Positions 1 to 64,000 of a DNA stretch of 64,000 nucleotides are shown piece by piece. The DNA is taken from positions 16,390,709-16,454,708 of the forward strand of contig OX453282.1 of assembly GCA_949710005.1 (NCBI GenBank), in the 5' to 3' direction. The position numbers were made by a program, and so were the translations under genes. The notes under the pieces are model-generated. The model did not search any database. It worked only from the letters and a program-made list of their open reading frames with translations, and had not been told where the DNA came from. The stretch's first letter is position 1, and every line of letters starts with the position of its first letter. The stretch is from Ricordea florida. Its lineage: Eukaryota > Cnidaria > Anthozoa > Corallimorpharia > Ricordeidae.

Positions 1-167
1 AAGCATTTCATTGTGGCACCCTCTAAAACTAATATGTGCATTAGCCGTTGTGATCAACGCGATGGCAAAATTGTATTTGATCAAGGCTCCTAAACATAGC
101 AGAAAAGAAAGACAAGTTGTCAAAAAAGCGCACTGGTGAAAAAGTTCTAACTTGAAAGTTCAATTAC

Positions 168-402
168 CTTGTAAAGAAAAGGCGTGAATAATACTTTGTC
201 TTGCGGCCGCTCTTTTAGCGATTTCAGTTGGTTGTTTGTGAAGTCTTTCTTTTGATACTGGGTGGAAGCATATTTTTATCTTTGTGTGAAAATGAAGTAA
301 AATTTCTGTGTGAACAGTGCTCATGAAAGCAGTTTTGTCATTGCCTGTAAGAACAGTTTCGTATAACTCCTGTAAGAAAAATGTGATTCGATTAAATGCC
401 AT
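168..402 (-). CDS. Possible first coding exon, unknown protein
   Basis: An ATG at 402 opens about 78 codons that run to a good splice-donor match, AAG|GTAATTG, at 168/167. The peptide is mixed hydrophobic and basic (it contains LQELYETVLTG and HFHTKIKICFHPVSKER) and has no signal peptide. I do not recognise the family. An initiator exon ending at a consensus donor is more convincing than a random open frame, and the following exon would lie left of the window. It is the only stretch in the first 2 kb that looks like host coding sequence. It could still be chance, because nothing else of the gene is visible. Confidence 0.35.
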
Positions 403-2140
403 TTTGTCTTCCTAGGTTGTTTGGCTTTACGCCTTTATTTGGCACGGCTTCTTGAGCTGGGAGTAGCATGACAAGGAATGCGCGTGCGCAATACATGTAG
501 AGACTTAAAATGTCATGCCTACCAGAGGGCAACAAAGAAGTCTACGACATCGAAGAAAGAAATATTTTTTGGCTGTCTTTCATAACCAATTGATAGGGGT
601 TCGGATGTGGAACAAAGAGACTGCCACCAGAGCTTTACTTAACACATCAATTTATGTTGATCAAACTGATACTCGTTGCGTTTTGTTAAGTAACGGTCTA
701 CCAGGGAGCATTTTAGGCAAATGACTACCACAAATAGTCGAAAATCTTTACTATTTCGAAAGCTAGAACTATCATGTAGCGTTTGCCTTGACCAGTACGC
801 GGGGATCCGGATATGGAAATAAAAGTTTATGCAAACAATTTTTAGTTACCATAACATCACGAATCGTTCAAGACGTTGTCGTTGCGTTTTTCTCGGTATT
901 TTTTAAAAATTTTACACAGGGATCATTGTATGCGATACACATACAAACAAAAAATACTACCGAATTTCTAAGAAGGCGCGTACGTTCCCTTTATATCATT
1001 CGTGATATCACGTAAAACTGAATTTCAGCTTCACGATCACAATGAATTAAGCTCTTTCAAATCAAGAAATGAGATCCTATTTTTCCTAAATTTACAGCCA
1101 AATATTCATTGATCTATACTTTGTTGATGCAGGACAGATTGCACCAATCGCGAGAGGAAAGATACCGGCAGAAATCGCAGTTTACCTTTTCGGAAAAGAG
1201 CTTTGTAAAAACATCCGCCATTTTGAAAAAAAAATCTTCACAAACTAGCCCGGAGGAGCTGATAACTAAGAGGCCTGGTACCCAAGGTTTTTTGCCGGGA
1301 GTTTATTTTCTGTTTTTGCAAACAAAACAAAACTTAGTGAATTAGAAATACGACTCCCGCAAACCTCGCGAAGCTAGTTTTTCAAAAACTTGTAATGGTT
1401 TTTCCTATCAGGGATACAACCCCGATTGGTATATTTTCTTATGATTATATTATCATTATAATTTTTTTGACTTTATCATTTCTTGTAATTATTATCACGA
1501 TTATTATTTTTATTATTATCATCATCATCATTATCATTATTACTGGTATTGCTATTGTTATCTTTTTGTTTAACATAATATATTGTTATGGGGTGGGATT
1601 TATGTCATAATCTCTGTAAAGGTATTGTTCCTCTGAATAAGGTTTGCATCAGAGGTGGGAATAATTAAAACAGCTCTAAACAATACCATTTCTTCTTTAT
1701 GGCTTAGAATCTACTGCAGTCATTTGTCCATAAAGTTAGCGTGGAAAATCATGATTGAAAGCATAGGGCATTTATGTGACACTTGTTATTACATACAGCA
1801 CACTTGAAATGAATATATAAGAAAGGTCATACAAATTTTGGCATTGCAAACTTTAGTTTCTTCTTAGTTTTTCCAATGTTAAATGTCAACTGCATATAGA
1901 TTTTGTTATTTAATATTGGTATTTGATATCACAAAAATGAAGTAAACAGCAGTAATGAACAAGGTTAATATGTTAGGTCTAATTTTGTAAAGTAGGGCTT
2001 AAATTAACTTCTCATTTGTGGGAAACGGGCAGGGATCCTAGATAGCAGTTCCCATGGGCTCAAGTTAAAACTGACTCATTGTGAAAAGGTTGTGAAACTT
2101 GCCTTCCCCCAATGTACTATTACTGAAACCTTTCAACGAG
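403..2140. other. Intergenic DNA, no gene seen
   Basis: AT-rich DNA with only short, low-quality open frames on both strands. It includes the triplet-rich stretch 1440-1570 (ATT/ATC runs), whose apparent polyisoleucine frame is a by-product of composition. I see no domain, RNA gene or repeat boundary here. Confidence 0.6.
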
Positions 2141-2142
2141 AG

Positions 2143-2560
2143 AATACATATATATATATATATATATATATAGTTGTGTAGAAAAGAAGGTTTGCCAACG
2201 ATGACGCTAGTGAGAAGGATCCCAAAGGATACGCGACGCTTACACTCGGTGGATTTAGTAGGAATGAAAGAGGAACAGCGAACTTCTCACATGAGGTTTA
2301 ATACTGTAGACGTTTCGCCCATTCGGGCTTCTTCAGTACAGTATGTAAGATTAAAAAGATTACAAATACTTGGAATAAAAAAACTATATATTTTTGGCTA
2401 TATATTTTTTTATTCCAAGTATTTGTAATCTTTTTAATCTTACATACTGTACTGAAGAAGCCCGAATGGGCGAAACGTCTACAGTATTAAACCTCATGTG
2501 AGAAGTTCGCTGTTCCTCTTTCATTCCTACTATATATATATATATATATATATAGCTCTT
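2143..2560. repeat. Long inverted repeat between TA microsatellites (Penelope-type debris)
   Basis: Two arms of about 135 bp, left 2256-2392 and right 2400-2532, are near-perfect reverse complements around a loop of roughly 10-20 nt, so a transcript would fold into one long hairpin. (TA)n tracts flank it at about 2146-2172 and 2531-2554. Each arm carries one hammerhead-like motif with a perfect 7-bp stem I. The lead-in at 2180-2230 resembles 53805-53840 (a shared GAAGGATCC-AAAGGAT block), so one Penelope-type family seems to be represented at both places. Confidence 0.7.
2445..2486 (+). ncRNA. Degenerate hammerhead-like motif (mirror copy at 2302-2343, minus strand)
   Basis: The order is stem I 5' strand TACTGTA, core CTGAAGA (consensus CTGATGA), stem II GCCC-GAAT-GGGC, then GAAACGTC, then TACAGTA, which is the exact complement of the first stem. 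The core has U to A at one conserved position and stem III has no loop, so self-cleavage is doubtful. The same motif is present inverted at 2302-2343 because the locus is a hairpin. Motifs of this type are established in Penelope-like elements. Confidence 0.55.
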
Positions 2561-2753
2561 ATATATAGCTCTAGATATAGCTCTTTGGCTTTCATGCCCA
2601 AATTGAGCACTCTACTGGGATGAGTCATTGCCGCTAGCATTGCGCATGCTCGCTAGTTCTCTAGTTTGAGCACTCTGGCATGACTTAAATGAAACCACAA
2701 GTGTGGTTTCGTTTGAGGTGGCTATATAGCCATACCTCCATCCTAGCATCAGC

Positions 2754-2799
2754 ACTGCACTGATGAGGCCCAGAAGGCCGAAACAGTACTGTCTGCAGT
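2754..2799 (+). ncRNA. Hammerhead ribozyme (Penelope-type, minimal stem III)
   Basis: All invariant parts are visible in order: stem I ACTGCA (2754-2759), core CTGATGA (2760-2766), stem II GGCC-CAGAA-GGCC (2767-2779), GAAA (2780-2783), a short stem III CAG-TA-CTG (2784-2791), the cleavage triplet ending in GTC (2791-2793), and TGCAGT (2794-2799), which pairs perfectly with the first stem. Cleavage is predicted after C2793. The 3-4-bp stem III with a 2-nt loop is the minimal form known from Penelope-like retroelements, which often act as dimers. No reverse transcriptase is attached here, so this is a terminal-repeat remnant, followed by (TA)n at about 2800. Confidence 0.85.
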
Positions 2800-2827
<28 letters not shown>

Positions 2828-2830
<3 letters not shown>

Positions 2831-2960
2831 TAGAGTAAATGTTTGAAAGAAAATTTTCCCTGAATGGGATTTGAACCCACGTCTCCCCGCATACTCGTCG
2901 GGTGTGATAGCTACTACACCACCAGGATAACCATGCTGACAACATAGCAATCGAAGTGGT
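2828..2960 (-). mobile_element. tRNA-derived SINE, copy A
   Basis: On the minus strand an A box (TGGTGTAGTAG, 2911-2921) and a B box (GGTTCAAATCCC, 2866-2877) sit at tRNA-like spacing, in a sequence that still resembles a tRNA (Val-like D arm). It shares over 85% of positions with copy B at 3193-3324, including the non-tRNA tail (AATTAGAGTAAATG...) and leader. That makes it a SINE head rather than a tRNA gene. (TA)n lies directly next to it. Confidence 0.75.
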
Positions 2961-3192
2961 GTATTGTGTGATTGAAGACTGCGCATCCCGGCAATTTTCC
3001 TTCAAGGTGACATGGTAGTGGAAACCTATGACTCCGTTTGAAACCCAACTAAGGATGAAGTTAATGATGCACGACCGAAGTCAACTTAGCAGAAGATAAG
3101 GGAGGATCAAGTTAATGATACAGGCTATTTTTTTATTTAAATATGTGCATATGAAGAAACCACTAACCCTATACACCCCAAATAATCATATT

Positions 3193-3324
3193 AATTAGAG
3201 TAAATGTTTGAAAGAAAGTTTGCCCTGATTGGGATTTGAACCCACGTCCCCCGCATACTAGTCGGGTGTGATAACCACTACACCACCAGGACAACCATGC
3301 GGGCAACATAGCAATCGAAGTGGT
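3193..3324 (-). mobile_element. tRNA-derived SINE, copy B
   Basis: Second copy of the same repeat: A box at 3275-3285 and B box at 3231-3242, both minus strand. Same leader (CCACTTCGATTGCTATGTTG) and same tail as copy A. Two copies in the same orientation about 365 bp apart suggest local duplication or insertion into the same hotspot. Confidence 0.75.
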
Positions 3325-4220
3325 AGTGGAAGCCTTTTCGCAGAGGTCAAACGTATATATGTAAATGAGCTTAACAATGTAGAAAAAATGGAAAAACAAA
3401 ACGAGCAGTTGCTGAAACAGATTGCAAACCTTGAAAAACAATCGCTAGTGGAACCTCCCTGACGAGCTCGAATTCCAGAGTTGAAAACCCCTCATCAGTC
3501 CCAAAACAGGAAATTAAGACAACTGAAAACAAGAGCCCAAAAAGCATTACATTTGTATGGCTATTTGGTTTGGAGCTCGAATGCTTAAAAATGAAGGAGC
3601 CATACAGTAGCACCGTTTATTAATAGCGACAACTTAAGTGCCCAAGCAAGAAGTGATAAAAACCTAACCCAATACGACAAGTTAAGCAATGACGACAAAG
3701 TAACTGCTTAAAGCATTCTTTATTTGATGGACAAATTCGGTGTTGGTGACGCATTTGTTTATGAATTGGCCATGTCTGTGGCTGAATTCTCTATTAAATT
3801 ATATCTTATTAAACAGGCAGATGACGATCACCCCAACACCAGGACTGGCCCCAGGAGCCCTATACTCCTTTAAATCGTTATTGAAAGAAAGGATCAAAGA
3901 TATAGTAGGTATCATTGATTAAGAAGTGCAAAGGCCACAGTTTCAGTTCTACACTAAGTGCCATAGACTGTCTATGTCTATGAATGACCCAGCCTATGAG
4001 AGGATCAAGAGCTGGGTGAGTAGGGAGCAGCTGGGGAAAAAATATTGTTTTGTCTTGTGTGAAACAACCTCTATCAAAAAATCGAACAGACAGCCTTTGA
4101 CACCCAATATAGCTCTAATTGTATACCAGCGTATAAACACAGTTACAATAAAACTTTGAACTATTTATTAAGAAATTGTGTTCTCCGATAGCCAGAACAG
4201 GTTAGCACTAATTTTTACCA
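3325..4220. other. Intergenic DNA left of the Polinton
   Basis: Only short open frames with no recognisable domain are present on either strand. No RNA gene or repeat boundary is seen before the Polinton target site at 4221. Confidence 0.5.
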
Positions 4221-4226
4221 GATACT
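4221..4226. repeat. Polinton target-site duplication, left copy (GATACT)
   Basis: The six bases before the 5'-AG terminus match the six bases after the right terminus at 41600-41605 exactly. Six-bp duplications are the known integration signature of Polintons. Confidence 0.93.
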
Positions 4227-4266
4227 AGTAGTAAGGGGAGTCACTACATGGCAAATACTGCTTGCT

Positions 4267-5095
4267 CAAGAAACTGGATAAATCAAACGAGTTGATTAAG
4301 TAACTTATACCACCGTAAGGTAAATGGGAGGTGCTGATGTTTCGAGCGTTAGCCATTCGTCGGAGCGAATGAAAGGATTGTGGGTTACGTACAATTTATA
4401 AAGAGAAGTTTGGAGCCATGCTATTGGTGGAACCATAGCAGTGTGTGAATGGAAGTGAATAAATTAGAGGAATGATTAAATGAACGAGAAACGTTCGTTT
4501 ACACCGTGGGGATTAAGAGAACCGAGTTGGAAGATAAACTTCTGTTCTAGGTTTTTACGGCTTTCCGTGTTGCCCTGATGCACGGAAAGACCACATACCG
4601 CCATGTTGTGAGTTGAGTGGTTAGGTAGATTAAAGTGTTGCGCTACAGGTTTAGATGCATCTTTGTCATTTCGTTCGACGTCACGCAGATGTTCGCGGAA
4701 ACGGTCACCTAATCTCCTTCCGGTGTCGCCGATGTATATCTTCTTGCATAAGGTGCATTTTATGCAATAGATAACATTGGCGGAAATGCATATGAAACGG
4801 TCGGTGATTTTAAACGATCGTTTAGGTCCTGCTATTTTGTCTGTGTTGTGGATGAAAGGGCAAGTTTTGCATCTTTTGCTCCACCAATAGCATGGCTCCA
4901 AACTTCTCTATTTAAATTGTACGTAACCCACAATCCTTTCATTCACTCCGACGAATGGCTAACGCTCGAAGCGTCAGCACCTCCCATTTACCTTACGGTG
5001 GTATAGCTTACTTAATCAACTCGTTTGATTTCTCCAGTTTCTTGAGTTTCAATTTCCCACCGACACAGCACCAGCTTCTTTAGAAACTATCCCTA
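4267..5095 (-). mobile_element. Penelope-like element inserted in the Polinton terminal repeat
   Basis: The 829-bp insert is bounded by a 14-bp target duplication. Within it, 4265-4431 and 4881-5046 are inverted copies of about 167 bp at over 90% identity. Each copy carries a hammerhead-derived motif (GACGAATGGCTAACGCTCGAA, then GC or AC, then the TC of the cleavage site). Between them lies a minus-strand GIY-YIG reading frame. Penelope-like elements typically consist of a reverse transcriptase plus GIY-YIG with repeated ends. The transcriptase is missing here, so this is a 5'-truncated or internally deleted copy. Confidence 0.85.
4476..4901 (-). CDS. GIY-YIG endonuclease domain of the Penelope-like element (3' part)
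   Basis: 141 codons, open to its stop. A Cys-rich lead (CKTCPF...IYCIKCTLC) precedes the GIY-YIG core, seen as KIYIGDTGRRLGDRFREH, where YIG, the conserved Arg and the His/Glu region are recognisable. In Penelope-like elements this nuclease makes the target nick for retrotransposition and sits at the C-terminus of a fused RT-endonuclease. Only that C-terminal part is here; the start lies inside the right inverted arm. The frame is intact, so the insertion is younger than the Polinton it sits in. Confidence 0.85.
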   Translation of the reverse strand: MEPCYWWSKRCKTCPFIHNTDKIAGPKRSFKITDRFICISANVIYCIKCTLCKKIYIGDTGRRLGDRFREHLRDVERNDKDASKPVAQHFNLPNHSTHNMAVCGLSVHQGNTESRKNLEQKFIFQLGSLNPHGVNERFSFI

Positions 5096-5326
5096 AAATA
5101 CTGCTTGCTGATTGGCTGTTGGGATTTGGTGAAAACCGGTCAAACCGGTCAAACAGGTTTGGCCGGTTTGGGAAAAATGGTTTGACGGGTTTTGGGTAGC
5201 GTGGTGCAGGGTGCGCCGGAAAAAAAGGTTATAAGAAATAGATTGTGTGTTTGTGGATTTATTCTTATGGACAATTTTTCATTCATTCATTCTTCACTCG
5301 GGCGGGGTTTATTCGAACAGCCAAAA

Positions 5327-5524
5327 ATGGAGGTGAATGAGAAAGAAGTCGTTGAGGTTACCGAAGTAGTCGATGAGGTTGCCGAGAAAGGAGTGGGTGT
5401 GTTGGCAGATGCAGTGAAATCCTTGAAACTTGAACCGCAGATGGAAAAGGATGGTTTGCAGGAGCAAATCAAGATGTTTTTGAAAGGTGGAAAGCGTTTG
5501 GACAGCACCCTTTTCAGCCAATAA
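5327..5524 (+). CDS. Polinton left-end small acidic protein (paralogue at the right end)
   Basis: ATG at 5327 gives 65 codons. It has a Glu/Val-rich N-terminus followed by VLADAVKSLKLEPQMEKDG. The complement of the right end encodes a shorter related peptide (VLAEAVRALNLEPQMGQ, 41408 down), so both Polinton arms begin with versions of the same gene just inside the inverted repeats. I do not recognise a domain; the C-terminal half is predicted helical. Its role is unknown. A position straight after each repeat would fit an early regulatory or accessory protein. Confidence 0.5.
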   Translation: MEVNEKEVVEVTEVVDEVAEKGVGVLADAVKSLKLEPQMEKDGLQEQIKMFLKGGKRLDSTLFSQ

Positions 5525-5806
5525 CAGAAAAGTGGGTTATGTAGAGTATACCGAATGGTTGATAATATGATGACAAAGAGGAAAGGAAAACGGTGGATGG
5601 ACCTGGTATGGACATTGGATAAAACGTGGTGGAATTACAAGGAGCGCAATAACCGTTCGGAATGGAGTCCGACCAATGGAATCATGAAGCAGTATACATG
5701 ACAAGAGGTGATTACTTTTCTAAATGTTACAATTGTTAATAGATAGATGGTATTTTACTGAACGTATAGAATAATGATCTGAAATAACGTCTCGATAAGG
5801 GAACAT

Positions 5807-6022
5807 TTATGGGTTGAAAATGTTGATAGCTTCACAAAATTCGCAAGTGCAACAAGTGTGATTGATATATATCTGATAATCTTTGCAGTGTCTGCATCGA
5901 TGTCTGCAAATTTGTGACACTTCACATTGTTGGCAGCGAAAAGCACATTGACAAAGATCGTATAAAAAAGGTGTCATATACCCTTGATCATCGTCATCTT
6001 TACTATCGTCACCACTATCATC
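5807..6022 (-). CDS. Acidic/Cys-rich exon, copy 1 (Polinton left arm)
   Basis: A splice acceptor (CTTTTGTAG|GATGATAG) at 6022 starts 71 codons ending in a stop at 5807. The first 13 residues are almost all Asp/Ser/Lys. The rest holds Cys clusters CQCAFRCQQC, CRHRCRHC and CCTCEFC, likely zinc ligands. Copy 2 at 6169-6411 has the same acidic head and spaced Cys clusters, so they are paralogous exons. No named domain is recognised. Adintoviruses carry small zinc-binding oncoprotein-like genes in accessory arms, but I see no LxCxE motif, so that link is only a suggestion. Confidence 0.5.
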   Translation of the reverse strand, partial: DDSGDDSKDDDDQGYMTPFLYDLCQCAFRCQQCEVSQICRHRCRHCKDYQIYINHTCCTCEFCEAINIFNP

Positions 6023-6048
6023 CTACAAAAGATAATATATTGGTTCAT

Positions 6049-6148
6049 TTACATATTTCTACATTCGATGGCATTATGTATGGAATCTCTTATAAACTCT
6101 TCAGTATGAATATATTCTTCATCACCAGCGTCAAAAATCCCTATCGTC
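6049..6148 (-). CDS. Small exon-like frame between the two Cys-rich exons
   Basis: An acceptor, TTTTTTTGTAG|GACGATAGG, at 6148 leads into about 32 open codons (acidic, GDEEYIHTEEF...) ending in a stop at 6049. It resembles neither Cys-rich copy. Its place between two paralogous exons with similar acceptors suggests alternative terminal exons of one transcript. Weak evidence: splicing is inferred from motifs only. Confidence 0.3.
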
Positions 6149-6168
6149 CTACAAAAAAATTAAAAGAA

Positions 6169-6411
6169 TTACTGCAGGGATAGAGTACGTATGTGCCAGA
6201 AGAGAGCAACACATTCTTTGCAATCACAGAAACCTAAATCATCGTACATGGAGTAACAATAGTCACAATCACAACCAAAATAAGTGTGCTGATCTGCATT
6301 GTCCATATTGCTGCAGATGTCACAATTACAAGCTGACAAGTCGAAAAGTAGTTCGGAAATGTCATTATCGCTATCCTGAAATAAACTACTCTCATCATTG
6401 CTATCCTCATC
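6169..6411 (-). CDS. Acidic/Cys-rich exon, copy 2 (Polinton left arm)
   Basis: Acceptor CTTTTCTCAG|GATGAGGAT at 6411, with a second acceptor-like TTTATTTCAG|GATAGCGAT at 6375 in the same frame. The peptide starts Asp/Glu/Ser-rich and then shows three evenly spaced CxCxxC units (CNCDIC, CDCDYC, CDCKEC) before a stop at 6169. Three CxCxxC units in about 45 residues imply a metal-binding fold. An acidic activation-like head joined to a zinc module would suit a transcriptional regulator, but that is inference. Paralogue of 5807-6022. Confidence 0.5.
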   Translation of the reverse strand, partial: DEDSNDESSLFQDSDNDISELLFDLSACNCDICSNMDNADQHTYFGCDCDYCYSMYDDLGFCDCKECVALFWHIRTLSLQ

Positions 6412-6451
6412 CTGAGAAAAGATGATTATTTTTTTAATCGTCATCTGATAT

Positions 6452-6917
6452 TTGTTCTTAATGAATGAAACATCATCAAATCAGCGTAAACATATTCAAT
6501 ATCTAATGCATTATATCTATCCGAAAGAAAACTTGCACAATCATCAATTGATTGAATTATCTGTAGAAAATCAATTTAAAAACCGTCAACTAATAAACGA
6601 AGAACCTTTCTTGTGCAGTAATATAAACCATCGTAGATACGTAATAAGTTGTAGATGTATTACATATCAGTTTGTTGAACAGGACCGTCTATTGCTTCTT
6701 GGTATCTATCCGAAACAAAACTTGAATAATCATCAATTGACCGAATCATCTGTGAAAAAGATTAAAAAGACGGCAAATCAAGCATACTTCGAAGCGTTCT
6801 TAAGGAACTTAATAAATCATCGTAAATATCTAAAATATCCAGTAGATTGTACTCTCCTACTACTTCGTTGGATCTTTCTATACACAAGCTTGTACATTCA
6901 TCGATCAATTGGATTAT
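6452..6917 (-). repeat. Tandem exon-like modules, three diverged copies
   Basis: Minus-strand units start after acceptor-like CAG at 6917, 6749 and 6560 (spacing 168 and 189 bp). Each begins with IIQ/MIR-x-IDD/E-C/Y-x-S followed by acidic residues and a leucine-rich end, for example LLDILDIYDDLLSSL in the first. The copies share the sequence ATAATTCAATCAATTGATGATT with scattered changes. One copy has a stop in mid-module. They look like duplicated terminal exons of the same minus-strand transcription unit that carries the Cys-rich exons. Confidence 0.5.
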
Positions 6918-7097
6918 CTGTAAAAAGAAAAAAGCTAATATTATAGGAAACGAATACAATCTTGACCATAGAGAAACAATGTTATTTTTAATATCTTCTT
7001 TCTTAACTTAGCACTTATGATTTCTTCGTTTATACACATGATGCTCTACGAAAAAAAAAACATAAGCTCATTTACTATCATCTACCTCGTCAATGTC

Positions 7098-7365
7098 AAA
7101 AAACAACAATAGACGGGGATCGATTTCCATGACACACAATAGGTTTTTTGCTAGTGGGACAAAAACAACATACATCATTTTGAAGAATGTGTGTTTGATC
7201 ACAATGATTATCAATACTAGTAATGGCATCATCGTAATTTCCAACATGTTGTTCAACAATAACAGTTGTAAACAAATTAATTAGAATCGTTCCTGTCGAA
7301 CGCACGTTACGTCTGAAGCGGGGTGATATCATGTTTAATACTAATCTTTGAATGTCTTCTAGTAG
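7098..7365 (-). CDS. Exon-like frame with CCFC cluster (Polinton left arm)
   Basis: Acceptor TTTTGTATTTCAG|CTACTAG at 7365 opens about 88 codons to a stop near 7098. It has a leucine-rich start, an acidic middle (NYDDAITSIDNH) and a Cys/His-rich end (CDQTHI...CCFCP...VCHGN). The layout parallels the Cys-rich exons at 5807-6411 and may be a third diverged member. A further acceptor at 7580 starts a 44-codon frame (7446-7580) without cysteines. No domain recognised. Confidence 0.4.
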
Positions 7366-7445
7366 CTGAAATACAAAACAAACATCATGTAAGGTGGAAA
7401 TCGATCATCGTTTTAAATTGTGTTCCCTATTTATAAAAAAAGTTT

Positions 7446-7580
7446 CTAGAATGTATCAAACAAGAATTCAGTGGCAAGTTGTTTATGTATAAATAATGAA
7501 GCAAAGATCTTTTTGTGTCCGAATACTAAGTAGCCTCCGATACTCGGTTCTAGATGATAGGAACGGGTTTCTGGATACAT
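7446..7580 (-). CDS. Exon-like open frame, unknown
   Basis: A strong pyrimidine tract and acceptor (TTTTTTTGTTTTCAG|ATGTATCC) precede 44 open codons and a stop. The peptide is aromatic-rich (YLVFGHKKIFASLFIHKQL). It sits in the same minus-strand series as the exons to its left. Function unknown; it could be chance. Confidence 0.3.
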   Translation of the reverse strand: MYPETRSYHLEPSIGGYLVFGHKKIFASLFIHKQLATEFLFDTF

Positions 7581-7599
7581 CTGAAAACAAAAAAATACT

Positions 7600-8677
7600 C
7601 AGTGAAAAACGAGCATAAAAATTGTTTTGCAAGAGATCGGCGATACGCTTTCACACCATGAAAGAGAATTTGACTGGAAAAGGCAAACACATTACGGTGA
7701 CGAAAATGTTCGTGATAGAGTAATCTCGAAGCTAACGTTTCGATCAAACTATTACTGTTCGATTAAGCCTCGTCTTATCCTGTTAAAGAATACTGCTCTG
7801 GATCTATCCTCATTTCGGAGTCTGAAATAAATCTGTGGAATAAAAACTAATTATCAGCCATATTTTGTGGTTGTGTATTGTGAAGAGCCATTATATACGA
7901 GTCCCATTATTCCAAACTTATTGAACGACGAAATCCATATCTTAGTGAATAAATTCTGTGAATTGTCGAACACACAGGACAACTACTATATGCAACTAAA
8001 CCTCCATGAATCATGCGACTACAAACCTAAAAGAAAAGAAAAAAAAATCTTAGGACTAATCTCGATAATGTTTCGTGTGCATAACTATACTCAAATTCCA
8101 CAACTTGAATCACCTGTGTGGAGATAGAAGAAGAATTACCTAAGATTTTCTTCAGTTGACGGTATCAAAAGGTTTGCAATCCTATATTCTTGATCCCTTG
8201 ACTTTAATGTTATCATTGTGTTAAATGGCATTTGAGCCTCTATGATATAATCCAATGCCTAATAGAAATTTTGTTAATCATAAATGTAATATTGATAATT
8301 GTAAATTATTTTTTTTATCTATTTTTATGCATATTGTGTCTGTGTTAAATGGTATTTGAGCATCCAGGACTTAATTCATAACCTAAATAGAGAATTTGTT
8401 TTTTAAAAAAAAGAAACACATCGAAGAGGGGGGGTGGGAGTACCACCCACCAATAAAAATAAAAAAAAAAAAGAAAAGTTATTTTAAGTGGTCTCCAACC
8501 TCCCCTTACAACCACCCCTAACCTCACAAAGTCATAGCTTTTGTTTTCTTTATTTACTTCATATCTTTTTTTTTTTAAAAATCAATCTTTATTTACTTCA
8601 TATTAAAAAAAACAAATATTCTTTTTTTTTCTTAGTGCATCATTCTCATAATATCGATGAAAACCATCTGAAAACAT
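7600..8677. other. Polinton left arm, no clear gene
   Basis: AT-rich with homopolymer runs. There is an acceptor-like site on the minus strand at 7825 (TTTATTTCAG) but no frame longer than about 65 codons that resembles a protein. Poly-A/T and poly-G runs occur around 8400-8640. Confidence 0.4.
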
Positions 8678-8825
8678 TGTTGTTTGCGGAATTACTTCTT
8701 CCTCGCTGGCAGCAGAGAGGTACCCCTGGTAACTGGAATCTTGACAAGGAGTGCAACTCTTTCTTCACAACAAGGCTAATCTCGTTTATTTCACAATGCG
8801 TTACTCGTTTTATGGCCTCTTTACA
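8678..8825 (-). repeat. LTR-like direct repeat, left (3') copy
   Basis: 148 bp with TG...CA ends, matching 22218-22365 at 142 positions. On the minus strand it begins TGTAAAGAGG and ends GAACAACA-like. No clear polypurine tract lies beside its inner edge, which weakens the LTR reading. Confidence 0.6.
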
Positions 8826-9090
8826 GGAAATTATTACGTTTGCTTCGCATCCAGTGAACATGAATTTGAGCATTTGCATCCCTACTGCGCTTTCTGCACT
8901 CGCCAGTTTCGAATATACTGAAATCATCAACACAAATTGCGAGAGATGCCACAAGTAGTGGCGAGTTCGAGTTACTGAAATGCGATATGTAGAACTCTGC
9001 TGTCACGCAACGCTCTCTTAAGAATTGTATACGCACCGCCTTTTATAATCAGCGCGCGAATCAGTTATTCGTGAAACGTACAGTGCTCAG

Positions 9091-9350
9091 TTACTTGGAA
9101 GTGCAGATACACTCCTGGACTAATTGTGTGAGTCGTGCGATGTATGGCTTTTTCCTCTTCTGAGGTGAAATGTCAGAAATATCCAGCTCAAGGTCGATGC
9201 ACATTTCTCTTAGCCTATCCACTCTTAAAGTTGTGAGTGTACGTTTTTTTATAAGTTCGCAGATGTTAAGATCGAAAGATACAATCGGATGCTGGATAGC
9301 CACATCATAGCCAGAAATTCCGAACCGGGCGTGTGCAATAGACCGTAACG
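9091..9350 (-). CDS. SAP-like domain fragment
   Basis: An open frame of about 85 codons without an ATG at a convincing place, so probably an exon or gene remnant. Residues TTLRVDRLREMCIDLELD...KKPYIARL match the SAP pattern (Leu-x2-Leu-Lys/Arg-x2-Cys, then a Gly/Asp turn and a second helix ending in a basic YIxxL). SAP motifs bind DNA and are often attached to transposase-related proteins. It lies about 0.9 kb downstream of the DDE-type gene on the same strand and may be its C-terminal exon. Confidence 0.45.
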
Positions 9351-10198
9351 CTTAGAATATTAAACTTGCTGAAGAAGAGAAGAACCAGTATGGGATTCAT
9401 ATAAAACCAGCTTATAAAATTCGTACAATGGATGCAACAGCCCCATCCCAATGCTAGATCGAATAATATGCATCAGTACTTTCATTGCATAATTATTTTG
9501 TTTTGGTAAATCAAACACTTGTTGCGGTTTTCTTGGTTATTTTATTCCGAATAAATGCTCTTTACAACACACTAAAATGGCGCCTACCTTCGTCAATGAC
9601 ACTTTCAAAATCTTGACTCAGCTGAAATCGTCTGCTGGAATCGATCCATCCCAATCAAATAATTTACGCTCGAAGATGGTATTCCACATTTACGGCAAAA
9701 AATACTTTGTACATCCCGAAAATCTTGCGGCTTTTTTAGCTTACTTTCAGCAAATATGAAGGCATCCTCGAACAGTAATTGTACTAAATTCTGTGCCAAA
9801 ACGATCGCCATTTTGATACCATCAGCTCAAGGACAGATAAGAGACTGGTAGCTACATGGTGTGATTACGATGCTGGAGGCTCGGTGGATAATGCTTTTTT
9901 GAAGGGAATTTTGGAATTATTATTGTTTTTTGGGGGGGTTTTCCGGCAAAAAGAAATCATGCGCTACAGCCAAACATTTACCGCTCCATTTCTTTCACGT
10001 CTTTCGACGAGCCTTTCGACTTCCCAATGAGTAGATCTTGTGTACTTAAGTATTTTCTTTGGCAAAACAAAGTCGGCATCAGTGGATGAATTAGCCTTTA
10101 GCTCGGATAAATACCCTCTCTGAGTTTTATTACGCGACGCCATTTTGGTTTACCTTTAACAGATGGACCAATCACACCCTAACGTTATTGACAGGTTA
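9351..10198. other. Spacer within the composite block
   Basis: A 60-codon plus-strand frame at 9577-9759 starts with ATG and encodes a plausible but unrecognised peptide (HIYGKKYFVHPENLAAFL). Nothing else stands out. It is probably a gene fragment rather than a gene. Confidence 0.35.
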
Positions 10199-13100
10199 TC
10201 ATGTGTGCTGGTGCGTAACAGAAAAAAGCACCACCCACTTTGGTTCGGAATTTCTGGCTATGTCTTTCATCACATTTGCAGACACAGCAGATAGATGACT
10301 CTCAGCTTCGGCGGAAATTTCGTCCTCGTCGGCACTCTCCATGGCCACTTCTGAGACTTCACTAGCTTTTGCTTCGTTACCGGCGGCTGTAACTTCTAAT
10401 TGCTTCTTTGCTGAAAGACGGCTAAAGAAGCCACTAATCTGCTGCGACGTAAGGACTTCATCAGGTTGAAACCGGCGTTCCCCCGCTTGGTCTCTTCCTA
10501 AGCTCATTGCTTTCGAAACTTCCTGTGGATCGCTTTTCCGTCCACTTTGTTCCCCTTTTTGAAATTGGTCAGTTAAGAATTCAGTCTGTTTCTTTGTAAA
10601 CCGCACCTTTTTCTTAATAGTCTTCAGGGCCCAACCCATCGCGATCGGAAGAGGCGGCAAGACGTCAACATTTGCTTGGACAGTAACTTGAACGCTTGGA
10701 ATTCGACTGCATCCCTCCGTCAGCTTGGAAGAATTTTCTCTTTTAGCTCTATCGTAGAGAGGTTCCTGTTCGAGAATCATTTGGTGTTTTCCAGTATCTA
10801 GGTGTGTCTGGAGGTTTGCAAGGCGACTGTATGCTTTTACACATCCATCCTCTTGACACGGGAAAGGCATGTCATCTAGCTTATTTTGACCAATACTGCT
10901 TCGATCTTGGTTTTCGTTTTCAGTTGAGAAATCTGCTTTGACAGAGCTTTTCTTGATATGTCGATGTCTCACAATCTTGAAAGGCGGTGCGCCACTTACA
11001 TTCTGCGATGGGGGTTCTAGGATTTCCAATTTTTCGGGCTGCTTCATGACTCCTTCGAACTTTGCCCATGGCACTACTTTACCGGAACCCACATTGAATG
11101 CTCTCCACACTCGTACGCCAGTTTCATCGTACTCAAAATTGTTGAGTAAGCTTATGCCATCCCATTTGATATTAAAGGTGCTTGACGGCTTGGCAGCAAC
11201 ATATCTTGCGTTCACTCCTGTGGTTACTTGGCCAGATTCAATGGCTGTTTTGAGCTGTAAAGCGTTGATGACATCATTGCCTTCGCTTACGTACCTTCCA
11301 ACGTCTCCTTTAATTGTTGCTGCTTTGCGATCACATACCCCCTTTCCACCTTGAGGGTCCAAGAAGTCGTTTCTTACAACAGCCACTACTACGGCATCAC
11401 CGGCCAGCTTCGCTGAGATGATTGAATTTCCGCTGTGATAACAGCCAGCGTTGTCTTGTTTCTAATAAGCCATTTCCAGGTCTGGAATTTCCTTTTTCAG
11501 GGTAGTGAGGCAGTCAAGCATTATCGAAGCCACAGTCACACTGTCTTGGGTGCAACTTTGAAACACGTGAACAAGTGTCTGCGATTCAAAGTGCTCAGAA
11601 CCCTCTGACCGTCTTATGGCAACGCTAATGTGCCATGGCTGGCAATCCTCGCTTCGCAAACCAATCTGACTGTGCCTCTCGATATTTTCGGGGCATATAT
11701 TTCATTGCTCAGTCTTGGATTAACAGCACCGATCGGCTGTCAAGTTTGCCTAAAACTGAACGGCTTTGCCTCAGCTTGGTGGACTGAACGTAGCTGATGG
11801 GCTTTCCAGCTAATAATATCACCCCTTGCTTGTTTGATAGTATGCAGCATGTCAGCTTGATATTCTGCTGACGAGAGCGCAACTAAACACTCATCTTCTA
11901 TGATACGCATGACTTCCTCGTACTCATAACACTGCACACATGACTCATTGTGGAGATGGTCGCAGGAGCCCCGAAATTCTGCATTGCTTGGATCACTTAG
12001 TGCATAAATTCGACAGTGATCGGGAACCTCTGAGGACTCCACTGCATGTACCTAAAAAAAAGATTAAAAGACAATCCTGTGATTCAGTGCATATTTGCAA
12101 AGCAACGCGTGCGCATCGACATTTCAAAAACATTACTTAACCGATTCCTAGCGTTGCAGACATGTGTGTAAGCGTATTACGGTAAATTGCAAACTCTTGT
12201 TTCATGAATTAAGCATAAAAAGGACTTGGAGAGCAAGAAAAAGGTAGCCGTGTATCATAGTAAGAAGTCTACTACATCACTTCCGCAAAGGCAACGCATA
12301 ATTATAAAATATGCACCCACCTTGTAGCCGCCCTTTAGGTACTGCTTCAACAAACGAAGTTGCTGCTTAATTTCCCTCGCCCATTGCTGACTCTTTTCAC
12401 AGTCAACAAGCTTGTCTACGAGTTTCTCTAAATGATCAAATGCTCCCGCTCCTTGTGCTGAAAAGTTATCAAGTCCTTGCAAAGACTTGCGAACAGATGC
12501 AGAACACACGGTCAAAACTCTCTGTAGGGTTCTCTTACTCATAGGCTCAAAGTTGGTTTCACAGCAGTATTGTTGATACTGCTGGACAACGCGCTCTGGT
12601 ATCATTGTTCTGATCACGTTGGGTGTTTTTATGATCTCGCCAGTTGACAATTTCAGAAGTTTTTTCCCCAAAAGGAACATCTTTAATTACGTGTGGACTC
12701 GTTATGAAAGAAACAAAATGTTCTAATTTTACAGGTTCAATCCTCATTCTCTTTTTATCCTGGTTTGGAAGAGGAGCAGCTCTTCCATTTAACAGCCTGT
12801 GGCGTCTGGCAATGTTGTAGCGATAGCTAGTAACAGTTGGAATAAACTCTCTCATCTCCTTAAGGGATAACTTATCTGCCATCAAAGAGAGTATTTGTCG
12901 TCTGGTGCTCCAATGTTGCGCGTTCAAGTAGCTCTCAGCAAATGCACTAAGAAGCTCCGTCTCTTTTTCACTTCTGCCCACGACCACAACCTGACTCTCT
13001 CTGCTTACAGCATGACGATCACAAAGCTCCGTCCACAGTTCTTGCGAATTTTCAGGTGCCAGGACATCAAGCATTGCAGATATACATTGTTGAGCTTTCC

Positions 13101-13300
13101 GTAGGTATCTGCGTTTAGTACGCTCGTGCGCTGTATTCCACGGCACTGATAACGTGTGACGTACTGGACTGACGTCTCGAGGCTGTAAGAAGCGATTAAG
13201 CTGCACCTGGCACTCGTTGTCTAGACTGGAGCCTTCATCACTCTCTTCGAAATCTTCTTGCGGAAAAAAAAGGCTCTGCCGTCTGGATGTGGAACCTCCT
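10199..13300 (-). pseudogene. Multi-exon DDE-type (transposase-like) gene with C2H2 finger, inactivated
   Basis: Exon 1 (about 13300-12284) is acidic then helical; it has a 1-nt frameshift near 12670 and ends at the donor YLKGGYK|GTGGGT. Exon 2 begins after CTTTTTTTTAG at about 12053 and contains a Cys/His patch (CDHLHNESCVQC). The frame then carries an apparent catalytic core: QD-stop-AMKYMPRKYRE at about 11720 (TGA where Trp is expected), and QDNAGCYHSG at about 11455 preceded by an in-frame TAG. A C2H2 finger (CQEDGCVKAYSRLANLQTHLDTGKH) and a basic FTKKQTEFLTDQF...LTSQQISGFFSRL module follow. Two Asp motifs in this order suggest an RNase H-fold DDE nuclease. I recall similar unnamed proteins in cnidarians and other animals. 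No terminal repeats identified. Confidence 0.55.
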
Positions 13301-14579
13301 GGCAGTTATTCATCACCAACAGTTACAGGACAAGTAAAGGCAGGAATATCAAAGTCACTCGCTTGATCATCAACCTGACGAAAAAGTGAACACATTGCTT
13401 TGGATGGCTTCAAAATGAGATGAACCGTGTGCAAGCGTGAGGTGTCGTGTATAAAAGCGCAAGTCGCATGCGAGCTGAAAAGTAATATTCGATAATTAAT
13501 TTAATTGACTGATAACCTATCCTGATATCTTTATCCAGTTACTACTCAGTTTTATTTTCCATTTGGAGCATTTAGAAAAAACTTTAGAAGCCATATATTA
13601 ATTTAAAACCTTTATGATTTGGCAATATTCTGGGATGTGATTGGCTATCCGCGCAGGGCACTCTTTTCCAATTCTTGTGCCATGTATGGTCTTGCCCAGT
13701 CATTGACCGGCTGCAATGGCGGCATTTTGAGGATGCGCATGCAAGTTATCCTGGAAATACCCTTCTCCCGCGTGGGTTGAACCCCTGAAAAGGGTAGAGA
13801 AGGGAGAATTCAGAGAATGCGTTGAGTTTTTCCACTTTCATTAACACTTTGAAGAAACTCACCAAGCTGAGACCACATAGACCTTCCGCGATGTTTTCCA
13901 CACCTCCTGTGGCACCCAAATCCTGCGATTCTAACTGATTTTTTGTTTTTGCCAGGGACTGTCGACATCGCACACAAATTCCTTTAATATTTGGAGAGAA
14001 AGAATTAATTTATTTTCTTCTACTTTACACATCCCCTTTAAACAAATAGCTCTGAATGTGGCAAAAGAACAAACCTAGCCCAGAAAAAAAGCCCCAAAAA
14101 CCTCAAATTGATTACGCAATCTGTATTTTACCTTGTCATAAGTCAGTCATTTACGTTCCTTTCTTTTTTTCCGAGCATTGTTGGAAGGAGTTCTAATATT
14201 TGTAAAATATTTCAATTCGACTGTTCCCCTTTTGAATAAGTCTTGAAGAAGGTGAAAATGCTGAGTAAATGCCAGTGTTTGCTTCAGATTCCGACGTAAA
14301 AGTATTTGCAAAAATCCTGAAAACTCGTGAGACATGAAAAAAATTTAGCTGTTAAACTTGGCGTTATTTTACGCGGCAGTGAAGTGATTTGAAGTAAGGA
14401 TACGAACTCTGTGATTTCCGCCAAGTACCCTGCGTGAAATGGGAAGCTATACGCGGATGTTTATCCTTGCATAAAGTGAAAATAAACATTGTAGTCGCTT
14501 ACCTGATCCGACGGGTACGAGGTCTTTCGTAAGCTCATAAATATGTATTGATTGCTGCAAACGAATTCCCCTTTCTGCC
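13301..14579. other. Spacer, no confident gene
   Basis: Minus-strand frames at 13746-13973 and 14147-14335 have ordinary composition but no domain or splice context I can trust. The right edge meets the abrupt end of the L1-like reverse transcriptase at about 14580. Confidence 0.4.
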
Positions 14580-16532
14580 GCACTTTCTATGTTCGTATAG
14601 AATATCTTATTCCAGCGCTTGATGTCACTACCAAAATTAAAAGGATCTAAAGTTTTCATTATAAAGGACCATTCAATCGAATCGAAAGCTTTACGGAAGT
14701 CTAGGGAGATTAAAATACCAGGTAAGTTATACAGATTCGTATGTTTCATTATGTCACTTATAAGTCGGATATTTTCCCCAATGTATCTCCCTTTTACGAA
14801 GCCTGTTTGGTCAGAGTGGATAAGGTTTGGTAGTGTCGGTTCAATGCGTTTTGCTATTGCTTTTGCCGCTATTTTAAGATCAACATTAAGCAAAGTAATC
14901 GGTCTCCAGTTTGAAAGATCTAGGAGTGACCCATCTTCTTTCGGAACTAAAGTAATTATTCCCCTTCGTTGTGAAATGGAGAGTTCACCTTTCTCGTGCG
15001 CTTCGTTAAAACTTGCTATTAAATCGTTTCCTAAAAGATCGAAAAAATAGGTATAAAATTCAACGGTAAATCCATCTTCCCTCGGTGCTTTATCATTCTG
15101 AAAGGTTTCTAGTATCTTTTGGCATTCTTCGTAAGTAAGTGGACCCTCCAAGGTTCCTTGCACGTCCTCTGAAAGCTTAGGCAATTCAACATTTTCAGTG
15201 AATGTGTCATAAGCAGTTTCAGAAAAGGTTAAGTCCGAGGTATATAGGTTTCTATAATAGTCTTCAATTTGCTCTAGAATCAGTGTCTCATTGCGCGTAA
15301 AAGAATCATTTTGTAATCGAAGTTCACTGATAGTTTTTTTGTTGTAGTTACTTTTTTCAAGATTGACAAAATACTTTGTTGGGCGTTCACCAATTTCTAT
15401 CCAGCGACATTTTGCTCTAAACATTGCCTGTTTTCCTTTTTCTTCGTAAATTGACTTAAGTTCCGTTTTCAGTCCGTCATACTCCCGTAGTACTCCCTCG
15501 ATGTAAGGAGAAGAAGAAGAAAAATTATCGCAGATAATAACATCAAGTTGGTCTATTCTACGTCTTAATTCCTGTTCTCGGTTGCTGATGCATTTTGCTT
15601 TATATTTGGAAAAGGAAATAGTCGCAGATCTAATTTCCATTTTCATTAACTCCCAAAAGAGCCTCTTATCCGTCACATGACTATAATAACTGCACGCGTG
15701 AGCGTATGTATCACGAACCTTACTCACATACTGCATGTCATTTAATAGGGTGTTGTTAAATTTCCAGAGTCCTGGTCCCCGAGGAGGTTTGTTGGGCCAA
15801 GATAGCGAAATGTAAATTGCGTTATGGTCAGGTGCGATATCATGATAAATTTCCGAATTCTTTACATCCCCAGAGAGATTAATTTGCAATTAAGAACAAG
15901 TCAATCCTAGATTTAAGTTTAAGAGATTTTGATTCGTACGTGAATTTGCGTAACTTTGGATGTCGCATTCTTTGAATATCCACTAAGTCAAAGATTTCCT
16001 TCGTTGTCAGTATGAGATTACGGTAACTGGACGGTTTCCACGGTGCACCTCCAATCTTATCTTTTTTTGATAAAGTACAATTCCAGTCTCCCCCGACAAT
16101 TAGCGAGGTGAGCTCTGATTTATCGATTATGCAATTGTTGAGCTCTTGCATGAATTGGAGTTGATTAGCCTGGTCATTAGGTGCGTAAATATTGCACAGT
16201 GATAGCTTTTGTCCATTAAGAGTGACTGTAATAAGCACTATTCTGCCCGAGTCATCAGCATAAGAATAATCAACTCTTGGTTGTACAAAGGGATCAATTA
16301 GAATACACACACCTTTACTATGCGTGGTGCCATGTGAGAAAAATAGTTCGCCACCCCATTCTTTTCTCCAAATATTTTCATCGGCTCGTGCTGAATATGT
16401 TTCTTGTAAAAAACAAATGTTTGCTTTTTGATCTTTTAGGTATGAAAATATACTCCTCCTCTTGATTTGATCTCTGATTCCCCGAACGTTCAATGATAAA
16501 ACGTCAAATTTGGACAAACTACCCGTATTCAT
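14447..16532 (-). pseudogene. L1/Tx1-like ORF2: AP endonuclease plus N-terminal reverse transcriptase, 3'-truncated
   Basis: The frame from 16532 encodes an apurinic-type endonuclease (LSLNVRGIRD, ICFLQETY, LCNIYAPN, VGGDWNCTL). A 1-nt frameshift near 15885 leads into a long frame with the linker and reverse transcriptase motifs: YRPT-like NWRPITLLNVDLKIAAKAIAKR, then TGFVKGRYIGENIR, then LISLDFRKAFDSIEWSF. The RT sequence stops making sense at about 14580, before the catalytic ADD box, and the following 45 codons are unrelated. L1-type elements usually lose their 5' end. Loss of the 3' half here points to deletion or rearrangement after insertion. Confidence 0.85.
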
Positions 16533-16719
16533 ATTACACGATAGAAAAGAAAAAAAAAAGGAATTAAATTACGAGAAAAAAAAATACAAAAACTCACGAA
16601 AGTATAAACAATCCAGACAACGAACACTGACAAATACACACAACAATACAAAAGAGAACAACTAAACCTTTTTGCAAGTAGGGTAAAGAGATATGTCACA
16701 GTTCCAAACAGAGTCCGTC

Positions 16720-17638
16720 CCCTCTTCCAAAATAATTCTGAAAGCAGGCTACAGATTCTCGAGGTCCTCTAATTCGATGATTTTGATGGGTTTCCCGTTC
16801 GGCGAAGTCTTCACGTAAAATGTTCCGTCCATCGACCATGCGCTCAATAGCTCGCCATCCCTACGTTTCTCGTTAGCTCTCGACATGATGCGGCGACGAT
16901 AGGAAGTTAAATTTTCGTTGATGAAGATCCTTGTCGACTGTACTTTCGTTGCGTAAGAGGGGTCGGGGAAGAGGTCAGCCAGTTTGACGTGTTTAAGTTT
17001 TGTTCTAGCTCTGTAGAGATTCGTCTTGGCTTTATGACTAATAATTTAGCGCTTATTGCTTTGTTGCCCCGAGTATTTAATTTATGGGAAATTTCAATGT
17101 CATCGGAGTTGACAGGAACCTCTAGCGCTTCTGCTACTTTTAGGATGGCCTCTTCTGTGAAGTTGTACGCGCTTTCTGGAATTCCATGGAATTCAAGAGA
17201 GTTTTTCCTGGTATACTGTTCTAGACGGTCTTGGAGATCGTAAAGCTCTGCTATTTCCTCTTGTTGTTCATTTATTCGTTTCTTCGCATCGTCGAGCTCT
17301 TTCTCCGTAGTTGCAAACTGTGTCCTGGCTTTAGTAAGTTGTTTCTTGAGGTCCACAATCTCACTTTGCTGTTTCTTTACAGTGGATTTTAGTTCTTTTA
17401 CGTCTTCGCTGATTTTCTTGTTTTCCAATAGAATATTATTGACTGTGATTTGTATATCTACCAACATCTCTCTTAAGTCCGTTAGACTGGGTTCTTTGTT
17501 GTAGTCTTCGGTGGTTGGAGGTTCTGTTGCGAAGGTTTCACCTTCAACATCCGCCATGTTGGTTCGCTTGGATTCTGACTGTCCTTCTTCAACGGAGCCA
17601 CGTTCACCACGTTTATGCTTTCGACCTCTTCCAGTCAT
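16720..17638 (-). pseudogene. L1/Tx1-like ORF1 protein (coiled coil + RRM-like)
   Basis: ATG at 17638. The first about 50 residues are charged, then a long heptad-rich coiled coil (about residues 50-135, for example LLENKKISEDVKELKSTVKKQQSEI), then an RRM-like part beginning LEQYTRKNSLEFHGIPE. This is the classical layout of L1 ORF1p, which trimerises and coats the RNA. A frameshift near 16965 moves the C-terminal basic domain (IFINENLTSYRRRIMSRANEKR...) into another frame, ending about 16720. It precedes ORF2 on the same strand, as expected. Confidence 0.82.
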
Positions 17639-17674
17639 ATGATTGTATCGTGGGTCATTCCCTGCTCGTTAATA

Positions 17675-19170
17675 CTAAAAAAGATTGATTACTTTCACAT
17701 TGAAGGGAAAAGTATTGGGGACGTAGACTGCTGCATTAAAACGCGTGCCTCGCGCTACGTCCACGCATGCCCTCTCATGGATGGTATTAATGCTGGCACA
17801 AACAGTGTCAAGTTGTTGAGACAAACGATGGTCAAGACAATTGTAGGTGTCATCCAGTTGTTGAAGGGTGGCATTGTCCAACCTAAGTGGTTACGTTATA
17901 TTCAAAGAATGATAATGTAATTGCCACACACTGGTGTCCGCATTTGGTGTCCACTTGACAAAACGGATATGGTCCGGGTTATAAAGAGGAATGTCAACTT
18001 CCATGGCAGTTGGGCAAGAGCGGAGTCCGGTGGCCATACCGTGGAATGAAGTGTTACATGGAAAATGATAAACTGCTAGAGGAGCGATCCGAAGAGGGCC
18101 CGTATTCAGTTGAATTGTGCCTGGGGTAGTGGCCAAATAATATCTGCCACCTAAATGTAGAAGCGGGTGAAGACCGGAACAGTCACGTGCCTGTTGGTGG
18201 TGACGCGGAAAGGACATCTGAGAGGACGGATTCCAAGGAAACCCGAGCCATGCAATATTGTGAATGGGTTGTAAGGTATGTTGGGGGCAAAGTAACGAAC
18301 TATCTTCCTGATAACATTTGTCTAGTGAGGCTGCCTTAATTAGACTTTTGGTACTGGAGCAAGTTATTAGGGCGAGGTCTTCGTATGTAATAGGACAGTA
18401 TAGCATGTACCTGAGATGTTATATTTAATGGGTGAGAGATATCGGTGCAAAAAGAACGCATATTAGGATTTTCGGGGACCGTAAATAAAATAGATAACTC
18501 CAATTGTTTGCCAGTATGTTCAATATTGACTAATGGTTGACTAACAAAGGAAAACCTTCTTTTAAAGCATTTGCGGTTAGTGCCATAGAATTATCCGCGT
18601 CCAGACGAGCAGATATCTCTGTGGCGACAAAACGAGGTAAGTTAGAATAACCAACAAGCATCTTTTGCGTCAGATGGGTTATTTGGTTAAGGGTATCTTG
18701 AATTTCGGTTAAGCGGAGGAGGGCATAAAATGCGCGGTTGACCGAAGTAGAAAAATGCGAGATGAATTTAAGGATGGAATTGTGATGACAGTGCTCTATC
18801 TTAGGGAAATTAGAAAGGGATTGTGCCCATTCATTGAAGGTGGCATCGATATTGTGGAGTGTGCCTATGACGCTCGTGAGCTTAGCGTTAAGGTTATCCA
18901 TAGTCGTAATGAGATAAACAATTTTGCCGTTAACAGTGTGGACAAGGCTTTGAGTCATGGACATGGAGTTGGTAAGTGAGCGAAGGGTGGAATGAAGATT
19001 GGTAACTGTATTTGAGTCGCAAGATCGCCCAGTGGCAGTGTAAATCGAAACGAAACCTGCGTGGCAGAACCAGCTTGAGCGGCGCAGACGAGATTAAGGG
19101 CGAGCAACAAAAGGTAGATCGTTGACGCTAGTCCGCAGAGAAAGGATCGTGAAAGACCCAGAGACGCACT
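17675..19170 (-). pseudogene. Envelope-like glycoprotein of the LTR retroelement
   Basis: Minus-strand frames at 19248-18955, 18964-18530, 18406-17891 and 17881-17675 read as one degenerate protein. A signal-peptide-like hydrophobic run (residues STIYLLLLALNLVCAA) comes first, then a long helical stretch (18964-18530) suited to a fusion subunit, then a Cys-rich ectodomain with repeated Cys and N-x-S/T sites. It directly follows protease, where pol should be, so either pol was deleted or two frames were joined by recombination. Envelope genes are known in several invertebrate LTR elements (errantiviruses and relatives). Family assignment here rests on architecture only. Confidence 0.5.
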
Positions 19171-19835
19171 GCCTGGTCGGTTAGATTTGGGAGCCGGATG
19201 GGGACCGTCCCTGACATGGAAGGAGAGACTAACTCTGCAGCTCCACAAACATGGTAACTTGTAGAAAGTTCCGCTCTAGGGTCAACGATACCGATACTAC
19301 CCTGGGGGAAAGGAGTGTTGAATTTGCCGCAAATAATTGTTTCAGAGTTAGGGGGGAGAATGTAAGAATAAAGGGCATGTACAGAACAGGTGTTATCCTG
19401 TAGAGAGTCAAATTCTGAGGAGGAAAATCCTTCCAAAGGGAGGCCATCCTTGAGATGAAGCGTGTGGTGTTCTAAATCAATTTTGGATTTATAACGCTCC
19501 AGAAAAACTTTGCCTAAAATAACATCGTGTGAGAGGTCATCAACGACAAATAACTTATGTGTGAAAAGGCGTCCATCAATAACGAAGGATATTAGAATTA
19601 TACCTCTAACTGGCATGGGGTTTACTGTAACAGTCCTGATAGACATTGATGGGTTTGGTTGGAGTGGGTTTTTAGTCCGTAAGCGTTGCCATAATGCCCC
19701 ACTAATAGCCGTGATAGCTGCACCAGTGTCAACTAAAAAGAGAAGTTGTTCGCTCCAAATTGTGTCCCGGAGGGTTAGATTGCCCGGTTTATTGTTTAAG
19801 CGAATTTCATCTATGCAAGTTGTTAGTGTCCACAT
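19128..19835 (-). pseudogene. Retroviral-type aspartic protease and pol linker
   Basis: LLFLVDTGAAITAISG carries the DTGA active site with hydrophobic flanks, and the paired ILGKVFL motif follows about 90 residues later (HDVILGKVFLERY). The remaining 130 residues match the linker usually found just before reverse transcriptase in Gypsy-like pol. Then the sequence runs into the envelope-like frame instead of transcriptase. The adjacent upstream frame (19807-20688) is low-complexity and does not look enzymatic. Confidence 0.8.
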
Positions 19836-20688
19836 CCAAGATGTTGTGATCGGGCGTACCTGGTGTCGTTGCTTCTAGGGTATCAAAATGTGTAGCACGT
19901 TCATGGAAACATGTCTTCAGAGATGGTTCATTGGCATTGTCAATTATTTGTTGCACGAATTGACTTTCTTCAATATTTTTGTGAACTGTGGCACCCTTGT
20001 GTTCAAATGTGTCCGATATATTTTCATTCATGACATAAAATTCTGTTATTTGGCTTTGCTTGGGACTGAAATCTTCATAATATATCACATTGTCGGAATT
20101 GGATTCTCGGACCTCTTCATTCACGGTAAAATATTTCGGGTGCTCTATTTCAATCGCTTCCATGGTTGGAATAGCTGTATTTGCTTTTATTTCTATCTCA
20201 TCAGAAGCAACATCTTGTAAAAATTTAAGTGCCTTAACGTAAGACTCCGGCTTTCTTTTTTTTATTTGTGCAACTATTGTCAACAAAGCATCATCATCAA
20301 CACAAGAAATTGTGTGGGTTGGTGAATCAACCGCAGTATGATTGGTGTTTCCTGGTGTGATATGTACTTTTTCATTCTCTTGGACTTTGATTCGTGGTAT
20401 CGATGGCTGAATACTAGCAGGTTCTAATGATGTGGGGTGGGTTGGATATTCAACCAAACTATCTGGGGTAGGTACCTGTGTCTGGTGGCAAGGGTGATCA
20501 TCAAAGCGTTGTGCCGTCCCGAAAACCGAACTATTAGCTGGTCCATTATTTGTATGATGTGTCGGGAATTCTAGATAGTTGAAAGTATATCCATTGTCTT
20601 CGTTTAAATAATATTCTCGATTTTGTTCATTAGAAAACGACATAGAATTTAAATAATACTTCTCGGCCCCTATGGGTTCCCATTGCAA
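19807..20688 (-). CDS. Uncharacterised gag-pol spacer frame
   Basis: An open frame of about 290 codons between the gag zinc knuckle and protease, overlapping protease by about 29 bp in another frame. It is rich in Asn, Thr, Pro and His in the first half and acidic in the second, with no motif I recognise. Its position fits a gag-pol junction polypeptide that is cleaved from the enzymes. It is intact, unlike its neighbours. Confidence 0.5.
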   Translation of the reverse strand: MQWEPIGAEKYYLNSMSFSNEQNREYYLNEDNGYTFNYLEFPTHHTNNGPANSSVFGTAQRFDDHPCHQTQVPTPDSLVEYPTHPTSLEPASIQPSIPRIKVQENEKVHITPGNTNHTAVDSPTHTISCVDDDALLTIVAQIKKRKPESYVKALKFLQDVASDEIEIKANTAIPTMEAIEIEHPKYFTVNEEVRESNSDNVIYYEDFSPKQSQITEFYVMNENISDTFEHKGATVHKNIEESQFVQQIIDNANEPSLKTCFHERATHFDTLEATTPGTPDHNILDVDTNNLHR

Positions 20689-20702
20689 CGTAGAGGCCCG
20701 CC

Positions 20703-21770
20703 TTAGTTTCCCTGCGGGGGGTTATATCTGGAATTGTAGTTGTTATGTCCCGGGGGCTGGGTTCTAGAGGGCTCGGGTATCCTAGGGTCGCGTGAATAGC
20801 AATTATAGGCTGTATGACCACGGCGATTACAGTTATTACAAATAGGGACACGTTGTGGTGTTCGCCTTTTTCGGGGAGAATAATTTGGTGCTCCATTGCT
20901 GGGATGTTGTGGGTCACCGTAGGAACGGCGTTGTTGAGGTTCATAAATACTTTGAGTCATTCCCCGGAGAGCATTTTTCACCTCCCGCTGAATTAGGCGT
21001 TTGATTTCACCAGTATGTAGTGACTGGTGGCCCACACCTTGTGCTTCAAACGCGGCAACGGGTACCGGTTTGGTTTGTGCATCGTTAGTGGCTTATATCT
21101 GGCCCAGTAGCGCCTTAGCCAAATCTTCCGCCGAAGGAACGGATGATTTGGTAGTAATTAACGTAGTTTCCTTGAGTTTTGCGAAGTTTTCAGCTTGGTC
21201 AAAATTTTCCGGTTGTGCCAAAATTACATGGCTTTGTATTTCGGATCGAAGACCCATAACAAAATGATGTAAACAATCGACGGCCTGCATTCCAAGGCGT
21301 TGGCATTATCGGCGAATGTCAGTGCTAAAAGCACTTACAGTTTCGTTCGGGGTTTGGCGGCGACTTGCCAATTGCTGGTGCAAAACCCATTTACATGCAT
21401 CTGAATTAAATTGGTCTTTCAGGCGTTGTAAAAGGATATGGTAGGAGGTGATTGTGGAGTGAACAGCATTATACCGTGTACTTGCGGGCCCTTGGAGATT
21501 TAGTGGAAGGGCGCGGAAACGCCTCTCCGTAGGCCAGTTATAAAAATCAGCGTAACGGGTAAATTGTTGTATAAACTCCTCAATGTCCGCGTTGGCATCC
21601 CCTCGAAAGGTGGGGAGTTTATTTGCGTGACCCCCCGATGGTTTGGATTGGCTTACCGCATTTTTCCATTCAGCGAACATCTGAGCATTGTGATGTTGTT
21701 GGTCGACATTGAATGCGTCACCGAGGCTGTTAAGTATTTTAAGAAGGTTTGCGTTGTGTTATTCATCTGT
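20703..21770 (-). pseudogene. Gag polyprotein (capsid domain + zinc knuckle)
   Basis: The capsid-like part reads FRGDANADIEEFIQQFTRYADFYNWPTERRFRALPLNLQGPA (continuous at 21306-21680), the standard Ty3/Gypsy gag pattern. An interruption near 21300 shifts frame, and after another at 21090 a nucleocapsid part has one CCHC knuckle (CNNCNRRGHTAYNC) in an Arg/Pro/Asn-rich tail. The apparent start, ATGACAGATGAA at about 21770, is followed at once by TAA. The three breaks show that this gag is dead. Confidence 0.8.
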
Positions 21771-22189
21771 CATTGTAGGTGGTTCAGTATTTGGAATGGT
21801 AGGAAATGGGCACTGACAAAAGTGTTGTGGCTCTATGGGTGGTGGATTGGAAAGCTTAGCAGCGTGACGAAAAACTAGCAGGAATAAACGTGGTGAAAAC
21901 GGAGGGAGGGAGAAGAAGACGATTAAACAAATAGATAACTTAAGGTGCTTGGTGGTAAGAAATATAAACAAACTACAAAACTGGAGGGCTTGTAGTTAAG
22001 ACGACGAGGGACAGCGAGTGACTAATTAGGCAGGTGTTACTTTAACGAGTACTCAATAACATGCTCCAATATCAATGGCACAGAAATGAATTTCTTTTAA
22101 CAAAAAATAGACCTAAGTTAAGCGAAAAGATTGCGATAACTAGGGAAGTGTTAAAAGGTCCTACCATTCACAAATTGCATGGCTAAGCA

Positions 22190-22205
22190 CCCGGATTCTC
22201 CACCA
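22190..22205 (-). promoter_or_regulatory. Primer-binding-site-like sequence
   Basis: Minus strand TGGTGGAGAATCCGGG, 12 nt inside the right direct repeat. It starts with TGG and, by recollection, is one base from the complement of an alanine tRNA 3' end. It supports reading the right repeat as the 5' LTR of a minus-strand retroelement. Confidence 0.5.
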
Positions 22206-22217
22206 GTGTACCGGTAT

Positions 22218-22365
22218 TGTTGTTCGGGGAATTACTTCTTCCTCGCTGGCAGCAGAGAGGTATCCTCGGCAACTGGAATCTTGACAAGGAGTGCAACTCT
22301 TTCTTCACAACAAGGCTAATCTCGTTTATTTCACAATGCGTTACTCGTTTTATGGCCTCTTTACA
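22218..22365 (-). repeat. LTR-like direct repeat, right (5') copy
   Basis: 148 bp with TG...CA ends; partner of 8678-8825. Only six differences separate the copies, so the block is younger than the Polinton's decay would suggest, if both are LTRs of one insertion. Confidence 0.6.
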
Positions 22366-23231
22366 GGAGATTATCTAAGGTACTTATTTATTCATTAAAT
22401 CAACATCCGTAACGAGACTATATGTGTGAATCTGACACAACGGGACCAATAGGAAATGTGAGGAATGATCAAGTCATACCCTTAGTAGTAATTCAGGAAG
22501 GGCTAGTACGTTTAATTGGTTGGCAGGTAGAATAGTTAATTAGCTAGGGATAGAGGCAAATCTGGGAGCTGTGAAAAGTTAACCCATGCCTAAAATTGTA
22601 GCAGGATTTACACTTACCTAATAGCGTTGTTAGTCGTTTTAGCGCTTACCTTATAGCGTTACTAGTTGTTAATCTAGAAGGCGACTTAAAGAGCAGGTGG
22701 AAACAGGAGAGGTGTTTCCCGCGTAAAGCAAAAGTGAAAGGGATAATCAACAAGCTAAGGTCGTCAATATTTCTTATTGATTTCGCGCCAGACTACACTA
22801 TAATTAAAGTAGACTAAAATATATATCGTCACAAATGTTCGGTTGGCTCCATTACATTCCAAGGCATTTTTTAAAAGGTTTTTAAATATATAATAATTAA
22901 AGAAAAATTGATAAGGGCTAAAAATTTTACTGTTTGGTGATTTGTATCTGAGTGTGGCTTTAGTGGCTTTTAATTTAACCAACGCCTGTAAAGAAGAAAA
23001 CAAAAAAAACATACATAAAACTTGTGAATTAAAAAATTAAAGAATCCAAAAAAAAAAACGAAGTTCCCATCATTTTACTTTGGGGGGTTCGAATAAACGA
23101 CGAACGCGTCTTATGTATAACACTCTACATAATAACAACATTGAACGGAATTCGGTCTCCGAGGTCGTCATTCTTCTTTCTTGCTTATACAAAGCATAGT
23201 GGCACATTTCTTTATAGGTATAAAGACAAAC
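22366..23231. other. Polinton left arm continued, no clear gene
   Basis: AT-rich. A minus-strand frame at 22764-23012 has lysine/phenylalanine-biased composition and no domain. I see no promoter or repeat here. Confidence 0.4.
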
Positions 23232-23540
23232 TTAAAATGATTGTAACCGATTTCGAACGTCACATATGGCAAGAAATAAATAATAAAAAGGTACAATCAC
23301 GAAAGTCAAACCAAACATAACTTCTAGAATAATTATCAATGTGTATGTCTGGAATTCTGGGTCCTGCAATAAGGCATCCTTGACCTCTTCAGATACCATG
23401 ATGTAGTTATTTGGCAACTGCTTCCTGCAGTGCGGGAAGTCAAAACGTCTGCTGTTCAACCAACTATGTAAGTACGGATCACAGAGTGGCTTTTGCAACA
23501 GGGGAATGGTGGATTGGCTGCTCCTTCAAAAAAAAACAAT
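23232..23540 (-). CDS. Polinton minus-strand membrane-protein exon
   Basis: The open frame runs from an acceptor-like TTTTTTTTTGAAG at about 23527 to a stop at 23232. There is no good ATG, so it is probably a second exon. It encodes a Cys-containing lead (CDPYLHSW...HCRKQLP) and one or two hydrophobic segments (TLIIILEVMFGLTFVIVPFYYLFLAI). It lies just downstream of the Ser/Pro-rich frame at 23595-23855 and may be spliced to it. Function unknown; a small membrane protein in an accessory arm would fit host interaction, as inference only. Confidence 0.4.
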
Positions 23541-23594
23541 GCAATTTCCTTGAATAGGAGGATCCCTTTGGAGGGTTGGTTGCTCGGGTCGTTG

Positions 23595-23855
23595 CTAAAC
23601 AGTTGGGGTACTGGGTGGTGTTGCTGCAGATTCATTAGCGGTTAATGACTGCTCGTCATAAGCATCATCAGCCGTTGAGGTGGATGGCTGCTCATCAACA
23701 GTTGATGGGGTGGATGACCCGGCTTCACTAAAATTCAAATTAATCACATGGGACGACCTAGAATGCGAGGGCGATACAGGGTCACTGGAAGAAGGTGGGG
23801 TTGTCGCTGGTCTTTTGGCGTCATTTCTCTGGCTCTGCTGTCTGCAATTGGGCAT
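23595..23855 (-). CDS. Ser/Thr/Pro-rich Polinton protein, unknown
   Basis: ATG at 23855 gives 86 codons. The start is basic (MPNCRQQSQRNDAKRP); the rest is disordered Ser/Pro/Thr/Asp. An upstream TATATAAG box (23958-23965, minus) sits about 100 bp before the ATG, and a TATA box for the opposite direction lies at 24126, so this is one half of a divergent promoter. No domain recognised. Confidence 0.45.
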   Translation of the reverse strand: MPNCRQQSQRNDAKRPATTPPSSSDPVSPSHSRSSHVINLNFSEAGSSTPSTVDEQPSTSTADDAYDEQSLTANESAATPPSTPTV

Positions 23856-23957
23856 CTTGGCCGTCAAAATGGAAGAAAAGGAGTACAAATTTAACCTTTA
23901 TCACCTTCGCCTACAAAGAGATGAGTGAAAAGACACCGACCGGAAGCAGCGTTATCG

Positions 23958-23965
23958 CTTATATA
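23958..23965 (-). promoter_or_regulatory. TATA box for the minus-strand accessory gene
   Basis: TATATAAG on the minus strand, about 100 bp upstream of the ATG at 23855. It is the only such box between the divergent frames on this side. Confidence 0.5.
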
Positions 23966-24125
23966 CTTTTTGGGGAAAAACCGGCTGAAACCGATTTTAA
24001 AAACTTGTTGTTGATAGGAGTTACCCCCCACCCAACTCCATGAATTGTTTTTTTTTTTTTAAATGTAAGGAAACGAGATTTTTTAAACCTGATTATAAAA
24101 AAGGGTTGGGTCCCAAAAGGAAATG

Positions 24126-24132
24126 TATAAAA
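24126..24132 (+). promoter_or_regulatory. TATA box for the Polinton plus-strand genes
   Basis: TATAAAA lies 47 bp before the ATG at 24173, with an initiator-like TCATTTT about 30 bp downstream of it. It heads the whole plus-strand gene series that runs from here to about 40973. Confidence 0.55.
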
Positions 24133-24172
24133 TGATGAGTTTTGGTGTTCTCGATATCATTTTACCAACAAG

Positions 24173-24768
24173 ATGAACAAAGAAACTAAAGAGACTGTGG
24201 AAGCTCAATTCTCTCGAGTTTACTTTGAATGTGTTTGGAACAGAGTCAAGATTTTGGCGAATGAGGCCTGTTATGGATGTTCTTATAGAATTCCATATAT
24301 GGAGGATCATCGAATATGTCAATTGTCCGATGATGAGATGGTCACGAGATTTATGTCGAAAGCTTTGGAATTCGTTAAACCAAACGATGTGGTTCGACCT
24401 TGGTTGCAATCTTGTGCAGCGTTAGGACTCACCATTCCCCAAATAACTTGTTTCGACACGAAATGGGTGACTCGTCAATTTTCTCGTCCTGAAAATCGAG
24501 CCATTCTACTTGGATTGATGATTGATGGAGAAATTATTACACCCGCTGTGAATGATAATGAATTGTTGCAAGTAAGGCTCGAATTGAAGCACAACAGAAG
24601 GAGATCGATGATGAAGCACAACAGCAGGAACAAGAGATCGATGATGATGATGATGATGATAAATTGTTGAAGGCAGTGTCTCAAATCGAAGCACAACAGC
24701 AGGAACAAGGGCAAATTGTTCAACCTGTTGCTTTTGATATGGATAAGTTTGAATGGCCAGAATTTTGA
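24173..24768 (+). pseudogene. Polinton gene upstream of PolB, unknown (acidic C-terminus)
   Basis: ATG at 24173. The first about 135 codons encode a compact protein with conserved-looking Cys and Trp (YGCSYRIPYMEDHRICQLSDDEMV). A single-base shift near 24585 moves the remainder into another frame, where a Gln/Glu/Asp-rich repeat (EAQQQEQ twice, with a run of Asp) ends in FDMDKFEWPEF at 24768. The acidic-aromatic tail resembles an activation or clamp-type motif. Position directly before PolB is typical for an early Polinton gene. Function unknown. Confidence 0.6.
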
Positions 24769-24810
24769 ACTTATTTATTTTCTTTTTTTCTTAAAAAAAA
24801 ACTATTTGCA

Positions 24811-27800
24811 GTGAACAAGTTGGGGGAAGGCGGGCTAACTATAGATTGAAAGAACAGAATCGTCGACGTGTTCTCAAGTTCAATACTTCTGGTATTGCTT
24901 GAATGTTCAAGAAGGAATAACCAATTTGAATAATGTATTGGAAAATATGATTCAAGATGTGACCCGTCGAATAAATGAACGAGATCAAATTCGTTTTGTT
25001 ATGTAAAGTCGTGAGTTGACTACACCCATTAGTCTACTGTTTATGCCTATGGAAGAACGTACTTCTCAAAGAATTATGTTTGAAGTTGAACGAGTGTTGC
25101 AATCGTATGAAGAACTGTACCTTAATCAAAGGTTTGATGTTAACTTGATGCATGTGGCTCTTCCCACCAGAAGTGGGAGAAAGAAAGTCATTAACATGTC
25201 CAAATTTGTGAAAGATAAACACTGTTTTGTTCGTATAAGTAATAAAGATGAACTATGTATGGCGAGAGCCATAGTGGTGGGTATTGCTAAACTGGAGAAC
25301 GATTCCAAGAACAATGACATATGTCGTGGTAGAAACGTACAAAGAACAAGCGCGTTGGAATTACATCACAAAGCAGGAGTTCCAACACAGAGATGTGGAA
25401 TCGGAGAGGTGAAAAAGTTTCAAGCAATATTGACAGGTTATCAATTGGTGATTGTCAGTGCCGATCATTTTAACAGTATTATTTACAAGGGTCCCACCAA
25501 AGAGAAAGTGATTTACTTATACCTTCATGCTGGTCATTACGATGTTATTACTTCTATGCCTTTGGAATGTGAGAAGGGATATAACACAGAAGAAGGAAGA
25601 CATCATCAATGTACCAAGAAGTGTTTGTCCTCTTTTCAAGAAGGGTGTCGTGGTGACATATCCTCGTGGATAAACTGTGCATTATGTAGAAGATCGTTTC
25701 AAGGACCTGGATGTTTTAAAAATCATCGACGATCAGGACCTCAGCGTGATGTTTCTGTTTGTAATCAGTATATTAAATGTAAAGATTGCGACAAGATGTT
25801 GGATCGTTCTCGACGGAATGTCAATAAACACAAATGCGGAGAACTCATGTGTCTTACATGTGACAAATTTGTCGATAAGGATCATCAATGTCTTATGCAA
25901 ATACCAAAGCAAAGCAAGAAATGAAAGAGAGATGATGAGGTGAGGAAGGAAGATAGAACTTATTTGTTTTTTGATTTTGAATGTACTCAAGATACTGGTG
26001 TACGTGTACCCAGTCTTGTGGTGGTGCAAGATCAGAACGGGAAGGAATGGATTTTTAAAACCTGTGATGCATTTTGTGAATGGATGTTTGACGAAATGCA
26101 AGGATTCACAAGCATAGCGCACAACTTTAAAGGTTATGATGCGTATTTTATTTTGGATTATAACGTCAAACCAACCCTGGCTATGAACGGAAACAAGATC
26201 ATGTAGATGAAAGTTCCGGATGCTGATGTGCGATTTATTGACAGTTTGAGTTTTTTCCCATGGCTTTGGCGAAATTACCCAAGACTTTTGGAATGAAGGA
26301 ATTAAAGAAAGGGTATTTTCCACATTTCTTTATCGCGGAAGAAAATCAATTTTATGTGGGTCCTATACCTGATGTGCAGTACTATGATCCTGACAGTATG
26401 AAGCCGTGGCTTGCCTATGTGGCGCATCAGGATAATGTACTGATTCGGCATAGTAGAAATGAAGGAGAGAAACGCGCAGGACCGTATTTGTTGGATGGGT
26501 ATGTTTTTACCATGGTTGTATCAAATGTTTTCCTGTACAACCATGAATCCCATTAACACTTGTTTGATGTATGACTTGTATCAACACACATTGGAAAGAA
26601 CTACGTATTTGAAGAAACAAGGGATTGGAGTGGTGGAGACGTGGGAGTGTCAATGGTGAGAACTTACAAAGAACAAAGACGTGAAAGCATTTGTTGATGC
26701 ATTGGACTTTGTATCTCCTCTTAATCCACGTGATGCTTTTTATGGCGGTCGTACCAATGCAACCAAGTTGCTTGTGGAAGGGAAGAAAATCAAGTATGTC
26801 GATTTCACAAGTTTGTACCCAGACATTAACAAGAACGGTGTGTATTCCGTAGGTAATCCTAAAATATTCACTGTTAATTTGAACCCTGCAAATGTTGGAG
26901 AGTATTTTGGTATTATCAAGTGCGATGTTCTCGCACCCCGTGGATTATATCATCCTGTATTACCGTTCAAGTTTAACAAAAAACTCATGTTTGTATTATG
27001 TCGAGTTTGTGCAGAAAAATTGCAACAATCCTCCTGCGAGCACACAGATAACGAAAAAACATTTACTGGGACATGGGTGAGTTTGGAATTGGATTTGGCG
27101 CGCGAAATGGGGTATCAAGTGATGAAAGTACACGAAGTATTGCATTTTGACAAAAAAAACTAGGATGTTATTCAAAGACTATATAGATATGTTTTTGAAG
27201 AAAAAAGAAGAAGCATCTCGGTGGCCCTCTTGGTGTATGGAAGAAAACTATAAACTAAAGTACATTCAAGAGTATCATCAGCATGACTCTATTCCACTGG
27301 ATAAGGATAACATTAAGTACAATGCAGGAGCTCGCAGTGTTTGGAAACAAATACTCAACAACATATGGGGAAAATTGGGTCAACGTCCAAACAGACCCAC
27401 GACGGAAGTGGTGAATGAAACAAAACGCTTTTTTGAATTGTTCACTAGTGCAAGTGTAAATGTGAAAGATGTTCATCTTGTTTTCGATGAAATGGTTGAA
27501 GTGTGTTATACACAGGAAAATGACTTTGTCGAATCTTCAGACAGAACCAATGTTGTTTTGGCTGCCTTCACTACGGCCCAAGCCAGAAACAAATTGTATC
27601 GTGTCATGGAGAATTTGGGTGTAAGAGTTTGTTATTATGACACAGATAGTATCATTTATGTGTCAGAAGAAGGTCAGTGGGAACCCCCAATGGGTGATTA
27701 CCTGGGTGAACTTACCAATGAATTGAATGATGACGACTATATCACCACATTTGTTTCTGCGGGACCCAAGAATTAGGCTTACAAAACATGGAAAGGAAAA

Positions 27801-28046
27801 AACATGTGTAAAGTACGCGGATTCACTTTGAATGTTCGAACCTGTGAAAAAGTAAATTTTCATGCAGTGGTGGATATGGTGTGATGCAATGATCATGACC
27901 TTGTTACTGTTCATATTCCTCACAAGATTGTGCGTGACACCAAGAACAAACAATTACTAAGTCAACCTCAGGTCAAAAAATATAAATTGGTGTAAGATAA
28001 GAGTGTGATTCAACAAGACTATGACACATTACCCTACGGATATTAA
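24811..28046 (+). pseudogene. Protein-primed family B DNA polymerase (Polinton PolB), inactivated
   Basis: The N-terminal part has a Cys-rich zinc region (CALCRRSFQGPGCFKNH, CKDCDK, CLTCDKF). The 3'-5' exonuclease motifs are FFDFECTQD and IAHNFKGYDAYF. The polymerase motifs are A (YVDFTSLYPDINKNG), B (KQILNNIWGKLGQR) and C (YYDTDSIIYV), and the C-terminus ends DTLPYGY at 28046. This is the replicase of self-synthesising elements, which starts DNA synthesis from a protein primer. Breaks: TAA at 25004, TGA at 25922, TAG at 26204, frameshifts near 26255 and 27150, TGA at about 26657, TAG at about 27774 and a stop near 27882. All catalytic residues visible are retained, so decay followed loss of selection. 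Confidence 0.93.
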
Positions 28047-28779
28047 AGGTTGAACAACATTTTATTCGTCATTCTTGAAGTCATGTGGTGGAAAGAAGGA
28101 GCAGTTACTTTTTTTCCATTTTTCTCTTGAGCAAGACCATCTGTGAGGTCATCGCGGTCGAGATTTTTGAACGTTGATTCCAGCCTTCTCAATGGTAACC
28201 AATAAGTCGTCCTTAACGTCTTTATTATGGTTCCAAATAAGCAATAAGTCCTCCATAACTTCGAAGAAGATTAAGCTGTTGATAACCCATGCCATTGCAA
28301 GAATGGATCCAGAGTTGAGCCATGCGATGAAAACAAGTGTCCTGGCTATTCCTCAACATCATTTCCCATGTACAGTTCCGGATCTACAGAATTGTTGGAA
28401 AAAAGTGGAAAGACATCCAAGGTGTTGGGGACATGTAGCAGCTTTTATGCGAATGACTGATTTTCTATCATTATCGGTGGAACAAAAACAAACCATACTA
28501 ATGTGGATGGTATATCAAGATATGAAACTTCCTAGTTTATGGTGGTTGGTCATGACGTATTTGTATAATTTTGTCAGAATGAAATAAAACAGGCCAGATC
28601 GATGAAGTGTTACTTAGTTTTACAATGCCTTGCATGGGACGTGGATCTCTACCATCCGTATCGCTGAGAAACTTATTTAAACGCATTTGATGTCATGTTG
28701 CTTGTTGTAAAGGTATCGTAATTGAAATTTCTGATGATCAAGAGGAATATGAAGAACAAGAAGAAATGGAAGACGGAAA
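28047..28779 (+). pseudogene. Polinton gene between PolB and integrase, unknown
   Basis: The best frame (28174-28587) ends in a Trp/Met-rich helical segment (KQTILMWMVYQDMKLPSLWWLVMTYLYNF) after a Cys/His/Pro part. It lacks a credible ATG at its start. A short acidic stretch at 28708-28780 in another frame (DDQEEYEEQEEMEDG) precedes the integrase. I cannot assign either; they may be parts of one broken gene. Confidence 0.4.
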
Positions 28780-29857
28780 GACAGTCATTACCCATACTTC
28801 GCAGAATGTACTACAGTCCGCAAAAACCTGCTGCTTTTGTTGGCGTCAAGCGATTAGTCGGTGCTGCTCGCGTCAAAGGAATCAAACCATCCATAACAAG
28901 AAAATGGCTTGAAGTACCGTATACATTGCACAAACCTGTTCGGAAACACTTTAAACGTAGTCGTGTGGTTGTGAATGGTATGGACGAACAATGGCAAGCT
29001 GATCTTGTTGATGTACAAGCATTAAAATACGAGAATGATGGGTTTCGTTATCTTTTGACAGTAATTGATGTTCTATCCAAATATGCTTGGGTAGTGCCCT
29101 TAAAAGACAAGACGGGTAAAAGTTTGGTGAAGGCATTCGATTACATTTTCAAACAAGATGGTCGCATAGCTGATCGATTGCAAACGGATCAAGGGACGGA
29201 ATTTATGAATCAACAATTTCAAAAGTTTTTGGAATCCAAAGATGTGCACCATTTCGTCACGTATACCGAAACCAAAACCCAGATAGTGGAACGTTTTAAT
29301 AAAACATTGAAGACGCGCATGTGGCGGTTCATTACGCAGGCAAACGGTTATCGTTATCTGGACGATTTGAATGAATTAGTCAATAGTTACAATATTTCAA
29401 TCCATCGTAGTATCGGGACCACCCCCAACTTGGTAACACCAGCCAATGCTCAAGACGTGTGGCGTTATTTGTACGGTGACAATTTTGTGAAACGAGCGAA
29501 ACGGATGCGGTTCAGATTTAAAGTAAGAGATCAAGTTCGTATCTAGAAAAAGAGAGGTATTTTTGCAAAAGGCTACATACCCAGTTGGACGGAAGAAGTG
29601 TTTACTGTGACCAGACGTAATCGCACCATAGTACGCACGTATCGATGAAAAGAGTATGATGGAACCGAGATAAAAGGAACATTCTACGAACAAGAATTGG
29701 AACGAGTTCGGGTGAAAGAGGATGATTTTTTTCAAAGTGGAAACGATCCTCAAGACGAAAGGAAAAGGTCGTGGAAAAAAGTACCTAATACGATGGAGAG
29801 GTTGGCCAAGCAAATATGACCAATGGATCCCAGCAAGTTACATGAAGGGAATATAAA
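28780..29857 (+). pseudogene. Retroviral-type integrase with C-terminal chromodomain (Polinton INT)
   Basis: The DDE core is complete: WQADLVDV, LQTDQGTEF about 65 residues later, and QIVERFNKTLK. The usual lead LRRMYYSPQKPAAF is present. Downstream, a chromodomain (residues KYLIRWRGWPSKYDQWIPASYM) ends at a stop at 29857. Integrase inserts the linear element with a 6-bp duplication, as seen here (GATACT). Breaks: TAG at 29545, TGA at about 29646 and a frameshift near 29735, all between core and chromodomain. Chromodomains steer integration to marked chromatin in related elements. Confidence 0.93.
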
Positions 29858-29873
29858 ATAAACAAACAAAGGG

Positions 29874-31208
29874 ATGTTTCAAATTGTATTTCAATCATTG
29901 ACTATCAACATGTTGGTGCATGGGGATTTCTACTTGATTCTTTCAAGTAGCGTTATAAGCGATCGTTACTTGGACAACAAACCACATCACTACAAAGCAG
30001 AATTACCTCAAGAAGTTGTATTACAAGGAGAATGGAAAGTTGGATTGACCGAAATTGTGTTTTCCAAAACATGGTATCAACCCAGAAAGATATCGTTGAG
30101 TGAAAATGATATGAGTTGTCAATTCACTACTTGAGAAATCCTTTTGTCACGAAAGAACTTTCACCTGAACCATATCTTGGCTACTGCAGTGTGTTTGAGC
30201 ACGTGATGGATGCCATGGTTAGCGATTTAGCCGAGATTCAAATCGAATCCATTTATACTCCGGCAACAAGAATGGTCCGATGGAATATTCCAGCGGATCG
30301 AACCCTTAGATTACGATAACCCATGACCAGAGTACTGGGATTTGTTGCTTTGAGACATCCCGACTCTTCAGATTTGTCACAAGCACAAGATTATACGGTG
30401 GTATCAAGAACCAAACGGATAGATTCAAGATACCTGAAGGGGAAAATTGGTTTGAGCTCACTAATGATGATGATGAAACGATAGGAGTGAATCTTCGCCA
30501 CTTTATTGAAGCGAGTGATAATGATGTGGACTTCTGTGTTAACAACACCTGGACACAAAATTGGTTGTCAGATCTTATTGATGTGGATGATTACTATTCT
30601 CATCGTTTTCGTATTATATTAAGGCAACTGGCCAACACTTATTTCTTCATTGGTATCACCATGAAATACGAGCAAGAATAATTTCGTTTTGATCTTCAAC
30701 CAGGAGCCACATTCATGATCTCGTTACCGTTTGCACGCATACTTGGATTTGTTGATAATAATGATATTATGACACCTTACAGGGATGGACGATTTCGGAT
30801 TGATTCTTCTCTTCCCTAATTAAGGTTTGTTTGTATGCCTCAAGAAGAAGCCTAGACGTTTTACATCGATCCACCCGACGGGTCAAGGAAATACATACCC
30901 GTTGCTTATCGACCAGTGGAGTCCTTTTTTGTCGAATCCAATCTTGTCACTGAACCGTGGTTTGACGGTGGCAAAAAATCACGAGTGTTGCAATGGATCA
31001 CTCCTAACGAAAATCTTCAAGAAAGAGAACAGGAACACAAAGTATTTCGAACAATCATTACCACAAGATTTATCAACAACGTTTACATGAGATAGAAATT
31101 ATTTTGAAGACTGATACAGATAAAGAAGTTCCATTCTATGCAGGAACGGTGACAGTAAAACTTCACTTCAAAACCAAGGCTCATGTTACACCGGATTCCT
31201 CAACATGA
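29874..31208 (+). pseudogene. Penton-like minor capsid paralogue 1
   Basis: ATG at 29874, 16 nt after integrase. The N-terminus has the family signature: FYLILSSSVISDRYLDNKP, then GEWKVGLTEIVFSKTWY. The C-terminus is IEIILKTDTDKEVPFYAGTVTVKLHF, just before the stop at 31206. The long middle (about 30116-30800) has several frames and two stops (30317, 30679), and is longer than in paralogues 2 and 3. In Polintons and adintoviruses this family is read as the single jelly-roll penton. The stop overlaps the next ATG (ATGA at 31205-31208). Confidence 0.75.
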
Positions 31209-32210
31209 CTGAGATCTCTCCGTCGGATCTCTATCTCTATTTACCGAGCAATGCAAGCACCGATACGTATACTGACAATGATCCAACCGGTACGTTTCAC
31301 CGTAACCCTACTGAATACGCTTGAATTGTACGGTGAGTGGAAAGTGGCACTAGCTGGTATTGTCTACCCTCATTCGTGGGTCAACGGTGTGGTACCAACA
31401 CCCACTGATGGCGCAAGCAAAATCCAATCCAGTCATATAGGAAAAGTCCTTGCCTTACTTAGCGTGGACCGTCGACCTGATAAATACAACGATAAAACCA
31501 AGGATTACAAAGGTTGGGTAGCAGTCTACTTGGCCGAAGGTAACTACCAAACAGTGAGAGATGTTATGGAACGGATCGACCGTGCGTTACGAAAAGAATT
31601 TGGAAACGATGTGGTCAACATAGAATGGCAAATTAAAGAAGTCGATAATCACCCTGAAATCAATGTGAAGGCCATTTCCGCACTGGCCATCAATAGGTTT
31701 CTGTACAACCCTCTCGATCTCATCAATGAAATAGGTCCTGTTGGTTTGATAGAAGACGTGTTTGGTGCAATTGGTTGAGATTTTCTAAATGATGCGTATG
31801 GTTATGCCATGTTCGGTTTGGGATGATGGTTTTTGATGATATTCCTTCTCAGCAAACTTATGTGAATTACCGACTTGCAAATAAATTGGATGACACTATT
31901 CATTGGTTTGTCGGTGTACAAGATGGAAGTGGTGGTCTCAGTTTTCAAACCATGTACATTTATTCAGATAAAGTGGAATCACAAGTGGTGGGTGATGTAC
32001 GTGCCAATGTTCTTCGTGTTATTGCTCCACGAGGACAACCGAACGAAATTTGTTCATGAAAATTTTGCCAATCTCTTTTACAACCGTGTACGACTAAGTC
32101 GTTCTAACACCATCGAAGTCCTTTTAAGAGGAGACACAGGAGGACCAATTTCATTTAAGGGAGGTGTTGTTACAATCACGTTACATTTTCGAAAAAAGAA
32201 GAATGAATGA
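31205..32210 (+). pseudogene. Penton-like minor capsid paralogue 2
   Basis: ATG at 31205 overlaps the stop of paralogue 1. The start reads DLYLYLPSNASTDTYTDND; a 1-nt shift near 31285 leads to GEWKVALAGIVYPHSW. The C-terminal half has FQTMYIYSDKVESQVVGDVRANVLRVIAPRG and, after another shift near 32045, NTIEVLLRGDTGGPISFKGGVVTITLHF. Stops at 31776 and about 31823 interrupt the middle. The tail GDTG...VTLHF is shared with paralogues 1 and 3, which shows tandem duplication. Confidence 0.8.
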
Positions 32211-34186
32211 CGAGGATTTTTACTTGTTTCTTCCGAGTAATGCAAACTGACATTTACCCTGACAACAATGCGTCCGGTTTTCAAATTGCGTTACCCAGTA
32301 TCAATGAACTTCATGGAGATGAATGGCATGTGTCATTGGCCGGTATTGTTTATCCGCATACGTGGATGACTTTTTCCCCGCATTATACACCGGAGAGTCT
32401 GTTCTTTGCCAGAATTGGTCGTGTGAGAAGACCCAATAGATTTCAGGATGATAGATTAGATGAGCTCTGGGTTCCTCTTCACATTCAAAGCTATGCAAAG
32501 AGCATTGAGATGGACGTTGGGAAAACCTTTGGCAGATCAAGGATTCAAATTCACATTCGAAGATAATCATGTATCAAGTACCATACGGAGAGCCTCGGTA
32601 CTGGTTATAAATCCCTGGATCGTTAATAGGTTGGAGATTTCAGAAACTTATCCTGACCACCCTTTTGGAAGACGTCATTCTCCCCAAAGTGGATTCGACA
32701 CAACCAAAGATAGCAGTGCTTTCCGATGTTTGGGTGTGAAGGAATATCATGAGGATTTTCCTGACGGTACCGACATCTATTGGTTGGTAACCACTCTCGA
32801 TAAACCAGTTCATTTGTTTCTGACCTCGATTTCTTTTCAAACAATATACATTTATTCAGACGTGGTGGCTTCCCAAGTGGTTGGAGATGTACGTGCCAAT
32901 ATCTTGCGGGCAGTGGCTCCCAGAGGTAGTCTGGGAGAAATTGTTCACGAGTACTTTTTCAATCTCTTCTACCATGATTTACGTTTAAAATCCTTCAATA
33001 CCATTGAAATCCTTATACAAGAATTTACATAAATGATCTTCCTAATGTAATTCAAATGGCTGAAGTAATGCTTTTTGCAGACGACACAAGTATATTTTAT
33101 TTTCATAACGACCCAAATACTGTTGCCTCTCTCATGAATCAGGAGCTTGTTAAGGTCGATTTATGGATGACAGCAAATAAGCTCTCTGTCAATATAAAGA
33201 CAATATAAGGAAATGTAAAGAAAACGAATTATATAACGGTATTCCTTTGGCAAGGAAGAGAGTGGTTAAGTTTTTAGGAACAAATTTAGATGAATATTTA
33301 ACTTGGAAACATCATATCAACCATATATATAGTTTCAAAATCAATTGGAATTATTCATAGATCTAGAAATTTATTATCATCTTTAACAAAACTTTCACTG
33401 TATTATAGTCTTGTATATCCTTATCTCACCTACTGGACGATTGTCTGGTCATCTACATATGTTACTAACTTAAATAGAATCTACCTGTTGCAAAATAGAG
33501 CCGTTCGAGCAATTACAAACTCAGAGTTCCACGCTCATTCAGCATCGTTATTCAAGCAATTAAATATCCTAGATATCCTTAAAATAAATTCTTTTCATGT
33601 AGCAAAATTTATGTTTCATTATCGTCATAATCTTCTTCCAATAGTTTTACAAAAAATTTTTGCAACAGATAGCCAGGTTCATTCCTACCAAACTAGATCG
33701 GCTCAAGATTTTCGAACTCACTCACGTAGAACTAATATAAAAAAATTTGCCATTTTGTACCAAGACCCTAAAATATGGAATTCTCTCCCGTCAAATGTCC
33801 TTTCTTTGTCAAGTTTCAATACATTTAATTCCCGACTTTCTAGCTTTCTTATAAATACTTAGTGTTAATCTGTTGTTTTCCTCCTACCTCTGTCTTTAAA
33901 ATACCGTTTTTCCTAGCCATTTTATTCTATTTATTTATTTAATTAACTTTTTAGAGGGGGCCCTTATCTAAAAGCGTTATGGTTTCTTGGGATCTCCTCA
34001 TCACTATATGTAAATAGTTAGGCAAATAGTATATGATACATTTGTAATATTTATAATATAGTAGTAAATAAAATCTATCTATCTATCTGTCTATCTATAA
34101 CAGGTGACACAGGCCAAGAAATACCATTGGTAGAGTCCACTGTTCAGGTAACGTTACACTTCAAGAGAAGCCGAATACCGCATTAA
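32203..34186 (+). pseudogene. Penton-like minor capsid paralogue 3, split by a retroelement
   Basis: ATG at 32203 overlaps the end of paralogue 2 by 8 nt. Family signatures: DFYLFLPSNAN (then a stop), DIYPDNNASGFQIALP, DEWHVSLAGIVYPHTW, FQTIYIYSDVVASQVVGDVRANILRAVAPRG and FNTIEILI. At 33017 a 1.08-kb non-LTR element interrupts it. The tail GDTGQEIPLVESTVQVTLHFKRS resumes at 34097 and ends with TAA at 34184. Excising the insert restores the alignment with paralogue 2 exactly, which dates the gene before the insertion. Confidence 0.85.
33018..34096 (+). mobile_element. 5'-truncated non-LTR retrotransposon (Jockey/CR1 group) nested in paralogue 3
   Basis: The insert begins inside the reverse transcriptase (INDLPNVIQ...LFADDTSIFYF, the catalytic FADD box) and continues through the RT thumb to FNTFNSRLSSFLINT near 33862. 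It then has a 3' untranslated region ending in (ATCT)n. A poly-repeat tail and 5' truncation are typical of target-primed reverse transcription. Two or more frameshifts are present near 33210-33330. The element is itself dead. Confidence 0.88.
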
Positions 34187-34822
34187 GTGAATCTTCCACC
34201 TTACGTTATTCCCAAGCAAGGAGGATCGATCACTGTATTCAGAGGTGCGGCTGTACCTCACATTGTCCAACAACAGCGAGGAGGGTTCGGTTTAGGAGCT
34301 TTACTCCGTAGCGTTGGTCGGACTGTTCTTAGAAAGGCCACACCCCTTGCCAAGAAAGCAGCCAGAAAAGCAATCAAACATGCAACCAAAAAAGCACTAG
34401 AAACGGGAGCAGCTGTTTTCAAAGATGTGTCAGCGGAAAAAGTGTCAAGAGGGCTACAAAACGAAGAAGTCAGCAAATGCTGTCAGCCGGCAAGCAAGAA
34501 ATGTTGACCAAAGCAATATCTGCCTTGAAACCGAAAACAGCACAAAGCAAAAGAAGAAAAAGGGTTGCAACATCCACAAGAACGGCTGTGGGAAAAAAAG
34601 AGACGGAGATCTCCGTCTCTTTTTTTCCCACAGCCGTTCTTGTGAGTCATGCAGAGACGGAAAGTCATACAAACAGGAGGAAGACGTGCTAAAAGAAAAC
34701 AAAGAATAAAAGGAACAGCTCAAGCGAAACGGATTATGCGCAAATTACGAATGATGCGTAAATTACAAAAGACACGACCTCGAAGAAGCGACATTTTCGG
34801 ATTAATTGGTTTCCATCTGTGA
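34187..34822 (+). pseudogene. Adenovirus pX/pVI-like core or cement protein
   Basis: It begins at a GTG directly after the stop of paralogue 3, perhaps an altered ATG. The first 80 residues hold GGSITVFRGAAVPHIVQQQRGGFGLGALLRSVGRTVLRKATPLAKKAARKA split by Gly-rich and basic-amphipathic parts. The C-terminus in other frames is extremely Lys/Arg-rich and ends PRRSDIFG near the stop at 34820. In adenoviruses and adintoviruses such proteins condense DNA or disrupt membranes. A frameshift near 34440 and a 70-bp perfect palindrome at 34575-34644 break the middle. Its stop overlaps the major capsid start (GTGA). Confidence 0.7.
34575..34644. repeat. Perfect 70-bp palindrome
   Basis: Two 35-base arms are exact complements with no spacer. 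The centre is GGAGA|TCTCC between 34609 and 34610. It interrupts the basic C-terminal half of the core-like gene and is not part of any coding motif. Each arm contains GAACGGCTGTGGG followed by a run of seven A. Confidence 0.95.
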
Positions 34823-36170
34823 AAACTCCTCATTTAAGACTGGGAAACGACGAGGACAGCATCGTTATGAGTTTACAGCAAACTCCTAAACACTATTCCT
34901 CGGGGCATGGTGGAAATTCTACTTTGGAATTATTTCATCTACCACCCACTGATACATCTGTACTAAGTGCTCGCTGGCAACCGTATCATCCAGATTCAAG
35001 AATCCAGCTTGGTAGTCCCGTTGAATTCAACATTGAGACAACACCCGACTACATTGACTTGTCTAAGTGTTACATTGAGTTCAAGGTCAAAGCCACCAAA
35101 GCCATTGGCGCTGATCTTACTGACAAGAAATGAATCCTAGTCAACAATTTCATGCACAGTATCATCAAGCAGATGTCCATCAAGCTCAACAACACTCTTG
35201 TCACTCAGCAAAATGACACGTATGCCTACAAAGCCTACACTGAAAATTTGTTGAGTTACCCGAGCGACACTGCTGAATCCTACATGGCGTGTGTGTTGTT
35301 GTACAAAGATGAAGCAGGAAGTCTTAATATAACAGAAGCAACAGCGGGTCAACCTGGTGCCAATATTACAAATCTGGTAACAAGACAGCTCTTCATTGAT
35401 GCAAGCAATACTTTTCAAATGCAAGGTACCCCTGCCCATGCTCTGTTCCTGGTGACTAGTTCCTGGTGGGTAATGTGGACATCGACATTCGCATTGACAT
35501 CAATTCTGATACCGTTTGTCTCATGTCGACTGCTGGAACTGAAAGATTGCAAATCATAGACTGTGAATTCATGGTGCGTTATGTAAAAATCAGTGATTCT
35601 GTGCGTTTACAACATCTGCCTGCCCTGTACTCTTTGGAAATAGGAGATGTGCAAGCGTACAATATTGCTCAAGGACAAGCCATTTTCCAGAGAAATGATT
35701 TATTTTTGGGAAAAATACCCAGACGCATTGTAGTTGGATTGGTGCGAAACGATGCCTACGTGGGTAACAAGGATCGCAACCCTTTGATTTTGAGTTGTTT
35801 GGATTGAAATCATTGAAGCTGCTAGTCAATAGAGAAGAATATCCAACTCCTGCCATTGAGTTGGATGACAACCGTGATGTGAATGGTTACAATTCACTGC
35901 TGTTAGGAAGTGGAACCATTCACCGAGGACCTGGGTTGCAAATAAGTAGAAATGAATGGATGGATGGTTATGCCCTGTTCATGTGGGACTTAACTTCAGA
36001 CGGATGCGGTGCTGCCTATCACATGCATCCAGAGTACAGAGGGCAAGTCACCATAAAAGACGTGTTCTCGGCACCGACAAGCCACAGTGCTCACGTTGAC
36101 CGTCTACGGAGAGTATGTGGACATCATGAAAATCGATGCGAACAAGAACGTGACTTACGATCTGGCCTGA
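34819..36170 (+). pseudogene. Major capsid protein (Polinton double jelly-roll), inactivated
   Basis: Start GTG (perhaps a former ATG), overlapping the preceding stop by 4 nt; a downstream in-frame ATG is at 34867. Signatures: TDTSVLSARWQPYHPDS, DYIDLSKCYIEFKVKAT, NNTLVTQQNDTYAYKAYTENLLSY and ISRNEWMDGYALFMWDLTSDG. The C-terminus is YGEYVDIMKIDANKNVTYDLA with a stop at 36168. Breaks: TGA at 35131, frameshifts near 35460, 35795 and 36070. About 450 codons when merged, normal for the family. It forms the hexons of the predicted icosahedral capsid. Confidence 0.9.
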
Positions 36171-36199
36171 AAAAACTGAATAAAAAAAAAACTTTTATC

Positions 36200-36754
36200 A
36201 TGTTATACACAAACAAGTTGAAGATGTTAAGTATGCGCGATCCGTTAATCGCTTGCACATTTTTGGGTGTTTGCTAGCAGTCGATTATTGAAACGAGTAC
36301 GCACCTATCCCGCCTCTCTTATTGCCAATACAGATCCTGCCGGTAAACCAGGAGAGCATTGGACTGCCACGTATTTTCCAGACAAGATCAAAAATGAATT
36401 TTTCGATAGCTAGGATTTCCACCCTCTTTTTACACGAATAATTTCACCAAGTATCTAACCAAAGGAAAAAAAAGAACGTTGCGCAACAAGAAGACACCAC
36501 AATTCCTCAATTCTTCGGGGTGTGGATATTATTGTCTTTATTATCTGCATTTTCGATCACGAGGCAAGGGCTTGAAAGCCATCGAACGATGTTTCACCCC
36601 GAACAATAAGCAAGGCAACGATAAACATGTGGAAGCCTTTATCAAGCACCACTTGTCACGACGTCGTCGTCAAACCATGCGTTACATCGGCCATGATTGT
36701 AATCAATGCAATGTATCAAGAAAACAATGCTGTAGTAACCGTTTTAGAAAATAA
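36200..36754 (+). pseudogene. Adenain-like cysteine protease (Polinton PRO)
   Basis: ATG at 36200. The start is MRDPLIACTFLGV; after a frameshift near 36270 the His box follows (NTDPAGKPGEHWTATYF). A further shift at 36411 leads to LGFPPSFY and the Cys box LNSSGCGYYCLYYLHF. Catalytic His, the Pro-rich turn and catalytic Cys are all visible in the order found in adenovirus protease and Ulp1. It would process capsid precursors. The C-terminus is basic. Two frameshifts make it inactive. Confidence 0.88.
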
Positions 36755-36808
36755 AAAAAAGTGGAAGGTTAAAATACGATTCATTTCTATCTTGGAAAGT
36801 GTGCAACA

Positions 36809-37394
36809 ATGTCATCAGTTTACGATGAACCCTTGTTCAAATCACCAAGCAGCATAATTATTGCGGGACCGAGTCAATGTGGAAAAACAACGTTTACCAG
36901 AAAATTATTTTGGAATGCCAAACGGATTTTTGACCGACCACCCAAACGCACCGTCTACTGCTACGGGGAACCTGTTCATTTTCACAAAGGTATCACTTCA
37001 AACATTCACACGTTATTTCCCCGACATGAAAGACTTGGTATTTTGGTGTTGGATGATTTAATGGCCGATTATGGTTAGGATCAACACATTTTGGATCTCT
37101 TTACCATCTTTTGACTCAAAATCTTTTTCAGCCAGACAAATACGCGGTCATCATTTCTCTAAATACGCATTATGTTATGGCCTTTAAAACCTGAGAGATG
37201 CTGTGGGTGTTCGCAACTTAGCACAACAAGCTTGTCCTGGACGTGTCCCTTTTATCATGGAATGTTTTCATGATGCAACGAGTAGACCCTACAGATATCT
37301 ATTGTTTGATCTTCATTCGTCGTCCCCCGATGAACTGCGGGTTCGGACCGATATTTTAAACGGTACCAGAATTATTTACAAAGAAAACAAATAA
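36809..37394 (+). pseudogene. FtsK/HerA-type packaging ATPase (Polinton ATP)
   Basis: ATG at 36809. Walker A is IIIAGPSQCGKTTFTRKLF and Walker B is LGILVLDDLMAD. Then a TAG at 37076 and a frameshift near 37100, after which NTHYVMAF, DAVGVRNLAQQACPG and PFIMECFHDATSRPYRYLLFDLH are recognisable up to the stop. It pumps genome into the capsid. The Walker boxes are intact; the break is between the nucleotide-binding core and the C-terminal part. Confidence 0.9.
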
Positions 37395-37438
37395 CTCAGG
37401 TTGGAATGATCGATTTCATTTGATTGCACTTCATCATT

Positions 37439-38640
37439 ATGACAACAAGGTGGCCCACAGATCAAGAAGGGCGTTTTCGGACCTTAGGTGTTGACGATGC
37501 CGGTGCTTTCGATGCCCGAGAAATTGTGGAGGAAATGGCGGAAATAAGTCGAAGCACCACCACCGGTGACGAGTTTGATTCCAATCGATATCTTCGTAGT
37601 ACATTTGGAGATGCGGCGGTCAACCGTGCTCAGCAACAACTATCTCCTCCTCTAGCCTATGATCCTCTCACAGCATCTCTTGCCGGCACCTTTGGCTATA
37701 GTTCTGGATCCCCCACTACACCGCCCCACTTAATAATAATAATAATAATAATAATATACTCCATTTATATTGCGCATATTCTATATAAATAATCATATGC
37801 GCATTACAATCAGACCAATAGACCATGACACCGGGAACACACCCTACTCTTTTCGAACAGTGCCATGGGTTCTTTTACGTCCCACATTACAGATAGAGTT
37901 GTGAGACGGGACCTACGGTTTTTCGTCCTTATCCGAGAAGACTAGGAAGTCTTAACCATTTGCAGAAGTCATTACAAAGGCAGCACTTTCTACTCAATTA
38001 TTTTAAGACCATGAGTGTTGGTCCGGCCGGGGTTTTTGAACCCGCGACCTTCCGCACGGTAGTCCAGTGCTCTATCAACTGAGCTAACTGGTCGGCGGTT
38101 ACTTACAAAAACTTACTGTTACTTACGAAACATTTCTTTTGCAGGAGTAGGATTAGCTTCACCACCTGCAAGAATAACACATCCTGGCCCACCGCAACGT
38201 ATTGTCGGGTACAAACGAACACCACCGACGGGACCACTTCGTTTATCGCCCGATTTGACATCATTAAGAACATGACCCTCACGTTCTATCGGATGATTTT
38301 CATCACCAACAACTCCCATTTCACCCGGTCCATGAGAACCACGTCCTGCTACAACCATTATAAGGACATCCACACTTACCACAACAAGAAGAATAACAAT
38401 ACGACGCCCACAACGACGTCGTCGAGTACCTGCCCCAAACTTTACAAGAGCTCGACGAACAGCAACAAGTTCAGCCAGAACACGCGTGCAACGAGTGCGT
38501 ACCAATCCACGAACTCGACGAACCATACATTGCTGCAGTGACCGAAACGAGAACGATAACAACAACATACAAAGAAGCCAATCAACGTCCTAGAGTAACT
38601 CGAGTATCCACACGTCGGACGCAATAAAACCAAACACCTC
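37439..38640 (+). pseudogene. Polinton late gene, unknown, interrupted by a SINE
   Basis: ATG at 37439 starts an acidic, Ser/Thr-rich frame (DQEGRFRTLGVDDAGAFDAREIVEEMAEISR) up to the SINE edge at about 37729. After the SINE the Polinton sequence resumes at about 38110 (LASPPARITHPGPPQRIVGYKRTPPTGP, then an E/Q/D-rich part with LPQTLQELDEQQQV and CNEC). The frames are broken. I cannot tell whether the two sides are one gene. Composition fits a scaffolding or tegument-type protein, as inference. Confidence 0.5.
37729..38099 (-). mobile_element. tRNA-derived SINE with (ATT)n tail, second family
   Basis: On the minus strand the head reads ACCAGTTAGCTCAGTTGATAG with A box at 38069-38086 and B box (GGTTCAAAAACC) at 38031-38042, then a tRNA-unrelated body and a (TTA)n tail at about 37729-37755. 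It differs from the SINE at 2828 and 3193. It inserted into a Polinton late gene. Confidence 0.82.
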
Positions 38641-38943
38641 TTGATTACTTTAAATGAAGTGGAACAATGTGAGCTTTTGAAGACGGCCACCCTTGAAGAA
38701 CTGGATTCCATTGCCAGGTCCTGCATTCATCTTCTAACCATCATTTTTGGTATAGAAGCTGACATGGCCGATAAAATCTGCAAATATAAACGACTGGGAA
38801 TTGGAACTGGAAACTCTACAGGGACTACAGCAAGAAGAAGACGAAGAAGAAGAAACACCGCCACCACTATCAGCCAAAAAACGTAAAGGCACCACCACTA
38901 CCGTTAAGAAGAACAAGAAAACAGAGAGTTCAAAAACAACAAG
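38641..38943 (+). pseudogene. Polinton small coiled-coil protein, broken
   Basis: Frames at 38641-38780 (LEELDSIARSCIHLLTIIFGIEADMADKICKYKRL) and onward in another frame (ETLQGLQQEEDEEEE...KKRK) together suggest a helical N-terminus, an acidic centre and a Lys/Thr-rich end. The change of frame is near 38800. No named domain. Confidence 0.45.
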
Positions 38944-39316
38944 CACAGATTAGTTTAGTCATCAAAGCACGTTTAGGAAAAAAAGTGAATTTTTTACAAC
39001 GTTTTATACGAGCCAAACCAGCAGCACGTAAACGTCTCGTCCAACAAGCCATTAAAGATCAAGTCGATGTGTTAAGCGAAATCTCTTTGAACTTGTTGAA
39101 AGGAGCTATTCCTTTGAGTCGTCCAGTGTTGAGAAATTGAAACGCGAAGCCACCAAGATAAGAGCTTTGGCCAAGAAAAATCATCCGTCAAATAAAGAAA
39201 AAATATCTTGAATCAACGTGGAGGATTCTTGATGACGTCGGTTTCCATTCTTATCACCGTTGTTTTAAGTTTAACAGCCGAAGAAGTAATAAGACACTCC
39301 CAAGGAGAATTATAAA
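38944..39316 (+). pseudogene. Conserved Polinton basic protein (RGGF type)
   Basis: The frame from about 38944 encodes KARLGKKVNFLQRFIRAKPAARKRLVQQAIKDQV, then DVLSEISLNLLKGAIPLS. After shifts near 39140-39200 it gives LNQRGGFL followed by a hydrophobic segment. I recall the order basic helix, LSEIxLNLLKGxIPL, (Q)RGGF, hydrophobic tail from other animal Polintons, where it has no known function. The hydrophobic end suggests membrane contact. Broken by two frameshifts. Confidence 0.55.
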
Positions 39317-39349
39317 GTAAGCATACTGTGACATCATCAACATTTTCTA

Positions 39350-39843
39350 CAGCACCGTGGCTCGTGCAAGACGTATGGCCCTCGTTTCAGAGGATGTTCT
39401 CGCCACCATGGCAAAATAAAAAAAAGCTAACACATCTCTCTACATTCGTTCCCTGCCAACAAGCACATTCAAATGAAAGCCATCCTCGATGATCCTAGCA
39501 TACCGCTATATAGAAACCTGGCACTGTACTACAACATCATGGACCGTTACAAAGCTGTGTTGGCACAATATCGAACACAAGTACCCGCTGTGCGTATCCT
39601 CAAAACCACACCAAAAAAAGAAACCAAGAAGAAATCGACTTCCGTTTGCCACACCCGTGGGTACAACGTCTTTTTCTCAAGCAACAACAACAACCCAGCA
39701 GTAGTGATGGATGCCACACCTAGCACGTCAGCTCAAGAAGAAGACACCTTTGTCTTGCCACTGACTCCACCCACCACTCTTACACCAAGAAAACTCCTTC
39801 AAGAATACCCAAACCCAAGCACATGGCCTTCAGTACCGCCATG
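39350..39843 (+). pseudogene. Polinton late gene with conserved helix, unknown
   Basis: Small frames at 39350-39417 (ARRMALVSEDVLATM) and, after TAA at 39417, 39473-39843. The latter starts MKAILDDPSIPLYRNLALYYNIMDRYKAVLAQY, a helix that recurs in Polinton proteins, followed by a Lys-rich and then Ser/Thr/Pro-rich disordered tail. A stop divides the two; one gene before decay is likely. Confidence 0.5.
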
Positions 39844-40212
39844 ACCAGATCCAAGAAAAAGGAAAAAGAACAGGAAGGAACGGGCTTATTCAGGTTGATG
39901 AAAAGACGTTGGCTTCGATATTACAACAACGAAACAGGAAGAGAACCGTTTTTTTTGTTCTGAGTCATACCTATAAAAGAAGCAGCGATTCAATTTTATT
40001 TCACTATTTTTTCTTGAACGTTGTGCGATGTGCATCTTTGTTGAACCTCCTCCTCAAATGTATTCCTAAGAACCTGTGAAACCAGACCAACCGCAACAGC
40101 TTTGTGGACTTTCTCAAAACACTCTGACCACCTTTACCGCCAAAGGATTCCCCTTCACTTAGTACAGCAAGCGCTCCACAGATGATTGTCCTTTCTTCAC
40201 AAAAACAGACAA

Positions 40213-40441
40213 GATGGATGAGTACTCAACCGTCCTGCTGTATAAAGTACAACCACTGTACAAGCATCTTCCGCCGTTTTGTGAACACGGGGATGTTGCC
40301 AGTCTGGTTCTGACAAGCACGGAGTAAAACGTAAACAGACCATTTTTCAAATGTGCCTACAACAAGATGAACGATGTTTCATGCAATTACTTCCAGTGGG
40401 CAGATGAAGATCCCAACTCCAAAACGCTCCAATACCGGTAG
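40213..40441 (+). pseudogene. GRF zinc-finger protein
   Basis: ATG at 40213. The GRF pattern is CEHGDVASLVLTSTE, then (after TAA at 40325) NVNRPFFKCAYNKMNDVSCNYFQWADED: first Cys-x-His, then PFFKC, then C-x-Y-F-x-W-A-D. GRF fingers bind single-stranded DNA in APE2, TOP3A and related repair proteins. In a Polinton this may help replication or handling of termini. The in-frame TAA inside the finger disables it. The following stretch (about 40442-40560) is Pro/His-rich in several frames. Confidence 0.7.
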
Positions 40442-40560
40442 AAGCACCGACAAAACAGCATCATTACCAACACCAACACCACTATCACCATCCACCATCA
40501 CCACCAGAAAGAAAACGAAAGGCACGCCCAACATCCTCCTCCTCCAACAAAATCGTTATC

Positions 40561-40973
40561 ATGGAGGTCGACGGTGAACCCAGACGATTTGATGGTAATC
40601 GCATGCTAACCAAAGAGTGTGAAAAAACAAAACCCAAACGGTGCAAACCCGGGAAGGTCGCTCGTTACTTCAGAAATGAATTGGTGACACGACAAGTGAA
40701 TGACGACACACGCTTCTTCTAAACGATTGGATGATTCCCGAAAAATTCATCACCCCAGAATTCCGAAGCTTAAAATCGGATGTCATTGTGGGCGGACCCC
40801 ACATCATCGACAAGCCAGTAGAAAAAACACCTCCTGCTCCTCCATACAGAAAACAAGCCAGTGGTAGTGAACCCATTCAACTCACCATAGAAAAAATCTT
40901 GGTAAAAGAAATCAACAGTATTGACGATGCGCAACATTATCTAAACGTGTTTGATAACCTTACTACTTCATGA
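40561..40973 (+). pseudogene. Polinton right-end late gene, unknown
   Basis: ATG at 40561 (MEVDGEPRRFDGNRML...KPGKVARYFRNELVTRQ) to TAA near 40720, then 40731-40973 in another frame (MIPEKFITPEFRSLKSDVIVGGPHIIDKPVEK, ending INSIDDAQHYLNVFDNL). Probably one gene with one frameshift. A Pro-rich middle and a helical end are visible. No domain recognised. Confidence 0.5.
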
Positions 40974-41027
40974 TATTAAATACGTAATAAAGTTTACTTC
41001 ATTGAAAAAACGGTCGTTTTTTTTTTA

Positions 41028-41408
41028 CTAATTCTTTTCCATTACAATATCAGTTAAGACGAAAGAAGAGTCTTTTCCGCTGCTGGAACGAATCAAACCG
41101 TACAAGATCATATCGTGTTCTTTTCCCTCCCTTGAGTTTTGAAGCAAATCTGCTCTGTAAACAACGTTTTTGGGTAGTATTTCACTGTTCCAAGATGCAC
41201 GGTATAATCTTTCTCCATCTCCACAATCCATATCAAACCAAACGTGATTTTTTTTGTTCCAATTGTTCAAACGAAAATCCCAATGTAACCAGGTTAATTC
41301 GTATCAATGTAAATCCAACTGCATTTTTATTTTGATGTAATGTTGACCCATCTGAGGTTCGAGGTTCAAGGCACGTACTGCTTCCGCCAACACATCCGCT
41401 TTCTCCAT
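41028..41408 (-). pseudogene. Polinton right-end minus-strand gene, paralogue of the left-end gene
   Basis: ATG at 41408 (MEKADVLAEAVRALNLEPQMGQ) mirrors the gene at 5327 in the left arm and ends at 41304. A second minus-strand frame at 41028-41270 (FDMDCGDGERLYRASWNSEILPKNVVYRADLLQNS) follows after a stop. Because both arms begin with a related gene reading inward, the sequence between repeat and gene may be part of a longer ancestral inverted arm. Confidence 0.5.
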
Positions 41409-41469
41409 TTTTTTCTCATCTCTATTGTTTCCCAACATATTCCTTTTTTTATAGACATTCTTTCCCGTT

Positions 41470-41599
41470 CTATCCAAAACCCGTCAAACCGGTTTTTCCA
41501 TACCCGTCAAACCGGTCAAACCGGTTTGACCAGTTTTCACCAAATCCCAACAGCCAATCAGCAAGTAGTATTGGCTATGTAGTGAACCCCCTTACTACT
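41470..41599 (-). repeat. Right terminal inverted repeat of the Polinton
   Basis: Complement matches 4227-4266 and 5110-5200 with scattered changes. Contains the GGTCAAACCGGT blocks and ends CTTACTACT at 41599. Confidence 0.9.
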
Positions 41600-41605
41600 G
41601 ATACT
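41600..41605. repeat. Polinton target-site duplication, right copy (GATACT)
   Basis: Exact match to 4221-4226, directly after the CT-3' terminus. Confidence 0.93.
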
Positions 41606-44119
41606 TATTTCTAATAAATACAGAAAATTCTTATATGTCTCAAGACATAAAGCTATGTCAATTATGTTTTCCCCTGTGCTAAAAATGTCACAATAAATTG
41701 CAAAAAAGTCAGGCATGATCTATAATTCAACTTCATGTAAAGTACCTTAGAGCCATACATACTGGGTAAAACATATTACTTAAACTAGGTGATTGAGATT
41801 GTTGAAAGGCGAATCAAGGTCCGTAGAAGAAATTCCTTCAAACGAGCTCAATTCAGTTCATGAGTGAATTTGTCCGGTAGCAGTGAGAAATAAGGAAAAC
41901 AAAGATTATGAGCCAAGTTCGCTGCGTTTTCTCTTTCGCAACGGTTATTTGAATAAAAAAGCTACGGATTCAGCATCTCAAAATGAAGAAAAATCGTCCG
42001 CCCTCACTATAAACCATGAAGTAATCTCTATATTCATAGCGGTTTTGGAGGAAAAATTTTCTTCCTACAAGTTTTCAAGCGTTTTTGGAGGGACATAAGC
42101 ATAAAGCTGAGTGTCTCAGATTTTTCCTTTGTTAAAGAGCTGCCTAGCTGCTTTTGGTGTTGCTTTAAAACTATTATAATTTTGCTGACCAGGTAATGGT
42201 TCTTCCGTTGAGTCGCGAGCTAGATGTTTTTTTTTGACGATTTATTTGAGCTATCGAATCTTCTTTAAGTAGTTGCGTACATCAGGCTTATTTAATAACT
42301 TTAGTGACAGCATTTTCAATGTGTGAGGGTCTGTGTGAGGAGCTCCGCTTTTAGGCTGGCCTAAATCTATTTAATATTATCTGTATGATAAAAGGCACTG
42401 ATTTCTGAAATGTACACAATAATGACTAATCATTCCTATTCTTATTCATGCTGATGCAATTTTTATGGTATTTTAATAGACCAACACCCTTAATTTGCAT
42501 CACCTGACCAATAAATGATGGAGGGACAATATATTGGAAGGGGTTTAATGCCCCAATGTATGCTTTTCCAAGTAAAGGAAAAGTTGTTTGTATTTACTTT
42601 GGCAGATCTGTGAGGAATTACAATAACAAATGTCTGTGGAAGAAATATATACATGTTTCATGTCATACTAAGCTATGTGAAAAAAGCCCAAATGCAGGAT
42701 AGAGAATATATTCAAGTCACAATTTATGTAATATCTGAGACTGTCAAAAACAAATAACAACTTGTGTTAACATGGTAACAGGTATCTGGTGCATTCAACG
42801 TGGTTAAATAAATATTAACTCTTACACACGTATACGTTGTGGTTCAATTTTATCCTTGTATCAGAGATGGTTTTGTTTTTTTTGGTTATAGTAATTTGAT
42901 GATAATGAAAGAAAATAAAATTTGAATCAAGGATAAAATTGAAGCATGAAATATACTTTCTTATAGGTTCTGCATGGAAAAGATGTTGCCGATTTGTTTA
43001 AATAATGGTGCCCTATAATGGATATCCTTAAAACAGCTCGAGGTAAGCACACGACTGAAAACTCTATGTGATCTGCAAAACAATGCATCTTGACATAAGT
43101 GTTCAAACAATTCTCTATTTAAGGGCACGTTTCACGGAATCCATGGTGGAAAATCGCCTGAAATGAATATTTATGAGACTGTTTGCAAGTTCACTCTTCA
43201 TGAAATAATATTGTAAATACAACATGATAAAAACTATAACACAAGCAAGGCGTGATTTCTTACAGGACTTTCGAACTACACTAATTTTAAGAAAAGTCGA
43301 AAGCCTGCGCCTGTTCCATGCACCTACAGGAAGAGCAAGAAATTTAAGAGCTCAATCTTAATACAGTCCCGATAGTACGCGCGATGTGATTGGTCCAGCG
43401 AACAGCGTCCTTTATCAGAGTATAAAGGACGGTGTTCATATCATCTCCCGGCCTTACGCAGTAAAAGAAGTGGCGGAACTTTTCAAAGACTTTTCGTTGA
43501 ATATTCTGACCGAGCTCGAACAAAGCATCCCTTACACTTAGACGAATGCGAAGATAAGGAGCTCTAGGAAAATATAGATAACACGTTCTAAAAACAAGCG
43601 GGATATTCTAAAACGCAGTTCGGGAACAACTAAAGGAAAACAGCTTAATTTTTTCCTGATGAAATAAACAATTTTGACAAGAAATATCCTTTTTGGCTAT
43701 TACTTTGCCAGAGTGGTAAACGTTTTGACACAATTTCCCATTAGCTGCTTAAATTTTGCTACGAGCAACAAAAACTTCAGCTGGTAAGAAATGAGTCAAT
43801 AAGTGAAATTTTTACCAGGACCGTAGCTTTGAAGACTGCTATGGTAAAAATGTCACGAAAACTTAAGATTTTTCCCAAGATCTAGTTGCAAGATTCAGTT
43901 TAAAAAAAAGAGTCTTCTGCAACGAAGGTACCAAACACGGTAAAAAATAGGACTAAATGTTCATTCATTTGGTCAAAAGGATTTAAAAGCAAGCTTTCTC
44001 CTGGCATGAAACAAATCGAATGTTTGTTAATTTTGCCAATTTCGAAAACGATTGGCAAATTTATCGGTAATTGGGGTAATGTCTGTCAATTTTGGAACAC
44101 CACGGGGGTATAGGTACTT
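41606..44119. other. Intergenic DNA, no gene seen
   Basis: AT-rich, with only short frames of no recognisable type. It contains a small perfect hairpin (CGTCCTTTAT-cagagt-ATAAAGGACG, 43406-43431) next to a CCAAT-like ATTGG at 43389, which could be part of a promoter. No transcript can be inferred. Confidence 0.5.
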
Positions 44120-44620
44120 GCAATAAGACATAAGACAAGATACATGGAAATTTCCAAGTACCTTGCAGCCAAACATATGGAAAGGTACATGAAGATTCCC
44201 ATTCTACCTTGAATGAGACATATGGTAAGGTACATGGAAATTTCCATGTACCTTGCAGTGACACATATAGGAAGGTACATGGAAATTTCCATGTATACCT
44301 TGCAATGAAACATAATGCAAGGTATATGGAAATTTCCATGTACCTTGCGATTAAACACATGGCAAGGGACATGGAAATTTCCATGTGCCTTACAATTAAA
44401 AATATTGCAGGGGACATGAAAATTTCCATGTACCTTGCAATGAATCATACCTTGGAGTGACACATAAAGTAAGGTACATGGAAATTTCCATGTACCTTGC
44501 AATGAGACATATGGGAAGCTACATGTACCTTGCAATAAAACGTAAGGCAAGGTATATGGAAATTTCCATGTACCCTGCAATGAAACATAACGCAAGGTAC
44601 AAGGATGCACAAATAACACA
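44120..44620. repeat. Palindromic minisatellite
   Basis: Eight to nine units of about 45-65 bp, most centred on the palindrome GGTACATGGAAATTTCCATGTACC and linked by GCAATGAAACATA-type spacers. Both strands look open because the palindrome encodes similar residues either way. Unit length varies, so copies have slipped. Confidence 0.92.
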
Positions 44621-45178
44621 GAGTGCAACCTTGTCCTACGCGTGTTTGAAACTCATCGCTTTAATCTTTAAGACAAATTTCAATTGCACATTTACTGAAG
44701 AGGTGATGGTTCTGTATTTTGGTATGTTTAAATTATAACGACCATGCAGGATGAAAGGTTAATATCAATTTAATTAATTTAACTTGCCGATTTGTACAAA
44801 TTCAACTATACATGCTCGTGCAAAAGGCATATAAAACAATAACTTGCCTTGGTTCACTCACTCTCCTTCATATAACTTTATATATACTTTCTTATTTTTT
44901 CTCGTATGAAAGCAGCACAAAAGGTTGATCAAGGTGTATCGTCACTCAGGTTTAGTTTAAGTTTTTTTTAGTTTTCCACAGATTTATTTGAGATACTTAT
45001 GCGTCTCATTTGCAACCTTGCTGTTCTCATTTAACTTTGGAAATTAATCAACACTCCGTTGGCAGTGTTTCTGTCCATACGTTTCCACCTGTCACTTCCC
45101 AAGGTCTCTATTCTGTCTACCGAGAATCTTCCCAGTACTCTTTTTCAAACGAAGACTCGTCCACCGTGATTACTTTCC

Positions 45179-46374
45179 TTAAAACAGGAACTTCCATGTA
45201 GCCATGAATATTAACAGCTGGTCTTTTAGAAGTTTGTTGTTGAGAACAACTTCTTCCAAAGCTAAATGGGCAGCTGAACCTGGCTTAAGCCAACAGATCT
45301 GCTTAGCTTCTGCTGAGGGGATGTGCGTGTGGTCACACTTGTGGAAATGTGTGTTGCCTGACCATTTGTGCTTGTTGACAATGTGGTTAAGCACAGATTT
45401 CATTTCTCGCTAGGGAGCTGGACATTACCACCACAGGTTGCAGTGCACCACCACAGGTGGTTCGAAATTGACTGAATCCATGTCGACAATTCCTCGCATC
45501 CATTTTGTTGTCTTACTCGTTAATTTTTTTACAACCCACTTTGACAGGTGCCAGACATCATACTGATGATTTATTTCAGTTTTGATCTTTTTTCATAAAG
45601 CTGTTTATGGACACATGTCTGTCAGTAGCTATTAGGTGTATTTCAACCCCATCCACATCTAGGCTTTCAAGGCATCGTTTGAAGCCCTCCTTTTCCATTG
45701 CATTTGAGGAAGTGGCTTCTGTTACTCGCACAACACTTAAAGCTACAACCTTACTAGTATCATCACCCATCAATGTATAAGTACCATATTTAGCATTATG
45801 TCCAGGGCTGACACAACGCCCATCACCATTTAAATTTACAGCATCCTTGACTGCTAGCTCTTGTCTCACCATTTGCTGTTCATTTTCCCATGGCTCATTT
45901 AAAATTGGGAACAGAAACCGCTGCTGTGTATCATAAAACGCACTCTCGCTGATGAACTGTAAGTTTAGACATGAGGCTAGGCGACTCATCCTTGCAAAGG
46001 TGTTTCCTGTGAACAAAATAGAAGCTGCCAACAACAGGTTTCCCACAGGCTTTCTTTTAATGGTTTGCTGGGAGTCCCAATTGGTTACATGTCCATCATG
46101 ACAAGTCAGTTCAACTGATAGCATGCCCCCAATTGTCTTTCTTTCTTGGTCAATCATGACCTGACCACACTTAGGGCAATGTGTAAGCAGCTGATCCAAA
46201 CAAGACTTGAAAACCAAATATTTTTTTTTCAGTGTCAGGAGATTCTGTTTCCTCCTCTAGCTCTATCTCACCCTCTGACTCATGCCCATCAGAGGAAAGG
46301 ATTTTTTCATCTTTGATGCCTTTGAGTTTATACAGAACTTCGCTGAGGACTTTTTCGTGTTCGTTGCCTCTCAC
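45179..46374 (-). pseudogene. Kolobok-like transposase remnant
   Basis: The frame from 46217 has a zinc pair (HCPKCGQVMI), then SVELTCHDGHVTNWDSQ, GNLLLAASILFTGNTFARM and ISESAFYDTQQRFLFP, and the transposase core NGDGRCVSPGHNAKYGTYTLM, VTEATSSNAMEKEGFKRCL and IATDRHVSINSFM. After a TGA near 45578 the C-terminal part continues in shifted frames to 45179 (VNKHKWSGNTHFHKC, AHLALEEVVL). An acidic exon-like frame at 46374-46171 precedes it and is out of frame. By recollection this core (GDGRCDSPGHNAKY) is that of Kolobok-type transposases; no terminal repeat was identified. Confidence 0.75.
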
Positions 46375-46725
46375 TTTCAGTTCGTCTCACAGCTTCTGTT
46401 TGTCTTCTACCACTTATTGCTTTTTTTTCGATTTTGTCAGATATTTCTGCGTTGTACTATATTATAACAAAACCTTTGAGCAAAGACCGTTGAAGTGAAG
46501 AGTCTGACCTTTGAATGAAACCGCGCGCGCCAGACGTAACGTGTTTTCGTTGGCGCTAAAAGATAATGTATTACTTCTCAAGGGAAGGGTGAGGGTTGAA
46601 CAGTTCCAAGATTCGATCTTTTATATTATTCCTCGTGAAGCGAGGTTACTTATCGTGTCGCTTCCGGTCAGACCACGTGGCTCGCAAGCCCGAGTAAATC
46701 GAGCCGAGAGTTTTTATATATGTAT

Positions 46726-46972
46726 TGTAACTGTGACTGGCGGCACATGAGAGCCGTGGCGATGAACAGAACAACAAAACGTTTAACCATACACAAGGCT
46801 GAAAAAACTTACAAGTATCATCATAAACATTCATTAGAAATCCGTAGAACTAGAAAGAAAACCTAAAGCAAACGACTAACAAAACACTTGGGAAACTTGA
46901 AGAAAGCCTTAGTGAAACTCCAGGTAATTTCACGGTGGCCTCGTGCCTGCCAATGCCCAGGCCCCTTGCGCA
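46726..46972 (-). repeat. BEL/Pao 3' LTR
   Basis: 247 bp. On the minus strand it begins TGCGCAAGG and ends CAGTTACA. Matches 53447-53689. A purine-rich GGAGAG lies just inside, as expected of a polypurine tract. Confidence 0.85.
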
Positions 46973-47049
46973 TGCATGGCTCTCCAAAATGTAAACCTTG
47001 CCTTACATTTTAACAACAACTATAACTATCTCGATAACAGTCCTAAAAC

Positions 47050-48313
47050 TTATTTCCTACAAAAAGCGTTCATAAAGGTTCCGGTTCCTCGTCGGGGAAT
47101 CCCGGTCTCTAAACATTGCGCCTCCAAAAGTAAGACGAGCTTGTTAACAGGCCTTTTTAACTGGGAGTCATTGCCTGTCAGCACTGTCGCCGATCGGACT
47201 CGATCTTGATCATCAGGATGCGTGGCTTCGACCTTACCCAAAGGCCATCTGTTTCCCGGAGACTGGTTTTTCTTCAATAATACCACATCTCCAACCTTGA
47301 AATTTCTTTTTGGCCGACTAAACTTGATTCTTGTTTGTAACTGTTGCAAGTACTCCTTGCTCCACCTTGACCAAAACTCTTGTGCGTGTGTCTCCGTTTC
47401 CTTCGGTAGTATAAGTCTTCTCTCTTAAATTCTCCTGGTGGAGGTAGCACGAGCCTTGTCTTTCCTGTCAGCAGCATACTTGGCGACAATGGTGGCTCTG
47501 AAAGAGGATCGCTGAGTGTCTCTACCGTCAGAGGCCTGTTATTGATTGTAGATTCTGCTTCGCAAAGGAATGTTCTCAGCGATTCTTCGTCAAGACGATT
47601 TCCATGCTCTCTAATAAGACCACTCGTGACGTTTCTGATTGACATTATTTGCCTTTCCCACACGCCTCCAAAGTTACTCGCAGATGCAGGATTCTTAATC
47701 CAATCGATCTTGGCTTTAAGAGTTCTGCTTTGACCTTTTGGCCGTCTACCTCGTCAATAGCTTTCTTGAGTTCGGCTTCCGCACCAATAAAATTCGTTCC
47801 TCTGTCTCAACGAATTTCTCTGACTGGTCCTCTTCTGCAGATGAAATGTCTCAATGCTTGAATAAAGGAATCAGTTTCTAAGGAGTCTGCAACTTCTATG
47901 TGTACAGCCCTACTTGCAAATCAAGTAAACAGTGCTCCGTATCTCTTGACGACAGACCTTCCTCGTTGTACGTGCCAAGGGCCAAAGAAATCAACTCCGC
48001 AGTAGCTGAAAGGCGGTGCTGGCTCCACGCCCGACCTCGGCAAGTCTGCCATCTTCAGCTCTGCTAAAGTACCTCGAAGGTAACGACATGTTACGCATTT
48101 GGAAATAAACTGCCTAACCATCGAATTTCCGCCGACGATCCAATAGCCACCAGCACGTAGTTCGTTCATAGTAATTCCTCTTCCACTATGGTGTGTTCTC
48201 TCGTGCGCGAAGCTGATAGCCAGAGAAGTAATGTGGCTTGACTTTGGTAAGATGACAGGGTTTTTTAGTGACTCAGATAGTGTTGCCTTCCGTATTCGCC
48301 CGCCAACTCTCAT
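47050..48313 (-). pseudogene. BEL/Pao integrase and pol C-terminus
   Basis: From the right: HERTHHSGRGITMNELRAGGYW...CVTCRYLRG is the HHCC zinc domain, then GVDFFGPWHV (first Asp), then, after a stop near 47920, DRGTNFIGAEAELKKAI (second Asp) and the Glu region with FLCEAESTINNRPLT. The C-terminal DUF5641-like part (FKVGDVVLLKKNQSPGNRWPLGKVEATHPD) ends at 47050. The frames are cut into four pieces by stops and shifts. Confidence 0.88.
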
Positions 48314-48561
48314 GACACCCTCACTGTCTAGGAAGGGTCTAACGTGCGAAGCGTACTTGTTTTCTCCGGCACGGGCTTCTTCTCCTTTGCCACATCCCGG
48401 CTACCGTACTTAGCGTTCGCTTGAACGATTTGGAGACTTCTTATTCCTGATGGATACGCTTGTTTTAGTACTTGTCTTATGATCTCCACTTCTGCTTCCT
48501 GTAAGTTGGCGACATTAAGTTTTGCACTTGCAGGGGGGTTGCTAACACACCTTTGCTCTGG

Positions 48562-50464
48562 TCATCCTGCACTGGACTCCTTCCCTTTAGACATGACCTT
48601 TTCTCTGAACTTCTTCTTGTACTTTAGGCATAGTGCAACAGCTACCTTCGCCTTGTGCCAGCTTGAGAACCTGAGAAGTCTCTCAAATATGACATCACTC
48701 TCTTTCACTACACAGGTGTTAACCTTAGTTCTCTTCACTTCGGGGGAATCTGGGTCCACAATGTCTTTGTATGACTTTTGTTTCAGCCAACTGCTTGTAG
48801 GTTTTTTAAGGAAGTTAGGGCCTTGAAACCATTGTGATTTCTCAACAAAGTTTTTAGGTGACATACCCTTTGAACCTTCGTCTGCAGTATTTAAATTGGT
48901 TCCGACGTAATGCCACTGTGATGGGGTGGTGTGATCATGAATGAGTTGAACACGGTTGGCAACATAGACGAGAAACCGACTGGATTCGTTACTTATAAAG
49001 CCTAGGACGGCTTCACTGTCCGTCCAATAGTGATCCTCAATGTTCTCAAACTCTAGCTCATCCTTTAGAACATCACCAATCTTAACAGAGACTGAGGCTG
49101 CAGCTAACTCTATCCTTGGAATGCTGTCGCTCTTGTTGGGGTCACTCGCGCCTTTTCCATAACAAAAGAGACATGTACTTTGCCGCGTTCGTCTTCGAGT
49201 CTTAAAAACGAGCATTGACCGTAACCACGAAGCGTCAGACATACAGTGGAGTTGCGTGGACACAATCTTTCCAAACTCCGAGGGCTTAAAGCTTCTTGGT
49301 AATTTCAATATTTAAGTAGATACAGCTCATTTCGCCATCTTTCCCATCTGCTGCGGGTGGCATCGTCGGCTGGCTCATCCCAGCTATTAGTGTGACAGAT
49401 GTCCTGCAAAAATTTTCTTTCCGACCAGTACTACAGGAGCGATGAAACCCAAGGGATCATAAATCGAACTGATGGTCGATAGGATGCCTCTCCGCGTGCA
49501 AGGTTTATCCTTAAGTTCAATCCTGAAGTTGAACGTGTCTGACTGAATACACTAAATAACTCTATGGGTAACTTGTCCTGGCCAAGTGTGAGGTTCTTCA
49601 CCTGTTCTGCTCTGTGTTCTTGAGGGATTGAGCTGATGATACGCTCTGTGTTTCCCACAAACTTGGTTAAGTTAAATCCACCATTTTGGCAAACTGCTTT
49701 GGTATCCTTTGCTAGGTTAATAATCTCATCTTCGGTGCTTGCCGATTTGAGAACTTCGTCCACATAAGAGTTCTTTCTAAGAGTGGTGGCTGCTTCTGAC
49801 CCATATTCATCTTCGTTGTCGTCAGCAGTGAGTTTAAGTGCATAATTAGAACATGCAGGGGATGAAACTGCACCGAACAAAACACTGTCATGCAATACTC
49901 CTCGGCCTCCTTCTGTAAATCGCCGTCTGGCCACCATAGGAACCTCAGAAAACTTTGATCTTCCTTCCTTACTCTTACTTGAAAGAACATTTTTTCAATG
50001 TCTGCCATAAAAGCTTACTTTTCTTGCCGGAACCTGGTAAGAACACCGACTAAGTTACTGGTGAGATCTGGTCCCTGGAGCAATTTGTCATTCAAAGAAT
50101 GTCCTTCGAATGAGGCCGAGCAATCAAGCACCACGCGTATTTTCGTTAGCTTTTGCGGGTGATAAATTCCGTGATGCGGCAGGTACCAGGTTCTGCCCAA
50201 CTGATCCTTAAGATCGTCATCCACCTTCCGAGCGTACCCTTTCGAAATGATATCAGACATAAAGCTGCAGTAATCCAAGTAATACTTGTCATCAGACATT
50301 ACACGTTTCTTGAGACTGTTCAGGCGCTTCTCAGCTTGAGCGTAGTTGCTTGGGAGCTGAGTGTTCTTATGTTTGAAAGAGAGGGGCATTTCATAGTGCA
50401 CGTTCTCGAGATGAACGATACCAGTTTCCACAGTCTCGTAGAACTTGATGTCTTCGCGCGACAT
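48562..50464 (-). pseudogene. BEL/Pao reverse transcriptase and RNase H
   Basis: RT pieces at 50464-50015 (LPHHGIYHPQKLTKIRVVLDCSA), 50008-49712 (FMADIEKMFFQVRV) and 49937-49431 (GAVSSPACSNYAL, NSYVDEVLKS). The catalytic box reads YVDE where the family has YVDD, a change of a metal-binding residue. RNase H follows in 49308-48562 (LHCMSDAS, IPRIELAAA, YWTDSEAVLGFI, VGTNLNTADEGSKG). Three frame changes divide them. Confidence 0.88.
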
Positions 50465-50714
50465 GACATTCCCTTTTCCTTTTCGGAGAAGTCAAGTTCA
50501 AACACTCGTTCAACTGCCTGCGGTGTTATCTGTTCCTTGACCGTCTTTGAAAGACTACATATCCTCGCGGGGATGAGGTGTCTTGCTGATTAAGGTGAAT
50601 TATATTGCACGTTAAGATGCTACTCTAACAGGAAGTATAGAGAGGACCGTTTATTTACCATCCGAGCAGCGACTGTACAGCATATGGATCTGATTCTCCA
50701 CCGTAAACAATTTT

Positions 50715-51260
50715 TCATGGTCGTAGGGCACTTGGCCAGTTCAATCCGATAAGAAGTCCCACTTCAACATCTTCCGTGTAGGGGGAACGTTCGGCACTAA
50801 CATCCTTTAAATGAGACATCCTACTGATTACAACAGGTCGTGGTATTTCACTGCGGTCCGCTGGAATGATGTTTCGGGTGAAAATTCTGGGCAACTCTAA
50901 CTTTGCACTCTCGCCCTTGACATTAGCTACGACCAATCCTTCAATGGCCTTCGACGTTACGCTGTGTGTTCCAGGGATTGTAGTCAATGTGAGGTCAGTG
51001 CTACTTCCTTCAACGCCAAGAGCCTTAGCTACGCTTTCATTCACAAACGTTCCACCGCTGGCATTGTCCAGTAAAGCATAAACTCGTATTTTCTTCGCTG
51101 GATTACTCTTATAAAACAACCAGACTAGCAATATACTCATGTTAATCGGCACATCTCCAGCTTCAGTTATGTTATAGGTGGCAGTGTGATTGCTTCTAAC
51201 TCGAGGTCTGTCTTGAGATTGGTTCCTATCACCTTTGTCGTTCGATTTTTTTAATTCCAT
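50715..51260 (-). pseudogene. BEL/Pao aspartic protease
   Basis: YALLDNASGGTFVNES aligns with the BEL/Pao active site (usually LLDxGS) but reads DNASG, so the catalytic triad is altered. The following LTLTTIPG, VISRMSHLKDV and VGLLIGLNWP are typical of BEL/Pao. Open throughout its 181 codons, yet the neighbouring frames are broken. Confidence 0.8.
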
Positions 51261-53397
51261 CAGGGTCGTGTAGTGACGTTGGATGCTGCTTGTTGCGCGT
51301 CTTGCACGTTTGCCTTTCCTTGCACTCCTTTACAATGTGCTGGTCGCCAAAGCAGCCGATGGACAGTTTCTTCCCTACTGCAAAGTCTCGACGGTCGCTC
51401 AGAGATTTCTTCAAAAACTGTTCACACTCGTTTAAAGATTGGCTTGCTAACATATTGCTCTGAAAACACAGGATCTGTGGCAAGATCAGCTTTTTCACGC
51501 GCGAATTGAGAGAACTCTTCGAAGTCGGCTATTCTTCCCTTTGCACTTTTTGTCCTATTGTTCTTTTCAGTCCATTTGGTTCGCAGGTACTTAGGTAACT
51601 TTTCCCACAGTTGACTCAGTATATGAGCAGTGTTTAAATCATCCATATCAGACATGCCTTTCCATAGCAGACTTAGCTTGATCCAGGGCAATAGAGAAAT
51701 CTTGGAGGGCTAAACCATCGTTTGGTCTGATTGGTGGCCAAGAAGACAATTTCGGGATATGGGCATTAGCTATCTTGAATGGATCACCGAATTGTCCCTT
51801 TAAAAGTCTCTTAGCTTCTTCATAGGATCCTTCCATTTTCCTTTGCAGACAACCGTTTATAATTTCTTTGGCTTTACGTGACGTGCATTGACCCAGAAAA
51901 AAAAATCTCTCATGATAATCTTCAACCTTTGATTCAATTAATGACTCAAAGCCAGTCATGAATAATGGATACTCCATAGCATCACCATAAAGCATAGGAG
52001 GCCCGTTCGATGGCAAAAGACTCCTTGCTTGCTGGTTAACAATAGTCTGAGACAACTCAGTTTGTTTTTGTTGAATTTCCACAATGTCTTGGAAAGGATT
52101 GTATTTGACTAACAAACTTGTTGAACAACCCCTTGGTGGTGATGGTGGCAGACACCATACCTGATTAGAAGCAGTATACGTAACAGCAGGAGTCGTTGCT
52201 AAAGATGGGTATGATGAAGAATGTACACTCGAGGGGTGTCCATGTGGTTCTGCTGCATAGGCCGTAGTCTCTTCCTTACTCTGTGATGCACCAGTATTTA
52301 TCGGTGTTGTGTAAATGGGTCCTTTCTAAGGTACCGTAAATGCACTAAGAGGACTACCTTGTAAGGGCTGTTGATAATCTGTAATGCCTAAAGAACTTAA
52401 AAATTGTTGCTGCGAAAATGGTTCCAAACCGGCAGAGTTACCTGATTGTATTGTACAAATCGGAGGACTTTGTGTATGAACAGGTGCAAAGGTCTTCATT
52501 CTTCATTTCTTCGTAAATCCTTTATGCTTCCCTTGCTTGAGCTAAACTCTGCTTTAGCTCTAAATGTTCAGCTGCCATTTTAAGCGCTTGCTTTTCCTTC
52601 AGAAATGATGCTTCAATTTCCAGTGCTGCAACCTTAGTTTTTGCTTCCATCAACTTAGCTATAGATGAAATTGAAGATGAGGTGGACCGTTTAAAGTGAT
52701 TTGACTTTCTTGTGCGATGAGACCCACTAGAGATAACAGAGTTTACTTCATTTGACTGATGCCTTTTCGCCTTGGACAAATATTCAATGACAGACTGTTT
52801 AAACTTAAAGACATCTTCATCGTGAGCATCGTACCATAAATTGACATCAACAATAACAGTTTTATCTTCTAACGCGTCAACATAATTATCCTGAGCATCT
52901 TGCAGTTTAACAAGCAAATTGTTAAGACCTTCCATTTCAACTGACACAAATTCATAATTGTTAAGATCAGCAAGTAGAGGTTTCATTTTGTTTATCTGTC
53001 TAGTTACGTGACGTAACGCCACAGTTCTATGATCCTTTAACTTTTGTAACTCGTGTTGTTTACCTTTATCCGTTGGAAGTTTCCTCCTTTCGCCCACTCC
53101 TAGGGCTTCAGCATCACTGACCGTCGATTTTGCTCCCATATTCAGCGAACCTTGAACCTTTACTGAATTAGGACGTTCCGTTTCTGATGCTGCATCCGTT
53201 GGCTGAGTGTGAAGCACCGATATAACACGAAACTGTTCCGTATCCACTGTTGGGGAGTGCGAACGCGAAACTTGCAAACTCAGCAAATTGTCGTCCTCAA
53301 AAATAAGCCGCAAATTCCCTGCCTTCACCTTCCATGACCGTAAATATCCCTCAAACCGTAAAACCAGATCAAAAGCTATAGATACATGAAAGCACAA
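51229..53397 (-). pseudogene. BEL/Pao gag
   Basis: Pieces: 53397-52522, with a charged coiled-coil-rich protein; 52115-51648 (LYGDAMEYPLFMTGFESLIESKVEDYHERFFFLGQC), the central gag domain; 51691-51422; and 51498-51229 with a degraded zinc-knuckle part (IGCFGDQHIVKEC, one Cys lost). Frame changes at 52500, 51650 and 51490. The stretch 52116-52521 is Pro/Thr/Gln-rich linker. Gag coats the RNA and builds the particle. Confidence 0.82.
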
Positions 53398-53446
53398 CCG
53401 TAACTATCCTTGTAAATCCATAAGAACCATGAGGTCGTGAAATTAC

Positions 53447-53689
53447 TGTAGCTGTGACAAGCGGCACATGAAGTGGCGATGAACATAACAACAAAACGTT
53501 TAATCATACACGAGGCTGAAACAACTCACAAGTATCATCATAAACATCCGTTAGAAATCCGTAGTACGAGAAAGAAAAACTAAAACAAACGACTTACAAA
53601 AAACTTGGGAAACTTGAAGAAAGCCTTGGTGAAACTTCAGGTAATTTCACAGTGGCCTCGTGCCCGCCAATGCCGAGGCCCCGTGCGCA
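53447..53689 (-). repeat. BEL/Pao 5' LTR
   Basis: 243 bp, beginning TGCGCA and ending AGCTACA on the minus strand. Partner of 46726-46972. Confidence 0.85.
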
Positions 53690-53729
53690 TGTTCCTAATA
53701 AGCAAGGGGGTAAGCCCGCTGGTCAGGAT

Positions 53730-53738
53730 ACCAGCAGT

Positions 53739-53782
<44 letters not shown>

Positions 53783-53999
53783 TATGATGCTTCGAGCCAA
53801 CAGGGATGCCACACGCCAGAAGGATCCAAAAGGATTCGTAGTCCAAACCTCGAGTAATGAAATTTGTAGGCAATTGTGGAAAACGAGGACGGACAACTTC
53901 GAGCGAAAAAAAATATATATATACAGTAGAAAATCTAAAAAAAAGTTTAAAAATTGAATAAAAATAGACGTTTCGGTCAAAGACCTTCATCAGTTGCAG

Positions 54000-54046
<47 letters not shown>

Positions 54047-54050
54047 CGTT
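53730..54050 (-). repeat. Penelope-type remnant with TA tracts and hammerhead-like motif
   Basis: (TA)n at 53743-53778 and 54004-54043 enclose a piece that shares a GAAGGATCC-AAAGGAT block with 2206-2232. On the minus strand 53967-53993 reads CTGATGA, a stem AGGTC-TTT-GACC, and GAAACGTC, the core of a hammerhead. The flanks ACTGCAA and TATTTTT do not pair, so stem I is lost and activity is unlikely. Confidence 0.65.
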
Positions 54051-54929
54051 TCTGAGAAAACGTACCTATAAAAATTTCAACTGACGTGAAAAATCAAAGC
54101 GTTTTAAGCCTTAGCATTTCAGACCAATTACCTTAACCAGACATAAACAAAAGCCTATTAGGCCCCCCTATTCCCCCACATCCCTGTCCTCCCCCTTTAC
54201 TACTTTCCAGTCATATCCCCTGCCGATCCCACCCCACCCCTCCCCCCTGTAGTATCACTAACTCTCTTTAAGATTTACATGCAAAATAAAGTACCTTACA
54301 CAAGCTATGATTACACACTGAAACAACTGAGATGTGAAATCAAATAAAACAACAGAGATGTTTAGCCTTAAAACAAAAATTTCCTAACCCTACCCCCGAC
54401 AAAGCAATAGCACTAGTCCGATAAAGACAACATGGCAAGGTAGAACGCGATATGAAGAATTCGTTGGCACCATCACAACCGTTCTCCCCCATCAAACGAA
54501 AAACGCCCACTAAGCCCAATTCCGGGCATTGCCCGATTTTAGGCAAGAAAGTTACCTTGAATTTTGCAGGTACGTTCTTTGAAAAACACCTAGATATATA
54601 TATATATGTATATATATTTATATCTATCTATATTTTAAAGGTGTTCGTTCGCGGTCACGTATCTCTGTTTACTGGTAACCTGGCAACAGGATTATCGCGC
54701 TTGCGCACAGCAACTGATATTGCTGGTTACCTAGCAACAAGACGCATTTTGGTACCGGCTCGAAGCGGTTAGAACCGGCTTCATACCAGAAGTTATAAAT
54801 ACTGGTTACGTGCCTCGTCATCGCGCATTTCAATATTCACTTATTGAGGACCGGAGTGTATTTGATTACTCTCTTGAAAATTATGCAAAATTTTGCTAAT
54901 ACCGACCTCACTCGTCGTGCAAGTACATC
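54051..54929. other. Intergenic DNA, no gene seen
   Basis: C-rich run at about 54170-54250, then (TA)n at 54594-54620. No frame with a domain on either strand. An in-frame plus-strand stretch at 54452-54772 crosses low-complexity sequence and is not coding. Confidence 0.5.
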
Positions 54930-56078
54930 CTAACGAGAGGATCGCCGACAGAGAATAAACCAAGCAGCGAGAGATCGTCGCCAAGCGCATTTCAGCGTCG
55001 AAACATCAGCACAACGACAAGCGCGACTCGAAGCCGAGGGGGAGAGAACACGGCAGCGACGACAACAACAGGCATCGGAGCAAAGACAACAACTGCTTGC
55101 TCAAAGAAGGCAAAAGAGACAGCAAGAATCAGCGGAAGAAAGGAGCAGGAGACTGGATTACCACAGGCAATACAACAAAGGTATGTTTGAAGCTGAATGT
55201 GTTAGTGATAGACAACGAACACTTGCTTTAGCTAGACAAAACGTGAATGAACGATTGCATAGCGAAACTAACGAACAGCGACAACGGTGACTACAGATAC
55301 TGAGACAAAATTCAGCAGAGCGACTTAGGACAGAAACTGAATACGAACGATTTCAACGAGTGGAGAGATTGCCGGGAAATATTTCGAACAGACTACAAAC
55401 AGAATCGGAAGACGAACGCCAGAACAGGTTAAGGATTTTACGCGAAAATAGTGTTAACAGAATACAGACAGAATCAGAGGAGGAACGGCAAAGCAGATTA
55501 AGGATTGTACGCGAAAATACTGCTAACATAATACAGACAAAATCAGAGGCGGAACGGCGGCAAAACAGATTAAGGATTTTACGCGAAAATACTGCTAACA
55601 GAATACAGACAGAATCAGAACACGAACGGCAAAACAGATTAAGGATTTTACGCGAAAATACTGCTAACAGAATACAGACAGAATCAGAAGACGAACGGCA
55701 AAACAGATTAAGATTTTACGTGAAAATACTGCCAGGATAAGGGGAACAGAAACAGACCAAGAAGGACTTGAAAGATTACAGTCACTTAGTACTGATAGCA
55801 GCGCTACACGTAGGTCGGAAGTACAGTTAAACAGACAACATGAGGAACATACTAGAGAGGAATATCTTACACATGGATGGATGAATTCAGAACTGCGACT
55901 GCACCAGCAGCAATGGGTTCAAAGTAGCATGGCAGCTTTCCACAACAACATCAACAGCCTGGAACACATACAGTGTGTAACATGTAAAGAAACATGGAGT
56001 AGTAGGAAATGGAGGATTCTGGCTCAATGGGTGTGGTCACTTGAATTTTTTGCCTCAAAATGGTCTTATGTAAATTAG
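54930..56078 (+). pseudogene. Helitron-type N-terminal remnant with 23-24-residue tandem repeats
   Basis: From about 54950 the plus strand encodes Arg/Gln/Glu-rich sequence, then five copies of a 69-72-bp unit (55370-55725) giving RENTANRIQTESE-D/H-ERQNRLRIL. One unit is three bases longer. After TAA at 55738 a shifted frame (55881-56078) has QWVQSSMAAFHNNINSLEHIQCVTCKETW, a His/Cys pattern I recall just after such ERQ repeats in animal Helitron helicase proteins. Stops at about 54932, 55288 and 55738. The helicase itself is absent, so this is a truncated end. Confidence 0.5.
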
Positions 56079-56191
56079 TGTGTAAAAGTTGTATCTTGTG
56101 GGGGGTGGGGTGAGTAATATTTTTGTTTTGTTGCTGGTATCAAAAATTGAAAGTTGGGTTTGGGTGAGGTAGGGATTGGTATATCTTGGTC

Positions 56192-56946
56192 ATGTCTAGT
56201 AAAAGGAAGAAGTGTATTCATGTTAAAACCAAATACTATTGCAGAGACTGCAAAGGTGGTGCTTTCTGTAAGCATGGTAGGATTAAATATTCATGTAAGG
56301 AGTGTGGAGGTTCTAGAATTTGTAAACATGGAAGGATTAAGTATTATTGTAAAGAATGTGGAGGTTCTAGAATTTGTAAACATGGAAGGCAAAAGAATTA
56401 TTGTAAAGAATGCGGAGGTTCTGGAATTTGTGAACATGGAAGGAGTAAGTATGTTTGTAAAGAATGTGGAGGTTCTGGAATTTGTGAACACGGAAGAAAC
56501 AAGTACCAATGTAAATATTGTAAGTTAAATGCCAGTTGTGATAATTATTTAAATAAGAATCCTAAAAGTACTAAAATTTTCAGAGAAGAAAAGTATGTAG
56601 GCATTTGTGAAAATGTAAGTAATAATTATGTCTCTAAAGAATTTCTAGGTTCTAGAATTCGTAAAAATGGAAGAAATAAGTACACGTTTAGGGATTGTGG
56701 AGGCTATATAATTTGTGAAAATGGAATGTATAAGTACATATAGAAATATTCTAAGTTAAATGATAGTTATGAGAATAATTTGTTTAATTATTTAAAGAAG
56801 AATACTAGAAGATCCAAAATTTGTAAACATGGTAAATCTAAAAGTAAAAAATGTAAAGATTGTGATGGTTATATTTGTTGTAAACATGATAGAAATATGA
56901 TATGTTATAACTGCATGTTAATTTGGACTATGGAAAGTAATAAGTA
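56192..56946 (+). pseudogene. CxHGR/CKxCGG zinc-repeat protein
   Basis: ATG at 56192. Five good and three worn repeats of about 20 residues follow the pattern CKECGGSRICKHGRIKYY, giving Cys-x2-Cys...Cys-x-His sets, one zinc each by inference. The DNA repeats at 60 bp are nearly identical at 56290-56500 and worn after 56520. A TAG at 56741 interrupts, but the same frame continues with KICKHGKSKSKKCKDCDGY to a stop at 56944. Proteins of this repeat type are frequent in giant DNA viruses and scattered in eukaryotes. Its role is unknown. It converges on the minus-strand array that ends at 56999. Confidence 0.7.
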
Positions 56947-56998
56947 GTTACATAATACATTTGTAACGCGCTTCACGTTACAAAAGTTCACTAGATGC

Positions 56999-57367
56999 TT
57001 ATACATAGACTACTATAACCTCCCTCTTGTACTTCCTAGCCATCTTGATAGTTGACTTAGTACCTATTGAGTAAACACATGAAGGTAAGGCTAATACATG
57101 TGTTACACACTCCATAATAGCCCTATTACGAATTGGTCCAGCTGCTTTGCCATAATAGTCCCATTGAGGGGCAAACTCCTTGAAGGGTATCCCATTTTCA
57201 ATTGCAAACTCTTCAGCCATAGTGTCAACTCCTCTTGCACCTCCAGATACGATACATTCAATATCTGAGAGATTCAACTTCCATTTCTTGAGAGCCTTCC
57301 TTATTTGCTCTTTCAAGAAGTCACTGTCAAAGAAGTTCCTACTACCAACGATAGCTAGTGATGCCAT
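56999..57367 (-). CDS. SLOG-domain protein (YspA-like, cpYpsA-related)
   Basis: ATG at 57367; 122 codons, intact. VGSRNFFDSDFL at the N-terminus, then CIVSGGARGVDTMAEEFA, FKEFAPQWDYYGKAAGPIRNRAIM and SIGTKSTIKMARK, the full SLOG Rossmann-type pattern: the SGGARGVD loop binds a nucleotide-like ligand and GP-RN-x-M is conserved. SLOG proteins are seen in phages and in prokaryotic signalling or defence systems, and they sense or process nucleotide derivatives. It is the last gene of the minus-strand array. A SLOG gene in an animal genome within a viral-like array suggests transfer with the element. Confidence 0.85.
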   Translation of the reverse strand: MASLAIVGSRNFFDSDFLKEQIRKALKKWKLNLSDIECIVSGGARGVDTMAEEFAIENGIPFKEFAPQWDYYGKAAGPIRNRAIMECVTHVLALPSCVYSIGTKSTIKMARKYKREVIVVYV

Positions 57368-57410
57368 GGTTTACAAATGGGCATATCCATGGATTGGCTG
57401 TTTCAATTTT

Positions 57411-57731
57411 TCATCTGAAAATAATCCAAGCTATAGCTGCAGCTGCAATGGTTAATACTATTAGAATATCCTCATGATTGGTACTGGTTTTTTCTGATGG
57501 GGACTCTTTGATTATAGGTTGAGAATCCATCTTTGGTGGTGGTGGTTTGTATGTAACAGCTGCATGTGGTAACTTAACTTTTGAAGAACCTAGGTAATGG
57601 CTTATCCCTACAGTTTTAGTCTCCAGGTTAACGTTTGTGTTAACACCAAATTTCATCTCATCAGTACCCTTCATAAGGTTGTTATTATATCCAACTACAC
57701 TCTCTGTGTTTATGATCATATTGCTGGGCAT
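57411..57731 (-). CDS. Array gene 11: C-terminally anchored small membrane protein
   Basis: ATG at 57731; 106 codons, intact. A polar, Asn/Lys-rich body (residues 1-80) with PPPPK precedes one C-terminal hydrophobic segment (ILIVLTIAAAAIAWIIF, about 88-105). A tail anchor facing the virion or cytosol is the likely topology. 43 nt separate it from the SLOG gene. No known domain. Could be an internal virion membrane or capsid-attachment protein, by context only. Confidence 0.7.
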   Translation of the reverse strand: MPSNMIINTESVVGYNNNLMKGTDEMKFGVNTNVNLETKTVGISHYLGSSKVKLPHAAVTYKPPPPKMDSQPIIKESPSEKTSTNHEDILIVLTIAAAAIAWIIFR

Positions 57732-57791
57732 TAACCATATTCCAGGTGCAATGGCTAAATCTAGTCTTAATTTAGCTTCTTGAGTGGCTAG

Positions 57792-58958
57792 TTAATATCT
57801 TTGAACTGAGCTTGAGATATCGTTCTCTATAACACTACTTTCAAATAAAGCCAAGAATTCTTGTTGCGTTTCAATTGCTCCACCACTACTACCTACAATA
57901 GAATTTCGGGTGTTCACTTGAGATCCAAGGATACAGTAAACGAAGGCTTCAGCAGATCGATTCAATCTACCAAGTCCGGCTTTGGTGAGTCCATAACCAC
58001 TAGTTGGAATGAACCAAGCATACTTGCAATCGGCAAAGTCATCATTACGAATGAATGAGATGAGATTACCTTTTTCCTTTTTACCACCATCATCGGAGAA
58101 TTTACCACCATCACCAGGCCATTGGTTTGCATCTTCATCATAATTCCTAATAATGTGAACATTCTGAAATCCCCCACCACGCCCATGATAGCCAGCTCCA
58201 TAGTCAAGGAAAATATCCCCCAAGCCCCCATTTCTACCACCCTTCCATCTGAAATCAGATTGGTTGGAAATACCGAATTCAGCGCATAATCTTTGGTAAG
58301 CAACCTTACTGTAAGGGTTGTTGTTTATAACAAATGGTTGCTCATCGGGTAATGGTACACTCAATTCGTATAGTATTCGCCTTATGGTGAAGTACACGTG
58401 AAACTTCATGAAGCCGGCCACGACTTTGGGATAGTTCAAACTTTTAAAGGGGCTGATACCACATCCAGAGGTTGAACACCACACTGCAAAATTAAGCTGT
58501 TGAGGCCAATAATTCATGTTAGGAGCTTTCAACCAATTTCGTCCTTGTTTTCCAAACTTGAAGGTTACAACTTGGGATGTAAATACATTACGCATCTTAG
58601 CAGTGAACTTCTTGGTGTTTGACACGTAAATGTCCAATGAGGTTAGCATGGATGTGGTATCACTGGTGAAGTCATCAAAGTCAATGGCTGGTATTGGGTA
58701 TGAATGATTTGTCATGGTTAGACTAACTGGGAATGAGCTCACTGTCTTACCATTCAAACCTAAATCAGTCCAAAGTAGTATCTTCAAATTAGGTGGAAGG
58801 CTATCAGTCCATGTCTTGCTAGTAGGGTCATCATAAGACATGACTGTTAACCCATTACGTGTCCATTTCATATACCCACCATAACTATCATAAACAAATG
58901 TGAACTGGTTCAAGTCAGCCTTTGGATATCTAGTTTTGAAACCATTGAGTAAGCCCAT
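57792..58958 (-). CDS. Array gene 10: 388-aa candidate capsid protein
   Basis: ATG at 58958; the largest and intact frame of the array. Beta-strand-rich with no long helices or membrane segment. Conspicuous parts: LNFAVWCSTSGCGISPF (residues about 155-172), FMKFHVYFTIRRILYELSVPLP, and a Gly-rich loop region at about 245-305. I recall similar unnamed proteins in many cnidarian and other animal gene models, always without function. Size, strand-rich sequence and position with a penton-like gene support a capsid role, but no family profile is recognised. An attachment or core protein is possible. Confidence 0.6.
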   Translation of the reverse strand: MGLLNGFKTRYPKADLNQFTFVYDSYGGYMKWTRNGLTVMSYDDPTSKTWTDSLPPNLKILLWTDLGLNGKTVSSFPVSLTMTNHSYPIPAIDFDDFTSDTTSMLTSLDIYVSNTKKFTAKMRNVFTSQVVTFKFGKQGRNWLKAPNMNYWPQQLNFAVWCSTSGCGISPFKSLNYPKVVAGFMKFHVYFTIRRILYELSVPLPDEQPFVINNNPYSKVAYQRLCAEFGISNQSDFRWKGGRNGGLGDIFLDYGAGYHGRGGGFQNVHIIRNYDEDANQWPGDGGKFSDDGGKKEKGNLISFIRNDDFADCKYAWFIPTSGYGLTKAGLGRLNRSAEAFVYCILGSQVNTRNSIVGSSGGAIETQQEFLALFESSVIENDISSSVQRY

Positions 58959-59002
58959 CTTCTATCCAGTGTTTGGGTAGAAGGTTTTAAGCTTTTAAGT
59001 CA

Positions 59003-59278
59003 TTAATTCTCAGGTTCCAACCCTAAATCATTAAGAATCTTATTTTTGTAATATTTTGGAATTCCATTCAGTGGTACACTACCATCATCTTGGATTTTAA
59101 TTTCGAACCTAATTTTGGGTGATTTATTATCACCATATGTGTAATTAGATTCACACCATTTAAAAAGTGTGTTATCTTTTATTCTATCACCACAGTTTCT
59201 TCTAAAAAGTCTAAACTTTTCAAAGTTAGCTTTTGTATATCTCCTAATAAACTTAACTTCTTTCTCAGATAAGTCCAT
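59003..59278 (-). CDS. Array gene 9: small charged protein, unknown
   Basis: ATG at 59278; 91 codons, intact. Highly charged (EKEVKFIRRYTKANFEKFRLFRRNCGDRIKDN), one Cys near residue 29 and one near 41, no hydrophobic segment. 44 nt from gene 10 and about 59 nt from gene 8. No domain recognised. A nucleic-acid-binding role would fit the basic first half, as inference. Confidence 0.65.
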   Translation of the reverse strand: MDLSEKEVKFIRRYTKANFEKFRLFRRNCGDRIKDNTLFKWCESNYTYGDNKSPKIRFEIKIQDDGSVPLNGIPKYYKNKILNDLGLEPEN

Positions 59279-59337
59279 TTTATACCACTAGTTTATTAAA
59301 TCTTTAAGCTAGTATTTAAAATTTTCATAAGTTATGG

Positions 59338-59961
59338 TTATGACTCTCCTTTTAGTTCTTTGAGTATCTCTTTTCGTACCTTCTGTCTCAATAATATAGG
59401 GTCTTCTCCATTCAAAATTTTTTGAGATTTAGCTCTTATATCAGCCTTGAGCTTTTCAAAGTTCTTGAGTTCCTCTATTATCAATGAGAACTGATCGTCA
59501 GAGATCTTATTGTCACGAAGCGCTTTTGAAACCAAGTCTTCAATGGTGTTTATTTTTGATTTAGCCAGTGTAATTGTATTTTGATGCTTGACAGCTTTCT
59601 TGGATAGGTTCTTGGATATTTGTTGGCATGCTATGGATGCGCATACAAATACACCACTTACTTCCCCCAAGGGCACAGATGCTATGATTCCCACCCCACT
59701 AATAGATGTACCCAATCCACCAGCCGCTAAAACGCAAGATAATATACCACAGGTTGAGCTTGCATTCATTAGTGCACCCGTGGATCGGTTGTATTTTTTG
59801 AGTACTGTCTCACAGTGGCTTAATTCAGACTTAAGCTTATTCAAAGCATCACAACATTGTTGAAGTCTGAATGATGGCCCATCAGTGGGAGTTGGAGGTG
59901 TATCCGAGTTGGGAGGTGCAGTTGCCTGTAAGTTGGGATAGATTCGATTATACTCATCCAT
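59338..59961 (-). CDS. Array gene 8: membrane-active protein with coiled coils
   Basis: ATG at 59961; 207 codons, intact. A Pro-rich start and a helical Cys-containing part are followed by a 50-residue Gly/Ala/Val-rich hydrophobic region (about 68-118: ILSCVLAAGGLGTSISGVGIIASVPLGEVSGVFV), probably two membrane passes. Then a charged coiled coil (KHQNTITLAKSKINTIEDLVSKALRDN...) follows. It recalls pore-forming or membrane-lytic capsid proteins in layout. Similar unnamed proteins recur in cnidarian gene models as I remember them. Function unproven. Confidence 0.65.
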   Translation of the reverse strand: MDEYNRIYPNLQATAPPNSDTPPTPTDGPSFRLQQCCDALNKLKSELSHCETVLKKYNRSTGALMNASSTCGILSCVLAAGGLGTSISGVGIIASVPLGEVSGVFVCASIACQQISKNLSKKAVKHQNTITLAKSKINTIEDLVSKALRDNKISDDQFSLIIEELKNFEKLKADIRAKSQKILNGEDPILLRQKVRKEILKELKGES

Positions 59962-59985
59962 ATTTGGTACAACTATAACTTCCTT

Positions 59986-60627
59986 TTAAAATGTTATCTG
60001 AAACTGAAGCTGACAGTGATTGGAGAACCCTTCAGATCCAACTTTTTTCCACTCACTGTCGAGTATGCTTAAATCGAAGTGATTTATGGGACTCTTTGAT
60101 TTCTGTGCCGGGATGACTGGATAATCCTGTGAGAGTATGTTAGCAAGTAGGTATGAGGGTGAAACCTTCACAGGTATTACTGATTGAACTTTATTCGTAT
60201 AGGATGACAAGTTATCCACTAGACTGCAAGTAAGTCTCATGGGCCCCTTGATCTGGAGATTTATGGGGTATAACTTGCCAGGATTTATGATTTCAGGCAC
60301 ACCAAGCCCAATTTGTAGCCCTCTCGTGAGTTTAATGTTGAAGCTCTTGTTGGAGTACAGATAGTCAACAGTATCAGTCTCAATGATTGATAGTTTGGCA
60401 TTATCCGTATCATTGAGAAATATCTCGTGGATACTTCGTAGTGAGTATGTGCCGGGTTGGATTATTATGAGGGGCCGGTTGTCCTCCTTGAGCAAGCCCT
60501 GGCGATCCTTGAAATTCACTAATCTTTTGGGTATCCTACAATCCAGGAGTTGTATCTCCCGAACTTTGTCCAGGGGAGGATCCAAGTACACTCTAGTTTC
60601 AGATTCATACATGGTAACGCTTAACAT
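59986..60627 (-). CDS. Array gene 7: penton-like minor capsid protein
   Basis: ATG at 60627; 213 codons, intact. The N-terminal pattern REIQLLDCRIPKRLVNFKDRQG, then IIIQPGTYSLRSIHEIFLND, and the C-terminal HFDLSILDSEWKKVGSEG...CQLQFQITF follow the layout of the Polinton penton family (strand-LxxxxIPxxxxN, PGxYxLxxI, final jelly-roll strand). It shares no long identity with paralogues 1-3 in this window, so it belongs to a different element. A single jelly-roll vertex protein is the best reading. Confidence 0.65.
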   Translation of the reverse strand: MLSVTMYESETRVYLDPPLDKVREIQLLDCRIPKRLVNFKDRQGLLKEDNRPLIIIQPGTYSLRSIHEIFLNDTDNAKLSIIETDTVDYLYSNKSFNIKLTRGLQIGLGVPEIINPGKLYPINLQIKGPMRLTCSLVDNLSSYTNKVQSVIPVKVSPSYLLANILSQDYPVIPAQKSKSPINHFDLSILDSEWKKVGSEGFSNHCQLQFQITF

Positions 60628-60633
60628 TTTGGA

Positions 60634-60813
60634 TTACTCTTTGGCCCCCTTTGAATTTCTATACTCAGCCTCTGAGAGGAATCGAGTCTTGGTTATCCCG
60701 CAGCTGTCACATTTGCACTTCATCATGGGTCTACCCTTGGATGTTTTGGTGAGGGTTTCACTTCCAGGCACGCATTCAGTTTGTTTTCTCTCTTTGACGC
60801 AATAGCTCTTCAT
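60634..60813 (-). CDS. Array gene 6: 59-aa zinc-ribbon protein (DUF5679-like)
   Basis: ATG at 60813. MKSYCVKERKQTEC...GRPMMKCKCDSCGITKTRFL has paired Cys (C-x8-C, then CKCDSCG) with an ITKTRFL strand. This is the layout of the short DUF5679-type ribbons that are frequent in adenoviruses' distant relatives, virophages and Polinton-like viruses. Six nt separate its stop from the start of gene 7, so the genes are packed tightly. It is too short for most gene callers. Zinc binding is inferred from spacing. Confidence 0.7.
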   Translation of the reverse strand: MKSYCVKERKQTECVPGSETLTKTSKGRPMMKCKCDSCGITKTRFLSEAEYRNSKGAKE

Positions 60814-60819
60814 TTATAT

Positions 60820-61437
60820 TCACTTATGCTTTTTCTTTAATTCCTCTATGAAGTAAAGTACAATTGCCACTATTAACAGCCAAGCGTTCTTACCCAAGAA
60901 TGAAATGACCTCACCAGCAGTCTTGAATAAGAAGCTTACAATGGCACCCACCATACCAGGTAATAACTCGCCTAGTTTCTTACCAATTGTCTTTAGTCCA
61001 TCACCAACCCCTTTACCCAATTTCGAGAGTCCTTTGGATAGGTTGGAGACTATAACACCAATTACCACTCCAACTGCACTCATAACGGCAAAGACTGTGA
61101 ATCCATATTTCTTGAATATAGCCTTCACCCGGTCTCGCAATGACATTTGTTCCTGGATTTGTTCATTCTCCTCCTCCAGGCTACCTATCTCTCCCTCCTC
61201 TTCACCAATTTCTCTTTTGAGGGTCTCTATTCGACTTAATTCCTCTGGTGTTTTCAATGCCTTGTTTTGATGGAATTCTAGCTCCTTCTTCTTTTCAGTG
61301 AGTTTACTCTTTTTCTTGGTTATTTCAGTATCATTAGCTTCCACAATCTCTTCCGCTTTTGGACCTAAGGCATCCTTTAGTGTTTGGGATGGCTCACCAT
61401 CTAATTCACCGTTTTTAATAAAGTGAACTCATGTCCA
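60820..61437 (-). CDS. Array gene 5: two-pass membrane protein with coiled coil
   Basis: Open from about 61437 to 60820 without a good ATG near its start; a candidate ATG (MSLRDRVKAIF) is at about 61146. An N-terminal Glu/Lys coiled coil is followed by one hydrophobic segment (VFAVMSAVGVVIGVIV), then a Gly/Lys amphipathic stretch (LSKGLSKLGKGVGDGLKTIGKKLG), and a second segment (AWLLIVAIVLYFI). It overlaps gene 4 in another frame, and its upstream part (FIKNGELDGEP) looks like a continuation of gene 4. So gene 4-5 may be one protein read through a shift, or broken by one indel. The amphipathic part resembles membrane-disrupting capsid proteins. Confidence 0.65.
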
Positions 61438-61754
61438 CCTTTCCTGTCCAATCTAACAAATATCTGTTCTATGCCACCAAATAACCTTCTAACACCAGCT
61501 ATGATCTTGGAGAACTTGGCATAAGGAAAAAAGCGTTTAACTTCAGCCTCTGCATAATCTCGGTCGCCTTCCCTTTGTATCAATGGACTAGTTTCATCTG
61601 TATTATCCATGAATGATGTCTCTTCTATTTCAGGGTCAACACGAGTGGTAGATGTAATTGTGGTTGGTGGGGTACCATAGGTTGTAGTGTTCCCATCATT
61701 ATCACCAGCTTCATTTAGTTCAGTTTGGTCTAGATCAGTATAACCAGTTGCCAT
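61401..61754 (-). CDS. Array gene 4: acidic protein, perhaps the N-terminal part of gene 5
   Basis: ATG at 61754; 117 codons to a stop at 61401. Ser/Thr/Asp-rich first 60 residues, then a basic amphipathic part (VKRFFPYAKFSKIIAGVRRLFGGIEQIFVRLDRKGGHEF). At GAGTTCACTTTATTAAAAACGG the other frame continues directly into gene 5. No exact slippery heptamer is seen, so either a single-base indel or an unusual shift signal must be present. Confidence 0.6.
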   Translation of the reverse strand: MATGYTDLDQTELNEAGDNDGNTTTYGTPPTTITSTTRVDPEIEETSFMDNTDETSPLIQREGDRDYAEAEVKRFFPYAKFSKIIAGVRRLFGGIEQIFVRLDRKGGHEFTLLKTVN

Positions 61755-61787
61755 ATTTGGTGTAAATATGGGAACTTCTAAATCATT

Positions 61788-62192
61788 TCAAAACCACTTG
61801 CTAGTAATGTATCCTAAGGCTAACATCCCACCAGAAACATAAGCCATTTCTCCATTTTTTTGATCTGAATTAGGTCTATAAAAGTCGGATAACTTGGGCG
61901 GATTACCCATTTCATTATACAATTTGAGAGCTTCGTCTGTCTTTGATATATTCTCAGAGGCCTGGTTAGCATCGCCCTTCCTCCTATTCATAAAGTCAAT
62001 ATAAGCCATTCGCTTCTTTTCATATTGAGCATAATCTTTTTGATACTTCTCCATTGCTTTGTCATGCTTCTCCCTTTCGAGTTGGAGATCAGCGGAAGAT
62101 GAACCACTAAGGGCCTTTGCTATATAATTACCACCAATGAAGGCTGTTGCATTGAGCACTGCTCCTCCAAGCATGATTGCTATACTCGCCAT
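61788..62192 (-). CDS. Array gene 3: membrane protein with central coiled coil
   Basis: ATG at 62192, overlapping the stop of gene 2 by one base (TGATG). 134 codons, intact. An N-terminal hydrophobic segment (IAIMLGGAVLNATAFIGGNYI), then a charged coiled coil (REKHDKAMEKYQKDYAQYEKKRMAYIDF), FSDFY-like LSDFYRPNSDQKNGEM, and a short C-terminal hydrophobic end (YVSGGMLALGYITSKWF). Two-ended membrane contact with a soluble coil is likely. I recall near-identical layout in unnamed cnidarian proteins. Confidence 0.7.
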   Translation of the reverse strand: MASIAIMLGGAVLNATAFIGGNYIAKALSGSSSADLQLEREKHDKAMEKYQKDYAQYEKKRMAYIDFMNRRKGDANQASENISKTDEALKLYNEMGNPPKLSDFYRPNSDQKNGEMAYVSGGMLALGYITSKWF

Positions 62193-62410
62193 CAGCTACT
62201 GGGTAATATCTTCTGGTCCTCTAAGTAAGTTTTGAGATACATGCTTGCTGATAATACAGGAACCCATTTACCATGATTCATTATACTTGATGATGGATCG
62301 CCAATGAATGATTCTCTGAGAGCCTTCTTTCCAATATAACCCATAGCGGCAGCCAGCCCAATTAGCACTGCAGAGTCAGTAACTGTCTTTACGAGCTTGT
62401 TCTCAGCCAT
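62192..62410 (-). CDS. Array gene 2: small membrane protein (72 aa)
   Basis: ATG at 62410; intact. One hydrophobic segment (AVLIGLAAAMGYIGKKAL, residues about 13-30), then ESFIGDPSSSIMNHGKW and a helical end (KTYLEDQKIL). Its stop shares a base with the ATG of gene 3, so translation of the two may be coupled. No family name known to me. Confidence 0.7.
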   Translation of the reverse strand: MAENKLVKTVTDSAVLIGLAAAMGYIGKKALRESFIGDPSSSIMNHGKWVPVLSASMYLKTYLEDQKILPSS

Positions 62411-62417
62411 TTATGGA

Positions 62418-62813
62418 TTACATCCACTCATCTTTTAAATTATTTTCTTGTTTGGGTGGCTGACTTGCACTATTCTCGATGATTTTGAGTGGAGGGGGAT
62501 TGAAGGTGTGAACTGGTACATGCAAATCAGGTATTCTATCCCTATAGTTTGTGAATATGGCATAGGCAGCGAGTCCAATGGATCCAAGTGTTAACACATT
62601 CTGGAATGATAGACTTGGTAGCCAGTCATCACCACCACTTTCATCTTTTTTATTTGACTTGGCCTCCTCTTTCTCCTGCGCGCGCTTATAATAAGCCATA
62701 GCCTCATTTCTTTTGGCTTGTATCGCCTTACCAGCCTTTACTCTCTTGGGGTCTTTGGCCTTTGTTTTAACATCAGGTTCTTTAGTGATTTGCTCAGTGT
62801 TTTCTTCAGACAT
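62418..62813 (-). CDS. Array gene 1b: Lys-rich single-pass membrane protein
   Basis: ATG at 62813; 131 codons, intact. The first 75 residues are Lys/Glu-rich (KDPKRVKAGKAIQAKRNEAMAYYKRAQEKEEAK). Then WLPSLSFQNVLTLGSIGLAAYAIF gives one hydrophobic segment, followed by a Pro-rich tail. Nucleic acid on one side and membrane on the other is a possible arrangement, as inference. Seven nt separate it from gene 2. Confidence 0.7.
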   Translation of the reverse strand: MSEENTEQITKEPDVKTKAKDPKRVKAGKAIQAKRNEAMAYYKRAQEKEEAKSNKKDESGGDDWLPSLSFQNVLTLGSIGLAAYAIFTNYRDRIPDLHVPVHTFNPPPLKIIENSASQPPKQENNLKDEWM

Positions 62814-62934
62814 GTTATAAGTGAAACTATTCTAACCTTTAAGTCTCCTAGTAAGTGGCATACTAGGAAACTGAACATTTTCTATCTATTAAATTAAGTG
62901 TATTTATTCTTACGAATCTTTGGTACTGGAAGCT

Positions 62935-63411
62935 TTACTTCCTCCTCATCTTCAGCCAATAGTTCCTCAACAGTTTTATTACCGAATTAAGCTCCTCAAA
63001 ATCACAATTTCCGAATACGTCTTCTTCATCCTGTAGTGGTTCGAAATCAATTATAGGCTTATAGAGTTTAATTACCTGAACCACAAATCGTAAAGAAGCA
63101 ATCACATCACTCATACCATGTGAGCCAAAGTATACACTGTCTAATCTTAATGAGATTCGTGCGCATGATTTGGTATCAGCTTCTTTGGCGTATATGTAGT
63201 CCTCATAGGTATCATTCCTTCTCCTGCCTTTGAATACAGTATGTGATTTGAGACTACTACCTGATCCACTTGTCATGAAATTAACATACACACATAGTGG
63301 CCTTTGTTGGCCATCTTCAGATTTTGGGTATGAGTATGGCGGCTTCACCAGGTTAATTGGCATACTTTCCAAATCTTTCAGCTTATGTTTGCTTTGGCTT
63401 ATGTCAGGCAT
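62935..63411 (-). CDS. Array gene 1a: soluble protein, unknown
   Basis: ATG at 63411; 158 codons, intact. Beta-rich middle (LCVYVNFMTSGSGSSLKSHTVFKGRRRNDTYEDYIY, RISLRLDSVYFGSHGMSDVIASLRFVVQVI) with an acidic end (PLQDEEDVFGNCDFEEL) and a basic terminus. No membrane segment. About 121 nt to the next gene. It could be a capsid-associated or DNA-binding protein; no motif supports a choice. Confidence 0.6.
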   Translation of the reverse strand: MPDISQSKHKLKDLESMPINLVKPPYSYPKSEDGQQRPLCVYVNFMTSGSGSSLKSHTVFKGRRRNDTYEDYIYAKEADTKSCARISLRLDSVYFGSHGMSDVIASLRFVVQVIKLYKPIIDFEPLQDEEDVFGNCDFEELNSVIKLLRNYWLKMRRK

Positions 63412-63441
63412 TTTGTCCTTAGTATCTTCATTAGAATCGAA

Positions 63442-63831
63442 CTATTGAAGAGAAGTCCCTACTATCTCCACGAGTATATCAAATCTAGACCTAGTCTCTT
63501 GTTCCTCCTCAGTTGGCTCATTCATAGTTCCAAATGAGGTCAATGGGTAGTTCACTTGGAGTCCATTGATGTCCTCAACCTTCTTTTCTTTTCTCTTCTC
63601 GTATTTGTAACTATGAAACACACCTAATATGTTCTGCTTTGCCAGCTCGAAAGAGAGGCTCTTTTTCTCCCCATTCTCAACTACAAAGACCTGTGAAGAG
63701 GAGCACTTGTACCTCTTGTTCTTTACAGGCTTGTCTATAAGGACAGAGTCCCAATTAAAATCAGTCTCTTCAATGGGTATGAAGCGAGTTTTCAATGAGT
63801 CAGATTTGTTCACTGTATTAGATTGCGCCAT
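63442..63831 (-). CDS. First visible array gene: soluble protein, unknown
   Basis: ATG at 63831; 129 codons, intact. Starts polar (SNTVNKSDSLKTRFIPIEETDFNW), a Lys/Cys strand region (KNKRYKCSSSQVFVVENGEKKSL) and an acidic C-terminus. 30 nt to the next gene. Conserved-looking tryptophan and PxEETDF suggest a real protein. No family recognised. Sequence beyond 63832 may hold further genes of the same array. Confidence 0.6.
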   Translation of the reverse strand: MAQSNTVNKSDSLKTRFIPIEETDFNWDSVLIDKPVKNKRYKCSSSQVFVVENGEKKSLSFELAKQNILGVFHSYKYEKRKEKKVEDINGLQVNYPLTSFGTMNEPTEEEQETRSRFDILVEIVGTSLQ

Positions 63832-64000
63832 TTTGTTTGTTCTGAGTGGGTATACTGATTGCTTGTGTGGTCTTGTTCAGTTTTCAATTTTTTTCAAACC
63901 CATAAATTTTAATGAACAGTATCAACTCCAACATGCTCTGTAGTAATTGGCTCAGCAGGTTCTCTTATTTTGAAATGCTTAGCAATGTGAATAACTCCTG

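Follow-up and report, generated by a model that had tools for sequence, protein, structure and literature searches.

A compact array of virus-like genes in the genome of Ricordea florida, probably the virion-structure end of a decaying endogenous DNA virus

The stretch of Ricordea florida DNA analysed here (64,000 nt of contig OX453282.1, hereafter the window) ends in a dense block of minus-strand reading frames, which raises the question of what kind of element this block represents and in which condition it is preserved. We consider it likely that the array carries the virion-morphogenesis genes at one end of an endogenized dsDNA virus, which is of medium size and of the Bamfordvirae type, is independent of a nearby Polinton and is now decaying. 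The Bamfordvirae comprise adenoviruses, Polintons, virophages, MELD viruses and giant viruses.

Layout and setting of the array

Minus-strand ORFs starting with ATG span 0.893 of positions 56999-63831 (15 ORFs of at least 59 aa, overlapping frames counted), compared to 0.060 on average and at most 0.192 across 200 dinucleotide shuffles. The gaps between the ORFs measure 6-121 nt and a single one-base stop/start overlap occurs at 62192. In these respects the first-pass annotation, which had described a compact same-strand array, proved correct. Its statement that the surroundings are riddled with stops holds in part: no other stretch of the window is as open as the array, but the best of the 68 strand-tiles in the rest of the window, a minus-strand tile at 15001-21833, reaches 0.799. 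With both split genes counted once, the array holds about 12 genes and 29 codons of a further frame:

56999..57367, minus: SLOG-superfamily protein, YAcAr/DprA-like, 122 aa, last gene of the array (Pfam, PHROG)
57411..57791, minus: C-terminal part of a 507-545-aa protein following a putative premature stop, with hydrophobic tail (family profile, hydropathy)
57792..58958, minus: N-terminal 388 aa of the 507-545-aa protein, apparently cut by the premature stop (relatives, profile)
59003..59278, minus: 91-aa ORF, possibly related, as a stand-alone protein, to the N-terminal domain of the large protein (shuffle comparison)
59338..59961, minus: 207-aa protein with a hydrophobic segment (hydropathy 1.74)
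59986..60627, minus: penton-like minor capsid protein, 213 aa, final residues apparently out of frame (relatives, fold matches)
60634..60813, minus: 59-aa zinc ribbon, DUF5679 (Pfam, 1.9e-7)
60820..61754, minus: probable single membrane/coiled-coil protein in two ORFs of different frames (frames, hydropathy)
61788..62192, minus: 134-aa protein, hydrophobic segment N-terminal (hydropathy)
62192..62410, minus: 72-aa protein overlapping the next gene by one base (ORF list)
62418..62813, minus: 131-aa protein (ORF list)
62935..63411, minus: 158-aa ORF with an apparent frame shift close to its end (ORF list)
63442..63831, minus: 129-aa ORF without detectable relatives (protein search)
63912..63998, minus: last 29 codons of a reading frame starting outside the window (frame)

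The DNA around the array looks like animal DNA. Retrotransposons, Pao among them, were detected in the same window, as was an old Polinton near 25-40 kb on the plus strand with DNA_pol_B_2 and rve pieces.

The large protein and the penton-like protein

A search with the ORF at 57792-58958 yielded 1884 database proteins at E<=1e-3, the best of which has 513 aa and is 87% identical at 100% query coverage. Positions 50-415 of the family profile match this ORF (E 1.3e-187) and positions 417-538 match 57411..57791 (E 6.7e-50). Since the relatives run continuously through both ORFs, the reading of the 388-aa ORF (57792-58958) and the 106-aa ORF (57411-57731) as two genes was rejected; judged from the protein comparison, they form one 507-545-aa protein, which a premature stop has split in two. 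A hydrophobic tail encoded in 57411..57791 (segment mean 2.21 in the hydropathy scan) is present in most of the relatives. The family was aligned once as 12 of the 120 listed relatives together with the window piece (A1) and once as 82 of the 120, which were chosen by hand and are mostly full length (A2).

The 388-aa ORF had been put forward as a strand-rich capsid candidate, which the structure prediction does not support: the model of the relative P0037 (541 aa) is of a mixed type and rich in helices, at a low confidence (mean pLDDT 61.3), and gave no match of note in BFVD and VIA-align, a result covering the families represented in those sets. No Pfam domain is listed among the 120 best members of the family, and PDB sequence searches with both family alignments, that of the penton included, returned best E-values of 0.83 and 0.55. 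It is conceivable that this membrane-anchored protein, with an undescribed fold, is itself the main particle protein and replaces the double-jelly-roll capsid beside an ordinary penton, in which case the array would represent animal DNA viruses with a membrane, or mobile elements derived from viruses, that form a highly repeated and so far unrecognized family; we regard this as unlikely.

For the 213-aa penton-like protein (59986-60627) 56 relatives were listed, 45 of which were aligned with the window protein (A3). Pfam searches with the 46 rows connected one member to a family of unknown function (0.0024), all others giving 0.087 or worse. Fold comparison of the model against BFVD yielded ten viral matches with probabilities of 0.80-1.00. 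The first is the penton of a MELD virus (122 alignment columns, 19% identity, query TM-score 0.29), and the others include proteins of Gaeavirus, Hokovirus, Klosneuvirus and Bodo saltans virus. The top three PDB entries are the EhV-201 capsid, the mavirus penton and the PBCV-1 capsid, and the TM-scores of the fold comparisons are low. The proposed identity is thereby moderately supported and the protein is probably a penton; a single-jelly-roll penton or vertex protein, to which this comparison points, is a general feature of Bamfordvirae-type viruses. The C-terminal positions of the family profile match the window DNA in a frame different from that of the ORF, which, compared with its relatives, appears to end out of frame. 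Due to ten exactly matching contig sizes in common, compared to 0.2 expected, the penton and the large-protein families are probably linked elsewhere.

Between the 388-aa part and its nearest relative changes were found in 2 of 143 highly conserved and in 39 of 215 variable columns, a comparison which stands in for dN/dS, the relatives being proteins only, and which includes changes of the viral phase. The changes avoid conserved columns; constraint therefore acted along the lineage. The suggested current selection is nevertheless doubtful, since the array copy, as assembled, contains at least two broken genes. Twelve intact whole genes, as initially listed, are not present, the large protein being split by a stop and the penton ending out of frame. 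The best reading of these data appears to be a lineage formerly under protein-level constraint with a copy that is now decaying.

Smaller proteins and the search for hallmark genes

The predicted SLOG protein (57002-57367) was confirmed by Pfam (YAcAr, 2.6e-11; DNA_processg_A, 2.7e-10) and by PHROG 289 (1.7e-23), and the zinc ribbon by a DUF5679 match above the curated Pfam cut-off. In NCBIfam searches with P0037, the 29-residue fragment and five ORF pieces of the window, the SLOG protein had a DprA match below the cut-off; all other matches were at E 0.02 or worse, and the fragment at 63912-63998 had none. In PHROG searches, which covered 10 of the 14 ORF pieces, the SLOG protein had the only strong match, and the coiled-coil piece showed tape-measure-type and protease-type matches at E 0.0012-0.02. 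The 207-aa ORF has no Pfam family above the cut-off and a best PHROG E-value of 0.0077, and for the 129-aa ORF (63442-63831) a search of protein sequences returned five candidates, none of them at E<=1e-3.

Comparison of the 91-aa ORF with the large family (84 rows, i.e. 82 relatives and the window piece twice) placed the best row 6.5 sd over the shuffles, and 11 of the 84 rows beat all 200 shuffles; BLASTP (E 1.8 and 1.0), hhalign (probability 7) and the profile search (E 0.62) gave no comparable signal. These values suggest, and no more than suggest, that the N-terminal domain of the large protein has a relative here in a gene of its own.

Instead of the at least five membrane-associated proteins assumed before, the hydropathy scan (19-residue mean of at least 1.5) flagged 4 of 14 ORF pieces. 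The ORFs 61401-61754 and 60820-61428 lie in overlapping frames and have hydrophobic segments of 2.46 and 1.62. The part at 60820-61344, in which the first possible start is GTG, contrary to the real ATGs reported throughout, looks like an out-of-frame continuation of 61401-61754. Similarly, 62935-63411 appears to change frame close to its end. Relatives of these two loci were not seen. A cysteine-rich repeat ORF adjoins the array at 56186-56743.

Among the 14 array ORF pieces scanned, from an element that is cut by the window end at 64000, neither a packaging ATPase, pPolB, rve or protease nor a double-jelly-roll capsid was detected. The Nucleocytoviricota hallmarks (PolB, A32-type ATPase, VLTF3, DJR MCP) were likewise absent from these pieces, which represent one end of the element. 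Inverted repeats with arms of at least 60 nt were not found within 56999-64000, one element end being located outside the window. Pattern scans of IMG/VR with the 388-aa piece, the two family alignments and the SLOG, 207-aa and 202-aa ORFs revealed no relatives, as did those of GTDB genome contigs, and an IMG/VR scan with a Polinton piece also found nothing; these scans used two to six short peptide patterns, which miss distant relatives, and may omit the genome of the window itself. A paper describing the gene set was not found by title or abstract opening.

Origin of the array and comparison with known viruses

Taken as a viral virion-structure module with a probable penton, which the analysis supports, the array would function as follows. 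The penton would close the five-fold vertices of the particle, as supported by the fold comparison. The large conserved protein, apparently linked to the penton on other contigs, may be anchored by its hydrophobic tail in an internal membrane, its bulk bridging membrane and shell, and the small hydrophobic proteins may be located in the same membrane; the virus was thus perhaps membrane-containing. The genes would be read off one strand as a late block, with the zinc ribbon and the SLOG protein presumably acting as accessory, nucleic-acid or nucleotide binding proteins. Genes for replication, packaging and probably the major capsid would follow beyond base 64000, and the stop codon and frame shifts would now be costing this copy its function.

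It seems rather unlikely that the array is a piece of a large insertion of giant-virus (Nucleocytoviricota) origin and not of a medium-sized Polinton- or MELD-type virus. Among the ten best BFVD matches of the penton, the eight at ranks 2-9 are named after giant viruses or a related algal virus, which we take to be Nucleocytoviricota, two of the top three PDB entries (EhV-201, PBCV-1) fit this origin as well, and the adjoining cysteine-rich repeat ORF presumably has a giant-virus look. However, the top BFVD match is the MELD virus penton, the scanned ORFs contain no giant-virus hallmark, and 44 of the 56 listed penton relatives sit on contigs of 8-20 kb, as would fit a medium-sized multi-copy element or assembly limits.

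It is very unlikely that the array belongs to the Polinton of this window as a part that has been displaced or has diverged, although both share a neighbourhood and Polintons also carry pentons. This Polinton lies on the opposite strand with its own polymerase and integrase pieces, the profiles of the large protein and the penton find no further copy within the window, and the penton profile matched three Polinton pieces with probabilities below 1%, which is a weak test of single sequences against a shallow profile. The array was thus retained as a second element, as had been proposed. That a bacterial, phage or host-gene array has been taken for a module of a eukaryotic virus, to which the absence of introns and the phage-family match of the SLOG protein would fit, is highly improbable in view of the penton fold, the neighbouring retrotransposons, the pattern scans of IMG/VR and GTDB, the single strong PHROG match and the lack of any match to P0037 in 50,697 phage records.

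The endogenized medium-sized virus favoured here resembles MELD viruses in its penton, of which theirs is the best structural match. A polymerase, integrase or hexon was not seen in the array, and a counterpart of its large protein was not found. These midsize eukaryotic linear DNA viruses are described as having mixed genomes, with virion proteins resembling those of poxviruses and megaviruses (PMC11071296). Polintons/Mavericks and adintoviruses are likewise medium-sized endogenous animal DNA viruses with a penton-type minor capsid protein, but their pPolB, rve, protease and packaging ATPase were not found in the scanned ORFs. Bellas et al. place cnidarian MCP genes outside the main metazoan Maverick-Polinton cluster (PMC10120064). 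The penton model of the array resembles minor capsid or penton proteins of giant viruses, and the penton of the virophage mavirus (PDB 6g41) is 4% identical to that of the array, in which no virophage MCP, ATPase or protease was seen.

A family of 1884 members without a Pfam domain among its 120 best and with a probable linkage to a penton of giant-virus/MELD type suggests widespread endogenous DNA viruses, probably of animals, and the IMG/VR pattern scans suggest a group of which virus catalogues hold little. Intact relatives, should they have genes for replication and packaging, would help to relate Polintons and MELD viruses to giant viruses, and the spread of such elements through animal genomes could be addressed.

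Density and integrity of the array

The minus strand between positions 56999 and 63831 carries a dense row of open reading frames (ORFs), the array, which is read as a fragment of an integrated virus. Its ORFs are spaced by 6-121 nt with a single one-base overlap, and those of at least 59 aa that start with ATG cover 89.3% of it. Since coverage was 6.0% on average and 19.2% at maximum in 200 shuffles, the array is far from chance, which bears out the compact same-strand arrangement proposed in the first-pass annotation. The accompanying claim that it stands out from its surroundings by its openness was only partly upheld: the openness is far above chance but not unique, as the most open of the 68 other strand-tiles of the same window reached a coverage of 79.9%.

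The array had furthermore been regarded as intact, whereas this copy as assembled contains lesions. The large protein, belonging to a family of 507-545 aa, is split by a premature stop into a 388-aa part (57792-58958) and a C-terminal 126-aa part (57411-57791), and the genes at 60820-61754 and 62935-63411 look frame-shifted as judged from their sequences. The changes separating the proteins from their nearest relatives affect 2 of 143 highly conserved and 39 of 215 variable columns in the 388-aa part, 2 of 48 and 30 of 73 in the 126-aa part, and 4 of 74 and 18 of 122 in the penton-like protein (59986-60627); intact relatives used as controls showed a similar distribution. Because the changes avoid highly conserved columns, the alignments indicate that constraint at the protein level operated along the lineage, and that the lesions are either recent or assembly errors.

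Probable linkage of the penton and large-protein genes

The association of both genes in other copies was assessed by exact matches in contig size between 56 penton relatives and the best 120 of 1884 large-protein relatives. Twelve of the penton relatives share the exact contig size of a large-protein relative from this set (10 distinct sizes), compared to 0.21 coincidences on average and at most three in a control with randomly offset contig sizes. As this sharing is far above the control, the two genes probably occur together repeatedly in other copies. Conservation of the whole row beyond these two genes is unsupported, since the 129-aa ORF at the distal end of the array (63442-63831) had no relatives in a protein database search (E<=1e-3).

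Two pairs of different penton relatives were each found on a single contig size (P0121 and P0145 on 14103, P0167 and P0169 on 19129), which may point to a second penton gene in each element or to neighbouring copies.

Besides small proteins the array encodes a SLOG protein and a DUF5679 zinc ribbon, and a clear hydrophobic segment was detected in 4 of its 14 ORF pieces. The 91-aa ORF (59003-59278) appears weakly similar to the large protein's N-terminal domain: the best of 84 rows scored 6.5 sd above shuffles and 11 of the 84 scored above all 200 shuffles, but other methods speak against the similarity, with an hhalign probability of 7 and BLASTP E values of 1.8 and 1.0.

Neighbouring elements

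Further features of the window
2856-2928 and 3221-3292, minus strand: two tRNA-like genes, one called tRNA-Thr
25007-36274, plus strand: Polinton carrying an integrase piece and disrupted PolB reading frames
46756-46974 and 53473-53691: direct repeat of 219 nt (91% identity) on both sides of a Pao-type retrotransposon region
54934-55767, plus strand: arginine/glutamate-rich repeats followed by a cysteine motif; STPR match of 1.1e-4, under its cut-off
56186-56743, followed by another ORF reaching 56947, plus strand: cysteine-rich repeat ORF in which C-x2-C-x5-C-x2-H units recur roughly every 18 aa
56960-56984: palindrome (arms of 9 bp) separating the convergent cysteine-rich ORF and SLOG gene

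The Polinton near 25-40 kb comprises DNA_pol_B_2 and rve pieces. At 31.2-33.0 kb it contains two neighbouring regions of similar appearance that may be a duplicated penton gene; no Pfam match was obtained for the single piece scanned. Three Polinton pieces, compared as single sequences with a shallow profile of the array penton, showed no meaningful resemblance to it, and profiles of two array families, large protein and penton, detected no second copy in the window.

The window also holds a Pao retrotransposon peptidase, a LINE-type endonuclease and reverse transcriptase, and a gag-type protease. These retrotransposon genes make an animal the likely host, and it may plausibly be a cnidarian. 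The 219-nt repeats are possibly the LTR ends of the Pao-type retrotransposon. The arrangement at 54934-55767 may resemble part of Helitron proteins, and both tRNA-like genes are located inside a tandem repeat with a spacing of 364-365 nt.

The cysteine-rich ORF, which is convergent with the SLOG gene, may be part of the element of the array. It had no Pfam match; its repeats may resemble those of algal viruses. The palindrome is possibly a transcript-end hairpin, given the predicted minus-strand fold of 56950-57000 (-13.6 kcal/mol, z -2.3, 5 of 200 shuffles equally good).

Proposed particle and relation to known viruses

The analysis supports the penton, the lesions, the SLOG and zinc-ribbon proteins and a tail-bearing large protein that is probably linked to the penton. 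The element may have formed icosahedral particles that enclosed a membrane; the large protein would be anchored in this membrane by its tail and bridge membrane and shell. The array genes would be co-transcribed as a late block, and the genes for replication, packaging and capsid that are missing here would be located beyond position 64000.

No account resembling the gene set of the array was found in the literature searched. Scans with short-peptide patterns, which distant relatives would escape, revealed neither large-protein nor penton relatives in IMG/VR or GTDB. Within the reach of the respective searches the large protein had no relatives in phage records, Pfam or PDB, and the penton none by sequence in PDB. 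The kind of element itself is already known, namely endogenous medium-sized DNA viruses of the Bamfordvirae type.
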